Positions 1 to 64,000 of a stretch of 64,000 nucleotides of DNA are shown here, piece after piece. Position numbers and translations under genes: made by a program. Under the pieces are notes generated by a model. That model was not told where the DNA came from, did no database searches, and saw only the letters and a program-made list of their open reading frames with translations. Numbering within the stretch: position 1 is the first letter of the stretch; each line of letters starts with the position of its first letter. Source of the stretch: Bdellovibrio bacteriovorus (GTDB lineage: Bacteria; Bdellovibrionota; Bdellovibrionia; Bdellovibrionales; Bdellovibrionaceae); NCBI RefSeq assembly GCF_001592745.1, contig NZ_LUKD01000001.1, positions 317,384-381,383 of the forward strand. Reading direction: 5' to 3'.

Positions 1-199
1 TTTGAAGATAGATGAAAAATCCGACCCCGGGTTCAGGGTAGCAGGACGAGAAAAGAGAGAGCGACCCATGTCGGATGCGACCTTAGGAGCCTCGATATGG
101 GGCAGACGGCCACGATGGCCGGCTGAGCGAACGGCCCCGGCTGGAAGGTTGGGCAGGAGCCCAACCTGGGAAGACCGAGTCCCCGGTTTTTTATTTTTC
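1..199 (+). ncRNA. 3' part of a highly structured RNA of unknown class
   Basis: GC-rich stretch that folds into nested perfect helices. ATCCGAC (19-25) pairs with GTCGGAT (70-76) and encloses GGGT (36-39)/ACCC (64-67). GGGGC (99-103) pairs with GCCCC (134-138) and encloses CGGCC/GGCCG (107-121). AGGTTGGGC (146-154) pairs with GCCCAACCT (159-167) over an AGGA loop. It ends in ACCG-AGTCCC-CGGT followed by TTTTTTATTTTT, like a Rho-independent terminator. The segment before that (173-183) has no clear partner here, so the 5' end probably lies outside the window. I compared it by eye with RNase P, tmRNA, SRP and c-di-GMP riboswitch signatures and found no match. The reading frame that spans it has no family-like protein. 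Class unknown. Confidence 0.45.
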
Positions 200-332
200 A
201 AGCAATCAAAAGTGAATTCAATAACCCAGAAAGATCAAGCGTCGTCCGTAGGGGGCATCCACCTATTATATTTCTCTCATCAGAAATCACTGGGTCTCAT
301 AGCGTCTGCGGACCCACTCACTTATGGCATGC

Positions 333-365
333 TTGACATTAAATAAATTAATTATACACTGTATA
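333..365 (+). promoter_or_regulatory. Promoter with overlapping palindromic operator for the reductase-TetR operon
   Basis: TTGACA (333-338) and TACACT (355-360) are separated by 16 bp and form a plausible sigma-70 promoter ending 21 bp before the reductase start. The 13-bp palindrome TATACA-C-TGTATA (353-365) covers the -10 element, the usual place for a TetR-family repressor. The second gene of the operon is such a regulator, so autoregulation is inferred. Region 200-332 shows nothing else convincing. Confidence 0.5.
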
Positions 366-381
366 TTTTAAAGGAGTCTCT

Positions 382-918
382 ATGATTACTGGACATGTCT
401 TCATCGCTACGAGTCTTGACGGTTTCATCGCCCGGATGAACGGCGATATCGAATGGCTCCTCACTCGGGACGATCCGAACGAGGATCACGGTTACAACGA
501 CTTCATTAAGGACGTTGACGGAATTGTCATGGGCCGCGGAACCTACGAAAAAGCTCTCACATTCGAAAGTTGGTACTACAATCTTCCCGTGGTCGTTCTC
601 TCGAAAACGCTTACCGAAGAGGACGTGCCCGAACATCTCAAAGATAAGGTTCAAATTTCAGCACTTTCTCCGCGAGAGGTACTGTTGCATTTAGAGAAAA
701 AAGGATGGAGGAGGGCTTACGTGGATGGCGGTCAAACCATTCAGTCCTTCCTTCGAGAGAAATTGATTTCTGATCTCGTGATCACTTCTGTTCCGGTTCT
801 CATAGGCGGAGGACGTCCGCTGTTCGGCTCGCTGATTGAAGACATCTCTCTCACGCACATCAAAACGCAGGTTTTTCCATCGGGCCTTATTCAATCCAAA
901 TACGAAGTGAACCGATGA
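382..918 (+). CDS. Dihydrofolate reductase family protein (RibD C-terminal domain-like)
   Basis: A 178-residue protein of the RibD-C/DHFR fold, which binds NADPH and reduces pterin- or pyrimidine-like substrates. The N-terminus reads as the first strand of the fold (ITGHVFIATSLDGFIA), followed by MGRGTYE near residue 50 and the cofactor-side motif YVDGGQTIQSFL and PVLIGGGRPLFG in the last third. The start is fixed by AAGGAGTCTCT just before ATG. It overlaps the downstream TetR gene by 4 bp (ATGA), so the two are cotranscribed and the regulator probably controls this enzyme. Stand-alone members of this family are often of unknown substrate, and riboflavin synthesis itself is not implied because no rib genes are nearby. 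Confidence 0.85.
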   Translation: MITGHVFIATSLDGFIARMNGDIEWLLTRDDPNEDHGYNDFIKDVDGIVMGRGTYEKALTFESWYYNLPVVVLSKTLTEEDVPEHLKDKVQISALSPREVLLHLEKKGWRRAYVDGGQTIQSFLREKLISDLVITSVPVLIGGGRPLFGSLIEDISLTHIKTQVFPSGLIQSKYEVNR

Positions 919-1484
919 CTTCAAAGCGAGGACGCCCCCAATGCGACGCCGGAATAAGTGTGGATTTGATCCTCACAACGTCTCTAGAAATGCTTGAGCA
1001 AACCGGCCCCCATGGGTTTTCGATGCGGGCTCTTGCCTCAAGCCTTAAGATTACCCCGATGGCGATTTATCACTATTTCCCCAGTCGGGCTGCACTTATG
1101 AAGGCATTATCTGACGCAGTTTATAGCCAAGTCGTAAAGAATTTTGAATCTGCTCAAGGCGGCGAACGAGTTAAAATCAAGCACCTCCTAACGAGCTACT
1201 ACCAGATGGGACTTCGGTACCCCAATCTGACCCTTACCGTCTTTTCAACTCCAGAAGCATTTTCGACTGAGGCAAAACGCATCACAGATCTTTTGTCCGA
1301 ACTTTTGGAAGCGACAGCTCTTTCCCCGAAGAGAAGACAGATGTGGTTAGATATTCTAATAGACTTCACCCACGGTAGCGCCATCGCGACGGCGATGGTG
1401 CGCCGATCTAACGTTACCTCGGCGAAGAAACAAAGCCTGCGCTACTTCCAACAGCTCGACGAACTCCTTGATCAAATGTTCTAA
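915..1484 (+). CDS. TetR/AcrR family transcriptional regulator
   Basis: A 189-residue one-component repressor. Residues about 12-58 form the TetR helix-turn-helix (SMRALASSLKITPMAIYHYF is the recognition region), followed by an all-helical ligand-binding and dimer domain. Its start codon overlaps the stop of the reductase gene by 4 bp, so translation is coupled. The palindrome across the promoter at 353-365 is the natural candidate operator, which would make this a two-gene autoregulated unit responding to a small molecule that the reductase may act on. The effector is not predictable from sequence. The region to the next gene (1485-1569) is short and shows only weak hairpins. Confidence 0.88.
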   Translation: MTSKRGRPQCDAGISVDLILTTSLEMLEQTGPHGFSMRALASSLKITPMAIYHYFPSRAALMKALSDAVYSQVVKNFESAQGGERVKIKHLLTSYYQMGLRYPNLTLTVFSTPEAFSTEAKRITDLLSELLEATALSPKRRQMWLDILIDFTHGSAIATAMVRRSNVTSAKKQSLRYFQQLDELLDQMF

Positions 1485-1569
1485 TTCGGCAACCATCCTC
1501 GGCTCTTGAATTTTAGAAACATGGAGTTTCCGGCTAAAAGCCAGAGATCTAAGATCCATTTTTTCAGAA

Positions 1570-1932
1570 CTAAAAAGAAGGCTTAAGAACCGCGAGTCCA
1601 ATAGCCACCGACGAAAGAATCAAAATCACGCCATAATGAATCGCAACGAACTTGGGCTTCTTCTTAATAGTGAACGCCACTACCCAAAGAAGAATCCAAC
1701 ATGCTGTCTTTGCTTGTGCCCAGTTTGGAAAATTCTCGTGCATGCCCAGCACGCCCACTAACTTAAATGCCGTCACGAAAACTAAAATCCAACTGATGCC
1801 GTGGGTGATGAAGCCCCATTTGCGAAGAGCGTTTTTGCCACCGATCCAGCATCCGCCAATGATAAATCCCAGGCTGACAACAAGGGCTGCGATACTGATG
1901 ATATGAAGTGTTTTATACGTTAAATATTCCAT
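1570..1932 (-). CDS. Small four-helix membrane protein, SoxR-box controlled
   Basis: A 120-residue protein that is almost entirely hydrophobic, with about four transmembrane helices (roughly residues 9-30, 40-62, 70-87 and 95-118) and a short charged linker KKKPKF before the last helix. I do not recognise a named family. It resembles small integral membrane proteins of unknown function found next to redox regulators. The start has AGAGAGGTCTTC upstream. A near-perfect SoxR box lies 37 bp before the start codon, so expression under oxidative or redox-cycling stress is expected. It ends convergently with the TetR operon. Function is unknown; a role in redox or drug stress at the membrane is inference from the regulator only. 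Confidence 0.7.
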   Translation of the reverse strand: MEYLTYKTLHIISIAALVVSLGFIIGGCWIGGKNALRKWGFITHGISWILVFVTAFKLVGVLGMHENFPNWAQAKTACWILLWVVAFTIKKKPKFVAIHYGVILILSSVAIGLAVLKPSF

Positions 1933-1968
1933 GAAGACCTCTCTTATTAATGAAGGTCCACTCTAAAA

Positions 1969-1986
1969 CCTCAGGTTAACTTGAGG
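1969..1986. promoter_or_regulatory. SoxR box upstream of the small membrane protein gene
   Basis: CCTCAGGTTAACTTGAGG is an 18-bp dyad that matches the known SoxR operator (CCTCAAGTTAACTTGAGG) at 17 of 18 positions. It sits 37 bp before the start at 1932, where MerR-type regulators bind inside a promoter with a long spacer. Confidence 0.82.
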
Positions 1987-2019
1987 TCAAGATGCAAAAA
2001 GTTGCGGGGATGCTTTCTT

Positions 2020-2466
2020 TTAGAGAAGAGCGGCGCCGGGACCTTTTTTCGCTAATCTGTCTTTTGGATTTCTTAACGGGCACTCTTTCAGAGATAAACA
2101 TCCGCAACCAATGCAGCTATTCAATTGATCTTTCAGCTTCGTCATATGCGTGATTCGCTCTTCAAGATCTTTTTTCCATTTTGTTGATATCTTTTGCCAG
2201 TCAGCTTGTGAGGGCGAACGATCCTGAGGCAACAGTTTCAAGGTTTCTGCGATTTCCAGTAAAGAAAACCCAACACTTTGCGCCGCTTTAATTATAGCAA
2301 CTACACGCAACATGCCTCGAGGAAAGCGTCTTTGATTGCCTTCCGTGCGCCATGATTTGATCAGGCCTTTTTCTTCATAAAAATGAATAGCAGATACAGG
2401 AACGCCGGATCTTTTCGATAACTCTCCAACACTCAGTGTTTGTCCTAATTCATTTGCGCCAAACAT
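2020..2466 (-). CDS. soxR: Redox-sensitive transcriptional activator SoxR
   Basis: A 148-residue MerR-family regulator. The N-terminal winged helix (LSVGELSKRSGVPVSAIHFY) is followed by a dimerisation helix. The C-terminal [2Fe-2S] cluster signature CX2CXCX5C is at Cys118, 121, 123 and 129 (CIGCGCLSLKEC), with PLRNP after it, as in characterised SoxR proteins. Oxidation of the cluster or redox-cycling compounds activate target promoters. Two operator dyads are visible: one directly upstream of its own start (2472-2489) and one before the small membrane protein gene that follows it. No soxS is present, which agrees with the SoxR-only regulons known outside enterobacteria. Confidence 0.95.
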   Translation of the reverse strand: MFGANELGQTLSVGELSKRSGVPVSAIHFYEEKGLIKSWRTEGNQRRFPRGMLRVVAIIKAAQSVGFSLLEIAETLKLLPQDRSPSQADWQKISTKWKKDLEERITHMTKLKDQLNSCIGCGCLSLKECPLRNPKDRLAKKGPGAALL

Positions 2467-2471
2467 GCCAA

Positions 2472-2489
2472 CCTCAACTTTACTTGAGG
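2472..2489. promoter_or_regulatory. SoxR box upstream of soxR
   Basis: CCTCAACTTTACTTGAGG keeps both outer half sites (CCTCAA and TTGAGG) of the SoxR operator and lies 5 bp before the soxR start codon. Autoregulation is therefore likely. Because it is so close to the ATG, binding could also occlude the start region. Confidence 0.75.
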
Positions 2490-2550
2490 TCTAGCATGAT
2501 CCATTGATCAGGTCAAAAAACACTTCGCGCAGATCCTCCCACAAAAAGGC

Positions 2551-4110
2551 TTAAACAGTCTCCGGCTTAAGACTCTTCACTAGGACTTCTTCACTATGAC
2601 CCGAGTTCAGGGGCGCCGGCTCAGGGTAAAGATCCTGATAAGTTTTAATATGATTTTCATCAATACGCTTGTATAAGTCCGCGCGGCTGAGATCTTGATG
2701 TCTTGAGAATCCCATCGCACCGATAATATGCGCCACTGTTCCCAGGGTTTCGCCGTGGAAATTCTTAACACGTTCGCGCTTCGTGGGAACGTGCAGACCT
2801 TTTACCAAATTTGGATCTTGGGTTGCTACACCGGTCGGGCACTTGTTGTTGTTGCAGCGAAGTGCTTGAATACAACCCAAGGCCAACAACATCGAGCGAG
2901 CTGCATAAGTGGCATCAGCACCAATACAAAGAAGCTTCACGATATCAAACGCAGTGGTGATTTTTCCTGTCGCCAATACTTTTACTTTATCGCGCACGCC
3001 GAATTTTTTCAGGGTGTCTACGACAATCACTAAAGCGTCGATGCCGGGCATCCCCATATAGTTTGAGAATTCCAAAGGTGCGGCACCGGTTCCACCTTCC
3101 GCCCCATCAACCGCGATGAAGTCGGGATAAGAGTTCTTTTGCGCCATCAAAGACACCAGCTCTTCAAATTCTCTGCGATGACCTAAGCACAGTTTAATAC
3201 CGACAGGTTTCCCGCCGGAAAGCTCGCGCAAGGTTTCAATGAAGGTCAACATCTCTGCGGCATCGTGGAAAGCACTATGTCCCGGAGGAGAAATCACGTC
3301 TTTCCCCAAAGGAACGTTACGAATATTGGCGATCTCTTGCGTGACTTTCTTTCCCGACAAAATTCCGCCATGACCTGGCTTAGCACCTTGAGACAGCTTG
3401 ATCTCAATCATTTTCACATGAGGGTGTCGCGAATTCTTTTTGAAAAGTTCGGGATCAAAAACGCCGTCATGAGTGCGGCAACCGAAATAACCTGTTCCGA
3501 TTTGCCAAATGAGATCTCCACCCATTTCCAAATGATACGGAGAAATACCGCCTTCCCCCGTGTTATGAGCGAAGTCGCCATCTTTAGCGCCGCCATTTAA
3601 GGATAGAATCGCGTTCGTCGAAAGAGAGCCAAAGCTCATCGCAGAGATATTTAGTAAGGATAAAGAGTAAGGCTGTTTACATTTTTCTCCGCCCACCATG
3701 ATGCGCAGATCTTTTTCGCTGACATGCTTGGGATACATGGAATGAGTCACGAACTCATAGCCTTGTTTATAAACGTCGTGCTGAGTTCCAAACGGAACAG
3801 TGTCTAAAACTTTTTTGGCGCGCTGATAAACCACCGAACGTTGTTCACGACTGAACGGGCGACCATCTGTATTCGACTCAATAAAGTATTGATTGATCTC
3901 GGGGCGAATTGATTCCAAAAGATAGCGGAAATGGCCAAAGACCGGAAAATTCGATTTGATCGCGTGACGAGTTTGACGAATATCGCGAATACCCAACGCG
4001 AAGAAAGGAACGAAAAAGAAGAGAGATAACAACCCGATCGTCCAATAGAAATAAAATAAAACGTTCAACACACACACGACCACAAGGGCGATGTAAAACT
4101 CTTTTCTCAT
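2551..4110 (-). CDS. FMN-binding glutamate synthase family protein
   Basis: A 519-residue protein made of one or two N-terminal membrane helices (residues about 5-45) followed by the FMN-binding TIM barrel of the glutamate synthase large subunit. Visible family motifs include SAMSFGSLS, NTGEGGISPYH, KPGHGG, GAEGGTGAAP and CNNNKCPTGVATQDP near the iron-sulfur cysteines. It lacks the amidotransferase domain and the GXGXG domain of real GltB, so it is not a complete glutamate synthase. Stand-alone members are widespread, membrane-linked and mostly uncharacterised. The gene is followed on the same strand by soxR 84 bp away. The upstream region (4111-4690) is long and poorly coding. Confidence 0.87.
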   Translation of the reverse strand: MRKEFYIALVVVCVLNVLFYFYWTIGLLSLFFFVPFFALGIRDIRQTRHAIKSNFPVFGHFRYLLESIRPEINQYFIESNTDGRPFSREQRSVVYQRAKKVLDTVPFGTQHDVYKQGYEFVTHSMYPKHVSEKDLRIMVGGEKCKQPYSLSLLNISAMSFGSLSTNAILSLNGGAKDGDFAHNTGEGGISPYHLEMGGDLIWQIGTGYFGCRTHDGVFDPELFKKNSRHPHVKMIEIKLSQGAKPGHGGILSGKKVTQEIANIRNVPLGKDVISPPGHSAFHDAAEMLTFIETLRELSGGKPVGIKLCLGHRREFEELVSLMAQKNSYPDFIAVDGAEGGTGAAPLEFSNYMGMPGIDALVIVVDTLKKFGVRDKVKVLATGKITTAFDIVKLLCIGADATYAARSMLLALGCIQALRCNNNKCPTGVATQDPNLVKGLHVPTKRERVKNFHGETLGTVAHIIGAMGFSRHQDLSRADLYKRIDENHIKTYQDLYPEPAPLNSGHSEEVLVKSLKPETV

Positions 4111-4514
4111 TATTGAGCCTCTAAATATGCATCCCTAAAACAATTGCGAAATCTTCAAAGCCCAGTATACAAAACTTTACCGATAAAGACAGTCACTTGG
4201 ACTAAGGCTGTGCGCAGCGCCTTGGATCCGAACTTCATTCAAGAATTCGCCGTTTACGTCGTGCTGCACCACCACGGCACCATATCAGTTCATCAGTTTT
4301 CAGTGGTGTTCCAGATCCAGTCTATCGCGGAACGCAAAATTTCCTTTCCGCAGCGCGATAGGCCATTGTTATCACACGGCGACTCTTGTCGGAGATACCC
4401 CTGCATCTGCGATCACATTCAAACTACCAGTCATTCTCTGTACCAAAAAAAGTTAAGTAAGGCCAGGACCTAGAGGGGGTCAGCCAGTATCTTGGACCGA
4501 TTCAAAACGCCGCC
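4111..4514. other. Intergenic stretch without a supported gene
   Basis: About 400 bases between the FMN protein and the dehydrogenase-like fragment. A plus-strand frame of 109 codons (4144-4473) has no ribosome binding site, odd composition and no recognisable motif. Minus-strand frames are broken by stops. It may be decayed coding sequence. Confidence 0.4.
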
Positions 4515-4691
4515 TCAATCGAACTTTCTTTTGAGATTTACCCGCGCACGCCGCGAACGTCTTTTTCGAAAAAATGATGAAAGTTCCTGCCAGTAAACTG
4601 CGCTTAAAATTGAACCAATTTTTTCATAATTTTCGCGAAGTTCAATTTTCCCGGGGCCTACAAACGTTAATGCGTTCATTGTTCGTTTCAT
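4515..4691 (-). pseudogene. Short remnant with an alcohol-dehydrogenase-like N-terminus
   Basis: A 58-codon minus-strand frame begins right behind the Ca2+ ATPase gene with AGGAAGTAAAAA before ATG. Its first 20 residues (MNALTFVGPGKIELRE is the informative part) read like the N-terminal strand of zinc alcohol dehydrogenases, where MKAL..GPGKIEL is typical. After residue 20 the similarity stops and the tail is arginine-rich (FRKRRSRRAR). No zinc ligands or Rossmann motif follow. I interpret it as the 5' end of a deleted dehydrogenase gene joined to unrelated sequence. It could also be a genuine small protein. Confidence 0.4.
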
Positions 4692-4701
4692 TTTTTACTT
4701 C

Positions 4702-7323
4702 CTAGGTTGAGATCGATCTATGTTTAATAAATTTTCTTACTTCAAGTGCACTGACTGGAATCATTGTTAAAATCAGAAACAATATACATTCAGTCCACCC
4801 GATGTGAGTGACCTTGAAAACATTCTGAAATAGCGGGAAATGGTGAAGCGAGATTTGAAAAATCATCGGAACCATGACGGCCGCAATGTGATACATGTTG
4901 GAAAAAAGGCCCAGCTGGAAAACAGTCTGAGTTTCGCTACGACAGGCGAAAGATCTAAAGAGTTCCGCAAATACCAGGAAAGTAAATACATGTGTACGAG
5001 CCGTCGTCTCATCTTCATATTTTAAACTGTATCCGTAAACTAAAAGTGACATTACGCCGATCGTGATGCCTATAAAAATCATTTCTTTGTAAAAGTGACT
5101 GCTAAAAAAATTCTCTGCCGAAGGCCGCTTTGTCGTTTTCAGGAAATTCTTAGGCACAGGTTCTGCGGCCAAAGCCAGTGACGGTAGACCGTCAGTAACA
5201 AGATTAATCCAAAGCAGGTGGATCGGAGCCAGCGGTGCTGGCCAACCCACAATGGCCGCACCCAACATGATCAGAATTTCAGAGAGATTTCCCGAAAGAA
5301 GATATTGAATCGAGCGGCGGATATTCCCATAAATAGCCCGGCCTTCTTCCACCGCTGAAACAATTGTCGCAAAATTATCGTCTGTAAGGATCATTGAGGA
5401 AGCTTGGCGCGCGACCTCGGTTCCACCACGACCCATTGAAATGCCGATTGACGCCTGCTTCAATGCGGGAGCATCGTTGACTCCGTCGCCGGTCATAGCA
5501 ACAACATGTCCGAGGGCTTGCCAGGATCTTACAATTCTCAATTTATGCTCTGGTGAAACCCGAGCGTAGACTGCTACTTTTTCAACTTGTTCGCGAAGCT
5601 CTGAATCGGATAGTTTTTCCAACTCGGGCCCGGCAAGAACACCATTAAAATTCTTGTCCAGGATGCCAAGTTCACCGGCAATTGCTTTCGCTGTCTCTGG
5701 ATGGTCGCCTGTGATCATCACAACTTTGATCCCAGCCGCGCGGCAATCAGCTACCGCCCTAATGCTTTCAGTACGAGGCGGATCGGCAATGGATACAAGG
5801 CCTAAGAATTCCAAATTTTTTTCAACTTCGGACCAGGCAGGGAATTTTGTTCCTCGCTCAGCTATTGTGTCTGACAGATCTCTTCTCGCAATGGCCAAAA
5901 GTCTTCGTCCCTTAGCAGACAAGTCCTCTACGTTTTGAACGATCTTTTGCCGATCTCCTGTCGATAAATTGCAAAGCGAGATGACGGATTCAGGAGCCCC
6001 TTTACAATGAACCAAGATACCATCCCCATGCCGGCAAGCGACGCTCATTCTCTTTCGGTCGCTATCAAAACTCCATTCGAAAACTCTAGGGTACTTTCGC
6101 GTGAGACTGCCTGAATCCAAGCCCGCGTTTTGGGCTAAAACCAGCAGTGCAACCTCTGTGGGATCACCCGAATGACCGCCATCAGAATTAGGCGCCGCAT
6201 TCGAGCACAGGACTGAACTCGTTATTAATTCAATCTCAGACTGAAGACTCTCGTCCACGGAGCGCAAGCCAGACTGCAAAGTGTAAACCTCACGAATGCG
6301 CATCTTTCCTGTCGTCAGCGTTCCAGTTTTGTCGGTACAAATGACACTGGTTGATCCCAGAGTTTCAACCGCAGGAAGATGCTTCACAATCGCATTCTTT
6401 TTCGTCATACGTCGAATGGCTAATGCTAACGCCAAAGTAACTACCGTCGGAAGCCCTTCAGGAATCGCGGCAACTGAGAGACTGATCGCAGTCATTGCGA
6501 TCTCAAGCCATACTTCGCCGTGCAAGTATCCTAAGATGGCGACAAGAATGACGACGACTCCGCAGGCCCATAACAATTTTTGACTGACTTCCTCAAGCCT
6601 CAGCTGCAATGGCGTTGAAGCTTTGTCTGTACTTTCCAGGAGACTGGCAATTTTGCCTTTCTCCGTTTTAAGTCCGGTAGTTGTAACGATAGCCTTCGCA
6701 GTTCCTGTGGCCACTGCAGTTCCGGCAAATAACATATTTTTCCGATCAGCCACGACAGTCTCGATCTCTACCGGAGAAGTTCTCTTAGTAACAGGAATAG
6801 ACTCACCAGTTAAGACCGCTTCATCTGCCGAAACCTGTCTGGCTTCAATGAGGCGAGCATCAGCTGCGACAAAGTCTCCGGACTCTAGAAATAAAATATC
6901 ACCGGGAACAATCTGAGAAGCCGGGATCTCATGAATTTTACCGTCTCTTATGACTCGCCCCTTTGGTGCCGACATTTTTTTCAGAGCTTCAACCGCGGCT
7001 TCGGCTTTGATTTCTTGAAAGAAACCAATCAACGAATTGATGATGACGATTGTTAAAATGGCGACTGCGTCCACTGTTTCGCCCAAAGCAAACGAAATGA
7101 CCATCGCCACTATGAGGATAATGACAACTGGGCTTTTAAATTGGTGAAGAAGGCGCGAAAGTCTTGAGACCTTCTTTTCGGTTCCCAATATATTGGGGCC
7201 AAACTTTTCTAGTCGGCTATTAGCTTCGTCAGGCCCAAGCCCTCGGTCCACGGTGACCTGATGTTCAGTCAAAATCTCATCAGCTTTTCGCGCCCAAGGG
7301 GGGATGGAACTATTTGGGCTCAT
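4702..7323 (-). CDS. P2-type Ca2+-transporting ATPase, SERCA-like
   Basis: An 873-residue cation pump with the full P-type order: N-terminal cation ATPase domain, actuator loop (LTGESIPV), phosphorylation motif DKTGTLT near residue 335, nucleotide domain and TGDGVNDAPAL. Helix M4 has PEGLP, M5 has GNLSEI and M6 has NLVTDGLPSLAL, so the SERCA calcium ligands (Glu in M4; Asn and Glu in M5; Asn, Thr and Asp in M6) are present. The CPC motif of P1B heavy-metal pumps is absent. It is the last gene of a six-gene operon and overlaps the CusA-like gene by 4 bp. That company is unusual for a calcium pump; a role in general cation stress is inference. Confidence 0.9.
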   Translation of the reverse strand: MSPNSSIPPWARKADEILTEHQVTVDRGLGPDEANSRLEKFGPNILGTEKKVSRLSRLLHQFKSPVVIILIVAMVISFALGETVDAVAILTIVIINSLIGFFQEIKAEAAVEALKKMSAPKGRVIRDGKIHEIPASQIVPGDILFLESGDFVAADARLIEARQVSADEAVLTGESIPVTKRTSPVEIETVVADRKNMLFAGTAVATGTAKAIVTTTGLKTEKGKIASLLESTDKASTPLQLRLEEVSQKLLWACGVVVILVAILGYLHGEVWLEIAMTAISLSVAAIPEGLPTVVTLALALAIRRMTKKNAIVKHLPAVETLGSTSVICTDKTGTLTTGKMRIREVYTLQSGLRSVDESLQSEIELITSSVLCSNAAPNSDGGHSGDPTEVALLVLAQNAGLDSGSLTRKYPRVFEWSFDSDRKRMSVACRHGDGILVHCKGAPESVISLCNLSTGDRQKIVQNVEDLSAKGRRLLAIARRDLSDTIAERGTKFPAWSEVEKNLEFLGLVSIADPPRTESIRAVADCRAAGIKVVMITGDHPETAKAIAGELGILDKNFNGVLAGPELEKLSDSELREQVEKVAVYARVSPEHKLRIVRSWQALGHVVAMTGDGVNDAPALKQASIGISMGRGGTEVARQASSMILTDDNFATIVSAVEEGRAIYGNIRRSIQYLLSGNLSEILIMLGAAIVGWPAPLAPIHLLWINLVTDGLPSLALAAEPVPKNFLKTTKRPSAENFFSSHFYKEMIFIGITIGVMSLLVYGYSLKYEDETTARTHVFTFLVFAELFRSFACRSETQTVFQLGLFSNMYHIAAVMVPMIFQISLHHFPLFQNVFKVTHIGWTECILFLILTMIPVSALEVRKFIKHRSIST

Positions 7324-10300
7324 GGCGTCCTTTGTGCGGGATAGACCCTTTTTTCCCTTAAGAGATAGAGGACCGGAATGACGAACAAAGTAAGTAATGT
7401 CAGTGAGATGAGGCCACCGAACATCGGCGATGAAAGTCGCTTCATCACGTCTGCGCCAAGTCCGGTAGCAAGCATGACAGGCAAAAGACCAAAGATATTC
7501 ATGCTGACCGCCATGAGAACCGAACGCATGCTCTTTTGGGCTCCATCAACCGTAGCCGCGATAAAATCATCGTGACCCTTGAGTGTCCCTTCCTTACGTC
7601 TTCGATTCCATGCCTCGTCAATGAACACAATCATGATCGAAGCGGTTTCAACTGCCACACCAATTAGCGCGATGGCCCCAGCCCAAACAGCGACACTCGT
7701 GTTGTAATTGAGCCCCCACATGAGGAGAATGCCGCCAATGAGAGAAAGTGGAACAGAGAACATGATAAGCAAGCTTTTCGATACAGATCGCATACTGAAA
7801 TACAGAAACGCGAAAATGAGTAAGAGTGTGAGTGGTAAAATGATTTTCATTCGATTCTGCATTCGCTCTAAATATTCATATTGCCCCGTCCAAGACACAA
7901 AATAACCAGGAGGCATTTTGATGTTTTCCAGAACTGCTTTTTTAGCATCGTTTACGTAGCTTCCGGGATCTCTATCTTGTAAGTCGATGTAGACGTACCC
8001 GGCTAACGAACCATTTTCGTTAAGAACCATTGGCGGTCCCTTTCGGGTTACGAGCTGGCCCAACTGTCCAAGCGGAATCTGTGTTCCAGTTGGAGTTGCC
8101 ACAAGAGTCCGACTGAGCTTATCAATGCTATCTCGAAGTTCCCGCGGATAACGCACATTGATGGTATACCTTTCGCGACCTTCAATGGTTTGGGAAATTT
8201 CCATTCCACCTATGGCAGTCTCGACCACAATTTGGACATCACCAACGTTGAGACCATATCTTTGTAGATCTTCTCGGTTCGGCTCAAAATCGAGATAGTA
8301 GCCGCCAATAATTCGCTCGGCGTAAACGCTTCTGGTTCCAGGAACATTGGCTAAGGTTCGCTCAAGTTGTTGTCCGATGTCCTCAATGACCTTGAGGTCT
8401 TTACCAAACACCTTGATTCCGATGGGTGTACGTATACCCGTGGAAAGCATATCAATTCGCCCACGAATTGGCTTCGTCCAGGCGCGGTTGAGGCCCGGTA
8501 CTTCGACGGCTTTGTCAAGCGCCGCAATCAGTTCATCTTCACTTAAACCTTTTCGCCATTCAGATCTTGGTTTCAACCGAATGGTGTATTCAAACATTGA
8601 AAGTGGTGCTGGATCTGTTGCTGTATCAAACTTGCCAGCCTTACCAAACACACTTTCAACTTCTGGTACGGTCTTTATAGCTTGGCTTTGGCGTGTCAGA
8701 AGATCTGTTGCTGAGGTCACTGAAATTCCGGGGACTGTAATTGGCATGAAAAGTAGATCACCTTCCCATAGCGAAGGCATAAATTCTGATCCCAAACGCG
8801 AAAAGCCAAACAGGCTCAAGGCCACCATAGCTGCGGTGGCAACCAACACGACCTTTGACTTCTTCAAACACCAAATCAAAGCAGGTCTATAGAGCGATTG
8901 TAACTTTCGGTTGACGGGATTTTCTTCTTCAGAGCGAATACGACCTTTCAGAAAGTAGGCGATCAAAGGCGGTGTCACAGTGATCGACACAAGGGCCGCG
9001 GCAATCATTGCGAAGGTCTTCGTGTAAGCCAGAGGATGAAACAGCTTTCCCTCTTGCGCTTGCAAAGCAAAAATAGGAAGAAATGAAACACTGATAATGA
9101 GTAAAGCACTAAAGATCGAAGGGCCGAGCTCTTGACAAGCCTCTGTCACAAGCTCCAAGCGGCTTCTTGATTGGCCATGTTCAGCAATTTTCTTATGAGA
9201 ATTTTCAATAAACACGACGACACCATCTACAATGTCGCCAATGGCTAGAATGATTCCTCCCATCGACATGATATTAAGACTGATATCGAGGTGATAAAGG
9301 GGAATCATTGATATCAAAACGGACAGAGGCAGAGTAATAGCGACGACTAAAGCACTTCGGACGTGAAAGAGAAAGAGCAAAATGATTAAGCAGACGAGAA
9401 CCATCTCTTCAAAGATGTTGTTCCTGAGCGTCTCAATGGCTTCTTGAATCAGACTCGAACGATCATATACGACTTTTAACTCTACGCCTGGCGGGAAGGC
9501 TCCTTTGACTTCCTCAATTTTGGCTTTAACTCGTTCAATGACTCGGGAAACCTCTTCGCCTTGTCTCATGACAATAAGGCCGCCGACCGTGTCACCTTTT
9601 CCATTGAAGTCAGAAAGGCCACGACGAATATTTGGCCCGATATTCACACGAGCCACATCCGCAACTCGAATAGGGGTTCCTGTGGAGCTTAGGCCTAACG
9701 AGATATTTTCGAGCTCACGAGGATCCTTAATATAGCCAAGACCTCGCACGTAATACTCTCGCTCAGAAATCTCGAGGGTCCTTCCACCAACATCCTTGTT
9801 GTTTTCCCGAATGGCACGGATCACACGCTCGATGGGAATTTTGAGCGATGCCAAGCGATTGGGATCGACTTCCACTTGATACTGCCTTTCAAAACCGCCA
9901 ATGCTGCTGACTTCGGCTACCCCAGGCACAGAAGCCAGCCAATACTTCAAATACCAATCTTGAAAAGTCTTTATCTCAGCGAGATCATGCCGGCTTGATT
10001 TGTCTTCGAGCACATACTGAAAAACCCAGCCGACACCCGAAGCATCGGGACCTAAAGAAGTCTTTGCCCCCTGGGGAAGTTGCCCGGAAATTTTTGATAA
10101 ATACTCAACAACTCGGCTTCTGGCCCAATATAGATCCGTATCGTCTTCAAAAATCACATAGACAAAAGACATTCCGAACATTGAAAAGCCACGAGCCACT
10201 TTAACCTTTGGAGCGGATAACATTGAAGCAACCAAGGGATAGGTGATCTGATCTTCCACAAGATCCGGGCTGCGGCCCATCCATTCGGTGTAGATAATTA

Positions 10301-10439
10301 CCTGAGTCTCAGAGAGGTCAGGAATCGCATCGACTTGAATATTCTTAAGGCAGTAAATACCCCAAAGACCTAAAAATGCGGCAATAGCGAAAGTGATTCG
10401 AGAATTTCGAGAACACCAGTCAATTATCCTTGCAATCAT
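7320..10439 (-). CDS. CusA/CzcA family heavy-metal RND efflux pump
   Basis: A 1039-residue inner-membrane proton antiporter of the HME-RND family. The N-terminal helix is followed by two large periplasmic loops and helix bundles, giving the usual twelve transmembrane segments. The proton-relay segment AIGDIVDGVVVFIENSHKK of helix TM4 is typical of CusA/CzcA. Length matches the family. It forms a tripartite pump with the CusB-like adaptor (6 bp upstream) and the TolC-like protein. The start is immediately after the adaptor stop. Substrate (Cu+/Ag+ or Zn/Co/Cd) cannot be decided from what I read; histidine-rich ends of the adaptor and a methionine-rich TolC tail lean toward copper or silver. 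Confidence 0.92.
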   Translation of the reverse strand: MIARIIDWCSRNSRITFAIAAFLGLWGIYCLKNIQVDAIPDLSETQVIIYTEWMGRSPDLVEDQITYPLVASMLSAPKVKVARGFSMFGMSFVYVIFEDDTDLYWARSRVVEYLSKISGQLPQGAKTSLGPDASGVGWVFQYVLEDKSSRHDLAEIKTFQDWYLKYWLASVPGVAEVSSIGGFERQYQVEVDPNRLASLKIPIERVIRAIRENNKDVGGRTLEISEREYYVRGLGYIKDPRELENISLGLSSTGTPIRVADVARVNIGPNIRRGLSDFNGKGDTVGGLIVMRQGEEVSRVIERVKAKIEEVKGAFPPGVELKVVYDRSSLIQEAIETLRNNIFEEMVLVCLIILLFLFHVRSALVVAITLPLSVLISMIPLYHLDISLNIMSMGGIILAIGDIVDGVVVFIENSHKKIAEHGQSRSRLELVTEACQELGPSIFSALLIISVSFLPIFALQAQEGKLFHPLAYTKTFAMIAAALVSITVTPPLIAYFLKGRIRSEEENPVNRKLQSLYRPALIWCLKKSKVVLVATAAMVALSLFGFSRLGSEFMPSLWEGDLLFMPITVPGISVTSATDLLTRQSQAIKTVPEVESVFGKAGKFDTATDPAPLSMFEYTIRLKPRSEWRKGLSEDELIAALDKAVEVPGLNRAWTKPIRGRIDMLSTGIRTPIGIKVFGKDLKVIEDIGQQLERTLANVPGTRSVYAERIIGGYYLDFEPNREDLQRYGLNVGDVQIVVETAIGGMEISQTIEGRERYTINVRYPRELRDSIDKLSRTLVATPTGTQIPLGQLGQLVTRKGPPMVLNENGSLAGYVYIDLQDRDPGSYVNDAKKAVLENIKMPPGYFVSWTGQYEYLERMQNRMKIILPLTLLLIFAFLYFSMRSVSKSLLIMFSVPLSLIGGILLMWGLNYNTSVAVWAGAIALIGVAVETASIMIVFIDEAWNRRRKEGTLKGHDDFIAATVDGAQKSMRSVLMAVSMNIFGLLPVMLATGLGADVMKRLSSPMFGGLISLTLLTLFVIPVLYLLREKRVYPAQRTP

Positions 10440-10445
10440 ATGCGA

Positions 10446-11591
10446 TCACTTTCCATGGCCACTGTGTCCTTCTGAAGCTTTCTCTCCTCGCTGCAACGCC
10501 GCCTGAAGCTTACTTTCTGCATCTATAAGAAAATGAGCGCTGACGACAACTTCTTCGTTTTCTTTCAGTCCTGAAAGAACAATGAACTCTTGCCCAACGC
10601 GCGCACCTACTTTGACTTCTCTGGGTTCAAATCTCGAATTCTGCCTTCGGACAATGACGATTCGACGAACGCCTGTATCAATCACGGCATCATCAGGAAT
10701 CACAATCGCATCACCCAAATTTTTCTTAAGCTCAACGTTGGCAAACATTCCTGGCTTGAGTTTCTGGTCCGGGTTTGGCATTTCAATTCGAGCTTTTGCG
10801 GTTCTTGTCTCCATTTCGACTTCAGGATAAATGTAACTGATCTTTCCTTTTAGAGTTCGATTCGCGTCGTAAGGAAGCTGAATGACTGTTTCATCGCCAA
10901 CAGAGATGCTTGCCAGGTCATATTCGTATAAAGTGACGATTATCCAAACTTTCGATAGATCTGCGATATAGTAGAGCTCCATTTCTGGAGTGATATACAT
11001 GCCTTTAATGGCTGTCTTATTGACGATAACTCCATCAACGGATGACTCAAAAGTGAGTGCTCTCTTGGCTTTTCCTGACTGTGTGAGTTTTGAAATTTCA
11101 GTTTCTGGTACGTTCCAAAGTCGCAAACGTTGAAGTGCGGCTTTAGCGATTTCTTGACCTGTACTGCCTTGCTTTCGTGCCGATAGATATTCTTCTTGAG
11201 TTGAGACCAGATCAGGACTGTAGAGACTGTAAAGCGGTTGCTTCTTCTTAATTTCCTTTCCGACATAATCTGCAAATACATCCTCGATCCATCCATTGAT
11301 TCGAGTATGAACGTGGGCTTCCTTTGTTTGATCAGCCGTCACGGTGCCGACGGTGCGAATCGTGTGGTCGACTTTGCGTTTACTGGCCTTAGCAACCTTC
11401 AATCCCATTTTGCTTTGCTGTTCGACTGGAACTTCTACAGGAACCCGAGGATCCTCTTTCCTGGGTTCGGCTTTCTTTTGATCAGTTGCTTTCGGTGCAG
11501 GCGGAGGACTTCCGTGTTGGTGTCCAGCTTGAGCGAATGCCGACCGGGCTAGGAACAATGATATAAACGCTACTATCAAATGATTTTTCAT
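10446..11591 (-). CDS. CusB-type periplasmic adaptor of metal efflux
   Basis: A 381-residue membrane fusion protein with a signal peptide (cleavage near AFAQ-AG). The mature N-terminus is histidine-containing (HQHG) and the C-terminus is also His-rich (GHSGHGK), suggesting metal contact. The centre has the barrel-sandwich/lipoyl region, the coiled hairpin (STQEEYLSARKQ) and a beta-barrel domain (PGMFANVEL) as in CusB. It bridges the TolC-like outer membrane channel and the CusA-like pump. Its ATG overlaps the TolC stop by one base (TAATG), so the three components are translationally linked. Confidence 0.9.
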   Translation of the reverse strand: MKNHLIVAFISLFLARSAFAQAGHQHGSPPPAPKATDQKKAEPRKEDPRVPVEVPVEQQSKMGLKVAKASKRKVDHTIRTVGTVTADQTKEAHVHTRINGWIEDVFADYVGKEIKKKQPLYSLYSPDLVSTQEEYLSARKQGSTGQEIAKAALQRLRLWNVPETEISKLTQSGKAKRALTFESSVDGVIVNKTAIKGMYITPEMELYYIADLSKVWIIVTLYEYDLASISVGDETVIQLPYDANRTLKGKISYIYPEVEMETRTAKARIEMPNPDQKLKPGMFANVELKKNLGDAIVIPDDAVIDTGVRRIVIVRRQNSRFEPREVKVGARVGQEFIVLSGLKENEEVVVSAHFLIDAESKLQAALQRGEKASEGHSGHGK

Positions 11592-12976
11592 TACATACCT
11601 TCCATACCTGAACCGTCATTGCTTCGAGTTCCACCAGATTTGGTTTTGCGAGTAGGTCCGCTTATTCCTGAGCCCATATTGACAGTTCCTGACCCCATTG
11701 AACCCATACCAGCATCAGATCCCATGGAATCGCCACCGAATAAGCTCGGCCGGCTTGGCGACAAGCGAAGAAGAGGCGGACTAGATAGCAAATCCTTCAG
11801 TCGCAAATTTGCTAAAAAGACATCCATTTGAGCCGCAACAAGCTCAAGTTCTTGCATGCGCTGAACCTTCAACGAATCAAGATACTGATCGAGAGATAGC
11901 TTGCGAGATGAATAACTTGTCTTCGCGTTCTGAACCGCTAGTCGCGTCGAGGGAAGGACTGAAGAAAGGTATAGCTTGACCACATCCTTGGAAGTCTTCA
12001 ATTGCTCTTGAGCTTCCAACCACTCTGCGGAAATTCGGTTTACAAGACTCTGTCGCTCAAAATCGGCAACTCGCTTCTGTGCGGAAGCGGCCTGGCTCAA
12101 ATCACTTTGCTTTCTCCAAAAGAAGAGCGGAAGACTTGCACCAAGCATGACACCCCAATTTTTCTTTTCATCCATCATTTCAGGATCAGGTTCCATCATC
12201 ATTCCCTGCAATACGAAATCAGGAAAATAAGAAAGCTTTGCGAGTCGCTCTTCTTCGGAAGCCCGCTTCAAATAAAGATCAATCGAGCGAAGTTCGGGTT
12301 GTGCTGAAAGATCCGGCTGCGCAGGAGGGCTTGCGGGCTCCCTATATTCGAAGGCTAAAACAGGGATGGCAGCCTGTGCGGGCTGATTTCTCATTTCATT
12401 AAAGACGGCCGTGAGCGATTTTTGCTCCCTTTGAAGCCGCAGCTTCTCGACCTCCAAGATATTGAGCTCGACCTGTGAACGAAGCCATTCGTGGTGTCCA
12501 GAAGTTCCCGATTGATAACGGGCCTTGGAGCTATCAGCGACCGTCTTCAAAATCTGATGAAGGTCTCGATTGAGTTCAATAGCCTTCTGATTCAGAAATG
12601 TTTTGAAATATATTTGAGTTGCGAGAACTCGAATTTGCCGCGCGGCTGTCTCAACATCGCTCTTTGCTGAATCAGCTTCGTGGGTTGCAATAGCTGATCG
12701 GGCGGAGTTCTTTCCAGGAAAAGGAATCGTTTGACTAATTTGATATTTCTTAACGCCGCCCATACTACCATCAAAGGGCTTCTCATCTACGCCTGCGGCG
12801 ATAAAGGGATCGTCCCAAGTAGAAGCTGGCCGCACCAGGAACTGCGCCTTCTCTGCAGCAGCCTTAGCCGCCTGCAAAGTTGGATTCGCCTCTTGCACTT
12901 GTGTAAGATAGTCTTCCAGCGCGCCCGCTTTCGCGCCTGCACTCGCACTCAAAGCCAAACACAATGTTGCAATCAT
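11591..12976 (-). CDS. TolC-family outer membrane efflux protein with Met/Gly-rich tail
   Basis: About 461 residues when begun at the ATG at 12976, which has AGGTGAAAGTC before it and gives a proper signal peptide (MIATLCLALSASAGAKA). A longer frame to 13033 would lose that signal and overlap the upstream gene. Two helical repeats of the outer membrane efflux family follow. The final ~50 residues are unusual: rich in Gly, Ser and Met with repeated MGS units (GSMGSGTVNMGSG). Such methionine clusters bind soft metals in other copper proteins; here that is inference. It completes the tripartite pump with the two downstream genes. Confidence 0.88.
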   Translation of the reverse strand: MIATLCLALSASAGAKAGALEDYLTQVQEANPTLQAAKAAAEKAQFLVRPASTWDDPFIAAGVDEKPFDGSMGGVKKYQISQTIPFPGKNSARSAIATHEADSAKSDVETAARQIRVLATQIYFKTFLNQKAIELNRDLHQILKTVADSSKARYQSGTSGHHEWLRSQVELNILEVEKLRLQREQKSLTAVFNEMRNQPAQAAIPVLAFEYREPASPPAQPDLSAQPELRSIDLYLKRASEEERLAKLSYFPDFVLQGMMMEPDPEMMDEKKNWGVMLGASLPLFFWRKQSDLSQAASAQKRVADFERQSLVNRISAEWLEAQEQLKTSKDVVKLYLSSVLPSTRLAVQNAKTSYSSRKLSLDQYLDSLKVQRMQELELVAAQMDVFLANLRLKDLLSSPPLLRLSPSRPSLFGGDSMGSDAGMGSMGSGTVNMGSGISGPTRKTKSGGTRSNDGSGMEGM

Positions 12977-12981
12977 GACTT

Positions 12982-13653
12982 TCACCTCGTGCCTCCAGCT
13001 CTTGCAAATTCCACGAGACCCTTCTTGCAGCACTCGGGAAGCTCTTGGCTAATAAGTTGAATTGCTCTATTAGCTTTTTCCATGAAGTTTGCTGAAGATT
13101 CGACTTGGTGATACTTCGGATGCCCAGACCAAATCCGATGAATTTTCTCATCGATACTTTGCGCCTGTAAGGCCGTTTCGATTCTCAAAGGATTTTGGTG
13201 GTTGTATCCGTGAGTTTCGCTGGGGGCTCTCAAGTGGATGACCGCTTGGTATCGGCTGTATTCAATATCTTTTGATGTTCTCAAAGTGGACCAAAACGTC
13301 TCTTCTTCAGAGGGCCAGTAAGCGACTCCGTCAAGGGTCCCTCGATCGCAGAGACCCAGGGCCCATTTCTTTTCGTTGAGAACCAATTCTTCCATATCAC
13401 GCTGAATGTGAAAAATAGCCTTCTGGGCTGCAGCTTTTCCTGTGGGCGTTTCTAGACGCCAGAAGCCTCCTCCAAAAATAATGGAAGCGGACTCCGGAAG
13501 TATGGCGACATGTTCACAAAGCATTTTCTTTATCATTTCAAGGACTGCCGTTTTACCAGCACCGGGTCCTCCCGTAAGAACGACGAGCTTTGTGTCGTGT
13601 TTCAGATGCTGACAGGAACATTCGATGTCACATATAATAGGAGACGCGCTCAT
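12982..13653 (-). CDS. AAA_28-type NTPase (TTD14-like), first copy
   Basis: A 223-residue P-loop NTPase. Walker A is GGPGAGKTA near residues 29-37. The middle carries LCDRGTLDGVAYWP, characteristic of the AAA_28 family, whose members include phosphoinositide or GTP-binding Ttd14-like proteins and kinase-like proteins of unknown bacterial role. Its start overlaps the upstream beta-CASP gene by 4 bp and its stop lies 5 bp before the TolC start, so it is in the metal-efflux operon. A second copy (24899-25492) shares LCDRGTVDGAAYWPG. The N-terminus has three cysteines (CDIECSC) that the other copy lacks. Function in metal stress is unknown; perhaps nucleotide or metabolite phosphorylation. Confidence 0.75.
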   Translation of the reverse strand: MSASPIICDIECSCQHLKHDTKLVVLTGGPGAGKTAVLEMIKKMLCEHVAILPESASIIFGGGFWRLETPTGKAAAQKAIFHIQRDMEELVLNEKKWALGLCDRGTLDGVAYWPSEEETFWSTLRTSKDIEYSRYQAVIHLRAPSETHGYNHQNPLRIETALQAQSIDEKIHRIWSGHPKYHQVESSANFMEKANRAIQLISQELPECCKKGLVEFARAGGTR

Positions 13654-15014
13654 GTGCCTTCCAAATCATAAGTTTGCTCGTGCTTCGGCACTTCGCAAGA
13701 CCATCCGAATCGATTGCTGAGATGACCCTTCAAAGATTCGGCAGCTTCGGGTTCGCCGTGAGTTATAAAAACCTTCTTTGGATGAATATTGGATTTATCC
13801 AGCCATTGAATGATCTCAGTGTAATCAGCGTGTGCGGACATGTTTTCAAGTACGTCGACTTGTGCGCGCACAGGAATGAACTCGCGAAAGATCTTAATCT
13901 CTTTTGCTCCATCTTGGATCTGTCGGCCCCTTGTTCCGGCGGCCTGAAAACCAGCGAGCAAAATGTGATTCTTAGGATCTGGAGCGAAGGCTTTTAGATG
14001 GTGAAGAATTCTTCCGCCGGTAGCCATGCCGCTGGCAGAAATAATAACCATAGGCCCCTTTCTCTCGTTGAGAGCCTTTGATTCCTCAACTGTCTTTACA
14101 TACCGAACGACTTCACAAGTTTCACGGCATTGTTCATCTGAAAGCTTATGAAGTTGTCGATAGTCGCAAAAGAGTCCGGTGACATTAGAGGCCATTGGGC
14201 TATTGAGATACATCGGAATATTGGGAATGCGTCGCGATCTCTTGAGGACAGAAAGGTGATACATGAGAGTCTGGGCCCTTCCGACAGTAAAGGCTGGAAT
14301 GATAACGACACCATGTCTTTTGGCGGCGTCATTAATAACTCTTTCTAGAGCAGCCTCGGGATTGGATTGACCGTGTTGACGATTGCCATAAGTCGATTCG
14401 ACGACCAGGTAGTCGACTTCAGGAATCGAAACTGGTGGGCGAAGAATGACGTCTTGCTGTCGTCCAACATCCCCAGAGAATGCGATTTTTCTGTCACCTA
14501 CAGATACGACGACAATCGCTGATCCCAAAATATGGCCTGAATATAAGAAACGCACTTTAGTGCCTGGGACAACCTCGAATTCTTTATCGAAAGGCTGGGG
14601 GTGAAAATATTCCAGGGATTTTTCAGCTTCTAGTTTCGTAAAGAGTGGAAGTGCAGGATTGTGTTTGGATAGCTTCTTGCGGTTAAGAAACTCAGCGTCC
14701 TCTTCTTGTAGGTATCCCGCATCAGGAAGAAGAATGCGGCAGAGGTCCAACGTCGCCTCGGTACAATAAACAGGCCCCTGAAATCCCTCTTTAATGAGTC
14801 TTGGAATATAACCAGAGTGATCGATATGCGCATGGGTCAGTAAGATCGCATCAATCGACTTCGGATCTACTAAGAAAGGTTCCCAGTTCTTAAGTCGAAG
14901 ATCTTTAAGACCCTGGAACAAGCCGCAATCGATCAAAATATTTTTGTTTTTAATGGTGAGTAGATATTTCGATCCCGTAACAGTTTGTGCGGCCCCCAGA
15001 AATCGAAGTTGCAT
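13650..15014 (-). CDS. Beta-CASP metallo-beta-lactamase fold RNase-like protein
   Basis: A 454-residue protein starting at the ATG at 15014, preceded by GGAGGAGTCATTTT; the longer frame to 15038 lacks such a site. Metallo-beta-lactamase domain with LTHAHIDHSGYIP (HxHxDH zinc site), then the beta-CASP domain, MIISASGMATGG-like segment (VIISASGMATGGR) and the C-terminal RNA-metabolising motif (SAHADYTEI, THGEPEAAESL). Homologues include CPSF73-like archaeal nucleases and the bacterial YkfI/Rv-type MBL-RNA proteins often seen in hypoxia or stress clusters. It is the first gene of the six-gene operon that continues into the Cus pump and the Ca2+ ATPase. Confidence 0.88.
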   Translation of the reverse strand: MQLRFLGAAQTVTGSKYLLTIKNKNILIDCGLFQGLKDLRLKNWEPFLVDPKSIDAILLTHAHIDHSGYIPRLIKEGFQGPVYCTEATLDLCRILLPDAGYLQEEDAEFLNRKKLSKHNPALPLFTKLEAEKSLEYFHPQPFDKEFEVVPGTKVRFLYSGHILGSAIVVVSVGDRKIAFSGDVGRQQDVILRPPVSIPEVDYLVVESTYGNRQHGQSNPEAALERVINDAAKRHGVVIIPAFTVGRAQTLMYHLSVLKRSRRIPNIPMYLNSPMASNVTGLFCDYRQLHKLSDEQCRETCEVVRYVKTVEESKALNERKGPMVIISASGMATGGRILHHLKAFAPDPKNHILLAGFQAAGTRGRQIQDGAKEIKIFREFIPVRAQVDVLENMSAHADYTEIIQWLDKSNIHPKKVFITHGEPEAAESLKGHLSNRFGWSCEVPKHEQTYDLEGT

Positions 15015-15124
15015 AAAATGACTCCTCCATCGGGACAAATAATCTCAATGCACTAAACAGAATGTCCCAGCTGCCACATTCGGCACTCCCCTTCTAGGAA
15101 CCCGTTTCAAACCTGTGGATTTAA

Positions 15125-15658
15125 CTAATCTATTGCCCATCTATCTCTCAGAGCTCGCATTTCGTTCAGTTCGGTTTCCTGAGCCTTGGCAATTCTTTTT
15201 CCTAAATTTCGTATAGCAGATCTTTCGGATCGTACTGCCGCTTCATTCCCTAGAAATATGGCGCCGGGATGGTGCATGATCATGGAATCCAAAAACGCGA
15301 TATCAAATTCCAGCCCACTCAAGCGTTCCAACTTAGACATATCCATCTCTGCACCATTATATGTATATTCAGGGCTCGACGAATACCAACGTCTTCGCCA
15401 TTCTTGAAGCTTCATCAGTTCTTCCTGTTGATCCTTTTTCATCATTTGAGCCATATGTTTCAACTTGGAGTGATAGGCCTTCGCGATGGCCATCTCTGCC
15501 ATTTTGATACCACCTTCGTGATGGGCGCTCATCTCATCAATGAACTTCACACTATAAGGCCGTTTGTGAAAGGCTCCGTTCGCAAAAGCGACTTCATTCC
15601 CAAGAAATAAAACAAAAAAAGAAAAAACAAAGATCCATAATTTTTGAATACACATCAT
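15125..15658 (-). CDS. DUF305 family periplasmic protein
   Basis: A 177-residue exported protein with a hydrophobic signal (cleavage near AFA-NG). It contains both typical DUF305 histidine motifs: MSAHHEGGIKMAEMA in the first half and DSMIMHHPGAI in the second. These four-helix proteins often sit with copper resistance genes and are thought to bind metal through the His/Met pairs; the biochemical role is not settled. It lies 110 bp upstream of the beta-CASP/Cus operon and on the same strand, which supports a metal-related role. A GGGGGTC site precedes two adjacent ATG codons; either could be used. Confidence 0.85.
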   Translation of the reverse strand: MMCIQKLWIFVFSFFVLFLGNEVAFANGAFHKRPYSVKFIDEMSAHHEGGIKMAEMAIAKAYHSKLKHMAQMMKKDQQEELMKLQEWRRRWYSSSPEYTYNGAEMDMSKLERLSGLEFDIAFLDSMIMHHPGAIFLGNEAAVRSERSAIRNLGKRIAKAQETELNEMRALRDRWAID

Positions 15659-15714
15659 AAGACCCCCAATAATAAATTTTCACTCGAAACGTTTTTAGTT
15701 TTCAAAATTTCGTA

Positions 15715-16176
15715 TTATCGGCTGATATTACTCTCCAAAGCTTCAATTGCTTCACGAGTTGAGCGGTTATTAATTTTCTCAAAGTCACCTCGGCGAGCCA
15801 GAAGTATACATCGCTCATTGTCGATCTCACGTTGGGTTCTAAAACCAAGTCTTCTTAAGACCGGCACAGGCGGACACCAACCTTGAACCGCATGCTGCAA
15901 TAAGAAACCAGCCACAACTGCGGGTAATAAAAACCAACGTTTGTTAACTGTAGCACCCAACGTGAGGCCTGCGAGGACAATACTTGAAGCATTTGCTTCA
16001 ATCACTCTCTCAATATCCCATTCACGTTCCAACTCGGCGAGACGCTGCTCAATGGCATCAACATCAAATCCTGTAAAGTTCAACCTGTCGATTGTCGCCT
16101 GTCGAATTTTTTCGTTGATGGCAGGTTTGGTATTTAATTGTACACGCGAACTACTCTCTGCGATTCGAAGTTGCAC
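15715..16176 (-). CDS. DUF2892 (YgaP-like) membrane protein
   Basis: A 153-residue protein with a GTG start preceded by AAGGAGGAACT. The first ~70 residues are soluble and helical and contain an INEKIRQATIDRL segment. Two transmembrane helices follow (about 68-85 and 90-105) with the DUF2892 hallmark GWCPPVPVLRRLG, as in the membrane part of YgaP. YgaP itself also carries a rhodanese domain; here that is missing, although a separate periplasmic rhodanese is encoded at 24483-24812. It is divergent from the sigma-54 controlled operon at 16497 and could share its upstream site. Function is probably linked to sulfur or redox stress, by association only. Confidence 0.75.
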   Translation of the reverse strand: MQLRIAESSSRVQLNTKPAINEKIRQATIDRLNFTGFDVDAIEQRLAELEREWDIERVIEANASSIVLAGLTLGATVNKRWFLLPAVVAGFLLQHAVQGWCPPVPVLRRLGFRTQREIDNERCILLARRGDFEKINNRSTREAIEALESNISR

Positions 16177-16405
16177 AGTTCCTCCTTATCTACCTGGAAA
16201 TCCCAGGCTTTGTTCAGTTAACCAATTCAGTTTCCTTCTGGTCGTTCAGATACGTTACTTTCTCAATGCATCTAAAACATATCAGGCCACTTCGTCTTAA
16301 AGGATCATTTAATTGAAATACAGATTGTTCAAAAACAAGAACTCTTAATTGATCTAATTCCTGCAAACTTTTTGAAAACATTAAGACGAAAAGTCACAAC
16401 GGAAA

Positions 16406-16416
16406 GACAAGTTGTC
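16406..16416. promoter_or_regulatory. Upstream activator palindrome, site 1
   Basis: GACAA-G-TTGTC, a perfect 5-1-5 palindrome, lies 46 bp upstream of the -24 GG of the sigma-54 promoter. The identical 11-mer occurs before the second sigma-54 promoter of the window (21393-21403). It is a likely binding site for the Fis-type domain of the activator encoded at 22081. Confidence 0.6.
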
Positions 16417-16455
16417 CTCTCTAGGACCTCAATAAACACAGGAACATTTTGGGAG

Positions 16456-16471
16456 TGGCTTACAACTTGCT
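16456..16471 (+). promoter_or_regulatory. Sigma-54 promoter of the lipoprotein/ABC operon
   Basis: TGGCTTACAACTTGCT has the -24 GG and -12 GC with exactly the required spacing and matches TGGC-N8-TTGC at all core bases. It ends 25 bp before the first start codon (16497). Confidence 0.75.
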
Positions 16472-16496
16472 CTTTCAATGATAGAAGGAGCAAGCA

Positions 16497-16973
16497 ATGT
16501 CGAAACCATTCCTATTAATGACCTCAATCCTGATATGCGTTGGCTGTCAAACCATGCCCTCCTACAACGAGGCGGAACTGGATCGTAAAATTCAGGAGGA
16601 AAAGCCAGCAAATACTCCAGAAGATATTGTTCAAAGAGCCGCCGACGTATTTTCTTCTGCTCCCAATCTCACAGAAGATCAAAGAATCCGCCTAAACCGT
16701 CTTTACTTAAAAACCTATGCAGATTCAATGCAGATTAGAAAAGAAATTGGACAGATGAAATCTCTTCTCTTCAAAGAAGCCGCGATAAAAAAATTCAAGA
16801 CTGGTGACGTGAATCAACTAACGCAAAGGATTGTTGCAGCCGACAACCGACGTTTAAATATCATGTTTAAGGCCCTCGAAGAAATGCAGAGTATAGTAGG
16901 ATACGGCGAGGACAAACAAGAACTCTACGAATATTTGCGTAACTACGAAATACCAGGAAATGCCAGTCGATAA
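16497..16973 (+). CDS. Small lipoprotein of unknown function
   Basis: A 158-residue protein with a lipobox (ILICVGC, Cys17), so a periplasm-facing lipoprotein. The mature part is helical and charged, with a segment LTEDQRIRLNRLYLKTYADSM reminiscent of the short helical hairpins of periplasmic stress sensors (Spy/CpxP/ZraP type), but I would not assign it. GAAGGAGCAAGCA precedes ATG. It is the first gene behind a sigma-54 promoter and is followed within 9 bp by the flavin-binding protein and then the ABC exporter, so it probably acts in the same envelope stress response. Confidence 0.75.
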   Translation: MSKPFLLMTSILICVGCQTMPSYNEAELDRKIQEEKPANTPEDIVQRAADVFSSAPNLTEDQRIRLNRLYLKTYADSMQIRKEIGQMKSLLFKEAAIKKFKTGDVNQLTQRIVAADNRRLNIMFKALEEMQSIVGYGEDKQELYEYLRNYEIPGNASR

Positions 16974-16982
16974 AGGTGTTAC

Positions 16983-17441
16983 ATGAATACTTATCACAGC
17001 CATCTAAATACCATTCCGGAAGCTGATTGTCTGAATATCTTAAAAAAAGCCAGTTTCGGCCACCTGGGCTTTCAGAAGAAAGACAGGATGATGATCCTTC
17101 CCATTAATTTTCTTTACAAAGATAAAAACATTTACAGTCATTCTTTAGAGGGAAGTAAACTGGAAGCAATGAGAGAACATCCCCGGGTCTGTTTGCAAAC
17201 CGAAGTTACTGAGAGCGCAATAAAATGGAAGAGCGTTATCGCATGGGGACAATTTGAAGAATGCAGCGAGCAAGATGCAAATCAGATGATGCGGGACCTC
17301 ATTAAAAACATGAATTTAACACATCAGAAATTTGGCGGTTCTTCTTTAGAAATAGACTTCTCTGCCCTATTAGAAAGAGCCGTTATTTACCGTATTAAAA
17401 TTGACGAAGTCGTAGGGCGATCCGAAGGGTACAAGGATTGA
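16983..17441 (+). CDS. Pyridoxamine 5'-phosphate oxidase family (flavin-binding) protein
   Basis: A 152-residue split-barrel flavoprotein. The start SLNTIPE-like helix ([20 protein letters not shown]) and [17 protein letters not shown], followed by VCLQTEV and [12 protein letters not shown], are typical of the Pyridox_ox_2 or flavin/F420-binding group rather than genuine PdxH. Members bind FMN, heme or nucleotides, and genes of this type are common in bacterial hypoxia and stress clusters next to Hsp20 and universal stress proteins, as here. It is cotranscribed with the lipoprotein (9-bp gap) and the ABC ATPase (1-bp gap). Substrate is unknown. Confidence 0.82.
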
Positions 17442-17442
17442 T

Positions 17443-18153
17443 ATGACGAAAGCGCCTCTCTTAGCATGTCGTGGTCTGACAAAAGACTACACAATGGGAG
17501 AGATTCAGATACAAGCACTCCGGGGAATTAATTTAAATTTCAATGATAGCGAATTCGTTGTGCTTCTTGGGGCGTCCGGCAGTGGTAAATCCACGTTGCT
17601 TAATATTCTTGGAGGATTGGATGTGCCGACCTCAGGAGAAGTTGTTTTCGAAAACAAAACCTTAAGCAACGGCACCGCCGAAGAACTCACCTTATTTCGT
17701 CGCGAGAACGTAGGTTTTGTTTTTCAGTTTTACAATTTAATTCCGAATTTGACCGCCGCCGAAAATGTAGATCTTGTAACAGATATTTGCGAAGACCCGA
17801 TGACATCAGCAAACGCTTTGACTTTGGTAGGCTTGAAAGAAAGACAATTTTTTTTTCCATCTCAACTTTCTGGGGGAGAACAACAACGGGTCGCCATCGC
17901 TCGTGCCATCGCGAAGAAACCCAAAATTCTTCTTTGTGATGAGCCTACTGGCGCCTTGGACCTACAGACAGGAAAAATGGTCTTATTGGCTATTCAACAA
18001 GTGCACAGAGAACTTGGTACACTGGTGATCGTTATCACCCACAACTCGGCCATTGCCGATCTGGCAGACAGAGTTCTTTATCTTGGAGACGGAAAAATCT
18101 TAAAGGAGCGGATCAACGAAAAAAAGATCTCTATAGATGAGGTTTACTGGTGA
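17443..18153 (+). CDS. ABC exporter ATPase, LolD/MacB/DevA type
   Basis: A 236-residue nucleotide-binding subunit. Walker [10 protein letters not shown] is near residues 44-52, Q-loop [14 protein letters not shown], signature [15 protein letters not shown] and Walker [13 protein letters not shown] are all intact, followed by the His switch ITHN. The family powers extrusion or mechanotransmission rather than import. Its stop overlaps the permease start by 4 bp (GTGA). With the FtsX permease and HlyD adaptor it forms a complete DevBCA/MacAB-like export system. Confidence 0.92.
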
Positions 18154-20504
18154 AACCTTTAAATACAAAACTGCTGCGCGACCTAGGCTCACTAAAGCTT
18201 CAGATTTTTTCCATGGCAGTTTTGCTATCCTGTGGAATTGCACTACTCACCGCTTCTTGGAGCGCCTATGTTTCGCTCTCGAAAGCCCGTGATGAATTTT
18301 ATCAGAGCTATGAATTCAGTGATATTTTTGCAGAGGTGGTGCGTGCTCCCTCCTTCGTGTTAACGCAGATTCAGAACTTACCGGGCGTAGATTTTGCCGA
18401 AAGTCGCATCACAGCTTCAGGCCTAATTGATCTTGAGTCCCAAAACGAGCCCGCACTCGGGCTCGTGATCTCGATCCCGAAAACACTTGGACTGAACCGA
18501 ATCCATTTGCGTGGAGGCCGCTGGCCTGAAGTCGGTTCGAGCACGGAAGTGTTGGTGCATGAAAGCTTCGCTTTAGTTCATAAACTGAAGGCCGGAGACA
18601 TCTTTTTTATCAACATCAAAGGACAACGTCGAAAGCTGCAGGTTTCCGGTATTGCTATATCTCCGGAATATGTTTATGCACTCAATCCTCTAGCACCATT
18701 TCCTGACGATCGTCACTTTGCTGTTCTTTGGATGCTTGAAAGTGCATTAGAGGAAATCACCGGGCTCCAGGAGGCCTTCAACGGCATCGTCATCAAGAGT
18801 CGTCGAGATAAAGACATCCCGGGTATTATAAGAAATGTCGATCTGATTCTTGCTCCCTACGGGGGAATCGGCGCCTACGACCGAAGCCAACAGATCAGCA
18901 ATATGTTTGTACAAGATGAAATTCGCCAGCAAAGATCTATGTCCTATGTCGTTCCTACTATTTTCATATTGGTGGCTATCTTCATTTTACATACGGTCTT
19001 GCATCGTCTTATCAGTATCCAGCGTCCACAGATCGCGACACTAAAATCGTTGGGTTATGCTTCGTCGTCAGTTGCTCTGCACTATTGGAAGCTTGTCACA
19101 GTTATTTTGAGCGCAGGACTCATTCCTGGCTTTCTTTTTGCGCAAGGAATCGGTCTTTGGTATGCATCTTTGTATCGACAATACTTTCGTTTCCCTAGCA
19201 TCGAATTTTCTGTCTCCCCCATCGCATTCATAATAGCCATTTCTGTCAGCTTCATTCCTGGTTGGCTTGTAGTCTTAAATGCACTCAGGTCGATCTTTCG
19301 ACTTCAACCCGCTGAAGCCATGCGGCCGTTGACCACATTGAATTTTCAAATGACACGGGCTCAGACTCTTTTTACCACTCAAAAAAAGACACTGACCAAA
19401 ATTATTTTAAGGGATCTTTTGGCCCGCCCCATACGTACATCTCTATCGGTTCTGGGGCTCGCGGCCGCCGTCGCCATTCTTATCAATGGAACGTTCTGGG
19501 GAGACGTCGTCAGCTTTTTTATTCATCGTCAATTCCGCGAGGCCAGCCGAGAGGATCTCGAAGTGCGCTTCGTTCACCCAAGAAAAAAGGAAGTGGTGAG
19601 TGAACTTTTGCGTATTCCAGGGGTCGAGATGGTCGAAGGCGCGCGTATCGTGGGGGTCAAGATGATTTTTAGAAATATCCGTCAAAATACAGCGGTCATT
19701 ACGACACAAGAAAACCCTCAGCTGCGACGCGCTCTTTCTGTAACAGGAAATCTTATTCGTCCTTTGCCGGGAACAGTTCTCCTTACACGTTATTACAAAG
19801 AAAAATACGACCTGACGTTCGGAGACCGCGTCACTCTTGAAATATCTGACAAGAGCCACAAGCCTTTTTCTGCGGTCGTGGGTGGCTTTGTTGACGATAT
19901 GGTTGGAGCCGCTGTTTATGCAACCAAGTCAGATCTTCAGCGTTGGCTTCATGAAGAGTCTGCGATTGACAGTGTTTATCTTAAAGTGGACCCCAAAAAA
20001 GTTGGGAGCATTTATGTGCGTCTAAAATCCGCCCCGGAAGTTTTATCCGTTCAAGTAAAAAGTCTTCTCTTACAAAGTTTCAATCGCACAGTTGCAGAAA
20101 TGATCACCGTCTTTAAGACGATACTCATTGGTTTTGCCATATCCATTACGTGCTCGGTTTTATTCAACATGTCACGCATAAATATTTCAGAGAAATCTTG
20201 GGAGCTTGCTAGTATGAAAATCATGGGGTTCAAGAACTCTGAAATTTTCCAAATTCTGTTTCTAGAGATAGGAGCGCAAGTTCTTGTTGCACTGGGGCCG
20301 GGATGCATTCTTGGATACTATCTGTCTCTTTTAAGCACCCGCCTTATTCATTCTGAAACTATGGCCTTTCCGTTGATCATTCTTCCATCTACCTATGCCC
20401 TGGCCATAGTCGTTGTCGTGCTGTCCTACACTGTCATCGGTATATACGTACGAAAAAGCATCACCCGCTTAAACATGACTGAAGCATTGAAGGCGAGGGA
20501 CTGA
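18150..20504 (+). CDS. FtsX/MacB-type ABC permease with two FtsX domains
   Basis: A 784-residue permease with a GTG start overlapping the ATPase stop. An N-terminal helix ([19 protein letters not shown]) leads into a periplasmic domain, then three helices, a second short helix and second periplasmic domain, and three C-terminal helices; this is the duplicated FtsX layout, so one chain supplies both halves. Such fused permeases export lipids, lipoproteins or small hydrophobic molecules together with an adaptor. Substrate here unknown. Confidence 0.88.
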
Positions 20505-20506
20505 AG

Positions 20507-21388
20507 ATGAAAAAGGCAAAGACCCTTCTAGCTCCGTTCATCTATGGACTTTTATTCTGTGTTGCCGGACTGAGCCTATGGCTTTTGTTCCGTACGAAAG
20601 CCGTCGAGGTTGAGATTGTATCAGTACAAAAGAAATCTTTCGAAGAAATTTTGACTCTTGATGGGGTCGTACGTTCGACCACAAAGTTCACGGTCACCGC
20701 TTTTACTACGGGCGACTTAGACAGAATCGATCTCAAAGTAGGTGATCCTGTCTCCAAGAACCAAAAAATCACGACTCTGCATTGGGACCTTCACAAGAGT
20801 ATCGTAAGTCCCGTAGACGGAATAATTTCAAAAATTTATCGTGACTCTGCTGGTCCCGTGGCTCGTGGCGAGCCTTTAGTTGACATCATAGACCCGATAA
20901 ACCTTGAAGTCGTTGTGGAAGCATTGACGACGGATGCCGTGAGATTGAATGAGGGAACGCGTGCTTACATAGATGCTTTTGGCATGGAACCTCCACTTCC
21001 CGCAAAGGTACGGCGAATCAGTCGGGCGGGATTTGTAAAACTGTCCGCTCTGGGAATAGAAGAAGAAAAAACACCTGTATATTTAAAGTTTTTAAAGAAT
21101 CCCCCCTCATCTATAGGGGACAACTTTCACGTGGAAGTACACTTTATAATTTCACAAAGAAATAATGTACTCACCGTCCCCGCCGGGGCTCTTTTTAAAG
21201 ATGAGGATTCTTGGGCGGTCTACACTCTTGAAAAAAATAGAGCGCGTCTAAGAATCGTAAAACTCGAAGTCAAAACCGACACCGCCGCAGTGGTTTCCAG
21301 CGGTTTAAAAGAAGGAGATCTTGTCATACTCTTTCCTAGCGATCTGATATCAGATGGAAGAAAAGTAAAGGCACGTTCCTTCAAATAA
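20507..21388 (+). CDS. HlyD/DevB-type periplasmic adaptor
   Basis: A 293-residue membrane fusion protein anchored by one N-terminal helix (residues about 10-27). It has the split lipoyl halves (VVRSTTKFTVTAFTTGDL and IVSPVDGIISKIYRDS), a barrel and a C-terminal membrane-proximal domain (VVSSGLKEGDLVILFPS). The coiled hairpin between the lipoyl halves is very short, so it may not reach a TolC channel as MacA does. It starts 2 bp after the permease and closes the sigma-54 driven operon. Confidence 0.87.
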   Translation: MKKAKTLLAPFIYGLLFCVAGLSLWLLFRTKAVEVEIVSVQKKSFEEILTLDGVVRSTTKFTVTAFTTGDLDRIDLKVGDPVSKNQKITTLHWDLHKSIVSPVDGIISKIYRDSAGPVARGEPLVDIIDPINLEVVVEALTTDAVRLNEGTRAYIDAFGMEPPLPAKVRRISRAGFVKLSALGIEEEKTPVYLKFLKNPPSSIGDNFHVEVHFIISQRNNVLTVPAGALFKDEDSWAVYTLEKNRARLRIVKLEVKTDTAAVVSSGLKEGDLVILFPSDLISDGRKVKARSFK

Positions 21389-21392
21389 TTTG

Positions 21393-21403
21393 GACAAGTT
21401 GTC
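21393..21403. promoter_or_regulatory. Upstream activator palindrome, site 2
   Basis: GACAAGTTGTC, identical to the copy at 16406, 58 bp (centre) upstream of the -24 element of the hsp20 promoter. Confidence 0.6.
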
Positions 21404-21413
21404 TAGTCAAAAT

Positions 21414-21431
21414 GTCAAGTTGTCACTGACA
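21414..21431. promoter_or_regulatory. Upstream activator palindrome, site 3 (one mismatch) with overlapping dyad
   Basis: GTCAAGTTGTC (21414-21424) differs from the other two copies at one base and starts exactly 21 bp, two helical turns, after site 2. It overlaps a further dyad TGTCA-C-TGACA (21421-21431). Tandem in-phase sites are usual for sigma-54 activators. Confidence 0.5.
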
Positions 21432-21454
21432 TTCCTTAAAGGCTCCAATTCAGT

Positions 21455-21470
21455 TGGCACCGACTTTGCT
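21455..21470 (+). promoter_or_regulatory. Sigma-54 promoter of hsp20
   Basis: TGGCACCGACTTTGCT fits TGGCAC-N5-TTGC without a core mismatch, with the -24 GG (21456-21457) and -12 GC (21468-21469) 12 bp apart. The start codon of hsp20 is 39 bp downstream. Confidence 0.88.
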
Positions 21471-21508
21471 ATCATAAATCAAAAATCTGATTATCAAGGA
21501 GGCACGTG

Positions 21509-21967
21509 ATGGCAAGCAATCTACAAAAATGGTTCGATAACCGCAGTTTAAGTCCATTCAAAAGTTTTTCCCAAATGGACGATCCGTTTGAGAGAATTCT
21601 GAATGAATTGATGAACATGCGTAAAGGCAGTTTAAGTCAGTTTGAATTTTCCCCTTCCTGCGAGATATCCGAGGAAGACAACAATTATGTGATGACATTT
21701 GACCTTCCGGGTGTAAATAAAGAACAAGTGAAGGTTGAGGTCGACAATAATCAAATCACGGTTTCAGCAGAACGCCGAGATGAGAAAAAGAAGGATACAA
21801 AAAAGACACACCTGTCGGAAATCCAGTACGGTTCCTATCAAAGAACATTTACTTTACCAAGCAGCATTGACGAGAAAAGAGTGGATGCAAAATTTGATAA
21901 TGGCGTCCTCACACTGACAATTCCCAAAAATGTAACGACCAAACAAAAGCAAATCCCGGTGCACTAA
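21509..21967 (+). CDS. Hsp20/alpha-crystallin small heat shock protein
   Basis: A 152-residue chaperone. The ATG at 21509 follows AAGGAGG with ideal spacing; a GTG one codon earlier is possible. The N-terminal arm (residues 1-45) precedes the alpha-crystallin domain (about 50-140), with the family motifs VMTFDLPGVNKEQVKVEV and FDNGVLTLTIPK, and a short tail with the IPV-type anchor (KQIPVH). It holds unfolding proteins in soluble form without ATP. A sigma-54 promoter and two palindromic activator sites lie immediately upstream, so it is probably induced by the activator encoded by the next gene. Confidence 0.95.
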   Translation: MASNLQKWFDNRSLSPFKSFSQMDDPFERILNELMNMRKGSLSQFEFSPSCEISEEDNNYVMTFDLPGVNKEQVKVEVDNNQITVSAERRDEKKKDTKKTHLSEIQYGSYQRTFTLPSSIDEKRVDAKFDNGVLTLTIPKNVTTKQKQIPVH

Positions 21968-21974
21968 AATGATT

Positions 21975-22000
21975 GAGGCTTACGACATTTCGTGAGCCTC
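21975..22000 (+). terminator. Hairpin between hsp20 and the activator gene
   Basis: GAGGCTTACGA (21975-21985) pairs with TCGTGAGCCTC (21990-22000) over a four-base loop: eleven pairs including one G-T wobble. No T-run follows, so it may slow or stabilise the transcript rather than end it, leaving readthrough into the activator gene. Confidence 0.4.
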
Positions 22001-22080
22001 TGACCGCATCCCATTTGTAACTTCAAAACTCCAGAAAAATTGTACTAAGCTCAGACTCAGCCACTGAGGTCGGAGGACCT

Positions 22081-23049
22081 ATGTCTCAAGTACTGAGTCA
22101 AGATTTTCAATCTCATAACATACAGCTGCAACGCCTGATAAACTCGTTGCCAAGAATTGCGCAGACAGACGCCAATATTCTTATTCAGGGCGAAAGCGGC
22201 ACGGGAAAAGAAATGCTGGCAAGAACTATTCATCGGCTGAGTCCCCGCGCAAGCCGCCCCCTCCTGGCGGTGAACTGTTCCGCCATTCCCGAAGCTCTAT
22301 TTGAGTCGGAATTGTTTGGTCATCGGAGAGGCTCTTTTACCGGTGCCGTGAATGACTACAAAGGCATTTTTGAGGCTGCTAAAGGCGGAACCGTTTTTTT
22401 AGACGAAATCGGTGATCTTCCTCTTCATTTGCAATCGAAACTGTTGCGGGTTCTTCAAGAAAGAACAGTGCGACCAGTTGGCGCTACGTCCGAATATAAA
22501 GTGGAATTTAATATCATCTCGGCAACTCATAAGAATCTAAAGCAGGAGATAAAAGAAGGTAAATTCCGCGAAGACCTTTATTACCGTCTCAATGTAATTC
22601 CCATCACTCTGCCGCCCTTGCGTGAACGCAAAGAGGATATCCCTAATCTGATAAATAAGTTTATAACAATTATTTCCGAAAAGTATTCAAACCGAATCTC
22701 TGTGAAGTTTTCTGAAGACGCCATAAAACATCTTATAAACCGTCCCTGGTCAGGCAATATTCGGGAACTTGAAAACTATATCGAAAGAGCTGTGGTTTTA
22801 AACCTAAATAGAAATATTATAGGCGTGAAGGAACTACCCGAAACCGAAGAAAACCAGACATTTTCTTTGGGAGACATTTTTAAGGATCTTCCGAATTTAG
22901 AAAATCTTCAGAATACTTATGTTCATTACGTCCTTGAGTCCGTAAATTACCATCAAGGACGAGCGGCAGAAATACTAGGCGTCAGTCGAAGAACAATATC
23001 CCGAAAATTAAATCAAAAGTGGAACTCAAACTCTTTTAAAAATAGCTAA
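22081..23049 (+). CDS. Sigma-54 dependent transcriptional activator without receiver domain
   Basis: A 322-residue bacterial enhancer-binding protein with only the AAA+ and DNA-binding parts. Walker A GESGTGKE is at residues 37-44, the sigma-54 contact loop is GSFTGA at 84-89 (consensus GAFTGA), and Walker B FLDEIGDL follows. The C-terminus has a Fis-type helix-turn-helix ([18 protein letters not shown]). There is no N-terminal receiver, GAF or PAS domain, so control must be by level, partner protein or default activity, as in PspF. CGGAGGACCT precedes the ATG. Neighbouring sigma-54 promoters at 16456 and 21455 with shared palindromes are the probable targets, including its own upstream gene. 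Confidence 0.92.
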
Positions 23050-23068
23050 CTTATTGGAGGTAAAACTT

Positions 23069-23503
23069 ATGGAGTGGTTTTTAGTCGCAAATCAACGAGA
23101 AGCAAAAATTTTCGTGAAATCAGAGGGCATTGAAAGAGTTCGCAAGATACACTCTTTTGAAAATCCGTTGTCTCACGAAAAAAAAAGTGACCTTATTAGA
23201 AAAAAAGCCGGACGCGGCGTCAAGTCGATAGGAAAAATTGCATCTATAGGCTACAGTGTAACGAAAAGAAGCGACCCACAAGAACAGGCGGCAATCCAAT
23301 TTGCACGAGAGATTTCCGAGATGTTATCCAAAGAGCTGGAAAATGATTCTTTTCAATCGCTAACAGTATTCGCTGAGCCAGACTTTCTTGGAAAAATCCG
23401 ACACGAGATGAGCCAGACTCTACTAAAGAGAGTCACCGACTGGGTTCCTAAGGACTTGTTGAAAACGCCACAAAAGGAACTGGCGCAGGCTATTCTTGGA
23501 TAA
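23069..23503 (+). CDS. Host attachment family protein (PF10116-like)
   Basis: A 144-residue protein starting at the ATG at 23069, eight bases after TTGGAGG. An earlier TTG would overlap that site. The sequence WFLVANQREAKIF, the central RSDPQEQAAIQFAREI and FAEPDFLGKIRHEM match the layout of the Host_attach family, named after a plant-associated bacterium but found widely in stress clusters. The fold resembles translation release factor eRF1-like or ribosome-associated domains in related families, so the name may mislead. It follows the activator gene by 19 bp and is probably cotranscribed with hsp20 and the activator. Confidence 0.75.
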   Translation: MEWFLVANQREAKIFVKSEGIERVRKIHSFENPLSHEKKSDLIRKKAGRGVKSIGKIASIGYSVTKRSDPQEQAAIQFAREISEMLSKELENDSFQSLTVFAEPDFLGKIRHEMSQTLLKRVTDWVPKDLLKTPQKELAQAILG

Positions 23504-23535
23504 ACCATTATCTGGAGGGATACTCGGTCCCTTCC

Positions 23536-24486
23536 CTACAAACCTCTGATGACGCTACGACAAATAATTACCGGTATCGGAGATTTTAAAATAACGTTGC
23601 GGGCGGTGCTTCCTAGAAAAGTTGTGAGAAATCTATTTCGGCTGTGGGTGCCCATCACAATTAAATCGTAAGCACCTTCAGCCTTCTTTGCCAGGACATC
23701 TTCCAGATTCGCTTCTTCTTTGAGAAACAGTGCTTCCACATCTGCGTTTATCTTTTTATACTCCTCCACCTTATCACTTAACAGCTTTTCTGCATCCTTG
23801 CCTATTTCTTCAAACATGGAATCTACAGACGTGGGGACTACGTTGCGCGAGTATAGCATTTGTTTCAAGTGATAAATTTCGTGTCCCGGTGAATTGCAAA
23901 TCGTCAGTCGCGCATTCAGCTTCCGAGCTAAAGACGCCGCATAGTCTTCTGCGCGCACGCTGGCGGAAGAGAGATCGGTTAGCAGTAAAATTCTTAAAAC
24001 CCCCTCTTCTGGGAATTCGAAATGAAGTCTTTGTGCTTCGGGTCCCACAATCAGGATGGGGGTTGCCGCTCGTCTTAAAACTTCTTCTGACGTACTCCCC
24101 AGAAGCGCTTTTGCAATTCCATGCTTGCCTTGAGAACCCATCACGATCATTTCGAGTAAATCGTCGATCTTTTCTTCAGAAAGAATATGAGTAACAGGGT
24201 CTCCTTCTTTTAAAAAGATTTTTGATTTTACGGGATAATGAGCCATGTCGACTTCTAGAAGTCCCATCGATTCTTTATCTTTTGCTTTAACCTCTTCGAC
24301 CACGGGTCTACGAAAAAGCCGTCCTTCTAGGTTTTCGACAAAAATAACCCTCAAAGGGAGCTTCAGTCGTTGGCTTATTTCTGCTGCGATGGCTCTCAGT
24401 ATATGAGACCGTGATCGCCCTTCTTCAGATGTATTTGCTATGTCATCAGCTAATAGAACAGATTTTTCAATCATAAGATCCTTCAA
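23536..24486 (-). CDS. Tandem universal stress protein
   Basis: A 316-residue protein with two UspA domains. The first ends in MGSQGKHGIAKALLGST and the second in MGTHSRNRFLTTFLGST, both close to the G-2X-G-9X-G(S/T) ATP-binding pattern, so at least the first half may bind ATP. Tandem Usp proteins support survival under growth arrest or low oxygen in several bacteria. Its start overlaps the rhodanese gene by 4 bp. It converges on the activator operon with 32 bp between stops. Confidence 0.92.
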   Translation of the reverse strand: MKDLMIEKSVLLADDIANTSEEGRSRSHILRAIAAEISQRLKLPLRVIFVENLEGRLFRRPVVEEVKAKDKESMGLLEVDMAHYPVKSKIFLKEGDPVTHILSEEKIDDLLEMIVMGSQGKHGIAKALLGSTSEEVLRRAATPILIVGPEAQRLHFEFPEEGVLRILLLTDLSSASVRAEDYAASLARKLNARLTICNSPGHEIYHLKQMLYSRNVVPTSVDSMFEEIGKDAEKLLSDKVEEYKKINADVEALFLKEEANLEDVLAKKAEGAYDLIVMGTHSRNRFLTTFLGSTARNVILKSPIPVIICRSVIRGL

Positions 24487-24812
24487 CGACCGGGTTTCAT
24501 CTTGAGTGTTACTTGAGCTTCTTCATAACCGCCAAGATCGGTCAGCTTTTTAAATCCTTGGTCCCTCATAATCGTAACGGCTAGCGTGGCCCGCTTGCCA
24601 AATTTGCAGTAAACTTTATAACTATCGTCTTTATTTAATGCCGACACTCGTTCCGAGAAATTACTGTTTAAAACATCAATATTTATTGCGCCTGGAAGGT
24701 GGCTTTCAGAAAACTCTTCGGGAGTTCTAACATCCAAAAGAACATCCCTTGCAAACACCGTCGAAGTCACTAATAAGACAAATAGGAATGCAAACCTTAC
24801 TAGAATATACAT
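24483..24812 (-). CDS. Exported single-domain rhodanese-like protein
   Basis: About 109 residues from the ATG at 24812, which follows an AGGGGGAAACTCT site and gives a proper signal peptide (MYILVRFAFLFVLLVTSTVFA). The rhodanese domain has LLDVRTPEEFSESHLPGAINI and the catalytic cysteine in VYCKFGKRA. It probably transfers sulfane sulfur or carries out redox chemistry in the periplasm. Gene order places it directly before the tandem universal stress protein. Confidence 0.87.
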   Translation of the reverse strand: MYILVRFAFLFVLLVTSTVFARDVLLDVRTPEEFSESHLPGAINIDVLNSNFSERVSALNKDDSYKVYCKFGKRATLAVTIMRDQGFKKLTDLGGYEEAQVTLKMKPGR

Positions 24813-24898
24813 AGAGTTTCCCCCTCCCCTAATGTTATTAATTGAATCCATTAAACGCCTGAACTTTCGAGGGAGAATGCATCAATACAGAAGTACAA

Positions 24899-25492
24899 TT
24901 AACGTGTCTTTAAGTACGCATCGACCACTCTTTGCATAGCAAAGAGTCCCGAGTCCACTTTTTTTAGAAAGGACTTATCGTGAGCAATAAACACAAAGTT
25001 TTTGTGCTGTGACCACAAAGATAAAAGTCTTTGGTTGATTTCAATAGCCTTCTCCAAAGTTTCAATGCGCATTGGATTACCACCTTCGATTGATATGCCG
25101 CCGACAGCAGCAGTTTCAAAAAAAAGGACGACATCATAGCGAGTCAACTCTGCTTGAAGACTGGTGCTTAAGCTTTCAAAAAAATCGTTGGATTCTCCCG
25201 GCCAATAAGCGGCTCCGTCTACTGTTCCTCGGTCGCAAAGTAGAATTCTGTCTTCATATTCTGCCGCCTGGGCATCTTCCAAACAGACCTGCACCTGATA
25301 GATTGCTTTTTGTGTGACCTTTTTTACGTCCTGTCGCAAGGACCGTGGAAATCCTCCGGAGTAAAGAAGAGTCGCGGCTTCAGGTACAATGACTACGCGC
25401 TCTCCTAATTCACGTCGATATAAATCTGCAGCGGTGGTTTTTCCTCCACCGGGCCCTCCTGTCAAGACGACGCGAAAGTCCTTTCTAGGCAT
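24899..25492 (-). CDS. AAA_28-type NTPase (TTD14-like), second copy
   Basis: A 197-residue P-loop protein similar to the one at 12982-13653. Walker A is GGPGGGKTT and the family segment is LLCDRGTVDGAAYWPG; the C-terminal part ends in a nucleotide-kinase-like lid (RYDVVLFFETAA, then HDKSF). Compared with the first copy it lacks the N-terminal cysteine-containing extension. It is followed by the rhodanese and universal stress protein genes and is divergent from an alcohol dehydrogenase. Two copies of this rare family, each beside stress genes and a P-type ATPase, is notable. Substrate unknown. Confidence 0.75.
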   Translation of the reverse strand: MPRKDFRVVLTGGPGGGKTTAADLYRRELGERVVIVPEAATLLYSGGFPRSLRQDVKKVTQKAIYQVQVCLEDAQAAEYEDRILLCDRGTVDGAAYWPGESNDFFESLSTSLQAELTRYDVVLFFETAAVGGISIEGGNPMRIETLEKAIEINQRLLSLWSQHKNFVFIAHDKSFLKKVDSGLFAMQRVVDAYLKTR

Positions 25493-25617
25493 TGGCTTCC
25501 CCCCAAAATATTATGGATGAATTAAAATACTTCAGGTGAAAAATGTACTCGCAAGTGCAAAGAAGCATGTTGCGAGAATTTCACGGAAATGAAATATCAC
25601 AAGGGTGGAGGTCTTTA

Positions 25618-26631
25618 GTGAAAGCGATGATCCTAAAAAGCCATGCGATGATCGAATACAATCCCCTTCAATTGACGGATGTCGAAATACCGGAGCCTGG
25701 TCCCGACGAGGTTTTGATTAAAGTACTCTGCTGTGCCGTTTGCCGCACGGACATTCACGTTATTGAAGGAGACCTCAATCCATCAACAATGCCAGTGATC
25801 CCTGGACATCAAGCTACGGGAGTTGTGACAAAAGTTGGAAGGCACTGCAACTTCATCAGTGTAGGCGACTGGGTTGGCGTTGCTTGGTTAGGTAGAACAT
25901 GTGGCACTTGTATTTACTGCCAAACAGATAAAGAGAATCTTTGTCTACAGCCTCAATTCACTGGATATAATCTTCAAGGAGGTTATTCCGAATACATGGT
26001 AGCTGCAGAAAAATTCGTTTACCCTCTTCCTAAAGACGCGAACCAATTTCAAATTTCTCCCCTTTTATGCGCAGGTATCGTTGGGTATCGCGCCTTAAAA
26101 AGAAGTAACTTCGAGCTTGGTCAACATCTTTTGTTGATTGGTTTCGGTTCTTCAGCTCACCTGATGTTGCAATTAGTTGTTGCCCAAGGTGGAAAAGTAT
26201 CTGTTGTAACTCGAGCTAAAAATCACCAAAAGCTCGCCTTGGAGTTAGGAGCCGTCTGGGCCGGTGATTCAACTGCTGATCTTTCAGAAACAGTGGACTG
26301 TGCCATTCTTTTTGCCCCCGCTGGTGACCTCGTTCCACAAACTCTTTCCGCATTGAAGAGAGGTGGAACGCTCGCCGTGGCTGGTATACATCTTTCGCCC
26401 ATTCCACAGCTTGAATACGAAACACATCTTTTTTATGAAAGGGATTTACGGTCCGTAACGGCTAATACAAGACACGATGGCGTCGAGTTCTTACAGAAAG
26501 CTTTTCAATATAACATCTTGCCTAAAGTTCAAATCTACCGTCTTCAAGACGCTAACAAAGCTCTTCTCGACTTGAAAATGGACCGCATAAACGGAACAGC
26601 GGTCTTGTCGATGCCCGATTCCGATTATTGA
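25618..26631 (+). CDS. Zinc-dependent alcohol dehydrogenase
   Basis: A 337-residue medium-chain dehydrogenase. I chose the GTG at 25618 because GGAGGTCTTTA precedes it and homologues begin with MKAMIL; the frame is open further upstream but lacks a site. Catalytic zinc ligands are in CAVCRTDIHVIEG and GHQATG, and the structural zinc has four cysteines in CGTCIYCQTDKENLC. The Rossmann motif is GFGSSAH, slightly off GXGXXG. Similar AdhP-like enzymes occur with Hsp20 and universal stress proteins in anaerobic stress clusters. It may reduce aldehydes when respiration is limited; substrate not determined. Confidence 0.9.
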   Translation: MKAMILKSHAMIEYNPLQLTDVEIPEPGPDEVLIKVLCCAVCRTDIHVIEGDLNPSTMPVIPGHQATGVVTKVGRHCNFISVGDWVGVAWLGRTCGTCIYCQTDKENLCLQPQFTGYNLQGGYSEYMVAAEKFVYPLPKDANQFQISPLLCAGIVGYRALKRSNFELGQHLLLIGFGSSAHLMLQLVVAQGGKVSVVTRAKNHQKLALELGAVWAGDSTADLSETVDCAILFAPAGDLVPQTLSALKRGGTLAVAGIHLSPIPQLEYETHLFYERDLRSVTANTRHDGVEFLQKAFQYNILPKVQIYRLQDANKALLDLKMDRINGTAVLSMPDSDY

Positions 26632-26636
26632 ATGAA

Positions 26637-27407
26637 CTACTGTGCCATCCATCCACCATCAGCGACCAGTGCATGGCCGGTGACAAATGAGGCTTGATCT
26701 GAACAAAGCCAAACCACCGCCGCAGCAATTTCTTCAGGAGAGCCGACACGCCCCATGGGCGTAGACCTTTTTAACTCTTCGAGAGCCACTGGGTCTCCTT
26801 TGGTAAATCGGTCGACCATAGGTGTTTGTATGACTCCAGGACAGACCGCATTCACTCTGATATTTTGAGACGCATACTCTAAGGCCGCATTTTTCGTCAG
26901 TCCGATGACTCCGTGCTTGCTGGCTACATAAGCAGGAATCGCCTTGAATCCAACCAAGCCAGCAATAGAGGAACAATTCACAATCGCACCTCCTCCACCT
27001 TTGATCATGCTGGGGATTTCATACTTCATACAAAGCCAAATACTGCGCAGATTAACATCAATGACTTTGTTCCAGTTTTCCTCAGTAGCGTCTGTAACGA
27101 AAGCCTGTTCCCCTTCGATACCCGCATTGTTAAAGGCATGAGAAATCGGTCCCATACGCTTTTCGACGTGTTCGGCAAGAGTTTTAACGGCTACAGGGTT
27201 TGAAACATCGCACGGAAAAAAGACGGCTTCTCCCCCATTTTGCACAATCAAGCGAACAGTTTCTATGCCACCTTCCTCGCTCTTATCCGACACCGCAACC
27301 CAAGCACCTTCCTGAGCAAAGGCTATGGCGGAGGCTCTTCCAATTCCCGAGCCAGCTCCCGTGACAAGAACTACTTTCCCAGAATAGTCGTATGTAAGGC
27401 CTGCCAT
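26637..27407 (-). CDS. Short-chain dehydrogenase/reductase
   Basis: A 256-residue classical SDR. The cofactor motif TGAGSGIGRA is at residues 16-25, NNAG is in the middle, and the catalytic set is Ser (CSSIAG), Tyr and Lys (AYVASKHG). An acidic residue after the second strand (SDKSE) favours NAD+. The ATG is preceded by GGAGGAGTT. It ends 5 bp from the convergent alcohol dehydrogenase. A degenerate -24/-12 element lies directly upstream, so sigma-54 control is possible but weakly supported. Confidence 0.9.
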   Translation of the reverse strand: MAGLTYDYSGKVVLVTGAGSGIGRASAIAFAQEGAWVAVSDKSEEGGIETVRLIVQNGGEAVFFPCDVSNPVAVKTLAEHVEKRMGPISHAFNNAGIEGEQAFVTDATEENWNKVIDVNLRSIWLCMKYEIPSMIKGGGGAIVNCSSIAGLVGFKAIPAYVASKHGVIGLTKNAALEYASQNIRVNAVCPGVIQTPMVDRFTKGDPVALEELKRSTPMGRVGSPEEIAAAVVWLCSDQASFVTGHALVADGGWMAQ

Positions 27408-27430
27408 AACTCCTCCATCTCAATAGGTTT

Positions 27431-27447
27431 CGCACAAATTAAGCCGA
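27431..27447 (-). promoter_or_regulatory. Possible sigma-54 promoter of the SDR gene
   Basis: Read on the minus strand, CGGCTTAATTTGTGC keeps the GG and GC dinucleotides 12 bp apart but has mismatches in both flanking bases (CGGC for TGGC, GTGC for TTGC). No GACAAGTTGTC site is nearby. Weak. Confidence 0.3.
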
Positions 27448-27470
27448 TCGAATAGGTGTTTGCAAACCAA

Positions 27471-29903
27471 TCACATTTTTTTTTTGAAAGAGAAGCGTTT
27501 CCAAAATTCAAAACAAAATACTCCAACAATAGATGCAAACAATGAAAGCAAAAGATCCTGTGCATGTAAGAAAGAGAAGTGAAATAGTCCGCGAAAAAAA
27601 GGGACATAAAGCACAAGTAACAGAACGACCAAAGATGAAATTACAACAGGCCAAAGGAACCTGTTACGCGAAAAGCCTTTCCAGTCCATTTCACGCATCC
27701 AGCTTCTATTCATAAATACGAGTGCCAGATTTGAAAAGAACAAGACTGTAAAACCCAACGCACGCGAATCTAGCTCTCCGCGCCCCCGCTTCAGAGAATA
27801 TAGAAAAACAAAAAAGATTATGGAGAAGATAATCAGACCTTGCACAACGGCCGGAGCCATGGCTTTTCCGGAAAAAATGGGCTGATCTTCTCTTCGCGGA
27901 TTTCTTCGCATGATATTCGTCGAGCCGGGCTCAGCTTCAAAAACAAGAGAACACGTCGGTTCAATTAAAAGATGTAAGAACGCGACGTGCACCGGCATAA
28001 GAATGATTGGAAGATTCAGTAAAACAGGAAGAACCGAAATACCTGCTATAGGAATATGAACGGCAGTAAGATAGCCAATGGCTGCCTGAAGGTTATCATA
28101 AATTCTCCGTCCTATACGAATCCCCTTTACAATGGTCGTAAAATCGTCGTCTAACAACACAATCGAAGCCGCTTCACGGGCCACATCAGTCCCCTTTTGT
28201 CCCATGGCAATTCCCACCTGTGCTGCAGCCAGCGCGGGCGCATCGTTCACTCCGTCGCCTGTCATAGCGACCACCTCTCCCCGTTCTTGAAGGGCTTTAA
28301 CGATTCTGAGTTTCTGTTCTGGGAGCATACGGGAAAAACAATTTGATTCATTGAGTTGTTCTTTCAACTCAGTGTCCGTCATTTTTTCCAGATCAGAACC
28401 ACTAAGAATTTTCTGCGACTGACGCAGGCCGATTTCTTCTGCCACCGTAGCTGCTGTTTTGGCATGATCTCCCGTCATCATGATCACACGTATTCCCGCC
28501 TCATGGCACTCTTTGACGGCATCCGCAACGCCGGGCCTTACAGGGTCAGAAAAACCCAAGAGCCCTAGAAACTCAAGGGGTAGATCAATCTGATTAGCTG
28601 GCAACTCATTTTCATTGCATGCACCTTGCGCGATCGCGAGCACACGCAGACCTTGTGCCGCAAGTTCATCGACCTTCGCATTAACTTCAATCTCAAGAGC
28701 CGAGGGAAGTCGACACATTTTTAAAACGGCTTCGGGGGCTCCCTTTGTTGCAATCATCAACATCTTTGAATCAACAGAACGCCAAAGGTTACTCATAGCA
28801 AAGAGTTCGGGAGACCATTGGTACTGCAAAACAAGTTGAAGGGGTTTTTCTTGACCTTGATATGCTTCCTCGATAGCCCTTTCCATAGGGTCGAAAGTTT
28901 TTAAATTACTTGCTAAGGATGCCGTTCGCAGAAGATCTAGTTCTGAGACTTGAGCGTAAAACGAAGTGACTTTTCTTTGAACTGTCATTTTATTCATTGT
29001 CAACGTTCCGGTTTTATCCACGCACAAAACACTCACCGCCCCAATGCTATCGACGGCGCTTATCTTACGAGTTAGAACGTGTTTTTGCGATAATCGTCTT
29101 GTTCCTAATGAAAGAAAAATCGTCAATACTGCGGGGATCTCGTTAGGTAAAATAGCCATCGCGAGTGTCAATCCAACAAGAACACCGCTGGCAAGGTCTT
29201 CATGAAAAAGAACGTAAACTACTCCAGTCAAAATACTCAGAAGAACTGAAAACACTGTCAGAATTTTGACAACGCGCTGGGTTTCTTTTTTTAAGGGAGT
29301 CTCTGCGCGCCGTGCTGACTTCAGAACTTTTCCGATCTGACCCAATTTTGTTTCTGTACCGATTGATGTGACCTCTGCCAGGGCTTGTCCTTGCACAACG
29401 ATGGTGCCCGCCCAGGCTGGATCATTGACATCTTTTCTTACCGAAAAGGATTCTCCCGTAAGAAGGGATTCGTCTACCTGAATTTGAAACGGCTCTCGTA
29501 ATACGACATCCGCAGGAACGATATCCCCCGCCCGTAGTTGTACAAGGTCGCCAACGACAAGCTCCCGAGCAGGAACTCTTTCCACGGAACCAGCTCTGAT
29601 GACTATGGCTCGAGGACTTGAAAGATCTCGCAGGGACTCTAGGGCATGCTCCGTCTTTCCTTCTTGATAAAGAGTGATAAATACAATTAGGCCCCAAAAA
29701 CCGAGCAAGACAAAGGCGTCTTGCCTTTCACCGATAAATGCATAAAGTATCCCGCAGGCAGCCAGCAGAATTGTCATAGGTTCTTTTAAAATTTCAATTA
29801 CAAGTCTCAAAAAACCATGACTTTGATACGAAGGTATTTCGTTCGGTCCAAACTTTAGATGCCTCCGTCGAGCTTCTTCCGAAGTGAGACCTCGCAATTC
29901 CAA
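27471..29903 (-). CDS. Cation-translocating P-type ATPase with atypical M4 motif
   Basis: An 810-residue P-type pump with LTGESFSV, DKTGTLT, MTGDHAKTA and MTGDGVNDAPAL all intact. Its fourth transmembrane helix reads LPNEIPAVLTIFLSLG instead of PEGLP, and M6 has IEPTCSLVFEAEP instead of NLVTDGLP. The ion ligands of SERCA are therefore not conserved and its ion cannot be assigned; this group of bacterial P2-like pumps is often found in hypoxia or stress clusters. It sits 63 bp upstream of the SDR and 21 bp downstream of a histidine kinase on the same strand. Confidence 0.9.
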   Translation of the reverse strand: MELRGLTSEEARRRHLKFGPNEIPSYQSHGFLRLVIEILKEPMTILLAACGILYAFIGERQDAFVLLGFWGLIVFITLYQEGKTEHALESLRDLSSPRAIVIRAGSVERVPARELVVGDLVQLRAGDIVPADVVLREPFQIQVDESLLTGESFSVRKDVNDPAWAGTIVVQGQALAEVTSIGTETKLGQIGKVLKSARRAETPLKKETQRVVKILTVFSVLLSILTGVVYVLFHEDLASGVLVGLTLAMAILPNEIPAVLTIFLSLGTRRLSQKHVLTRKISAVDSIGAVSVLCVDKTGTLTMNKMTVQRKVTSFYAQVSELDLLRTASLASNLKTFDPMERAIEEAYQGQEKPLQLVLQYQWSPELFAMSNLWRSVDSKMLMIATKGAPEAVLKMCRLPSALEIEVNAKVDELAAQGLRVLAIAQGACNENELPANQIDLPLEFLGLLGFSDPVRPGVADAVKECHEAGIRVIMMTGDHAKTAATVAEEIGLRQSQKILSGSDLEKMTDTELKEQLNESNCFSRMLPEQKLRIVKALQERGEVVAMTGDGVNDAPALAAAQVGIAMGQKGTDVAREAASIVLLDDDFTTIVKGIRIGRRIYDNLQAAIGYLTAVHIPIAGISVLPVLLNLPIILMPVHVAFLHLLIEPTCSLVFEAEPGSTNIMRRNPRREDQPIFSGKAMAPAVVQGLIIFSIIFFVFLYSLKRGRGELDSRALGFTVLFFSNLALVFMNRSWMREMDWKGFSRNRFLWPVVISSLVVLLLVLYVPFFRGLFHFSFLHAQDLLLSLFASIVGVFCFEFWKRFSFKKKM

Positions 29904-29924
29904 GCTTCCTCCTGAAGGTCATTT

Positions 29925-31196
29925 TTAAGGCAACTTAAGAGGTATCCAGAAAGTAAATGTGGATCCTTCACCGAATTGTGACTCTGCTTTAATATCACCA
30001 CCATGTTCAACCAGTATGGACTTTGCTATAGAAAGGCCAAGACCGGAACTCCTTTCCCCTTCGCTCGGTAAAGTACTGGTGGTTCCAAAATCCCTGAACA
30101 ACTTAGAAAGATCTTCTTTACGAATTCCTTGTCCTTGATCCGCGACAGAGAAAAACAGTCGATCGGAATCAGTCCATACTGAAAATCCAACGTGAGTTCG
30201 CCGTAATGAAAACTTAACCGCATTCGTAAATAGATTATCGAGAACTCTGCGGATACGATGAGGATCCATAAGGACAACTTCCGGAAGTCCCTCTGCAAGA
30301 GATACTTGTAGCTTTATATCCTTGCTCATTGCCAATATTTTTCCGGCAGAAGCGGCCTCCATACAAAACTCATGGAGATGAACACTTTTGTAGTTCAATG
30401 ATGACGCTACTTCCTTAAAGTTCTTAATATTAGATATTTCATCCAATAAAACCGTCATAGAAATGGCATTCTTTTTTAAAATAGTACAGATTTCTTTGAT
30501 CCTGGAGGGCAATGAATCATACCAGTCCTCACTGACGGCAAAATCAAGATATCCTTGAATCACACTTAACGGCGAACGCAAATCGTGAAGCACCTTTGAA
30601 AATTGTTTTTCCCGTGATTCGATCTCGGTAAAATAGTTTTTTAGACGAGCTTGCTCCACTACGATCGACAACTCATCTGCAATCGAGCTAAAGACTTCAA
30701 TATGTGTTTCATCATACGTATTCTTCCGACAACTGGAAAAAAAGACCACGCCAACAGCCTTGTTTTGAGCTCGAAGAGGACAGGTCAAGCTTGAGCGAAT
30801 TCCATCCTTTAATATCCGCTGAGTCGAATTTGATTCAGGATGTTCTTTTTGATATTTCTCCAAATCGTTTATTATTCGTGGAGAACCCGTATCAATAATT
30901 TTCTTTAAGCTGCTGCCCGCTAACTTGGCGGAGTAGTCTTTTCTTAAGGACGCTACCGCAACGCGAGATCGAACCCACACTAAGCGTATGCTCTGTCCTT
31001 CCTCTTCCACCAGGGCGATTCCAATTCTGTCATAAGGTATAAGAATCTCTAACGATTCGAAGATAGAATCCAAAAGTTGTTCGAACGTCCATCCAGAACC
31101 AATTTTGAAATTAATTTCTTGAATGATTTTACCTAATAGAGCGTTTACAGCATTTTTGCCATCACCAAGATTCTTTTCCATGTCAGCAGCATACAA
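29925..31196 (-). CDS. GAF-domain sensor histidine kinase
   Basis: A 423-residue soluble kinase without transmembrane helices. An N-terminal GAF domain (about residues 30-185) is followed by HisKA (KVLHDLRSPLSVIQGYL; the phospho-acceptor is His in LHDLR) and HATPase_c with N-box DNLFTNAVKFS, G1 DQGQGI and G2 GLGLSIAKSI. A cytoplasmic GAF sensor suggests detection of a small ligand, gas or redox state; whether it binds heme cannot be seen. No partner response regulator is adjacent; the nearest activator (22081) has no receiver. It probably heads the transcript containing the P-type ATPase. Confidence 0.88.
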   Translation of the reverse strand: MYAADMEKNLGDGKNAVNALLGKIIQEINFKIGSGWTFEQLLDSIFESLEILIPYDRIGIALVEEEGQSIRLVWVRSRVAVASLRKDYSAKLAGSSLKKIIDTGSPRIINDLEKYQKEHPESNSTQRILKDGIRSSLTCPLRAQNKAVGVVFFSSCRKNTYDETHIEVFSSIADELSIVVEQARLKNYFTEIESREKQFSKVLHDLRSPLSVIQGYLDFAVSEDWYDSLPSRIKEICTILKKNAISMTVLLDEISNIKNFKEVASSLNYKSVHLHEFCMEAASAGKILAMSKDIKLQVSLAEGLPEVVLMDPHRIRRVLDNLFTNAVKFSLRRTHVGFSVWTDSDRLFFSVADQGQGIRKEDLSKLFRDFGTTSTLPSEGERSSGLGLSIAKSILVEHGGDIKAESQFGEGSTFTFWIPLKLP

Positions 31197-31261
31197 TAAT
31201 ATGAAATTGCGAATCTATGTGACCGGTGAAATAGCAGTTTATTGGATAAGATTGTGTCAAT

Positions 31262-31281
31262 CTTGATGACAACTCATCAAG
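31262..31281. repeat. Perfect inverted repeat upstream of the small secreted protein
   Basis: CTTGATGA-CAAC-TCATCAAG, 8-bp arms and a 4-bp spacer, lies in the divergent intergenic region between the histidine kinase and a small secreted protein. It resembles an operator more than a terminator, as no T-run follows. An FNR site would need TTGAT-N4-ATCAA; here the spacing is 8. Confidence 0.45.
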
Positions 31282-31359
31282 GTATACTGAACTTACTGCG
31301 TCTTTTGACTTCGGCGGAAAAATTGCAGATAAAAACGCAATTATAATAGCGAGGACTTT

Positions 31360-31677
31360 ATGAAGCAGATTTTAGCTTTGGTAATCACTTTAATACTATT
31401 TGGCGGGCACTCCGGAGCCTCTGCTGCGGAACCAAAATGCGAAGAGCGCGCAAAAAGTGTCATACTGTCAAAAGGGCTTCATCGCGGCGAAAAGGCAGTT
31501 TTAGATCGAATTCATCTGTTCGCCAGCAATCAAAATTACGAAGGCTACCACGTCTTTGTGACTGTGAATCTGAGAAGCGGGACCTCTTTCAAACAGGTCT
31601 GCGAAATCATCATGCAATCTTCAAACTGCTCCTATGATGATACCTTTGGGTGCGCAGCTAGCGTGGATGATTTATAG
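31360..31677 (+). CDS. Small secreted protein, unknown function
   Basis: A 105-residue protein with a clear signal peptide (cleavage after SGASA-A). The mature part starts with EPKCEERAK, carries four further cysteines toward the C-terminus (CEIIM, NCSYDD, FGCAA), and looks like a small disulfide-linked domain. GAGGACTTT precedes the ATG. The protein at 45858-46169 has a comparable plan (signal peptide, CENHAK start, about 80 mature residues) but similarity is too low to call them paralogues with certainty. No known family recognised. Confidence 0.65.
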   Translation: MKQILALVITLILFGGHSGASAAEPKCEERAKSVILSKGLHRGEKAVLDRIHLFASNQNYEGYHVFVTVNLRSGTSFKQVCEIIMQSSNCSYDDTFGCAASVDDL

Positions 31678-31791
31678 GTCTACAAAAAATCTACTTCCTA
31701 ATCACGAATCCGTTGCGAAGGTTACTAAAACGACAAGCCTCAAGGGACAAGTGACCGCCGCCGCTGATTCTAAATACGCTGTATTCCAAGA

Positions 31792-32679
31792 CTATGACGA
31801 ACAATAGCGTCTGAGTGCGGCCCCCAGTTTTTTGGCGGCTTCGTCTTCTAAATCCGTTTTTCTTTTCACTAGGTACACATATTCTTTTCTGCGCGGAAAA
31901 CGACGTGGCAGAGATTTTTCTTCTAACGCAAATTCAGGCTTCACGATCTCGTTATGCATCTTCGCAATAAATTTTGGAATGTAAGCGACCGCCAGACCGC
32001 GACGGCAGATTCCCAGAGCTGTTTCAAGCATTCCAACACGATAACGAATGTGGCGTGGAAACGCCTCTTCAGGCCAGCCGTCCAAACCACGAACCCTGTT
32101 CGGTGAACCTTCGATAGGACCAATGGGACTTACAAAAGGAACATCTTCAGCATGTTCGTTGAACTTATTCTTAAGACCGAAAATCCCCATTTCAATCGCC
32201 TGCACGCGCAGGTGATCCAGCTCGGGATGCGGAACCGGAATGTACGTGATAGCGAAGTCGGCTTCACGCCCAGCTACCGCCTGCTCCATCCGGCCGGGCG
32301 TCAGTTCATGAATCAGGAAAGATCGTCCACTAAACGTGTTACTTAAAATGCGCTCCATAAAGTGCGTCGAAAAAACTTCAAACGTCGCAATTCTTAAAGG
32401 CTTCAATTCACCGGCAAAAGAACCAAACAAATCAGCTTTATTAATGATGCCATCAAGTTTTTTGACCACTTCTTCCAAAGCAGGAGCCAAAGCGCGGGCG
32501 CGATCAGTGAGCAATATACCGCGTCCATCGGGTAACAGAAGTTTTTCATCCAGCTCCCTTTCAAAAACTTTGATGGCCTTTGATAATGCGGGGGCGGAAA
32601 TATGATGAAGTTCCGCCGCTTTAGTGATGCTGCCGGTTTTTACTACAGATAAAAAGTAACGAATGCGATTGATATCCAT
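31792..32679 (-). CDS. LysR-type transcriptional regulator, divergent to the P450 operon
   Basis: A 295-residue regulator. The N-terminal helix-turn-helix (GSITKAAELHHISAPALSKAI) is followed by a periplasmic-binding-like effector domain. Its gene is divergent from the terpene/P450 operon with 84 bp between starts, the standard arrangement for LysR proteins that control a neighbouring pathway. The shared region holds the dyad ATAAT-GAA-ATTAT (32699-32711) and other AT-rich T-N11-A patterns. I infer that it responds to a pathway intermediate; the effector is unknown. Confidence 0.92.
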   Translation of the reverse strand: MDINRIRYFLSVVKTGSITKAAELHHISAPALSKAIKVFERELDEKLLLPDGRGILLTDRARALAPALEEVVKKLDGIINKADLFGSFAGELKPLRIATFEVFSTHFMERILSNTFSGRSFLIHELTPGRMEQAVAGREADFAITYIPVPHPELDHLRVQAIEMGIFGLKNKFNEHAEDVPFVSPIGPIEGSPNRVRGLDGWPEEAFPRHIRYRVGMLETALGICRRGLAVAYIPKFIAKMHNEIVKPEFALEEKSLPRRFPRRKEYVYLVKRKTDLEDEAAKKLGAALRRYCSS

Positions 32680-32763
32680 TGGTTAACATTCCTAATCCAT
32701 AATGAAATTATATTCAACGGTTTTATGGGTTACTTCTTTGAGACCGCACTCCAAGGAGAAAGT
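32680..32763. promoter_or_regulatory. LysR/P450 divergent regulatory region
   Basis: 84 bp between the two start codons. AT-rich, with the perfect 5-3-5 dyad ATAAT-GAA-ATTAT at 32699-32711. AAGGAGAAAGT ends just before the P450 start. No strong sigma-70 promoter could be picked out by eye. Confidence 0.4.
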
Positions 32764-33978
32764 ATGCGCCTACTAAATCCAATTGTAAATCTGACCGAAT
32801 TTATGTCTGAGCCTGTCCAATTTATGCGGGATATGGATCATCAAGGTGAGCCTCAATGCTTGCTCCTGGGCCCTAAACGCTTCGTCTTTGTTTTTGATCC
32901 GGAGCGAGCCCAAGAAATTCTTATTAAGCGAGCTGACATATACGTTCAAAACCGCACCGTTTTCGATCGAATACAACCCGTAACTGGGAAAAAGGGCCTG
33001 GTGCAGCTTTCCGGAAAAGAATCGCAGGCAGGACGCCTGAAATCCCGTTCTATGTTTAACGGCGCCGGATTAGACACGGCACGAGTGATTATCGAAGACT
33101 ATTGTGATGAATTTCTGAGAAAAGCGGCGATCCAAAATAAGATCGACGTTACGGCAGAAATGACTTCATTGATTTTACAAACAGCTTTAACGATTTTCTT
33201 GGGCGTGCGATCTCCTGAACTGGCGTCTAAAATCGGAGAAAAGTTTTTACGTCTTAATTATCTCTGTGGGTTGCGCATGCGCTCTTTAGCTCCCGCACCT
33301 TTGTTCATCCCTACCCGCAAAAATCGAGAAATTCTTTGCCTGCAAAAAGAGATTCGCCTGATGCTTGAAAAGCATTTGCAAAGGGAGTCCGGCGTTCCAA
33401 AGGCATTTGAGGGTGATGAGAACCTGATCGATCACTGCATGACTTTTCTTTTTGCAGGACACGAGACCACGGCCGCCTCGTTAGCCTTCACGCTATTACT
33501 TCTGGCGCAAAATCCCAAATATCAAGACCAAATCGCTCAAGGTGACGAGGCAGCGACGATGGCCGTTTATAAGGAAAGCCTTCGTCTATTCCCGCCGGCG
33601 TACATGCTGGCACGACAAGCCACCCGAGATGATGATCTGTTAGGCTGTTCCGTACGAAAAGCCGATCAGGTTCTTATCGGCATCACTGAATTGCATCGCA
33701 GCCCGGGTCTTTTTCCTGATCCCGGTCAGTTTAGGCCCGAACGGTTCGCAGAAAAACTCAAACATCCGTTATCCTTTATTCCTTTCGGAGCCGGAGGCAA
33801 GTCCTGCGTCGGTGAGCGCTTAGCGTATTTTGAAGCAGCCATTGTCTTAAAAAAAATCTGTCAGAGGTTCAAGATTTCAGGCCCTTCCGCGCCTCTTCAG
33901 GCAGAGCCGCTGATCACACTTCATCCTTTGCCAAATCAATATATATTCCTCCACTCTCGGGGAGAAACTCATGACTAA
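32764..33978 (+). CDS. Cytochrome P450
   Basis: A 404-residue soluble bacterial P450 starting at the ATG behind AAGGAGAAAGT. The I-helix oxygen-binding motif is AGHETTAA, the K-helix ExxR is ESLR, and the heme loop FIPFGAGGKSCVGERL contains the cysteine ligand (FxxGxxxCxG). It lacks an N-terminal membrane anchor, so it needs separate ferredoxin and reductase, not encoded nearby. It is the first gene of a five-gene operon and overlaps the terpene-synthase-like gene by 8 bp. Most likely it oxidises the terpene or lipid made by that enzyme. The PERF-type motif (RPERF) is present. Confidence 0.95.
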   Translation: MRLLNPIVNLTEFMSEPVQFMRDMDHQGEPQCLLLGPKRFVFVFDPERAQEILIKRADIYVQNRTVFDRIQPVTGKKGLVQLSGKESQAGRLKSRSMFNGAGLDTARVIIEDYCDEFLRKAAIQNKIDVTAEMTSLILQTALTIFLGVRSPELASKIGEKFLRLNYLCGLRMRSLAPAPLFIPTRKNREILCLQKEIRLMLEKHLQRESGVPKAFEGDENLIDHCMTFLFAGHETTAASLAFTLLLLAQNPKYQDQIAQGDEAATMAVYKESLRLFPPAYMLARQATRDDDLLGCSVRKADQVLIGITELHRSPGLFPDPGQFRPERFAEKLKHPLSFIPFGAGGKSCVGERLAYFEAAIVLKKICQRFKISGPSAPLQAEPLITLHPLPNQYIFLHSRGETHD

Positions 33979-34831
33979 ATTTCCATTCACGAATCTCCGG
34001 GATGAGATCGAAACTTTAACAAAAACCTATCGAGAGTCTTCAACCTTGCGTCCGGAGGTTTTATTTCGGGATTTTCTACCGACGGGTTATCGTTTTACAA
34101 CTTTGACTTCTGTCGACGGTCGCTTTGTAGATCTGGCGATTTTCGCCAAAGTTCATTTGGGAATGATAGTCACTCTTTATGATGATCTTGCTGATCATCC
34201 TCGGTACTACAATCCAGAGCTACTCCAACATTTATACAAACTAAATGTCGGAATAGACCACGTGCCGGCAAGAAGTCTGGCTCTGCAAGATCAAAAAGTC
34301 TTCAACTTGGCTCGATATCTCTTTCAGCGACTTGCTCTTCTGCTTCAGCACTTTCCCCACCATAAGGAGTTATTCCCCGTTCTTCGTTTTGACCTTGAGC
34401 AATTCTACATCAGTAATAAATACTCTGAGTTGATGACAAAATTTCCCGCTGTCAGAAATCTGACTGAGTCACGTCTTCTAGGACCATACAATATGGGAAT
34501 GGTAGCCGCAGGCACCATGGACCTGATGGCGAGTTCGGGATTTGATAGCCGCGAACTTGGAACTTGTCGTGAAATATTTATTTTAGGTCAACGCGCTGGG
34601 CGTATTAGCAATCTTCTTTTCACATTGAGAAGAGAAATATCCGAAGGCGATCTAACGAACGAAATACTTATGACATCGTCGGAAAACTATCAAAATCCTT
34701 TGCACCAGGAGTTTGCCGACATCCTTACGAAGTTGCAAAATCAAGGAATACAAACTTTCTCGACAGCACAATATGCGACTGGCTTACAAGCCCTGAATCA
34801 ACTTCATCAAAATCTGGAAGGCCAAATATGA
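33971..34831 (+). CDS. Class I terpene synthase-like protein
   Basis: A 286-residue all-helical protein. DDLAD at residues 71-75 fits the metal-binding DDxxD motif. NLLFTLRRE at 214-222 fits the NSE motif (N-D-x-x-S/T-x-x-x-E) except for Leu in place of the second Asp. Arg168 lies exactly 46 residues before the NSE asparagine, the position of the pyrophosphate sensor in characterised bacterial terpene synthases. The C-terminal RY pair is not obvious (AQY instead). I infer a cyclase or related prenyl-diphosphate-using enzyme. It lies between a P450 and an FAD monooxygenase, overlapping both genes, and no prenyl transferase is adjacent. Alternative: an uncharacterised isoprenoid-synthase-fold protein without cyclase activity. 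Confidence 0.65.
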   Translation: MTKFPFTNLRDEIETLTKTYRESSTLRPEVLFRDFLPTGYRFTTLTSVDGRFVDLAIFAKVHLGMIVTLYDDLADHPRYYNPELLQHLYKLNVGIDHVPARSLALQDQKVFNLARYLFQRLALLLQHFPHHKELFPVLRFDLEQFYISNKYSELMTKFPAVRNLTESRLLGPYNMGMVAAGTMDLMASSGFDSRELGTCREIFILGQRAGRISNLLFTLRREISEGDLTNEILMTSSENYQNPLHQEFADILTKLQNQGIQTFSTAQYATGLQALNQLHQNLEGQI

Positions 34832-36084
34832 AACGCGATCACGCGCTGGTCATAGGAGCCGGAATTGCAGGCCTAGCTGCAGCCCAAGTTCTATCAGAAC
34901 ACTTTAAAAAGGTCACCGTCCTTGAAAAAGACCCGAGCATTGGGTCTAACAATGCACGTAGCGGTGTCCCTCAGGGGCGTCACCTTCATGTTTTGTTAAA
35001 GCGCGGGCATAAAATTCTCCGTCAGCTATTTCCAAAAATAGAAAAAGACTTCGAGGATTGCCCTTACATTGACTGGTCCCACGATACCGCATGGGAAAAT
35101 CGAGATGGCCTCTTTCCCCACTATCCGTCACTGATTCGCACGGAAGCCATGAGCCGTCCTCGTTTAGAGAGCCACATGCACTTCCACGTCTCCCAGAAAT
35201 CACGGATCGTGTTTCACAAAGCCGAGGTCGAAGAAATTTTCGTTGAACAAAACACCGTTAAACGTGTGCGTTGTAAAAACAATCTACTGTTCACAGCGGA
35301 TCTTGTGGTCATCGCTGGTGGTGCTTTTTTTCCGTTAAAAAGACTGCTACCCACGTTGTCGCTTGAGGCCTTCACGAAAAAAACTTCCATCAACATCACC
35401 TATCGTTCCGTTCAGTTCACAAAGGCCTCTTTGAAATTTCAAGATTTCAAACAATATTATTATCAGCTCTCGCCCCCCACAGACACGAGAGGGGCCGTGA
35501 TTGCACCGATAGAAAATGGCCGGTATGTCGCCACTTTGATCGAATACTCGTCTTCGCTAAAAGGCAAAGCAGATTTCGAAGACTTTATGAAAAGAGCTTT
35601 GCTTGTTCCAGGAAAACACTGTTTTTCCCTTCTGAAAGATGGTCAAGCACTGGGAGAACCGGCCTATTTCCACAAGTCCCACATGCACCTTCGCCGCTTG
35701 CATAAAGTTGTCGGATTTCCAGTAAATCTTGTTGTGGTAGGCGATGCGTTTTGTTCGCTGAATCCCGTTTTTGGCCAGGGAATGACGGTAGCTTTGGAAC
35801 AAGCCCTGCTTCTAAAAAAAATGCTTTCTCAAAAATATTTTACAAGCCGAAAGTTCCACAGCGACGCGGAGGCTTTACTTCGCGTTCCCTATCTACTTTC
35901 AAAGCTGGGTTCACAAACCCACCCTAGCTTCACCAAACGATACCTCGAGAATTATTTGCATCGCTGCCAAGAATCTTCAAAGCTGCACCTTCGCTTTTTA
36001 AAAACCCTGCACCTTGAAGGAAGCGTTCTTGATCTATTGGATTTCACGTCCTTCATTAAAACTCTACTCGGGAGACACTCATGA
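34828..36084 (+). CDS. FAD-dependent monooxygenase/epoxidase-like oxidoreductase
   Basis: A 418-residue flavoprotein. The N-terminal Rossmann motif is VIGAGIAGLAAAQVL, followed by SGVPQGRHLHVLL, a segment common to a group of geranylgeranyl-reductase or 2-polyprenyl-hydroxylase-like enzymes. The second FAD motif is VVGDAFCSLNPVFGQGM. No NAD(P)H site is visible as a separate domain. It overlaps its neighbours by 4 bp on both sides. In this operon it probably hydroxylates, epoxidises or reduces an isoprenoid intermediate. Confidence 0.87.
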   Translation: MKRDHALVIGAGIAGLAAAQVLSEHFKKVTVLEKDPSIGSNNARSGVPQGRHLHVLLKRGHKILRQLFPKIEKDFEDCPYIDWSHDTAWENRDGLFPHYPSLIRTEAMSRPRLESHMHFHVSQKSRIVFHKAEVEEIFVEQNTVKRVRCKNNLLFTADLVVIAGGAFFPLKRLLPTLSLEAFTKKTSINITYRSVQFTKASLKFQDFKQYYYQLSPPTDTRGAVIAPIENGRYVATLIEYSSSLKGKADFEDFMKRALLVPGKHCFSLLKDGQALGEPAYFHKSHMHLRRLHKVVGFPVNLVVVGDAFCSLNPVFGQGMTVALEQALLLKKMLSQKYFTSRKFHSDAEALLRVPYLLSKLGSQTHPSFTKRYLENYLHRCQESSKLHLRFLKTLHLEGSVLDLLDFTSFIKTLLGRHS

Positions 36085-36794
36085 TCAAGCTTCATCAATA
36101 TCCAGCCATTTGGGGATTACCCAGCTTGAGCCCTTTTTGCATCAAGGTGGAAATGTTTTTAAGAAAGAAAAACATTTCCTATCACGTGATCGTTGAAAAG
36201 AATCCCGCACGCGGTCCCAAGGGAAAGATGCCTTTTATTCGCGATGGCGATAAAGTCGTCCCCGACTCTTCTTTTATCTTGCAGCATCTTGCAAACACAC
36301 ACACCACGTCCGCTTTATCCGCTCTGAATAACGCTCAAGGAGTTGCCTTTCAAAAAATGATTGAAGAGCATTTGTACTTTATTTTGCTTTACAGCCGCTG
36401 GATAGATCCGAGGGGCTGGGAGGTCATAAAGAAAGATTTTTCTTCATTGTTTCCGCCCGTTGTTGGCACACCCTTTCTGCATTTCTTGCGACGGCGTCTG
36501 CGCAGCCAAGCCTATCTGCAAGGTCTAGGACGGCATTCCCAAGAAGAGGTTTATTTACTGGGAAAACAAGTAATGACAGCGCTGTCTGATTTTCTTGGCG
36601 ATAAGGCATATTTTCTAGGAGAGGAATTTACGACCTTGGACGCCACGGCCTATGCCTTTCTTATCACGATTCTAAAACAACCCATACCGAGCCCGTTACA
36701 AAAAGATCTTCTTAGCCACGCGAATCTTGTGGCCTATTGCCGGCGGGAAGAAGCGTTGTGCTTTCCTGAATTTGCAAAAGGGGTCACATCATGA
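36081..36794 (+). CDS. Glutathione S-transferase family protein
   Basis: A 237-residue protein with an N-terminal thioredoxin-fold domain whose SPFCIKVEMFLRKKNI segment carries the CxxV-type start of helix 1 typical of Ser/Cys GSTs, the cis-proline and glutathione contact region KMPFIRDGDKVVPDSS, and a helical C-terminal domain. It overlaps both neighbours by 4 bp. A GST inside an oxygenase operon can open an epoxide, isomerise a double bond or detoxify a reactive product; which applies here is not known. Confidence 0.88.
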   Translation: MIKLHQYPAIWGLPSLSPFCIKVEMFLRKKNISYHVIVEKNPARGPKGKMPFIRDGDKVVPDSSFILQHLANTHTTSALSALNNAQGVAFQKMIEEHLYFILLYSRWIDPRGWEVIKKDFSSLFPPVVGTPFLHFLRRRLRSQAYLQGLGRHSQEEVYLLGKQVMTALSDFLGDKAYFLGEEFTTLDATAYAFLITILKQPIPSPLQKDLLSHANLVAYCRREEALCFPEFAKGVTS

Positions 36795-37900
36795 AAACAC
36801 TGCAGCAGATACAACAACAAGCGCTACTTCACATGGAGTACGGTCGTCTGGAATTAGGTCCCTCTGTTTCGGCAAACCCTGTCAGCAGTTATTTAGATCT
36901 GGCTTTGTATGAAAAAGAAATGGACGGCATCGTTAAAAAAAGACCTTTACCCTGGATTGATTCATCTAAAGTAAAAAATGTCGGTGAATCCTACAGCGCC
37001 GAATTTTTGGGAGTGCCTATAATCGCGGTTCGCGATGAGCAGCGTAAAATCCGCGTTTATCTCAACGCCTGTCGACACCGTGGAGCACAGCTTAAAGTAG
37101 TGAAAGAAGAACAGATAAAATTGGTGTGTCCATTTCATGGCTGGTCTTATTCGACCAACGGAAACCCCTCGGAAATTCCCGAAAGGCAAAATTGTTTTGC
37201 GAGCGTATCTTCGACGGCCTTTCGTTTAAAAGAACTTCCTGCGTATGAAGCAGCCGGTATGATCTGGATTATTCTTTCGCAAGACGAATTTTCTTTCCCA
37301 TCCGCGTTTCAGCAATTACTCGAAGACCGCGAAGAGCTCGGCTTCCTCCCCAGGCACGCCCTGACGGAAAAATCATTTATTGCGAACTTCAATTGGAAGC
37401 TTGGCGTAGAGGCATTTCTTGAAGTTTATCACTTTACGCATGCCCATGCTCCTTATCTCGCACAGTTGCAATTTCCCAATCTCAGTATTTCAGACACGCA
37501 GGGGGAAAACTGCCGGATCGTCGTACCTTTAAGAAAGCCTTCGGAAGACACATCCCTTTTGCAATGGGCGCAAGTTATGTACTTTATTTTTCCTTCAAGT
37601 TTTTTGCTCTTTTATGACGACCACGTGGCTTTGATTTCATTGCTACCGCTTTCGATCAATCAGACGCTTTTTCGCGCGATTCCACTTGTGCCTAGTGAAG
37701 CCTCAAAAACAGATTCAAAGATCCAGCAAAAAATCGATTTTCTTGAAGTGATTATCGGACAAGATATTGAAATTTTAGAAGGCATTCAAAAAGGTCTTCA
37801 ATGCAAAGCCAATCGCCTCTTCACGTTCACGCGTCTGGAATACCTTCTTGCAAAATTCCATCAAGACTTGCACGTCGGTCTAAGCACGCAGGTCCCATGA
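36791..37900 (+). CDS. Rieske [2Fe-2S] non-heme iron oxygenase
   Basis: A 369-residue oxygenase alpha-subunit. The Rieske cluster is CRHRG...CPFHGWSY with Cys94, His96, Cys113 and His116. The mononuclear iron site is in the segment VEAFLEVYHFTHAHAP: His214 and His219 are spaced H-x4-H and preceded by the acidic residue usual for the family. It is the last gene of the operon, overlapping the GST by 4 bp. No dedicated ferredoxin reductase is present. It likely installs a further oxygen, desaturation or demethylation on the pathway product. Confidence 0.92.
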   Translation: MKTLQQIQQQALLHMEYGRLELGPSVSANPVSSYLDLALYEKEMDGIVKKRPLPWIDSSKVKNVGESYSAEFLGVPIIAVRDEQRKIRVYLNACRHRGAQLKVVKEEQIKLVCPFHGWSYSTNGNPSEIPERQNCFASVSSTAFRLKELPAYEAAGMIWIILSQDEFSFPSAFQQLLEDREELGFLPRHALTEKSFIANFNWKLGVEAFLEVYHFTHAHAPYLAQLQFPNLSISDTQGENCRIVVPLRKPSEDTSLLQWAQVMYFIFPSSFLLFYDDHVALISLLPLSINQTLFRAIPLVPSEASKTDSKIQQKIDFLEVIIGQDIEILEGIQKGLQCKANRLFTFTRLEYLLAKFHQDLHVGLSTQVP

Positions 37901-37907
37901 AAAGTAA

Positions 37908-37934
37908 AGAGCCACCCCAGGAGGAAGTGGCTCT
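37908..37934 (-). terminator. Rho-independent terminator of the iron-binding protein gene
   Basis: AGAGCCAC (37908-37915) pairs with GTGGCTCT (37927-37934). On the minus strand the stem is followed by TTTACTTTT, so it ends transcription of the gene at 37961-38956. On the plus strand the following bases are A-rich, so it does not obviously end the Rieske operon. Confidence 0.75.
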
Positions 37935-37960
37935 ATAAAAATTAAAAAAATAAATGCTAA

Positions 37961-38956
37961 TTACTTGTAACCAACTTTATTCATCAACTCTTTCGCCTTA
38001 GGAGCTTTTTCAGCGATTGTTCCAACATTTGTCGTGTCTTCAACAAATGCACCGAAGTTGATCAATGTTGGCGCAATTTCAGCTGTGCGGTTAGATGGGT
38101 ATTGGCTGAAACCGTTAGCGACTACTTCTTGAACTTTTTTAGAAGCAAGGTACTCAAGAAGCATGTTCGCTTCTTTCAAGTTCTTGGAAGCTTTCGTGAT
38201 ACCGATACCAACGCCATTGATGTGTGCACCAACGTCTTTTTGGTTTGAGAAGAAAGGTTTCACTGGGAAGCTTGGGTTGTCACGAACAAGAGGAGCCAAG
38301 TAGTAAGTGTTCGCAATACCTACAGAGCACGTGCCGCTAGCAATAGCGTGGATAAGATCTGTGTCACCTTTGATTGGATCAAGAGCTAAGTTATTCACCC
38401 AACCAGCAAAGATCTTCTCCGTTCTTTCTTCACCCAAGTGGTGAACGAAAGAAGCACCCAAAGCTTCGTTGTAAGAGTTGTTAGAAGTTCTTAGGCAAAG
38501 GTGGCCTTCCCATTTCGAGTCTGCCAAGTCTTCATAAGTCGACAAGTCCGCTGGGTTTACTTTGTTTGTGTTGTACATGATCACGCGCGCACGATAGAAA
38601 ATCAAAAACCATCTGTTGTTCGCGTCAATCAAGTGAGCCGGAATGTTTTGAGTAACATACGGGGCATTGAAAGCTTGCAAAAGGCCTTTGCTATCAGCTT
38701 GTCCTAAGTAAACGATATCTTTATCAAGGTACAAGTCAGCGGGCGTGTTCGCGCCTTCCGCTGCCAGACGATTCACAAGATCAGCAGAACCTGCATTGAC
38801 CACTTCTACTTGGATGCCAGTAGCTTGAGTGAAGGGAGCAAAAATAGGTCCCAAACGAGCACCGTCGTAAGAAGAGTAAACGACCAATTTATCAGTTTTA
38901 GCGAAGCTGATGCTTGCAACTAGAGACAAAAGAACGCCAACGATCAATTTTGACAT
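37961..38956 (-). CDS. Fe(3+)-type ABC transporter substrate-binding protein
   Basis: A 331-residue periplasmic binding protein starting at 38956, where AAAGGAAATCTGTC precedes ATG and a signal peptide (MSKLIVGVLLSLVASISFA) follows. The longer frame to 38998 lacks these. Sequence such as KLVVYSSYDGARLGPIF, LYLDKDIVYLG and GTCSVGIANTYYLA belongs to the FbpA/FutA group that binds ferric iron with tyrosines. No permease or ATPase gene is adjacent, so it must pair with components elsewhere or act alone. The preceding gene cluster is convergent. Confidence 0.9.
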   Translation of the reverse strand: MSKLIVGVLLSLVASISFAKTDKLVVYSSYDGARLGPIFAPFTQATGIQVEVVNAGSADLVNRLAAEGANTPADLYLDKDIVYLGQADSKGLLQAFNAPYVTQNIPAHLIDANNRWFLIFYRARVIMYNTNKVNPADLSTYEDLADSKWEGHLCLRTSNNSYNEALGASFVHHLGEERTEKIFAGWVNNLALDPIKGDTDLIHAIASGTCSVGIANTYYLAPLVRDNPSFPVKPFFSNQKDVGAHINGVGIGITKASKNLKEANMLLEYLASKKVQEVVANGFSQYPSNRTAEIAPTLINFGAFVEDTTNVGTIAEKAPKAKELMNKVGYK

Positions 38957-39151
38957 GACAGATTTCCTTTCACTTTGTGTTGGCGGGTTGTCGGCCATAT
39001 CAGAGCGAAAGTCAAAGAATCGGGATTTTGTAGTCAGTAGGTTTTCAACTACGAGGTGATTAGGTCGCTAAGTAGATTTAACTGAAAATTATACCCGCCT
39101 TAGAGGGCAAACACCCTTTTATCAATCATCAATAAGGCCGATATTTAGCGG

Positions 39152-39177
39152 GAGGCCCGACCGCACAGTCGAGCCTC
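39152..39177. repeat. Imperfect hairpin behind the OlsB-like gene
   Basis: GAGGCCCGAC (39152-39161) pairs with GTCGAGCCTC (39168-39177) with one mismatch. No T-run follows, so a terminator role is uncertain. Confidence 0.35.
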
Positions 39178-39182
39178 AATAC

Positions 39183-40022
39183 CTATTTCGCTAATGAAAA
39201 ACGAGACGCCAAACTTTGCGCCAAATCTTCTTTACGCAAAACCGTCAATAAATCGATGCAATCAAAGTCCTCGTCAAAAGCGGGTTCGCAAGCAACCTGG
39301 GCGCCCAACTTCAGATAAGATTTCAAAAGAGATGGAATTAGGTCTTGAGCTTCTGCTGATTGCTCTTCGGTCAAACCCTTATCGAAGTACTCGAACCAAT
39401 TTTTAAAATCCGGCATCGTAAATTTCTTCGTGGGCTTGCAAGGATATTTTTGTGACACCAAGCCTTGGTCCACAAGGTACTTATGAGTCAACGCCGCTTC
39501 CCGAGGCGAGTTGATTTTTAAACTCGAGCAGCCAAAAAGAACTTTGGTGCCGCTTAAGTTCATGTACTCTGCTATTCCTCTCCACAGTAAAGAGATGATA
39601 GAGCCTTTGCGAAAGTCTTTATGAATGCAGGCGCGCCCCAGCTCTAAGAAGGGACCATCATTCTCTCTAAAAAAATTTTGCAATTCAAATTCTAAAGCGG
39701 TGTAAGACTCTTTTGAAAAGGTTGAGCAGTTCACACGATAAGTGCCAATGATCTTTTTTAGTTCCTTATGAACGATGATCAAATGGTCAAAGTAGTAATC
39801 AAATTTATCAAAATCCAATCCCGCCCCTGTCATCCCGCGGAACTCTTGATTGAACACTTCATGACGAAGACGAAAGCTTTCAATCAACTCTTCAGGCGTC
39901 TCTGCGGTTTTAATCACATAAGAGCCCACTTCAATATTCATATTGATTTTGGCTTTGAACTTATGGACTCGATTCCAACGAAGCTGTGTAGTCTGCTTTA
40001 ATTGATCGACCAATGCCATCAT
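39183..40022 (-). CDS. OlsB-like ornithine N-acyltransferase (hemolysin-like GNAT)
   Basis: A 279-residue GNAT protein of the hemolysin/OlsB group: SFRLRHEVFNQEF, LIIVHKELKKIIGTYRVN, FLELGRACIHKDFRKGSIISLLWRGIAEYM and LFGCSSL are the family landmarks. OlsB moves a 3-hydroxyacyl group from ACP to the amine of ornithine, giving lyso-ornithine lipid. I use the start at 40022 because AGGGGGAAATCT precedes it, although it overlaps the arginase gene by 62 bp; an internal ATG at 39941 would avoid the overlap but has no ribosome site. An arginase upstream can supply ornithine and a PlsC-type acyltransferase is divergent. An FeeM-like N-acyl amino acid synthase is the alternative. Confidence 0.78.
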   Translation of the reverse strand: MMALVDQLKQTTQLRWNRVHKFKAKINMNIEVGSYVIKTAETPEELIESFRLRHEVFNQEFRGMTGAGLDFDKFDYYFDHLIIVHKELKKIIGTYRVNCSTFSKESYTALEFELQNFFRENDGPFLELGRACIHKDFRKGSIISLLWRGIAEYMNLSGTKVLFGCSSLKINSPREAALTHKYLVDQGLVSQKYPCKPTKKFTMPDFKNWFEYFDKGLTEEQSAEAQDLIPSLLKSYLKLGAQVACEPAFDEDFDCIDLLTVLRKEDLAQSLASRFSLAK

Positions 40023-40911
40023 AGATTTCCCCCTGGTGAAACAAGGACGTTAAAAATTGAAGAGCTGCAAAATAGGTTTTAAAGACATCGTCAGCACTTC
40101 CCAAAAAGGGGTTCACCTCGACGACATCCACTGAACGTAAAGACGAATGCTGCGAAAGAGTCCGCCCTAGTGTCATTACCTCATCTAATGTGAGGCCCGA
40201 AGAGACAGGAACGCCCGTTGAAGGAGCGACTTCGGGGCTAAGGCTGTCGATATCAAAACTTACGTGCAAAGGCTTTCCTTGAACCTTAGAAAGAACTTTG
40301 CGAGAGACTGCACTCATTCCTTGAGTGCGAACATCTGAGGCGGTAAAAGCCGTGATCCCCAACTCGCGAACAATTTCTTTTTCAAAAGGGTCTAGATCCC
40401 TCACACCGACGTAAATAAGGCGGTCCGCACGAAGAGAATTCTGAATCCACGGAAAATGAGAGGACGCAACTCCCTGCACGTTTAACAAAATGGACAAAGG
40501 CATGCCGTGCAAGTTCCCGCTTAATGAATATTCAGGAAGATTCACATCCGTATGCGCATCAACCCAAACGACGTACCCCTCTGGATTCTGAAAAGCAAAG
40601 GCTCCCACTGTGGCCAACGCCACGCTGTGATCGCCGCCCCAATTTAAAAGAACTTCAGGCTGTTTCAGAAGATACTGAATTCTTGCATAGGCTTCTTTAT
40701 AAGGAAGCCAGTTAAAAGCCGAAATTTCGTCTGCAGAACGCAGCTTTATTCCGAAAGGTTCGGGGCACAGGACTTCTCCACAATCCACCAAATTGAATCC
40801 CTGCTTTTTCAGGAAAGGAAAGTACTGACGAAAGTATTCGTGAGAGCTCTTGAGTCCATTTTGCTCTTGGCCGACTTCAAAGCCGAGGCCCAGAAAATTG
40901 ATTTCCTTCAT
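39961..40911 (-). CDS. Arginase/agmatinase family protein
   Basis: A 316-residue ureohydrolase. The binuclear manganese ligands are visible in GGDHSVALA, WVDAHTDVN and VSFDIDSLSP. True arginases cleave arginine to ornithine and urea; agmatinase or formiminoglutamase activities share the same motifs, so the exact substrate is inferred. It runs into the OlsB-like gene with a 62-bp overlap, which argues for arginase: the product ornithine is the substrate of the next enzyme. ATG at 40911 is preceded by only a weak purine stretch. Confidence 0.85.
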   Translation of the reverse strand: MKEINFLGLGFEVGQEQNGLKSSHEYFRQYFPFLKKQGFNLVDCGEVLCPEPFGIKLRSADEISAFNWLPYKEAYARIQYLLKQPEVLLNWGGDHSVALATVGAFAFQNPEGYVVWVDAHTDVNLPEYSLSGNLHGMPLSILLNVQGVASSHFPWIQNSLRADRLIYVGVRDLDPFEKEIVRELGITAFTASDVRTQGMSAVSRKVLSKVQGKPLHVSFDIDSLSPEVAPSTGVPVSSGLTLDEVMTLGRTLSQHSSLRSVDVVEVNPFLGSADDVFKTYFAALQFLTSLFHQGEIYDGIGRSIKADYTASLESSP

Positions 40912-41020
40912 TAAGTAAAGGGTGAAAGGAAAAATACATTTTGTCGTGTCATGGTTTTGTCAGGCTGCCTTGACTTAATCAAAACATTGCTTCTTTCATT
41001 CATGCCATTATGATCAGGGC

Positions 41021-41728
41021 ATGAAAGCCATTACATCATTCACTGATTCTGTGGGACTCTTCGCAAAAACTTATCACTATTTGCAAAAATCAAAACATCC
41101 TGAAGCCAGCGTTGAAGATCTTAAACTTCAGTGGGCCAAAGACATGCTTTCTCGCCTGCGCATTGATCTTGAAATTTCCGGGAAAGTTTCAGAGCAGAAA
41201 TCCCTGCTGTTCCTGGGGAATCACGTGAGTTACTTAGACATTCCGCTTCTTATGAGCACAGTCAGGGGTCTTTCGTTTGTCGCGAAAGAAGAGGTCCGCT
41301 CATGGCCCGTTATCGGATCGGCGGCGAAAAAAATTGAAACTGTCTTTGTGAAACGTGAAAGCGGTTCTTCCCGACAGCTCGCAAGGCAGTCTATTCAGAA
41401 CGCATTGACCCGCGGCCAGCGCGTCGCCATCTTCCCTTCTGGGACCACTTGCATGCATGAAAAGAAATCGTGGCGTCGAGGGGCATTTGAAATCGCGCAC
41501 GAAAAGAATCTTCTCTTTCAACCTTTTCGTATCACCTACTTACCCTTAAGAGCTGCCGCGTATATTGATGATGACTTTTTGCCTACACACTTATTCAATC
41601 TTTTTGGTCTAGAGCGAATTCACGCCAAATTGGAATTCCACGACCCCGTGCGAATTAAAGATCCGGTTGTGGATTGTGAATATTGGCAAAACTGGACGAA
41701 GAGCTTCGTCACTGCCCGCCAAAACTAA
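41021..41728 (+). CDS. PlsC/OlsA-type lysophospholipid acyltransferase
   Basis: A 235-residue 1-acylglycerol-3-phosphate acyltransferase family protein. The catalytic HX4D is NHVSYLD, the second block is VKRESGSSRQ and the third is FPSGTTC, replacing the usual EGTRS. OlsA adds the second fatty acid to lyso-ornithine lipid. It is divergent from the arginase-OlsB pair with about 110 bp of shared upstream DNA. A general PlsC role in phospholipid synthesis cannot be excluded. Confidence 0.85.
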   Translation: MKAITSFTDSVGLFAKTYHYLQKSKHPEASVEDLKLQWAKDMLSRLRIDLEISGKVSEQKSLLFLGNHVSYLDIPLLMSTVRGLSFVAKEEVRSWPVIGSAAKKIETVFVKRESGSSRQLARQSIQNALTRGQRVAIFPSGTTCMHEKKSWRRGAFEIAHEKNLLFQPFRITYLPLRAAAYIDDDFLPTHLFNLFGLERIHAKLEFHDPVRIKDPVVDCEYWQNWTKSFVTARQN

Positions 41729-41729
41729 G

Positions 41730-41751
41730 GCGGCACAGCCGCGTTTATTTT
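41730..41751 (+). terminator. Terminator of the acyltransferase gene
   Basis: GCGGC-ACA-GCCGC followed by GTTTATTTT, two bases behind the stop codon. The stem is short (5 bp) but the T-rich tail fits. Confidence 0.55.
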
Positions 41752-42257
41752 CGATTCTTCTTAGCAATGGATAAAAGAAACGCGTTTTCGCCCTTCTTAC
41801 TGATCTTGGCTTTCGGAGTTACCGTCTTCTTGACGGGTCTCTCTGTCTTTTCGGCTTTGGTGAGTTCAGAAGATTTTACCGGAAGTCCTAGTAACATATT
41901 ACCGCGCGAAATTTCACGCATCATCTGCTTGACCTCGTCTTCGAAGTTTTCAGACTCTGCCGGAATATAAAGCCAGTCTTTATTTGCCGGATGATTTTCT
42001 AAAAAAAGATATTTCAGAAAAAAAGCGTTCTGAGCTTTTTTCTCAATTGGAAAGATGCATCCATTCCAAAGCTCAAACGGATAACTGACGCCTTTGTGTT
42101 CATAAAGCCCGCGACGCTCGACCAGAATAAGGACAAGCTTCATATCGACATAATAAGCCATCCCCCCGTTTTTAGGGGCGCAGTCATAACCAACAGGTAA
42201 AAGCTCTTCAATCCATAAAAGATTGCGGAGGGGTGAGTGTTCCATGCGACCCAGCAT
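41745..42257 (-). CDS. Hypothetical protein, possible TfoX-N-like fold
   Basis: A 170-residue soluble protein. The centre (NGGMAYYVDMKLVLILVER, then FELWNGCIFPIEKKAQ) resembles the N-terminal TfoX/Sxy domain in layout, but I cannot confirm it. The C-terminal 40 residues are lysine-rich and low complexity (VKKTVTPKAKISKKG). Two start codons are possible (42257 and 42245), both with weak ribosome sites. It converges with the acyltransferase gene. No function assigned. Confidence 0.6.
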   Translation of the reverse strand: MLGRMEHSPLRNLLWIEELLPVGYDCAPKNGGMAYYVDMKLVLILVERRGLYEHKGVSYPFELWNGCIFPIEKKAQNAFFLKYLFLENHPANKDWLYIPAESENFEDEVKQMMREISRGNMLLGLPVKSSELTKAEKTERPVKKTVTPKAKISKKGENAFLLSIAKKNRK

Positions 42258-42359
42258 ACACCAAAACGCCAGGTTTCACTAAATGTAGTTTTCTTGATTA
42301 CACAATAATGAATATCCGAAAGATCTCTTTATCCCTAAAATCAGGTCTGGAGGTGTCTT

Positions 42360-43022
42360 ATCAAATTCACAAAGTTTATTGACCGAGAAGATGCCGCCCA
42401 CCGCCTTTCCGCATTTTTAAAAGAAAAAGGGCATCCCCGCAGCCCCAATTCCGTGCTGTTAGCACTTCCTCGTGGCGGCGTTCCTATTGCTCATGAGCTG
42501 GCACAATCATTGGATATTCCCTATGATGTTTTAATCGTAAGAAAAATTGGTCATCCTGAAAATGCCGAATACGGAATCGGCGCCCTGACGGAGGAAAACA
42601 TTCTTTGGATCAACCCCGAGATTCCTCCTGACTTCAGACCATCGCAAAAATTGGTACAAAGAATTATTGATGATGAAAAGGCGGAACTTCAGCGACGACT
42701 GCAATTATATCGGAATGGCAAAAGCCTCAAAGACTTGAAAGGAATGACCGTCTATCTGGTGGATGACGGTCTCGCAACAGGTGTAACTGCTCGGGTCGCC
42801 GCAAAATACATTCGGGATAAAGGCGCAAAAGAAATTTATCTGGTGGTTCCCGCGGGTTCAACCAGAGCGTCAAAACAAATGCGCCAAGAAATCACTGACG
42901 TGCTCAGCCTTATTGAAACAGACGACTTCGCTTTCGTCGGACAGTTCTACGAGTCCTTTAACCAAGTGCCAGATGAAGAAGTCATGAAACTTCTCCGCTC
43001 TCGGCCGAAGAGATTCTCTTAA
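42360..43022 (+). CDS. Phosphoribosyltransferase domain protein with apparent ATC start
   Basis: About 220 residues. The family N-terminus (FIDREDAAHRLSAFL) is encoded in frame upstream of the first conventional start, a GTG at 42453, which would remove 31 conserved residues. In the open frame after the stop at 42336 the only well-placed codon is ATC at 42360, six bases after TGGAGG. The domain has ALPRGGVPIAHELA, the PRPP-binding loop VYLVDDGLATGVTA and VVPAGS. These proteins (type seen in stress or dormancy genes, sometimes fused to hydrolases) have unknown substrates. Whether ATC is really used, or the base is an error for ATG, needs checking. Confidence 0.8.
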   Translation: MKFTKFIDREDAAHRLSAFLKEKGHPRSPNSVLLALPRGGVPIAHELAQSLDIPYDVLIVRKIGHPENAEYGIGALTEENILWINPEIPPDFRPSQKLVQRIIDDEKAELQRRLQLYRNGKSLKDLKGMTVYLVDDGLATGVTARVAAKYIRDKGAKEIYLVVPAGSTRASKQMRQEITDVLSLIETDDFAFVGQFYESFNQVPDEEVMKLLRSRPKRFS

Positions 43023-43180
43023 AACTTCCCTTCATATTTGCGCTTTTCCACTGATCAAAATATCGGCACTAAAAATAGCATTATCGAGATTGGCCATCTC
43101 TTTATAAACCGCCGTATCAGGCTGAAATCACTATATTTCATATGGCGTTTGTTCTGTTCAATTTTCACTGACTTTTTATA

Positions 43181-44116
43181 ATGACTTCTATGGAACTATT
43201 ACGACAGCTTGTTGTCTTCAATGTTTTCTTCCTGGTTTTTTCTTCTTATGCGCTAGCAGAGTGGAGTTCAAGAAACAGATTGGAAGTCGGGATGACGGAC
43301 AACGCACTTCGAACGGATTCGGAAAAAGAGGGCGATTTTTTCTTCTTGGCGGGAACGTCGAATAAATTTTATTCAGTCCCCGGCCATATACTCGGCCTAC
43401 GCCTTCAATATCAAGACTATAACAAAGAGGACACCAATGATTTGCTTTCATTTGGTGTATCAGATGAGCTTGATTGTTTTGGTAAAAGAACCTGCGAATT
43501 TGAATTGAAAGGTCAAGAATACGTTCACGGAGAACCGGGAACAACGGACTCTTCTTTCAATAACTATGCATTCGCTGCAACTGTGTCCCAAAGCAAAGAC
43601 CTCCGTCAAAGTCTGACGTTGGATTTAAGTGCCGGATATGAAGCGCGCAGCTTTTCTTCACTAAGTCGTTTTGATAATTCGATCTTCGGCAGTGCGACTT
43701 TGGGTTACGACCTTACTTCGCAAGCCTATATCGAGGGTTATGGTGAAGCGGGCGTGGTTCTTTCTTCCGCGAGCGAATACAGCGCGTTTTATATCGATAT
43801 GTCCATCTTGTCGGAGTATACGCTGAACAGGTTCTGGAGTTTCAGTGCGGAACTGGGACTAAAACAAACTAGCTTTTTAAGTCGTGACTTAACGACTGAA
43901 ACCCAAGTCACCCGCAAAAACGGTAGAGTGGTCAGTCAGGTGGATACTTCAAAAGAAACTTACAGCGCACTGTATCTATCAGGTGAAGCCATGCGCCGTT
44001 TTTCAATCAACTCATCTGGCAGTATTGTGGTGCGTTCTTATCAACAGCGTTCGCGCAGTGGTTATCAAGATTATAAAGAAAACGAAATATTGGCAAAGTG
44101 GCTCATCACTTTCTAA
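43181..44116 (+). CDS. Outer membrane beta-barrel protein
   Basis: A 311-residue exported protein with signal peptide (cleavage near ALA-EW). The mature part alternates short hydrophobic strands with turns (RLEVGMTDNALRTD, LGLRLQYQDYNKED, SLTLDLSAGYEARSF) and ends in Phe (AKWLITF), a typical barrel C-terminal signal. About 12-14 strands are plausible. Two ATG codons (43181, 43190) are possible, neither with a strong ribosome site. It is 14 bp upstream of a secreted helical protein. Ligand unknown. Confidence 0.78.
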   Translation: MTSMELLRQLVVFNVFFLVFSSYALAEWSSRNRLEVGMTDNALRTDSEKEGDFFFLAGTSNKFYSVPGHILGLRLQYQDYNKEDTNDLLSFGVSDELDCFGKRTCEFELKGQEYVHGEPGTTDSSFNNYAFAATVSQSKDLRQSLTLDLSAGYEARSFSSLSRFDNSIFGSATLGYDLTSQAYIEGYGEAGVVLSSASEYSAFYIDMSILSEYTLNRFWSFSAELGLKQTSFLSRDLTTETQVTRKNGRVVSQVDTSKETYSALYLSGEAMRRFSINSSGSIVVRSYQQRSRSGYQDYKENEILAKWLITF

Positions 44117-44130
44117 CGAAGGAGTGTTAA

Positions 44131-44646
44131 ATGAATAACAAATTAATTCTTTCCGTCTTAGTCCTGGCTTTGACGAATCCGATGCTGGCTAGAGCTGAAG
44201 ACGAAATCGCTGCCGCTGAAACACAGATCACCGAAGAGGCCGCTCAGCCCGATTACGAAGCTCGTCTTAAAGAAAAATACAATCTGACAGACGAACAGAT
44301 TCAAGCCATGAAGGATTCTAAAATATCTGAATCGCAGTTTGCCGTTGTCGGAGCTTTAAGCAAAGAATCCGGTAAAACAGTTGATGAAATTTTAAAAATG
44401 AGAACAGAAGATAAAATGGGTTGGGGTAAAATCGCAAAAGAGCTAGGCCTTCACCCCAGCACTATCGGTCAGGCGGTCTCTGGAATGAACCGTCAAGATG
44501 CCAAAGCTCACGAGAAGCATGAGTCTCGCGACGACAAAAAAGAAATGCGTGAAGCCAGAAAGGAAGAGCGTAAGCAAATGCGTGCCGAAAAAAAGGAGGA
44601 ACGTAAACAAGCTAAAGCTCAAAGGAAAGACAAGAAAGTTCAGTAA
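44131..44646 (+). CDS. Exported helical protein with HTH-like motif and basic tail
   Basis: A 171-residue protein with signal peptide (cleavage near ARA-ED) and GAAGGAGTGTTAA before ATG. Mature parts: an acidic N-terminus, a segment YNLTDEQIQAMKDSKISESQ, then MGWGKIAKELGLHPSTIGQ, which looks like a DNA-binding helix pair but occurs in exported proteins of this type, and a C-terminus rich in Lys, Arg and Glu (REARKEERKQMRAEKKEER) likely to be a single long charged helix. Function unknown. Cotranscription with the barrel protein is likely. Confidence 0.75.
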   Translation: MNNKLILSVLVLALTNPMLARAEDEIAAAETQITEEAAQPDYEARLKEKYNLTDEQIQAMKDSKISESQFAVVGALSKESGKTVDEILKMRTEDKMGWGKIAKELGLHPSTIGQAVSGMNRQDAKAHEKHESRDDKKEMREARKEERKQMRAEKKEERKQAKAQRKDKKVQ

Positions 44647-44658
44647 TAGAATTCATCT

Positions 44659-44689
44659 AAAGGGGCTCAAAGCCCCTTTAGCCTTTCTT
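44659..44689 (+). terminator. Rho-independent terminator
   Basis: AAAGGGGCT-CAA-AGCCCCTTT (44659-44679) then AGCCTTTCTT. It closes the barrel protein operon and abuts the convergent alcohol dehydrogenase stop, so the two genes share the region. Confidence 0.75.
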
Positions 44690-45698
44690 ACATCTGCGAT
44701 GGTAATAAGGCCATGCGAGATTTTACTCGACCCGCCTCTAATTCCTCAAGCCAATGGTTGACGTCTTTCATCGGTGCTGTTTCCACTTGGGGTTTGATTT
44801 TTCCTTCGTCAATCAATTGGAAAATTTCATGCATCTCTTGATGTGTTCCCCAAAAAGCCCCTTGAACTCGCACTTGATAGCTGATCAACGGAGTGCTGAT
44901 CACCGGGACATGCGAAGAGCCCAAGCCCACTAACACAATCGTGCCCCCGGGGCGCACAAAAGTTTGCGCTTGAGTGAAAGTGGAATCCCGACCAACAAAA
45001 TCTATAACCACATCAAACGAGGCGGGTTTGATTTTTTTATCAATCTCTTTAGAGTTCACTGTTTCGTTGGCGCCGAATTTTTTTGCGAGCTCTAAACTGC
45101 TTTCGCGCAGATCGGTGGCGGTGACTTTGGCTCCTAAAGCCACTGCAACTTGCACACCATTGATGCCCAGGCCTCCTAAGCCGATCACTAAAACCTTCGA
45201 GTTGGTTTGCACTTCGCCCAGGGTTTTAATTGCATGATAAGGGGTTAAAACAGCATCTGTCGCCACTGCGGCGACCTCCGGTGAAACTCCCTTGGGCACT
45301 TCGACAACGTTTCGCGCCGGTACAACTAAATAGTCAGCATAAGCGCCATCTTGTCCCAGCCCCACAAAAGTTCTGCCAGGTCCGTTGCATAAGTTGTCAT
45401 GCCCCGTTCGGCAGTACGTACAGTCGCCACAGGGATTGGGACCATGTACGGCGTAAAGCCCGCCTACCTTAATATCCGCGGAGACTTCATTTCCTTTTTC
45501 CACAACTTCGCCACAAGCTTCATGACCCATCGTGAATGTGTGCGGATAAGGAACTTCTCCGGCCAGAACATGAAGATCAGAATGACAAATTCCTGCGGCG
45601 CGGATTTTTAATAGAACATCTCGCGGGCCGGGCCTTGGCTTGGGAATATCAGTGAGTGAAAGTTTTTTTTCGCCGGGAACGTACCGAGCGGCAAACAT
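44688..45698 (-). CDS. Zinc-dependent alcohol dehydrogenase
   Basis: A 336-residue medium-chain dehydrogenase; ATG at 45698 follows GAGGAGGACTCT. Catalytic zinc: CHSDLHVLAGE and GHEACGEVVE; structural zinc: CGDCTYCRTGHDNLC; Rossmann: GLGGLGINGVQVA. Length and motifs are normal. It is distinct from the dehydrogenase at 25618 and unlikely to be a duplicate. Stand-alone gene with no obvious pathway around it. Substrate unknown, probably primary alcohols or aldehydes. Confidence 0.92.
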   Translation of the reverse strand: MFAARYVPGEKKLSLTDIPKPRPGPRDVLLKIRAAGICHSDLHVLAGEVPYPHTFTMGHEACGEVVEKGNEVSADIKVGGLYAVHGPNPCGDCTYCRTGHDNLCNGPGRTFVGLGQDGAYADYLVVPARNVVEVPKGVSPEVAAVATDAVLTPYHAIKTLGEVQTNSKVLVIGLGGLGINGVQVAVALGAKVTATDLRESSLELAKKFGANETVNSKEIDKKIKPASFDVVIDFVGRDSTFTQAQTFVRPGGTIVLVGLGSSHVPVISTPLISYQVRVQGAFWGTHQEMHEIFQLIDEGKIKPQVETAPMKDVNHWLEELEAGRVKSRMALLPSQM

Positions 45699-45805
45699 AG
45701 AGTCCTCCTCTGTGAGAGTCCCCAATTTATCTTTCAAATTCAGAAACAAAAAGATGTGAAGAAAGAAGTGTCAAAATACTACGGCAGTATCTGTGGGCAA
45801 AAAAA

Positions 45806-45832
45806 AAAGCCCAACACAGGATGTTGGGCTTT
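45806..45832 (-). terminator. Terminator of the small secreted protein gene
   Basis: AAAGCCCAACA (45806-45816) pairs with TGTTGGGCTTT (45822-45832). On the minus strand a run of T follows the stem (complement of the A-run at 45799-45808). Confidence 0.8.
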
Positions 45833-45857
45833 CATAAAAATCATAGACTGGGATTGA

Positions 45858-46169
45858 TTATCTGCTAGCAACTTCTTTAACAGAGAGCACTTTGCATTTA
45901 CCCGCTTTGTCTTGGACTTGAACTTCGTAGTCCACTTCCCAAGTTTCGCCGTCTTCGTTGTTGTCCGCAATAGTTACTGTGTAAAGGTAAGGATTGTTCC
46001 AGCCTTCTTCTTTCACAGAAGAGTATTGAATTCCTTCAGAACCTTGAACCGTGCCTACAGCCGCTTTGTAAGTGCGGATAGCTGCCGCTTTAGCGTGATT
46101 TTCGCAAGGATTTGCAGCAAATGATTGAGCAGAAGAAAGAAGAACAAAAAGAGCTAAAATAGACTTCAT
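45858..46169 (-). CDS. Small secreted protein, unknown function
   Basis: About 103 residues from the ATG at 46169, which follows TAAGGAGACTGCC; the longer frame to 46238 would hide the signal peptide (MKSILALFVLLSSAQSFA). The mature protein begins ANPCENHAK, has a second cysteine near the C-terminus (GKCKVLS) and alternating strands (YTVTIADNNEDGETWEVDYEVQVQD), compatible with a small beta-sheet domain closed by a disulfide. A strong terminator follows. No family recognised. Confidence 0.75.
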   Translation of the reverse strand: MKSILALFVLLSSAQSFAANPCENHAKAAAIRTYKAAVGTVQGSEGIQYSSVKEEGWNNPYLYTVTIADNNEDGETWEVDYEVQVQDKAGKCKVLSVKEVASR

Positions 46170-46259
46170 GGCAGTCTCCTTAAAAAGTAAAATAGAATTG
46201 GAAGTCTTATAGCGCATTTTTCGAAAAAGAATTGTCAAGATTGAGTGGGCGTGAAGAAA

Positions 46260-46877
46260 TTATCCTCTCTGGGCGATCATCATAAGACTGGCGTGAATGA
46301 TCGTTAGCGCCAAGGCCGCCTGTAAGACCCCAAGCACAGAGCCAAGAATCAACATAACGACTTTGCCAACCCTCCCCATCAAAATTCGAATATACTTTAA
46401 AGCCAAGGCATCAAGAATTAGATTAGCCACGAAAAGGCTCAAAACCAAAACCGTGCGATCCCAGTCATGACTTAACGCTAATAAGACGATCAAAGCCCCC
46501 ACGGAATGAGGATTGATCAGCATCTTTAAAGCCACAGTAAGAGGGGATACTTCCGCTTGATGTGTTCCGGCAGTTTCTGTCTCAGCATCCGAAGATAATA
46601 AAATCTTAAAGGCTACCAAGGCAAAAATGATACCCGCTGTCAGACCTAATACGGGCGGCGGAATGTGCCATTTCAACATGAGCTCTTTACCAAGCAGTCC
46701 CAACACCACAATCACGGGTACTATGATGATTAAAGACTTGAACGCCAGAGTGTTGATTTGTTCTTGCGTCATCTCGCGTGTGACTTTCGCAAACTGTGCA
46801 AGATGACCTAAGGGACCCACCATAATAAAAAAGATAGTAAAAAGTTCTGAGGGACCCGCTATATATCGGAACTCCAT
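46260..46877 (-). CDS. MarC family integral membrane protein
   Basis: A 205-residue protein with six predicted transmembrane helices. FFIMVGPLGHLAQFAKVTR replaces the usual FIMNPIGNIPIF opening; the central ILLSS and INPHSVGALIVLLAL segments fit the family. MarC proteins (also called NAAT) are poorly understood and not truly linked to antibiotic resistance. It is the last gene of the operon headed by the HAD phosphatase and follows DUF202 by 9 bp. Confidence 0.78.
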   Translation of the reverse strand: MEFRYIAGPSELFTIFFIMVGPLGHLAQFAKVTREMTQEQINTLAFKSLIIIVPVIVVLGLLGKELMLKWHIPPPVLGLTAGIIFALVAFKILLSSDAETETAGTHQAEVSPLTVALKMLINPHSVGALIVLLALSHDWDRTVLVLSLFVANLILDALALKYIRILMGRVGKVVMLILGSVLGVLQAALALTIIHASLMMIAQRG

Positions 46878-46886
46878 TGAATTCTC

Positions 46887-47375
46887 CTAACTGAGGATGA
46901 GCCACACCGTTGATGCAACACCGACTAAAATTAAAGCCAGAGTAAATGCCAGAACCGATCTATTTGAGGGAGTGTAGTTATTGTTCGTGATCGCATCTGC
47001 TGTTTTTCGATAATTGAACAAGGACCATATCAACATCGCAGATCCTAAAAAAACCATGCCGATTCCCAAGTCTTTCGTGTCGTGCAAAAAAGAATGTCCG
47101 TAGCGAGACATCGTTTTGTTATCGATAAGAAACCAAGCAAAGCGATTGATGGTAATACCGAAACTAATCAAAGAAATTCCGGTTCGCATATAAGCCAAGT
47201 GAGTGCGCTCATTCGCCAGATGCGAGCGCATCGTCGCCAAGCTACTTCGGACCTCGCCCATCTCGGTTCGTTTTTCTGAAAGCGAAGTTCGATGTTCTGA
47301 CAAGTCGGTACGATGCTCTGCCATTTCCGTTCGTTTTTTCGCCATTTCATTGGAGTTCAACTCGGGTTCTGTCAT
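46887..47375 (-). CDS. DUF202 membrane protein with N-terminal heptad repeats
   Basis: A 162-residue protein whose ATG overlaps the FGE stop by 4 bp, preceded by GGAGAG. The first ~60 residues form about eight near-identical heptads of the type xRTxLxE (KRTEMAE, HRTDLSE, HRTSLSE, KRTEMGE, VRSSLAT, MRSHLAN, ERTHLAY), predicting a long amphipathic coiled helix. The DUF202 (YidH) helices follow, with the canonical ERTHLAYMRTGISLISFG merging into the last repeat, then a second and third transmembrane helix. The normal DUF202 motif thus looks as if it was extended by duplication of its own first helix. Confidence 0.8.
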   Translation of the reverse strand: MTEPELNSNEMAKKRTEMAEHRTDLSEHRTSLSEKRTEMGEVRSSLATMRSHLANERTHLAYMRTGISLISFGITINRFAWFLIDNKTMSRYGHSFLHDTKDLGIGMVFLGSAMLIWSLFNYRKTADAITNNNYTPSNRSVLAFTLALILVGVASTVWLILS

Positions 47376-48355
47376 GTGCGCTCTCCGCGAATCACACACC
47401 GGAATCCCAAGTGTGACGTTGACGTATCCACAGGCTGCGCCATGCGCGCCGAAGGTCGATAGCGACGACAGTAGTTAGGCGCACACAGATGCGAGCCTCC
47501 TTTCATCACTTTTCTGGGTATCTGCAGTGTTTGTCGAGGATCATAGCTTTCCGCCTCTGCGGCTCCGCGAGGATTTTTTGGAATGCAACAAGCCTTGTGC
47601 TTTTCTTCTGCATGTTGAGGAGCATACCAATCCACAGTCCACTCCCACACATTGCCAATCATGTCGTAAAGGCCGTACTCATTAGCGGGAAAACTTCCGA
47701 CAGGAGAAGTGCCTTCAAATCCATCGGCCGCTAAGTTCTGCCAAGGAAACTCTCCTTGCCAGATATTGGCTTGATGTCCGTGAGCAGGAAGCAACTCGTC
47801 GCCCCACGCAAACTCACGCCCTTCATGACCTCCACGCGCGGCAAATTCCCATTCCGCTTCTGTGGGTAACTTCTTGCCCGCCCACTTTGCATAGGCTTGC
47901 ACATCTTTCCAGGTAACGTGAACGACGGGATGATCCATACGATCTTCAATGGAACTTCCAGGTCCTTGAGGATATCGCCAACTTGCTCCCGGCGTGTAAT
48001 GCCACCACTGATAAGGATTTCGCAAATCAACTGGCCCCGAGGGCTTTACAAAAACTACGGAAGCCGCCGTCAGCATTTCTTTTTTTGCACCAGGATAAAG
48101 TGAGGCATCGGGTGCGACTTCACAAAACGTCACGTAGCCAGTGTCTTCGACGAAATTTTTGAAGTCTTTGTTCGTGACTGGCGATCGATCCATCCAAAAC
48201 CCATCGACTTTCACTCGATGGGCAGGCGCCTCTTCGGCATAGTGATCGTTTGAGCCCATCGTGAAAGTTCCGCCAGGAATCCAAACCATATTCGGAGAAG
48301 GAGGTGTTAACTCCTTCTCCGTCTTTTCTTTTTCAACTAATATTGTGCTGCTCAC
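47372..48355 (-). CDS. Formylglycine-generating enzyme (sulfatase-modifying)
   Basis: A 327-residue SUMF1/EgtB-type protein. MVWIPGGTFTMGS opens the domain, WMDRSPVTNKDF and LPTEAEWEFAARGG follow, and the copper-binding active cysteines are in GGSHLCAPNYCRRYRPSAR (C-x4-C), so it should be a functional FGE that oxidises the sulfatase cysteine to formylglycine. No signal peptide, so modification happens in the cytoplasm. It lies 14 bp downstream of a sulfatase gene whose CTAGR motif is the expected target. Confidence 0.93.
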   Translation of the reverse strand: MSSTILVEKEKTEKELTPPSPNMVWIPGGTFTMGSNDHYAEEAPAHRVKVDGFWMDRSPVTNKDFKNFVEDTGYVTFCEVAPDASLYPGAKKEMLTAASVVFVKPSGPVDLRNPYQWWHYTPGASWRYPQGPGSSIEDRMDHPVVHVTWKDVQAYAKWAGKKLPTEAEWEFAARGGHEGREFAWGDELLPAHGHQANIWQGEFPWQNLAADGFEGTSPVGSFPANEYGLYDMIGNVWEWTVDWYAPQHAEEKHKACCIPKNPRGAAEAESYDPRQTLQIPRKVMKGGSHLCAPNYCRRYRPSARMAQPVDTSTSHLGFRCVIRGERT

Positions 48356-48369
48356 GTGCTATTTCCTTC

Positions 48370-50040
48370 TTAATGAGTGGGGCGCTGCCTTTCCCCTTCG
48401 GACTTCCCTTTTTGTGACATACTTCCCATCTGCGAAGAACCTTCCTGTGACGGAATATGACCTTCAGAATCTTGGTGAGCGTAGCCAGCGGCGTTTGTCA
48501 TCTTCTCGAGGATCTGATCGATCGTGAAGCTTGCCGCTTTCTGACGTGGTGGATACTCTTTGAAGGTTTCCATGAAACGCTTCACAATTTCTTGTCCCGC
48601 CATCAACGAATAAGCCTTCTGAAGATACCAGTCCCAGTAGGTGTTTGAAGTGATGTCTGCTCTTTCATAAGGGTCCGTTCGCAAATTGAAAAGTTTCGGC
48701 GCTCTTAGCGGAGTAAAAGGCTCTGCCCAAACACCCAATGTTCCCGGAGATCTTTGCTCCATAAACACAAACTTCCAATTTCCGAAGCGCAACGCGACCA
48801 AATCCCCGTCGTCGCTGAAATAGATGAATCCAGGACGCGGACTTTTTTCTTCCTTACCTGTTAATAGAGGCAACAAATTGTACCCATCGATGTGAACTTT
48901 AAATTTTTTGCCCGCAGCTTCATGTCCGCGAAGAAGTTTTTCTTTAATCTCAGGCTCCCCGGCTGCGGCAAGCAAAGTAGGCAACCAGTCGTGATGTTGC
49001 ACAAGTTCATTTGAGATGGAGCCGGCTTTGATTTGCCCCGGCCAGCGAATAAGAAACGGAACACGGAAAGCTCCTTCCCAATTCGTATTCTTTTCACTGC
49101 GAAAAGGAGTCATGGCTCCATCCGGCCACGTGTTCATGTGGGGACCATTGTCCGTCGTATAAATAACGATCGTGTTGTCAGTGATGTTTAATTGATCCAA
49201 CTGATCAAGCACTTGTCCCACATTCTTATCGTGATCAATCATTGTGTCGTGATAAGGCGACTGGCTTTCTCCCGCTTGACCGATGCTTTCCGGTTTTGTG
49301 TGCGTGCGAAAGTGCATGTGAGTGGTATTAAGCCAAACAAACCAAGGCTGCCCTTCTGAATTTTTACGTTGAATAAAATCATTCGCCGCAGAAACGAAGT
49401 CATCATCACAAGTCTCCATTCGTTTTCTTGTGAGAGGGCCCGTGTCTTCAATGCTTTGTTTTCCGACTCGCCCCCAACGTTCATGCGTTGTTGAATCGTC
49501 TTTATCCGTCGCTTTACAACGAAGAACGCCACGAGGACCAAATTTTTTCTTGAAGGCCCCTTGAGGATAATCAGGATCTTCAGGATCCTCTTCGGCGTTC
49601 AAGTGATAAAGATTTCCGTAGAATTCATCAAAGCCATGCACGGTGGGCAAAAATTCATTTCGATCACCGAAGTGATTCTTTCCGAACTGCCCCGTTGCAT
49701 AGCCGAGCGGTTTTAACAGCTCTGCTATAGTGGGATCTTCATGACGAATTCCGATAGGTGCACCAGGAAAACCGACTTTGGAAAGCCCTGTTCTAAACAC
49801 ACTTTGGCCTGTGATAAACGAAGCCCGTCCTGCGGTACAACTTTGTTCACCATAAGAATCGGTGAACATCATGCCTTCTTTAGCAACTCTATCGATATTG
49901 GGTGTTTTATAACCCATCATACCGTGGCTATAACAGCTTAAGTTGCTGATACCAATGTCATCGCCCATAATGACAAGAATATTGGGCTTTGCGCTTTTTC
50001 CGTCCCCTTTTTGAGACTTCGCTTCATTGCTCTTAACCAT
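48370..50040 (-). CDS. Arylsulfatase family protein
   Basis: A 556-residue type I sulfatase. The modification motif CTAGRAS starts at Cys68 (C-x-A-x-R form), and metal ligands are in IMGDDIG and IYTTDNGPHMNTW. The ATG follows GGGGGAAGT. There is no signal peptide: the protein starts MVKSNEAKSQKGDGKSAK, so it is probably cytoplasmic or exported by another route, unusual as most bacterial sulfatases are periplasmic. The C-terminus is a low-complexity tail (SQMGSMSQKGKSE). FGE follows immediately. Substrate unknown. Confidence 0.92.
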   Translation of the reverse strand: MVKSNEAKSQKGDGKSAKPNILVIMGDDIGISNLSCYSHGMMGYKTPNIDRVAKEGMMFTDSYGEQSCTAGRASFITGQSVFRTGLSKVGFPGAPIGIRHEDPTIAELLKPLGYATGQFGKNHFGDRNEFLPTVHGFDEFYGNLYHLNAEEDPEDPDYPQGAFKKKFGPRGVLRCKATDKDDSTTHERWGRVGKQSIEDTGPLTRKRMETCDDDFVSAANDFIQRKNSEGQPWFVWLNTTHMHFRTHTKPESIGQAGESQSPYHDTMIDHDKNVGQVLDQLDQLNITDNTIVIYTTDNGPHMNTWPDGAMTPFRSEKNTNWEGAFRVPFLIRWPGQIKAGSISNELVQHHDWLPTLLAAAGEPEIKEKLLRGHEAAGKKFKVHIDGYNLLPLLTGKEEKSPRPGFIYFSDDGDLVALRFGNWKFVFMEQRSPGTLGVWAEPFTPLRAPKLFNLRTDPYERADITSNTYWDWYLQKAYSLMAGQEIVKRFMETFKEYPPRQKAASFTIDQILEKMTNAAGYAHQDSEGHIPSQEGSSQMGSMSQKGKSEGERQRPTH

Positions 50041-50068
50041 ACTTCCCCCTGCTTTTTATTAGAGTGAA

Positions 50069-51046
50069 TTAATCCTTGGCTATTGGTTGATGATTTGGAA
50101 ACACCTGCTTCCAATCATTCTTCATACTTAAAACTTTAAATCCAAATTTTTTAGAGGCTGCTAAAGACGCGCCGTCTTTTTCTTCGTAAGAGGCTTCGCG
50201 ATCCGTATCATCATGATCAATCATGATTTGCAGATTGGGACCTGCCGATTCCCGCGAATAGCGAAGGTGGGCAATATCCCCACCGTTGCGCTCATTTCCT
50301 ACAGAAAGAATCGGCCGCTTGCCAATATGACGAACAATCGAGACCGGCTTCCCTTCTTTGTCATTTACCATTCCCATCTTCGATGTGCGCATGATCTGAA
50401 GCTTGCCATCGCGCTCTTCCGTTTTATCAACCATAAAAGAACCGATCACATTCTGAGATGGAATGCCGTAAATATCCATCGCTACCGTACGCATGAAAGC
50501 GATGTCACCGCCGGAACAAATAAAAACCTTAAAGTCGTTGTCTCTCAGGTAAGTTAAAAGTTCCAGCATGGGTTGGTAAACAGTTTGCGTGTAAGGAACT
50601 TGATATTTCGGATGCAACGCCGTTTTGAAAAATTCGCGCACTTCGTTTGCAAACTCATCTTCACTCATACCGGAATGTGTAACAGCCATGATTTCCAGAA
50701 TGTCTTTTTGGCTTAGCTGAGGAACCGCCGCTTTGCCTTTTGTGAGCAAGCTTTTATAAGGCTCTTTACTTTTTAAACGAGGATTTTTTTCTAAGACCAA
50801 GTGAAGCTTCATCTTGGTAAATTCGACTTCGACCGTGGGGACCTCGCTCCACAAAGTACCATCGTTATCAAAAGTTGCGATGCGGTCTTCGGGTTTTACA
50901 AATCGAGGCCCGTCAGCTTTGGTGACTTCATTTACAAATGTGATGATGGATTTTTTAAGCTCGCCCTCTTTCCAAGAAGGCAGAGGATCGGCTCCAAAAG
51001 ATTGCGACACGCACACGAGAACCATAAAGCAAACGAAATACTTCAT
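50069..51046 (-). CDS. Exported HAD-superfamily phosphatase
   Basis: A 325-residue protein with signal peptide (cleavage near SFG-AD). HAD motif I is FDNDGTLWSE, motif II FICSGGD and motif III with the acidic pair lies in MIDHDD. It resembles phosphoserine-phosphatase-like or acid phosphatases secreted to the periplasm. AGGATTTCTC precedes ATG. It is the first gene of the operon HAD-sulfatase-FGE-DUF202-MarC, suggesting release of phosphate and sulfate from organic esters. Confidence 0.87.
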   Translation of the reverse strand: MKYFVCFMVLVCVSQSFGADPLPSWKEGELKKSIITFVNEVTKADGPRFVKPEDRIATFDNDGTLWSEVPTVEVEFTKMKLHLVLEKNPRLKSKEPYKSLLTKGKAAVPQLSQKDILEIMAVTHSGMSEDEFANEVREFFKTALHPKYQVPYTQTVYQPMLELLTYLRDNDFKVFICSGGDIAFMRTVAMDIYGIPSQNVIGSFMVDKTEERDGKLQIMRTSKMGMVNDKEGKPVSIVRHIGKRPILSVGNERNGGDIAHLRYSRESAGPNLQIMIDHDDTDREASYEEKDGASLAASKKFGFKVLSMKNDWKQVFPNHQPIAKD

Positions 51047-51150
51047 GAGAAATCCTGGGTTCGGGTTGAAGATGAGTACATCGTCTACCCATTGTGTCCT
51101 CCAGGTAAATCACGACATCTTTAGGTGTAAACAAACACTTATCGAATGTG

Positions 51151-51438
51151 CTACCTCCCACAACCCGTGCCGATTTTCTTTTGGAGACTATATATCGAGT
51201 CCAATATTGCGCTTGAAAGCTTGTCTACGGACGAGTTTGTAAAAATGACCGCGGTGGCTTCGATCAAGATCATTCCGGCAGAAGATCTTTGTTTGTAGTA
51301 TTTCGTCATCAGATCGTTGGGAATGCGGCCTTCGCCTACCGCGCGCGAACGCGTGAGCGGCGCCATGATGATGCGATTTTTGAGAGTATAGGGACCAAGT
51401 TTAAGGGGTTCAAAGAAAGACTCAATGCTGCAGTTCAA
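51151..51438 (-). pseudogene. Truncated old yellow enzyme (NADH:flavin oxidoreductase) remnant
   Basis: A 95-codon frame whose first ~63 residues match the start of old yellow enzymes: LKLGPYTLKNRIIMAPLTRSRA, then GEGRIPNDLMTKYYKQR and AGMILIEATAV. Full-length members have about 360 residues; here the sequence turns into an unrelated tail (IFTNSSVDKLSSAI...) and stops. Catalytic His-His and Tyr regions are absent. It is a fragment left by deletion. Confidence 0.8.
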
Positions 51439-51491
51439 TAATGATCCAAGATAACACTTGAGAGCCCAAGTATTCCTGCCAAGATGTTTCT

Positions 51492-52010
51492 ATGAACACG
51501 CGAGAGTTTGAATTTCAACCCACCCTGAGCGGAGATCTTCTAAAAATCCGACCTTTAAAGGCCACGGAGTTCGAACTCCTTTTTGAGGTTGCATCGGATC
51601 CATTGATCTGGGAGCTTCATCCTCAAAGGGAGCGCTATAAAAAAGAGGTCTTCGAAAAGTTCTTCACTCTCGCCGTCAAATCTGGCGGAGCTTTTGTCAT
51701 TGAGGACCACGGTCAAGCGATTGGAAGCTCACGGTTTTATGATTTTCGACCCGAGATATCTCAAGTGTCGATCGGATATACGTTTCTAGCGCGCAAGTAC
51801 TGGGGCGGAAAGTTCAATCGCGAAATGAAAAAGTTGATGTTAGAGCATGCTTTTAAATTCGTCGACAACGTGACTTTTGAAATCGGTGTGAACAATTTAA
51901 GGTCACGCAAAGCCATTGAAAAGCTGGGGGGCAAGCTTGTAAGCAATGTCGAACTAGACGGCGAACCCCACGTTGTCTATATGATCACCAAGAGTGGTTT
52001 TAATTTCTAA
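51492..52010 (+). CDS. GNAT family N-acetyltransferase
   Basis: A 172-residue RimJ/RimL-like acetyltransferase: ATEFELLFEVASDPLIWELH at the front, IGSSRFYDF, YTFLARKYWGG acetyl-CoA pocket region and IGVNNLRSRKAIEKLGGKL at the end. No strong ribosome site before ATG. It ends next to the convergent DUF4336 gene with no gap. Substrate unknown. Confidence 0.88.
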   Translation: MNTREFEFQPTLSGDLLKIRPLKATEFELLFEVASDPLIWELHPQRERYKKEVFEKFFTLAVKSGGAFVIEDHGQAIGSSRFYDFRPEISQVSIGYTFLARKYWGGKFNREMKKLMLEHAFKFVDNVTFEIGVNNLRSRKAIEKLGGKLVSNVELDGEPHVVYMITKSGFNF

Positions 52011-52670
52011 TTAACGAGCAAAAACCTTTTGCAGCATTTGTTTTCCGTCCGTGAGTACGGGTTCTCCGTGAGCCAGAATGATGCGATCAAAATCAAAGCT
52101 CAGCACTTTATCGAGGGACCTATAAAAAGCGTTTTTGTCTTTGATGAACAAACGCTTTTCCGTCTTCGTCCAGCCAAAATGCCCATAGCTGCCTAAAATC
52201 TTTAAAAACATCTTCGTCAGCAATGAATCTGTTTGCTGAAAATTTGTAGCAAGATCCGAGACAATCAGAGTCTTCGTCTTGGGATGAAAAAATACAACTT
52301 CATTATAAAAAGGAGCTCCCTCGATAAAAACATGCTTCACTTCTGAACTCCAAGGAAAGCTTTGCTCGTTAGTGATAACTCCATCGAATTTAAAATCGGA
52401 TCTCTTTTTATCCAGTTCCGGCGCGCAGAATATTTGAACTTCCGGAAAATGCTTCTTTAAATCAGCAACGTAAAGGTGATGCATTTTATTGGGAGCCACA
52501 GCCCAGCGGACCGTTCCCATCGCTTGAAGGTCCCGAACAATTTCTTCGGTCAGTTTAATCGGAGAATGAACAAAGACGTCTCCTGAATCAAAACGAATCG
52601 CCGTCATGCGCGCGCCAATGCTCACACCATAGAACTTCAGATCCTGATCTCTGGTCCAAACCTCGTTCAT
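52011..52670 (-). CDS. DUF4336 domain protein (metallo-hydrolase-like)
   Basis: A 219-residue protein starting at 52670 behind AAGGAGACTT. The sequence TAIRFDSGDVFVHSPI, VAPNKMHHLYV and ILAHGEPVLTDG resembles a degenerate metallo-beta-lactamase fold as in DUF4336 proteins; only some zinc-binding histidines are kept. Function unknown. Confidence 0.8.
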   Translation of the reverse strand: MNEVWTRDQDLKFYGVSIGARMTAIRFDSGDVFVHSPIKLTEEIVRDLQAMGTVRWAVAPNKMHHLYVADLKKHFPEVQIFCAPELDKKRSDFKFDGVITNEQSFPWSSEVKHVFIEGAPFYNEVVFFHPKTKTLIVSDLATNFQQTDSLLTKMFLKILGSYGHFGWTKTEKRLFIKDKNAFYRSLDKVLSFDFDRIILAHGEPVLTDGKQMLQKVFAR

Positions 52671-52724
52671 AAGTCTCCTTAACTTGTTCTTAAGCATGAC
52701 CTAGAAAAGGAGTGTGTTCAAAAG

Positions 52725-52752
52725 AAAAGGCGCTTTTTGTGAAGCGCCTTTT
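52725..52752 (-). terminator. Terminator of the DUF1254 gene
   Basis: AAAAGGCGCTT (52725-52735) pairs perfectly with AAGCGCCTTTT (52742-52752), a strong stem with T's after it on the minus strand (TTTTCTTTTG). Confidence 0.8.
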
Positions 52753-52777
52753 AAAATTATCAATGATCGCACTACGA

Positions 52778-54178
52778 TTAATCGAAAGAAGCCATCGTTT
52801 CATTTTTAATTTCAGTGATGTCCCCCGGCTTCCAAGCGCCTTCGAAGGCTTCTTTATCGGGACCATAAATTCGGAAGTAAGCAAACCAAGTTTTACCGGG
52901 AATGGTTTTTACCCACGTCTTTTCATTTCCCGCGGGTGCGCTAGGTCCAAAATATAGATCCACGGATTTTACGTCCTTCATATCTTTGAGTTCCACCAAA
53001 GAGCGAATCGCAGCATTGGGTCTGCCATTCTGGATCAAGCTTCTTGTTTCTGTGTCATAAACGGTGACAGACCAAAAAAGGCGAGCGGGAACGGGCATGG
53101 GCACTGTCAGTTTATAATGTCTGCCACCGTCCATGGCTTTGTTATTGGCATCTTTAAATGCTCCCCAATAAAGAGAGCCCGCTGAAGCATCCCGCTTCAG
53201 CATTGCTGGTGACATCACAATGGCTTGAGCAAAGTAGCGATCACGAGCGACCGGATCCATATCATGATTTGTAGCCCAGGTTGGATCGGAGTTTAGCAGC
53301 AGCCACTCCCACTTGCGGTCTCCCCACTTAATACGATCAGGACGATCTGAACTAAAAGAGGTTGTGAGCATTTGCGTTTTACCTTCTTTCGCTGCGGCCT
53401 CTAACATTTTTTTTGTAGCGGCGTCTGGCTTGAATTCTTTCCCCTTTTCAATGCCAAAGGCTTTCAACTGATCAAACATGATTTGATATCTAGAGTCCAT
53501 CGGCTCTTCATTAATAACTTTAGCCAACTGCTGCCAAAACTGAATATTGCTTTCCCATTTCAACAAAGAGGTGTCTCCTTTTTTCCCCGTGGCATCAAAA
53601 ACAGTCACTAACTTTGGAGACTTTATTGTGGAAAGAGGATAGATACGAAACTCTTTGATTCGTTCTTGCGTGGTCTTCATGCTTTGCCCCGCCTGAGGAA
53701 TGACCCGCGCGACCAACATAACTTTGAAGGTATTTGATTGCGCAACATTAAATCCTTGAGGAACTTCAGACTTATATTGCGGAGGCAAGATGAGATACTT
53801 ACCGCCTTTACCGCCATCTTGTCCGGGAATTCCCATGTCCACAATCCATCGCTGATGATGATCATCCACGAGTGCCATGAAAGGTCCTGCGGGAATTTCC
53901 ACGACCATCGGTCCATCTTTTAAATCTAGAAGAGCGACCGCATAAGGTGTATCTTGATTGGCGGTGAAGGCAAGTACACCTGCATCTCCTTGGGCACTGA
54001 ACATGCGAGCGTTGTCTTTAACACCCAAGCTTCGCATCCCGCTCATCATTCCTTCCATAGAAACCGTCGGATACCAAAAGCGATAGGCCTCCACGGCAGA
54101 ACTGATGTCTTTAGGAGCATCGGCCGCATGAGCGTTGAAAGAAGCAAATAGAACTAACATAGGCAAAATGAATTTCAT
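52778..54178 (-). CDS. DUF1254/DUF1214 exported protein
   Basis: A 466-residue protein with signal peptide (cleavage near AHA-AD). The N-terminal DUF1254 (EAYRFWYPTVSMEGMM, SAQGDAGVLAFTANQDTPYA) is followed by DUF1214 (LFWSVTVYDTETRSLI, WFAYFRIYGPDKEAFEG). Proteins of this type are frequently encoded with arylsulfatases and FGE, as here, and are thought to be periplasmic, but no biochemical role is established. A strong terminator lies behind it. Confidence 0.9.
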   Translation of the reverse strand: MKFILPMLVLFASFNAHAADAPKDISSAVEAYRFWYPTVSMEGMMSGMRSLGVKDNARMFSAQGDAGVLAFTANQDTPYAVALLDLKDGPMVVEIPAGPFMALVDDHHQRWIVDMGIPGQDGGKGGKYLILPPQYKSEVPQGFNVAQSNTFKVMLVARVIPQAGQSMKTTQERIKEFRIYPLSTIKSPKLVTVFDATGKKGDTSLLKWESNIQFWQQLAKVINEEPMDSRYQIMFDQLKAFGIEKGKEFKPDAATKKMLEAAAKEGKTQMLTTSFSSDRPDRIKWGDRKWEWLLLNSDPTWATNHDMDPVARDRYFAQAIVMSPAMLKRDASAGSLYWGAFKDANNKAMDGGRHYKLTVPMPVPARLFWSVTVYDTETRSLIQNGRPNAAIRSLVELKDMKDVKSVDLYFGPSAPAGNEKTWVKTIPGKTWFAYFRIYGPDKEAFEGAWKPGDITEIKNETMASFD

Positions 54179-54325
54179 AAATCATCTCCTGATTATCCTT
54201 AGGATCCGGAGATTCGTTTTGCCGAGCAACGGTGTTGAAGTCTTAATGGTGACAAGCAAAAGGCGAACGGAACTTATGCCAAGCGACTTTAAAAAAAGAT
54301 ATCTTAGGACTTTTTTCGGAGGGAT

Positions 54326-54358
54326 TGAGGCACCATTCGTGTATTAGAATGGGCCTCA
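54326..54358. repeat. Hairpin with one-base bulge between two minus-strand genes
   Basis: TGAGGC-A-CCATTC pairs with GAATGGGCCTCA over an eight-base loop, directly behind the stop at 54367. No T-run on the minus strand. May stabilise the mRNA end. Confidence 0.45.
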
Positions 54359-54366
54359 ATAAAAAT

Positions 54367-57186
54367 TTAGAAGCCTAAGGCCGAAGCTAAAAAGAATTGG
54401 CCCATGGTTTTATTGTCTTCCAGTCTTTGCAGCACTCGGACTCCTAAAGTCATCGGCAAGAAACGAAGAATCTGTGATTCGAAGTACATTTCCGCACCAT
54501 AGCTGTTCAAGGTGGCGTTCACATCTTCATCCTTCACGAACGTAGAATCGAAGAAGGCCGTCGTATACATTCGACGCAAGTAATACCACCCACCCAAATT
54601 CCAATCAGGGTAAGCCACAGGCACCACATAGTTCCCAGAAACCTTTTGATAAAACGGTACGTTTTCGTAATCGTAGCCGCGTGAAAACACATATCCGACA
54701 ACGGTTTCATCTGGAAGGAAGCGATATGATGTCAACGAAGCCTCTTGTTTTTGTTCATCGTAGGTCACCAGAAAGCCGTCGTTATCGGCAAAAGCAGGCG
54801 TGTTCAACATGGCTTTTTGCAAGACGCGATAAGAAGACGCCACCGAATAATCAGGTTGTTCAGCATCATCATAACGGATCGTATAGCTTAGAAGCCATGG
54901 AGCAATAATAGAACGGGGCTTCGGACTTTTATTCCAGGTTAGGCTTAATGAAGAAGATGTTTTATAAAAGAAAGAGGTCGCATCTTCGTTAACAACATCA
55001 TTGAATTCGTAAGACGATGTATCCGTATAGGCCGCACTTCCACTTAGAACACCGGTGAAATTATTCAGTCCACTTTGTTTGATATAAGGAATCAGTACAC
55101 CCAGCCCCGCTGTTTTTTCTGTCCACTCTAGCTGATCATCCGTATTAAAGTCTTCAACCAGACGATTGCGGTTTTCAAGTTGCAAACGGAAGATCGGGTA
55201 ATACTTCTTAATATCGAAATTCAAATCCGCAAAAGCCTTTCCTTCCTCAGCACTCGATCCCAATGTGGCGGAAAAACTTAAAGTACGAAGGTAGTTATCG
55301 GTTTTGAGCCCTAAACCACCGCCCCGACCCACATTCAGCCCCCACGTGTGAGGAATGAAAAGTTTTTTATCGAAATCCCCATAGGCCTGAGCTTGGTATT
55401 GATCCGCATTCTTTGTATAAAGATCGACTTGGTCAGGAAATGCCTGCGGAGCAAACCCGTTGTAGTTGTCTGAAGGCGAGGACCCTAAATATTTAAAATC
55501 AACCAATTGAGCCGCGTCGAATTCACCACATGCTGAAATCGGTGCCGAAGAAACTACAGATCCAAATGTGTCTTGATTGCTATAGTAAAAATTCTCTCCG
55601 TCGGACGTCGGCGTGTAAGCGCCTAGCTTCGTCGAAGTACAGCGAGCAAAGCTTTGACCATTAAACTTAAAGATTTCAGTGTGCCCTTGATACTGGCCTT
55701 CGAAAAGAACCTGTTTTTTGGCATCAACAAAAAGAGAATGAAGCATGTTGCGAGAAGGCGGCAGAATTTCTTTAGTCACTTTTTGAGATTTAAGATCGAC
55801 AGCAACTAAAGATTTTAAGCCTGTTTTACCTCCGACAATAACCACCGCGCTGTCGTCATCAAGATAACGAACTTCCGCCACTTTTAAATCAGGAAGAGAG
55901 AAAGAATTAAGAACCTTCCCATTCAAATCAAATTCCGTGATATGCCAAGATTGATCCGCCATAAAACGCGTTGTGATAATTTTGGAGCCCGCTTTATTAA
56001 AACTCGGGTTGTAGATTCTTTCTCCATCAGTCACTTGCATTTTTTTACCTGATTTTAGATTTAAGACCACCAGGTCCGAACTGCCTTTATGGCCATAGCG
56101 CTCATCCGGAAGGAATTGCGTGTAAACGGCGTGGTCGTTCGATAAATCAAAACCCATGATCTCGCGATTATAAGGAAACTCTGCCACCAGTTGCTCTTCA
56201 TTTCCTTTTTGACGAATCAGCTGTGGATGAGTGTCCAGAGTTTGACGAATGAAGTACAAGGAATCGCCGATCTTGTAAGGAGCAGAGTGTTCGCGGAAAT
56301 CCACGACCTTTTCGTCCCCTGGCATGTCGTCTTTCCACTTCGTGCGCAGATCATTCATGGCTTCATTATAAAAATCCTGAAAGCTTTGTCCCGTCACATT
56401 TTTGAAAGCCACATAAAGACGCAATGGAATCGGAAGTCTTGATACTTCACGAATCACCTTTTCCCAAATATCTTCTCCGTATTTCTGTGTTCCGTAAGAA
56501 ATCAGCGCGTAACCATACACATATTGGTTCGGAAGATCCGTGCGGTAGGATCTATTTAAAAATTGATCATAAGTCGGAATCTTATCACTTAACACCAAGG
56601 CCTTTAATCGCGCCATGAAACGTGGCGAGCGTCCGCGTCCGCCGTCGGTGTACTTTGTTTCCGTCCAGACCGCGTCCCCTTCAAAATACCAAGAAGGTAA
56701 ACTCATCGCCATGGCCAACTGCTCGCCGAACTCTCCCATCAGAAAGTAAAGAACGCGCGTACCGTGTTGATTGAAGAAATCAAACTGGTTTACGTGTCGA
56801 TATTCGTGGATAGAAAGTGTTTGGTACCATTCGGTAGAACCGACGTAAGGAAAAAACATGGAAGATGTGAACCATTCACTTCTTCGCGGCGCCAAAGCCA
56901 CATAGCCATTGGGTTCAGCAACTTCAGAGCGGATCACCAGATCAAACTTCTTCGGCGTTTCAATACCGTAGGTGTTCCCAACCACGCGCGAATAATGCTC
57001 AACCAGGTTTGCGATATAGACAGATTCGGCTTGAAGGTAATCAGGATAAATCACTCGCACAGATTCATTTTCAATAAAGTGCCAATGCAATGACGGCGAA
57101 CTTTGCGCGAGGTCAGGAATCACATCCACCGCCCACGCTGGAGCGGCCAAAGATACAAGGGATGCCAAAGACAGAATAAATCTCAT
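54367..57186 (-). CDS. Large exported protein: HExxH peptidase-like, beta-propeller and barrel regions
   Basis: A 939-residue protein with signal peptide (cleavage near AWA-VD). Residues about 30-270 resemble a peptidase MA-like domain with HEYRH at 127-131, a zinc-binding HExxH. A central region has repeated short blocks (VVLNLKSGKKMQVTDG, ITEFDLNGKVLNS) typical of a TolB/PD40 propeller. The last ~330 residues are beta-rich (YLRTLSFSATLG, FRLQLENRNRL) and end in Phe, consistent with an outer membrane barrel. The predicted product would thus sit in the outer membrane with a possible surface or periplasmic protease. Function unknown. Confidence 0.8.
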   Translation of the reverse strand: MRFILSLASLVSLAAPAWAVDVIPDLAQSSPSLHWHFIENESVRVIYPDYLQAESVYIANLVEHYSRVVGNTYGIETPKKFDLVIRSEVAEPNGYVALAPRRSEWFTSSMFFPYVGSTEWYQTLSIHEYRHVNQFDFFNQHGTRVLYFLMGEFGEQLAMAMSLPSWYFEGDAVWTETKYTDGGRGRSPRFMARLKALVLSDKIPTYDQFLNRSYRTDLPNQYVYGYALISYGTQKYGEDIWEKVIREVSRLPIPLRLYVAFKNVTGQSFQDFYNEAMNDLRTKWKDDMPGDEKVVDFREHSAPYKIGDSLYFIRQTLDTHPQLIRQKGNEEQLVAEFPYNREIMGFDLSNDHAVYTQFLPDERYGHKGSSDLVVLNLKSGKKMQVTDGERIYNPSFNKAGSKIITTRFMADQSWHITEFDLNGKVLNSFSLPDLKVAEVRYLDDDSAVVIVGGKTGLKSLVAVDLKSQKVTKEILPPSRNMLHSLFVDAKKQVLFEGQYQGHTEIFKFNGQSFARCTSTKLGAYTPTSDGENFYYSNQDTFGSVVSSAPISACGEFDAAQLVDFKYLGSSPSDNYNGFAPQAFPDQVDLYTKNADQYQAQAYGDFDKKLFIPHTWGLNVGRGGGLGLKTDNYLRTLSFSATLGSSAEEGKAFADLNFDIKKYYPIFRLQLENRNRLVEDFNTDDQLEWTEKTAGLGVLIPYIKQSGLNNFTGVLSGSAAYTDTSSYEFNDVVNEDATSFFYKTSSSLSLTWNKSPKPRSIIAPWLLSYTIRYDDAEQPDYSVASSYRVLQKAMLNTPAFADNDGFLVTYDEQKQEASLTSYRFLPDETVVGYVFSRGYDYENVPFYQKVSGNYVVPVAYPDWNLGGWYYLRRMYTTAFFDSTFVKDEDVNATLNSYGAEMYFESQILRFLPMTLGVRVLQRLEDNKTMGQFFLASALGF

Positions 57187-57343
57187 GAAACGTCCTTCCG
57201 AATATCAAAAACGCTAGTGGTTTTTTTGTTTAAAAGCACGCAACTTTTATAAGGGAAGCGCGAGTGTCATCGCAGTTTTCGTTGAACTCAGAGCATCACT
57301 ACGTCAGTATAAAAGCACTGTGTTTACACCCCGGAGGCTCTCC

Positions 57344-58810
57344 ATGAAACTTCCTCACGTCAAAGTCGTTCCCGCCGTCATTGCCTTTATCGTAACTTGC
57401 ATTTTCTGGTTCGTGATTGCGCCCCCTGAAGGCGTCGATATCAATGCCTGGAGATTATTAGGCATCTTTGTCGGCACGATTGTCGCGATCATCGGCAAAG
57501 CCCTGCCCATTGGTGGTGCGGCGATGATAGGCATCCTGCTTGTCGCCATCACGCAAGTAACCAACCCAGGCAATCCAGGAAAAGCCATGGCAGATGCTTT
57601 GAGTGGTTACTCAAACACCCTGATTTGGTTGATTGGGATCTCATTTTTTATTTCTCGCGGATTTATCAAAACGGGTTTGGGCGCACGCTTGGCTTATCAC
57701 TTCGTCAGAGTCTTCGGAAAGAAAACCTTGGGGATCAGCTACGGTCTTTCTTTTGCCGAGCTGGTTTTATCACCCGTGATGCCAAGTAATACGGCTCGTG
57801 GCGGTGGCGTCATGTATCCCATCAATCGCTCCATATCGGAATCGATGGGATCTTATCCCGACGAAGCTTCTCGCAGAAAGTTGGGCGCGTTTTTAACTTT
57901 GGTCGCTTACCAGGTCAATATCATCACGTCGGCCATGTTTATCACGGCGACAGCACCCAATCCGCTAGTGACTGCCGGGATCCGTGACGTGGCAAATATC
58001 GATGTCTCATGGAGTGATTGGGCGATAGCTGCGATCGTACCCGGTCTACTAGCCCTTTTGATTATCCCATTTGCTCTTTACAAACTTTATCCGCCCGAGA
58101 TCAAAAAAACACCGAATGCGGCGGAATACGCAAAAAAGAAATTGCAAGAAATGGGACCAATCAAGTTGGAAGAATGGATCATGGTGGGCGTCTTCTTCTT
58201 ACTTCTTTTCATTTGGGCCGGAGTGCCGAAATTGATTTCATCCAGTCCTCTTTTTGATATCGACCCTACGGCCGGAGCCTTCGTGGGTTTGAGTGTTTTA
58301 CTTTTTTCTGGTGTTTTGACTTGGGATGATCTGCTGAAAGAAAAAGGCGCTTGGGATACAGTCACTTGGTTTGCTTCTTTGGTGATGATGGCGACTTTCT
58401 TAAACAAGCTTGGAATTATTGCGTGGTTTTCAAATACCGTGCAGACCGATATCGCTAAGATGGGATTGGGTTGGGTTGAAGCGTCGGCTATTTTGATCGT
58501 GCTGTACGTCTATATTCACTATCTATTTGCAAGTAATACCGCTCACATCTCGGCTCTTTTTGCGTCTTTCTTTGGAGTGGGTGTCGCCTTGGGAGCTCCT
58601 CCATTGATGTTTGGTTTATTTTTAGGATTTGCGTCTTCGCTTTGCGCCTCTATCACACATTACGGAACTGGATCTGCGCCAGTCCTTTTTGGACCAGGAT
58701 ACGTAAGCATGGGCGAATGGTGGAAATGGGGTCTTGTCGTCAGCGTGCTCAATCTGATCATTTGGGTTCTTGGTTGCGCGGGCTGGTGGAAAATTTTAGG
58801 TTATTGGTAA
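57344..58810 (+). CDS. DASS-family anion:sodium symporter
   Basis: A 488-residue transporter starting at the ATG behind CGGAGGCTCTCC. About 11-12 helices. Both SNT motifs that bind sodium and substrate in VcINDY-type carriers are visible: PSNTARGGGVMYPI in the first half and SNTAHISALFA in the second. Dicarboxylates or sulfate are the usual substrates; proximity to a sulfatase operon about 7 kb away makes sulfate conceivable but not supported. The gene stands alone with its own terminator. Confidence 0.93.
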   Translation: MKLPHVKVVPAVIAFIVTCIFWFVIAPPEGVDINAWRLLGIFVGTIVAIIGKALPIGGAAMIGILLVAITQVTNPGNPGKAMADALSGYSNTLIWLIGISFFISRGFIKTGLGARLAYHFVRVFGKKTLGISYGLSFAELVLSPVMPSNTARGGGVMYPINRSISESMGSYPDEASRRKLGAFLTLVAYQVNIITSAMFITATAPNPLVTAGIRDVANIDVSWSDWAIAAIVPGLLALLIIPFALYKLYPPEIKKTPNAAEYAKKKLQEMGPIKLEEWIMVGVFFLLLFIWAGVPKLISSSPLFDIDPTAGAFVGLSVLLFSGVLTWDDLLKEKGAWDTVTWFASLVMMATFLNKLGIIAWFSNTVQTDIAKMGLGWVEASAILIVLYVYIHYLFASNTAHISALFASFFGVGVALGAPPLMFGLFLGFASSLCASITHYGTGSAPVLFGPGYVSMGEWWKWGLVVSVLNLIIWVLGCAGWWKILGYW

Positions 58811-58815
58811 AACTC

Positions 58816-58851
58816 AAAAAGGCGCGGCGCACCCCGCGCCTTTTTTATTTT
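58816..58851 (+). terminator. Rho-independent terminator
   Basis: GGCGCGG (58821-58827) pairs with CCGCGCC (58834-58840), preceded by AAAAA and followed by TTTTTTATTTTT. Confidence 0.92.
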
Positions 58852-58961
58852 TGTTGAAATGCAATTTCACGTTTCCCTCTCATGATATCCCATCTGTCAA
58901 AATACTCGACCTCGCTGAGTCCAAACTCTTGTTAACATGAAGTTCTTATAGAGGAACGTGC

Positions 58962-61112
58962 ATGAGAGGCGATCTAGTTAAATCGTCAGAGAGAACTATT
59001 TTTCGACCAGGACACAACTGCTGGCGCGTGGATCTTTTTCGTCATGCCAGTGTTTTGATTGACTGTGCGGATTTTTATCGAGCTTTGCACTACGCTTTCA
59101 GTAAAGCGCAAAAGTCTGTCTTTATAATTGGCTGGGAAGTAGACAGCAGCATCCGTTTGCTACGCAAAGAAGACGAAATGAAAGCGTCTCGCCCGTCTAT
59201 TCTTGTCGATCTTTTGGCGCAGAAAGCGCAAGAAAATCCAAGTTTACAAATTTATATTCTTCCCTGGGATTCCTCCATCGTGTTCTTGGGCGAACGCGAA
59301 TTCATGGGGGAATACACCTGGGTCAACAAAGGGTTAGAAAATATTCATTTCTGCTTGGATCAAACAATCCCCTTAGGCGGAAGTCATCATCAAAAGGTGA
59401 TTCTCGTCGATGACGAAATTGTCTTTTCGGGTGGGATGGATATCGCACGTCAGCGCTGGGATGAGCGCTCTCATCACATTTATGAACCGGAACGCTCTGA
59501 TGCCAATGGGCCTTACGGGCCCTATCATGATGTGCAGATCATGATGGATGGTCCCATCGTCAAACACTTTGCAGAATTGGCCAGACACCGCTGGCTTGAA
59601 GCTGCAGGCTATGAGGCTTTACCTTACGATGGTAAAACCAGCAGTTCTTCCGACTTGCCGCTCGTGTGGCCGATTCAATTCGATTATTTATTTACGGATA
59701 TGGGGGCCGCCATTGCCCGCACCCTTCCAGCGACGGAAGAGGATCGAGGTTCGCGTGAGGTCTTTAACATGTATATCGACCTCATCAATCAAGCCAAAGA
59801 CTTTATCTATATTGAAAATCAGTTTCTAACCTCGCAGGAAATCGCCGTGGCGTTAAATGATCGGCTGAGACGAGAAAAAAATCTGCGTGTACTTCTAGTA
59901 AGCTCTTATGATCCGCAAGGAGTGTTTGAAACCGAAGGCATGTGGGCCAGTCGCATCGATTTTAAAAGAAGCGTTGAAGATGGTATAGCCAAAGGACGCG
60001 TTCAATTTGCCTGCTCAGGTGTGATGACCGAAAAACGTAAAATTATTCATAAGCGCATTCATTCAAAAATCATCGTCATAGACGACCAGTTTATGGTTGT
60101 GGGTTCATCGAATCTCACAAACCGCTCTATGACCTTTGATACGGAGTGTGATTTAATCATTCAAGCTCATGACATAGAAGAGCGGCGACGTATTATGCAC
60201 TTTCGCAATGACCTAATTGCCGAGCATGCGGGCCGTAAAGTTGAAGACATCGAATCTATTTTAAAAGAACCCTACTCTTTTAAAAAACTGATGCTTCCTT
60301 GCCAACCCGGTGCGTACTGCCTTTTTGAAATGGATGATGAAAAATTCACCACTCAAAATTTTAAAAAGATCGCCAACAGCGTCGCCGATCCGCAAGTGAG
60401 TGAAGGAAAAGCTCTTTTTATCTTTCGCAATCCTAGTAAATACATCGTACCGTTGGCTTTATTTTTAATTGTCGCGGTCAGTGGATTGGTCTGGTTTATC
60501 AATGAACACCTATCATGGTTCAGCCCAGAATCCGTTGAAAAATTCTTAAAAACGGCCCGGAGATCCCCATGGGCTCTTTTTCTAGTTTGGGGAATTTACA
60601 TTGTCGGTGGTTTTATATTATTTCCGGTAACGCTCATGTCTCTCATCACGGCGGCGGTTTTTGGCTCCATCTTAGGCCCTCTTTATGGAATGTCAGGAGC
60701 TCTTATCAGCGCCACGGTCATGTTCTATCTGGGACGGTGGATGGGCCACAGAGGCGTAAAAGGATTTTTAGGGAATCGCCTGCGTAAGATCGATCATCAA
60801 TTCCGTGAGGCCGGGGTTATTGGCGTTACGGTCTTAAGAATGATCCCCGTGGCGCCATTTAGTATTGTTAATATTGCCGCAGGGATTTCTTCACTGCGAT
60901 TTTCTGATTTTCTTTTGGGAAGTTTCTTTGGGTTTTTGCCAGCATTTATCGTGAAAGGCCTTGTCGGAGATTCGATCACGCAAATCTTTCTACATCCCAC
61001 CCCGCGCACCGTTGGAATGCTGGCTTTAGGAATTCTGCTCTGGATGTTGCTCGTCGTGGCTTCGTACTTTCTGACGCGATGGTGGCGTAAAAGGAAGCAG
61101 TATGATCCTTAG
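58962..61112 (+). CDS. Phospholipase D-VTT domain fusion protein
   Basis: A 716-residue protein. Residues 1-470 are a phospholipase D domain with two HKD motifs (HHQKVILVDD and HSKIIVIDD, both HxKx4D). Residues about 500-710 contain a VTT/DedA-like membrane domain with several helices (AAVFGSILGPLYGMSGALI, PVAPFSIVNIAAG). PLD-VTT fusions are known in bacteria; they probably hydrolyse or transfer phosphatidyl groups at the membrane, for example in cardiolipin synthesis, but the exact role is uncertain. GAGGAACGTGC precedes ATG. The next gene overlaps it by 11 bp. Confidence 0.92.
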   Translation: MRGDLVKSSERTIFRPGHNCWRVDLFRHASVLIDCADFYRALHYAFSKAQKSVFIIGWEVDSSIRLLRKEDEMKASRPSILVDLLAQKAQENPSLQIYILPWDSSIVFLGEREFMGEYTWVNKGLENIHFCLDQTIPLGGSHHQKVILVDDEIVFSGGMDIARQRWDERSHHIYEPERSDANGPYGPYHDVQIMMDGPIVKHFAELARHRWLEAAGYEALPYDGKTSSSSDLPLVWPIQFDYLFTDMGAAIARTLPATEEDRGSREVFNMYIDLINQAKDFIYIENQFLTSQEIAVALNDRLRREKNLRVLLVSSYDPQGVFETEGMWASRIDFKRSVEDGIAKGRVQFACSGVMTEKRKIIHKRIHSKIIVIDDQFMVVGSSNLTNRSMTFDTECDLIIQAHDIEERRRIMHFRNDLIAEHAGRKVEDIESILKEPYSFKKLMLPCQPGAYCLFEMDDEKFTTQNFKKIANSVADPQVSEGKALFIFRNPSKYIVPLALFLIVAVSGLVWFINEHLSWFSPESVEKFLKTARRSPWALFLVWGIYIVGGFILFPVTLMSLITAAVFGSILGPLYGMSGALISATVMFYLGRWMGHRGVKGFLGNRLRKIDHQFREAGVIGVTVLRMIPVAPFSIVNIAAGISSLRFSDFLLGSFFGFLPAFIVKGLVGDSITQIFLHPTPRTVGMLALGILLWMLLVVASYFLTRWWRKRKQYDP

Positions 61113-61797
61113 AATCGTGACCTACAATATTCACGGTGCAAGAGGTATCGACGGAAAAAGAGATTACCTGCGCATTGGACTTTTTTTAAAGCATCAGAAT
61201 ATTGATATCGCGCTGATTCAAGAAATGGACACTCGCTTTCATGACCGCGACTCAATCACGGATGTCGAAGAGCTTAAAACGGATCACTTCAAAACCTTCA
61301 TCGCCGCCCCGACCATGGAAAACTCTGCCGGCTGGTATGGCAATGCCATCTTGTCGAAATTTCCAATGAAAAACCACAACATCATCGACATCAGTTCACC
61401 CGGAAGGGAACCTCGAAATATTTTAGAAGTTTTTTTAGACACGCCCAAGGGCCCATTGCACGTCGTGAATACACACAAAGGTTTAAAGCCTTCCGAACGA
61501 AATCAACAGATGAAAAAGTTGAATGACTTGCTAGCAAGAAAAAGCGAAGTGCCCTTGATCGTGGGCGGAGATATTAATGAGTGGCAGACTTATTCCGGCG
61601 CTCTTAAAAAACTCAACACAGCTTTGCACCCGATCCCATCAGGACCTACTTTTCCCACTCGCGCCCCGTTTTTACGATTGGATCGAATGTGGTGTCGCCC
61701 CTCAAATCTTTTTCAAAGTTCTGAAGTTTTAAAAACGAAGGACTCAAAACTTTTTTCGGACCACTATCCGCTGATGGCAGAAATTCAAATTTACTAG
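61102..61797 (+). CDS. Endonuclease/exonuclease/phosphatase family protein
   Basis: A 231-residue EEP hydrolase. YNIHGARGIDGK, ALIQEMD, GGDINEW and the C-terminal SDHYPL contain the metal and catalytic residues of the DNase I/phosphodiesterase fold. It overlaps the PLD-VTT gene by 11 bp, an arrangement seen elsewhere that suggests a phosphodiester-lipid or head-group substrate rather than DNA. No signal peptide. Its stop codon lies within a palindrome shared with the convergent gene. Confidence 0.9.
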   Translation: MILRIVTYNIHGARGIDGKRDYLRIGLFLKHQNIDIALIQEMDTRFHDRDSITDVEELKTDHFKTFIAAPTMENSAGWYGNAILSKFPMKNHNIIDISSPGREPRNILEVFLDTPKGPLHVVNTHKGLKPSERNQQMKKLNDLLARKSEVPLIVGGDINEWQTYSGALKKLNTALHPIPSGPTFPTRAPFLRLDRMWCRPSNLFQSSEVLKTKDSKLFSDHYPLMAEIQIY

Positions 61798-61816
61798 CGC
61801 GCGAACGCGCTAGTAA
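61791..61816. repeat. Perfect palindromic hairpin spanning both convergent stop codons
   Basis: TTACTAGCGCG-CGAA-CGCGCTAGTAA: 11-bp arms and a CGAA tetraloop. It contains the stop codons of the EEP gene (61795-61797) and the methyltransferase gene (61794-61796). No T-run on either side, so it may act as a bidirectional RNA 3'-end or stabilising hairpin. Confidence 0.8.
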
Positions 61817-62549
61817 GAACAAGTTTCAATCGTGCGGGGCCATTTCCGGCAGGAATCTCGAGTTTATTCATCAAGATTTTGAATCCTCGGGACATAACTT
61901 CTAAACGGATCTCTTCGGGAGGAGCGATTCTTTTTTGAGCCGTCCAGAATTTGCCTTCCATGGCCTTGACTCCCGGAATATCACACTCGGGAGTTTGTCT
62001 CCATAACACATAATTATTATCCAAGCGCACGGATTCAAAGCTGTCTTCCGGATCATAGTTTTCGGTCCAGACATCTGTAGTCAGAACAAACTTCCCACCC
62101 GGAGCCAACGAATTGCGCACAGAATTTAAAAACTGCATGCGCTCTTGACGATCGATGATGCTTGATAAGCAGTCGCGGTCATGGATAAGGTCAAACTTTT
62201 CACGAAGTTCTTCTAACTGAGTGACGCCATTAACACCGAATGCAATGTCCAGCTCTTGCGCCAACGCTAATTTTTGGACTACAGAGATTGAAGAGCGGTA
62301 CACGTCATAAGCCGCCACACGAAATCCCATTTCCGCTAAAGCCATCGCGGCGACTCCGCGACCGGATGATAGATCCAAGGCTTTGCAGCCGAAAGCCTGC
62401 GGATAGAATTCATGCACCACTTTTTGTAAGTGAGCGACGGCGTCTCTTTCTGCCAAACCGCCTAACAACAGAATATTGTCTAAAGAAGTGCTTCCTGGAA
62501 GAACAGGAACTGCGTTTGTATTAATGTAACCTTGATATAGTGCTTTCAT
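61794..62549 (-). CDS. Class I SAM-dependent methyltransferase
   Basis: A 251-residue protein starting at 62549 behind TTGGAGGCAAAT. The SAM-binding motif I is ALDLSSGRGVAAMALAE, followed by AYDVYRSSISVVQ and HDRDCLSSIIDRQER. Product and substrate unknown; similarity to bacterial small-molecule methyltransferases is general. It overlaps the EEP gene by 4 bp at the stops. Confidence 0.87.
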   Translation of the reverse strand: MKALYQGYINTNAVPVLPGSTSLDNILLLGGLAERDAVAHLQKVVHEFYPQAFGCKALDLSSGRGVAAMALAEMGFRVAAYDVYRSSISVVQKLALAQELDIAFGVNGVTQLEELREKFDLIHDRDCLSSIIDRQERMQFLNSVRNSLAPGGKFVLTTDVWTENYDPEDSFESVRLDNNYVLWRQTPECDIPGVKAMEGKFWTAQKRIAPPEEIRLEVMSRGFKILMNKLEIPAGNGPARLKLVLTSAFAR

Positions 62550-62705
62550 ATTTGCCTCCAAGTCAGTTGATACCAGACTTAAAAGCACAGGCGGTGCCAC
62601 CGGATTTCGCTCTATAAACGAATAGATTCGCTCTGAATCACCCTCTGCCGGGCGGCCGACAGCGCCTCATGCCGAGACATCGGTACCTGCCGAAGTTCCG
62701 ACAGG

Positions 62706-63431
62706 CTAAAGCTCTTCAAGACATGAGACCAACTCCGCACACTTTAAAGCGCTCGACTTAAGGAAATCCTTGTATTGATGTGTCGATTGAGGTTTGAGAG
62801 TATCCGCCACCGTCTTGACGATGGCAAACGGAAGGCCCTGCTGTTGGCAGATATAAGCGATCGAGCACGCTTCCATATCGACCATCTTTGCAGAAGGGAC
62901 CCGCGCTTTCAGCAGATTCTTGCGTTCTAGCGATCCCACGAACTCACTTCCTGACAACAAGTCCCCGCGAAAAACGCGGAAGGATTTCTGTTTCAGATGA
63001 CTTTCGAATTTTCTATTTAGGTCCTCATTTGCAGGCATGAAAATACTTTTTCTATTTTCTGCAGAGACCGACAGGTGAAGCTCTCCGCACGCCATGATTT
63101 CAGTGCGGTCATCAAAAGTACAAAGGGCATCATGTTGAACGATTCTTTCAGCGATAACAATATCACTGACCGCGAGTTCAGCATCAATGCCTCCGCCAAG
63201 CCCCAACATCAAGACATCGTCATATGTCGAGTCTGCTAGAATTTGTGTCAGAGCAATAGCCGCACTTATAGGTCCGACACCGGTCTTCGCTAGAGTGATT
63301 GAATTTCGAGGAGTGGATTTTTCCCACAAAGTCACATCGGAGTGTTTGAGTTTGCGAGATATAAAACCTTGGAGGGCAGCGAGTTCTGAAAACTCACTCT
63401 CCATAGCTGCTAGTACGAGATGCTTTTTCAT
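62706..63431 (-). CDS. Nucleoside phosphorylase/nucleosidase superfamily protein
   Basis: A 241-residue MTAN/PNP-fold protein. MLGLGGGIDAELAVSDIVIAERIVQHD and VDMEACSIAYICQQQGLPFAIVKTVAD contain the purine and ribose recognition residues (the MEA glutamate and a following Asp). It could be a methylthioadenosine/SAH nucleosidase or a futalosine hydrolase. No menaquinone genes are adjacent. Confidence 0.82.
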   Translation of the reverse strand: MKKHLVLAAMESEFSELAALQGFISRKLKHSDVTLWEKSTPRNSITLAKTGVGPISAAIALTQILADSTYDDVLMLGLGGGIDAELAVSDIVIAERIVQHDALCTFDDRTEIMACGELHLSVSAENRKSIFMPANEDLNRKFESHLKQKSFRVFRGDLLSGSEFVGSLERKNLLKARVPSAKMVDMEACSIAYICQQQGLPFAIVKTVADTLKPQSTHQYKDFLKSSALKCAELVSCLEEL

Positions 63432-63641
63432 ACGAAGTATTTTATCAAAGAATTGCGAACATTTATCGACGCAATGTCGCGCGTCATCACTGGGGTGTTA
63501 AGATCCAATCAAGCCGCCTTTAGCATGTATGTCAAAAGTCATTACATAAATGAAACAACTGAAAGGAACCCTTCCCTTCACAGGACTTCACTGGCAAACC
63601 TTTTCGACACGTAAGAAAATTGTCCTCAGGAGGACTGTAGC

Positions 63642-64000
63642 ATGAGCGCGAAAAAAGTACTGATCATCGAGGACGCTAAAGACTTGCTTATGCTTTACAA
63701 ACGTTATTTGCAAAGCCCTGATTGTGAAATTGCAACGGCAACTTCAGCTCACCAAGCTTTAGAATATCTGACCCAAAACAAACCGGATCTTATTGTGATG
63801 GACCTCACTTTTCCCGATATGTCGACAATGGATTTTTACGAAAAGATTGCTGCTATGCCAGAGATTGATTCGGTGAAAAAAATTCTTGTCAGCGGACGCG
63901 ATGATTTGAATACGTGGATGGACGTGTTCAACGCGGAAGAGGGCCTGCGCAAGCCCGTTGAACGCGCGGCAATCACGAAAGCTGTTACTGATAGTTTACG
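63642..64000 (+). CDS. Response regulator receiver protein (cut by window end)
   Basis: The first 119 residues are present; CAGGAGGACTGTAGC precedes ATG. A CheY-like receiver: acidic pair ED in VLIIEDAKD, phospho-acceptor Asp in VMDLTFPD, Ser in LVSGRDD and Lys in RKPVERA. Most of a single-domain receiver is visible; whether an output domain follows is outside the window. Confidence 0.88.
   Translation, partial: MSAKKVLIIEDAKDLLMLYKRYLQSPDCEIATATSAHQALEYLTQNKPDLIVMDLTFPDMSTMDFYEKIAAMPEIDSVKKILVSGRDDLNTWMDVFNAEEGLRKPVERAAITKAVTDSL

Follow-up and report, generated by a model that had tools for sequence, protein, structure and literature searches.

Why would an operon for soft-metal efflux in Bdellovibrio bacteriovorus also encode a calcium-type ATPase, an RNase-like protein and a P-loop NTPase? 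In the window, by which we mean the whole stretch of 64,000 nucleotides analysed here, six minus-strand open reading frames occupy positions 4702-15014 and encode, in the order of transcription, a beta-CASP protein, an AAA_28 protein, TolC/CusC, CusB, CusA and a P-type ATPase; Pfam matches are consistent with all six names. The sequence-only reading described these genes as linked by overlaps of 1-4 bp or gaps of 5-6 bp, and the ORF coordinates confirm this: from 5' to 3' the joints are a 4-bp overlap, a 5-bp gap, a 1-bp overlap, a 6-bp gap and a 4-bp overlap. The 5-bp gap between AAA_28 and CusC depends on the internal ATG at 12976 being the CusC start, since the longest CusC ORF (GTG 13033) would overlap AAA_28 by 52 bp.

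The three pump genes form a recognizable set. The TolC/CusC-type outer-membrane channel (11591-12976, minus strand) matches Pfam OEP in two stretches, the CusB-type periplasmic adaptor (10446-11591, minus) matches Pfam HlyD_D23 and HlyD_D4 of CusB and exceeds the NCBIfam RND_mfp cut-off, and the CusA-type heavy-metal RND pump (7320-10439, minus) is assigned by NCBIfam to the CusA/CzcA family of HME-RND pumps (TIGR00914, 1094 bits against a cut-off of 701). The alignment of the latter with E. coli CusA (3t51) spans residues 6-1027 and keeps the methionine triad (LLFMP, APLSM and RIDML, against LLYMP, APLEM and RIDML in E. coli), the three periplasmic methionines that we take to be the metal site of the E. 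coli protein. CusCBA is, as judged from sequence, complete and equipped with a Cu/Ag-type methionine site. The operon resembles the Cus/Sil operons (CusCFBA; silCFBA-silP) in CusC, CusB, CusA with its triad and a P-type ATPase gene. It differs from them in that the joints are too tight for a CusF gene, in the additional beta-CASP and AAA_28 genes, and in the class of its ATPase, which is P2A and not P1B. Among the ORFs neighbouring the operon, no pair resembling CusRS/SilRS was noticed.

The ATPase (4702-7323, minus strand) was classified from Pfam Cation_ATPase_N and Cation_ATPase_C, from LMCA1 and SERCA2 alignments and from a survey of its ligands. The claim that it has full SERCA calcium ligands and no P1B metal motif holds: all seven positions are present (E289 in TM4; N679 and E682 in TM5; N707, T710 and D711 in TM6; E787 in TM8), those of TM5 and TM6 being placed through the SERCA2 alignment and those of TM4 and TM8 through LMCA1. 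All seven are of the oxygen/amide type, with neither Cys nor Met. The TM4 motif is IPEGLP and not CPx, Pfam found no HMA domain, and P1B models stay below their cut-offs (TIGR01525, 246 bits against 346; TIGR01511, 180 against 397), so a P1B identity was rejected. Both NCBIfam Ca-ATPase equivalogs also remain below cut-off (PMR1-type, 697 against 798 bits; SERCA-type, 618 against 703), which places the protein in a distinct subfamily of P2A pumps. It shares its domain set and transmembrane ligands with Listeria LMCA1, SPCA1 and SERCA1 (602, 522 and 496 bits). Nevertheless, LMCA1 has Ala in TM5 and Arg in TM8 where this ATPase has Glu at both, and its location in a Cus operon sets it apart from the P2A Ca2+-ATPases LMCA1, SERCA and PMR1/SPCA.

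SilP, carried by silCFBA operons, is a P1B pump behind SilCBA. By analogy, the P2A ATPase might carry the toxic metal that Cus exports, or an accompanying transition metal such as Mn2+ or Cd2+, from cytoplasm to periplasm and hand it to Cus. The position of P2A directly downstream of CusA in 6/6 linked Bdellovibrionota loci fits such a hand-over, which we nevertheless consider improbable given the seven oxygen/amide ligand positions devoid of Cys and Met and the presence of CopA in the genome. This CopA is a separate P1B pump (591 bits against a cut-off of 397), whose task the P2A pump would thus not have to take over.

The Glu of TM8 appeared at first to accompany Cus linkage, being found in 9/9 Cus-linked pumps and 2/34 others with the site among the first 44 sequences. 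In a wider set of 141 rows it was carried by 21/128 other homologues (four duplicate rows left out), so it represents an enrichment only, and the idea that it is confined to Cus-linked pumps was rejected. The "others" in this survey are those without a close CusA in the available flanking DNA; 58/139 loci were shorter than 6 kb, most with at most 1.5 kb of flank, and for one of them (G104, L125) a wider stretch does include a 28% CusA-like gene. In the tree of the pumps, the residue is present in 9/9 scored rows in the clade of the window's P2A and in 0/12 in its sister clade.

The first gene of the operon (13650-15014, minus strand) encodes a 454-aa RNase-like protein of the metallo-beta-lactamase fold with Pfam Beta-Casp, Lactamase_B and RMMBL domains, in which the MBL metal motif HxHxDH is present as THAHIDH. 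Its nearest solved relative is the bacterial CPSF73-like ribonuclease TTHA0252 (258 bits), which aligns over nearly the full length with the same MBL, beta-CASP and RMMBL domains and HxHxDH motif; the operon context differs. aCPSF1/FttA and CPSF73 are also among its relatives. Type VII CRISPR Cas14 was rejected (NF045584, 393.5 bits against a cut-off of 800, about half).

The second gene (12982-13653, minus strand) encodes a 223-aa P-loop protein matching Pfam AAA_28, in which the P-loop and CDRG..DG motifs are largely invariant among 25 aligned orthologues. Its sequence had no significant match in the PDB. A predicted model built from three sequences (pLDDT 78.7) has as its best match the NadR kinase (Z 16.1, 193 residues aligned), with thymidylate kinase at Z 14.9 over 179 residues, and Foldseek ranked thymidylate kinases at the top; the NadR ribosylnicotinamide kinase domain and thymidylate kinase share this fold at 13-14% identity. 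The AAA_28 protein is thus probably a NadR/TMK-like nucleoside/nucleotide kinase, the fold alone not fixing the substrate. Both genes do lie within the pump operon as first proposed, and the label "NTPase" gives way to that of a modelled NadR/thymidylate-kinase-like kinase. Because AAA_28 models in this way, what had been called RNA processing is better understood as breakdown of RNA with salvage of nucleotides.

Is this arrangement found elsewhere? With the P2A subfamily defined at 850 bits or more and AAA_28 orthologues at 205 bits or more, 15/290 genomes of the phylum hold 16 P2A loci, and CusA lies directly upstream of P2A in six loci from five genomes. An AAA_28 orthologue occurs in 5/5 genomes with CusA-P2A and in 0/10 other genomes of the subfamily (Fisher p 3.3e-4, genomes being counted as independent and kinship ignored); it is in the same cluster in 4/5, the fifth (G105) being broken by contig ends. 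In three other Bdellovibrionota genomes CusA-P2A adjoins AAA_28 in a gene order unlike that of the window, and one of these cases from other families of the phylum also has beta-CASP. In G750, which is outside the 290-genome sample, an AAA_28 gene found by a search of its own overlaps the end of the P2A gene by 4 bp, the pump being 69% identical to that of the window and its other side broken by a contig end. Other loci are less clear-cut. G232 (79% identical P2A, on an 11.7-kb contig) and G146 belong to the window's clade without Cus in the fetched DNA, and G735 has a CusA-like gene of 39% identity 0.9 kb upstream of P2A, with other genes between, and AAA_28 on a different contig from P2A. 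A Fisher test on a 368-genome sample (6/6 against 1/14) was set aside, as its classes were fixed before the G735 and G750 loci had been read, and a binomial estimate for chance adjacency was likewise left unused. In an order-level survey of 140 genomes the subfamily appeared at E 1e-220 only in G000, G226 and G232, a strict limit that misses truncated copies such as that of G750. Close conservation within the genus was not found; none of the 20/368 genomes with the P2A subfamily is another of the same genus.

The same pump pair is found in other phyla. A CusC-B-A-P2A run occurs in an alphaproteobacterial MAG, in which AAA_28 had no match. Plasmid 1 of Criblamydia sequanensis carries CusCBA, P2A and beta-CASP on one strand in a single run, as in the window: TolC-CusB-CusA-P2A-phosphoketolase-GlgP-ATP cone-beta-CASP, followed by thymidine phosphorylase-PRPP synthetase-acetate kinase. 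Phosphoketolase, GlgP, thymidine phosphorylase, PRPP synthetase and acetate kinase are present there where the window has AAA_28. A Simkania plasmid has P2A-TolC-CusB-CusA-GlgP. In a midpoint-rooted P2A tree, the pumps of these two plasmids belong to a lineage other than the window's, and the Cus label takes five changes, at least four of them forced by well-supported branches (2/500 label shuffles were as low as five). The simplest reading is that P2A pumps would have been recruited beside Cus at least twice separately; a single old Cus-P2A linkage followed by many losses keeps some probability.

Operon conservation, put forward earlier as a check, thus takes the form of a reshuffled recurrence of Cus, P2A and AAA_28 and of Cus, P2A and beta-CASP on a chlamydial plasmid. 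It had been supposed that a different gene order in relatives would make the linkage accidental; the order does differ, yet within Bdellovibrionota these genes come together again, and because they are joined anew in another order, chance linkage of Cus, P2A and AAA_28 was rejected. The combination of genes for a soft-metal exporter, a calcium-type pump and an RNase-like enzyme, noted as unusual from the letters alone, is real, and the relatives argue against accident; a biochemical coupling of the three functions would be a further, hypothetical step.

The RNase and kinase genes have a distribution of their own. Apart from the one in the operon, AAA_28 orthologues occupy 33 loci beyond the window, and in nine of these beta-CASP lies on the same strand no more than 450 bp upstream. 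Of the nine, one (L045) sits in a Cus-P2A cluster, two (L040 and L042) show a CusCBA-like set farther off, beginning about 4 kb downstream, and the remaining six had no match to CusA in the DNA fetched. Since the pair also travels without P2A, the two genes look like a separate stress/salvage module able to join a pump operon. They might also constitute a post-transcriptional regulator, the RNase acting on the operon mRNA and the NTPase switching it: the pair is encoded first in the six-gene run, and aCPSF1/FttA and CPSF73 are kin of the RNase. This seems to us very improbable, given the occurrence of the pair in loci without Cus and the place of the Criblamydia RNase among sugar-phosphate and ATP-producing enzymes. 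AAA_28 had one distant match on plasmids, in Photobacterium, and only three relatives on viral contigs (25-29% identity).

Upstream of the operon by 110 bp lies a DUF305/CopM-like gene (15125-15658, minus strand; Pfam DUF305), possibly co-transcribed with it, whose product scores 68.1 bits against the NCBIfam CopM cut-off of 90. The gap upstream of beta-CASP contains a 22-bp imperfect palindrome, GAATGTGGCAGCTGGGACATTC (15060-15081), a candidate operator only. Its pattern has a single exact match genome-wide, and it was rejected as a regulon motif, other matches having three mismatches and being no commoner than the control. No metal regulator site was identified for the operon, and predicted intrinsic promoters and terminators were as numerous as in shuffled sequence and gave nothing usable. 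The window also holds genes for HSP20, USP, a sigma-54 activator, a second AAA_28 protein and a second P-type ATPase.

Metal islands gather unrelated genes, and the locus might be a mobile stress island of stacked independent resistance and stress genes, whose tight packing would serve co-expression only, leaving the P2A pump, the RNase and the kinase without a role in metal export. HSP20, USP and the other neighbours just named are in keeping with this, as are the absence of a second genome of the genus from the P2A subfamily in the 368-genome sample and the variety of cassettes in which beta-CASP sits on three plasmids that were inspected. That of Legionella fallonii, for example, has beta-CASP divergent from a run that comprises a metal regulator, a copper P-type ATPase, TolC, CusB and CusA. 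Against it, at least two origins are the simplest account of the P2A-Cus link, and the AAA_28 link persists through changes of order. Moreover, plasmids seem seldom to carry CusA and P2A directly side by side: with a joined query, 4 of the best-scoring 5000 records cover at least 80% of it, and among the 60 matches listed, which do not show which records are the other three of the 4, Criblamydia is the only P2A case. We regard such hitchhiking as a serious possibility, although we would not expect it to prove correct.

Our preferred reading, to which we give a probability of about 0.45, is a horizontally mobile operon for metal and energy stress that unites Cus, a P2A pump and RNase/kinase salvage. 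The recurrence of some of these unusual partners, in shuffled order and in distant bacteria, points to a stress function in common and not to chance. Cus would export Cu(I)/Ag(I) from the periplasm, and the ATP-driven P2A pump would expel Ca2+ (or Mn2+), offsetting the divalent-ion imbalance that toxic soft metals may cause at the membrane. The beta-CASP RNase might break down RNA and the AAA_28 protein phosphorylate the nucleosides or nucleotides released, keeping up ATP/NTP pools while the pumps work; in the chlamydial counterpart, the conversion of RNA-derived pentose to ATP might fall to phosphoketolase and acetate kinase. More tentatively, and with rather less expectation of being right, CusCBA with P2A could be a recurrent functional unit that arose separately in Bdellovibrionota and in Chlamydiota. 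Export of soft metals would then depend on active extrusion of Ca2+ (or Mn2+) by a pump with a complete SERCA-like two-ion site, and the unit would bring along its own enzymes for rescuing ATP and nucleotides, either a beta-CASP RNase with a new AAA_28 nucleoside-kinase family or an RNase with a phosphoketolase pathway. No description of the combination of Cus, P2A, beta-CASP and AAA_28 was found among the literature titles and openings of abstracts listed.

To conclude, the usual account of copper and silver resistance relies on Cu/Ag-specific pumps alone. If the repeated pairing of Cus with calcium-type pumps is true, soft-metal resistance would include divalent-ion homeostasis, and the P2A ATPases of bacteria, about whose roles little is known, would gain a concrete and testable context. 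The RNase/kinase pair further suggests that metal islands may bring their own energy supply.

On the minus strand, a run of six ORFs from 15014 to 4702 encodes, in transcription order, a beta-CASP RNase-like protein (15014-13650), a P-loop AAA_28 protein (13653-12982), CusC, CusB, CusA and a calcium-type P-type ATPase (P2A, 7323-4702). Successive genes are joined, 5' to 3', by a 4-bp overlap, a 5-bp gap (taking ATG 12976 as the CusC start), a 1-bp overlap, a 6-bp gap and a 4-bp overlap. The tightly packed six-gene operon proposed by the sequence-only reading is borne out by these coordinates and by Pfam and NCBIfam, which support the TolC/CusC and all other assignments. Directly upstream, on the same strand (15125-16176), lie genes for a DUF305/CopM-like protein (15125-15658; CopM model 68 bits, below the NCBIfam cut-off of 90) and a small YgaP-like membrane protein; counting both, the true operon may comprise eight genes.

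The operon CusA could be aligned with E. coli CusA (residues 6-1027) and retains 3/3 of the methionines that form the metal site of the latter, so that a Cu/Ag-type pump is the straightforward reading of its sequence. For the ATPase, the top NCBIfam models were PMR1-type and SERCA-type, both scoring below cut-off, and comparison with Listeria LMCA1 gave 602 bits. All seven positions that serve as ligands in SERCA are kept (E289, N679, E682, N707, T710, D711 and E787; those in TM5/TM6 placed by alignment to SERCA2), whereas LMCA1 has Ala and Arg at the positions of E682 and E787. Of 141 aligned pump rows, 80 carry Q and 32 carry E at position 787; once four duplicate rows (L129, L212, L120, L125) were removed, E was found in 9/9 Cus-linked pumps, those with CusA close by, and in 21/128 others. 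The beta-CASP protein scores highest against the bacterial ribonuclease TTHA0252 (258 bits), followed by Cas14, aCPSF1/FttA and CPSF73. A PDB sequence search with the AAA_28 protein returned no significant match. Its AlphaFold2 model, built from three sequences (mean pLDDT 78.7), aligned best with NadR ribosylnicotinamide kinase (Z 16.1), then with thymidylate and deoxycytidine kinases (Z about 14-15), and Foldseek ranked thymidylate kinases first and NadR 43rd; we therefore assign a predicted nucleoside/nucleotide-kinase fold, at fold level only.

At a threshold of 850 bits, 15 of 290 genomes of the phylum carry the P2A subfamily, at 16 loci in all, and CusA lies directly upstream of P2A at six loci in five genomes (the window's own, G226, G138 with two, G056 and G105). 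Beside the beta-CASP-AAA_28-CusC-CusB-CusA-P2A order of the window, G226 shows CusC-CusB-CusA-P2A-beta-CASP-AAA_28, followed by PPK2 and a MgtC/DUF4010 protein, G056 shows CusC-CusB-CusA-P2A-AAA_28, and both copies in G138 read CusA-P2A-AAA_28, CusA being cut by the contig end. In G105, one contig ends within the P2A gene and the contig carrying AAA_28 starts within beta-CASP, which fits the G226 order without proving it. An AAA_28 orthologue is present in 5/5 Cus-linked genomes and in 0/10 other genomes of the P2A subfamily (p 3.3e-4, uncorrected for kinship). When the sample was enlarged to 368 genomes, 20 carried the subfamily at E 1e-240. One of the added genomes, G750, has an AAA_28 gene that shares 4 bp with the end of a P2A gene (69% identical to the window's P2A), upstream of which the contig breaks off, and a second, unlinked P2A copy (53-54%); another, G735, has a CusA-like gene (39%) 0.9 kb upstream of P2A and AAA_28 elsewhere. 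The closest relative of the operon P2A (79%), in G232, has no Cus on its 11.7-kb contig (L109) and is followed by a small protein (4404-4814) that weakly matches the YHS domain (26.3 bits against a cut-off of 30.3).

AAA_28 orthologues (at least 205 bits) were found at 34 loci in 33/290 genomes, the next match dropping to 174 bits. Excluding the window's own, 9/33 loci (L040, L041, L042, L044, L045, L050, L054, L062, L067) have a same-strand beta-CASP gene no more than 450 bp upstream; of these, L045 is a Cus-P2A cluster. A neighbourhood scan of 34 loci, one of which (L072) falls short of 205 bits, took in the two closest ORFs of 150 aa or longer per side, left out those of at least 900 aa and covered 127 ORFs; the family met most often was the beta-CASP domain, in 15, irrespective of orientation. 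At L040 and L042, a CusCBA-like set on the same strand starts about 4 kb downstream (CusA identity 48-49%), and at L043, where this beta-CASP neighbour is absent, genes resembling CusB and CusA (33 and 41% identical) lie 5 kb downstream. No close P2A was found in these three genomes (G057, G029, G269; best E 2.3e-14, 2.3e-14 and 3.2e-16), and AAA_28 may thus occupy metal islands more widely.

Outside the phylum, the MAG Alphaproteobacteria bacterium GWC2_42_16 carries CusC-CusB-CusA-P2A (identities 48, 63, 76 and 61%), the sole such match in 398 genomes of its phylum (runner-up 703 bits); AAA_28 had no match in this genome. A Criblamydia sequanensis plasmid encodes on one strand TolC-CusB-CusA-P2A-phosphoketolase-GlgP-ATP-cone protein-beta-CASP (domain confirmed)-thymidine phosphorylase-PRPP synthetase-acetate kinase, and a Simkania negevensis plasmid P2A-TolC-CusB-CusA-GlgP. 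With a joined CusA+P2A query against plasmids, a single place covered at least 80% of the query in only 4 of the 5000 best-scoring records, Criblamydia being the top match and the one of the four identifiable among the 60 matches listed; in that list, the only other rows with both parts were two Methylocystis copper-translocating P-type ATPases (78% cover). Simkania would escape such a query because its ATPase precedes TolC. The Criblamydia plasmid also bears a second TolC-CusB-CusA set (L250, 15372-24396; CusA 33% identical), then another P-type ATPase, TolC and a copper oxidase. A Legionella fallonii plasmid (L233) has an annotated run of metal-sensitive regulator, copper-translocating P-type ATPase, TolC, adaptor and RND pump, divergent from beta-CASP, thymidine phosphorylase, PRPP synthetase and phosphoketolase.

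In a maximum-likelihood tree of 44 P2A rows (G735 scored as unlinked), the window pump belongs to a clade of ten rows, seven of them Cus-linked (support 100/97). Within this clade the alphaproteobacterial pump is nested next to G226, which points to transfer between phyla, and the two chlamydial pumps pair with each other separately (100/100), beyond well-supported branches. The Cus label requires five changes on the tree, at least four of them forced by well-supported branches (shuffled mean 8.4). The simplest reading is accordingly that P2A pumps were joined to Cus on at least two separate occasions; a single ancient linkage followed by many losses is conceivable, if less simple.

Elsewhere in the window, a sulfatase-like gene stands beside a formylglycine-generating-enzyme-like gene (47372-50040, translations judged by eye), and phospholipase D domains are fused to a VTT membrane domain (58962-61112, Pfam). 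Five packed plus-strand genes (32725-37900), by eye P450-like, an unknown protein, FAD monooxygenase-like, glutathione-transferase-like and Rieske oxygenase-like, form a possible secondary-metabolite cluster.

The proposed coupling of soft-metal export with calcium transport and RNA processing is partly supported: the comparisons establish the composition, packing, ligand sets and recurrence of the operon, and modelling predicts the kinase fold. As to the roles of its parts, we infer that Cus would remove Cu/Ag, the P2A pump would remove Ca2+ or Mn2+, and the beta-CASP RNase and the predicted AAA_28 kinase would recycle RNA into nucleotides and ATP, in which the phosphoketolase and acetate kinase genes of Criblamydia would join. 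Since a P1B CopA is encoded elsewhere in the host genome, cytoplasmic Cu export need not rely on the P2A pump. The main competing explanation is hitchhiking within a stress island, and close to the operon the window does encode a further AAA_28 protein and a further P-type ATPase along with HSP20, USP and a sigma-54 activator. This second AAA_28 (24899-25492) is 35% identical to that of the operon and the ATPase (27471-29903), also of the calcium family, has PNE in place of PEG in TM4; both lie about 10 kb from the operon, in one stretch with the stress genes. The recurrence of the combination makes the operon, a variant metal-efflux type, worth testing.
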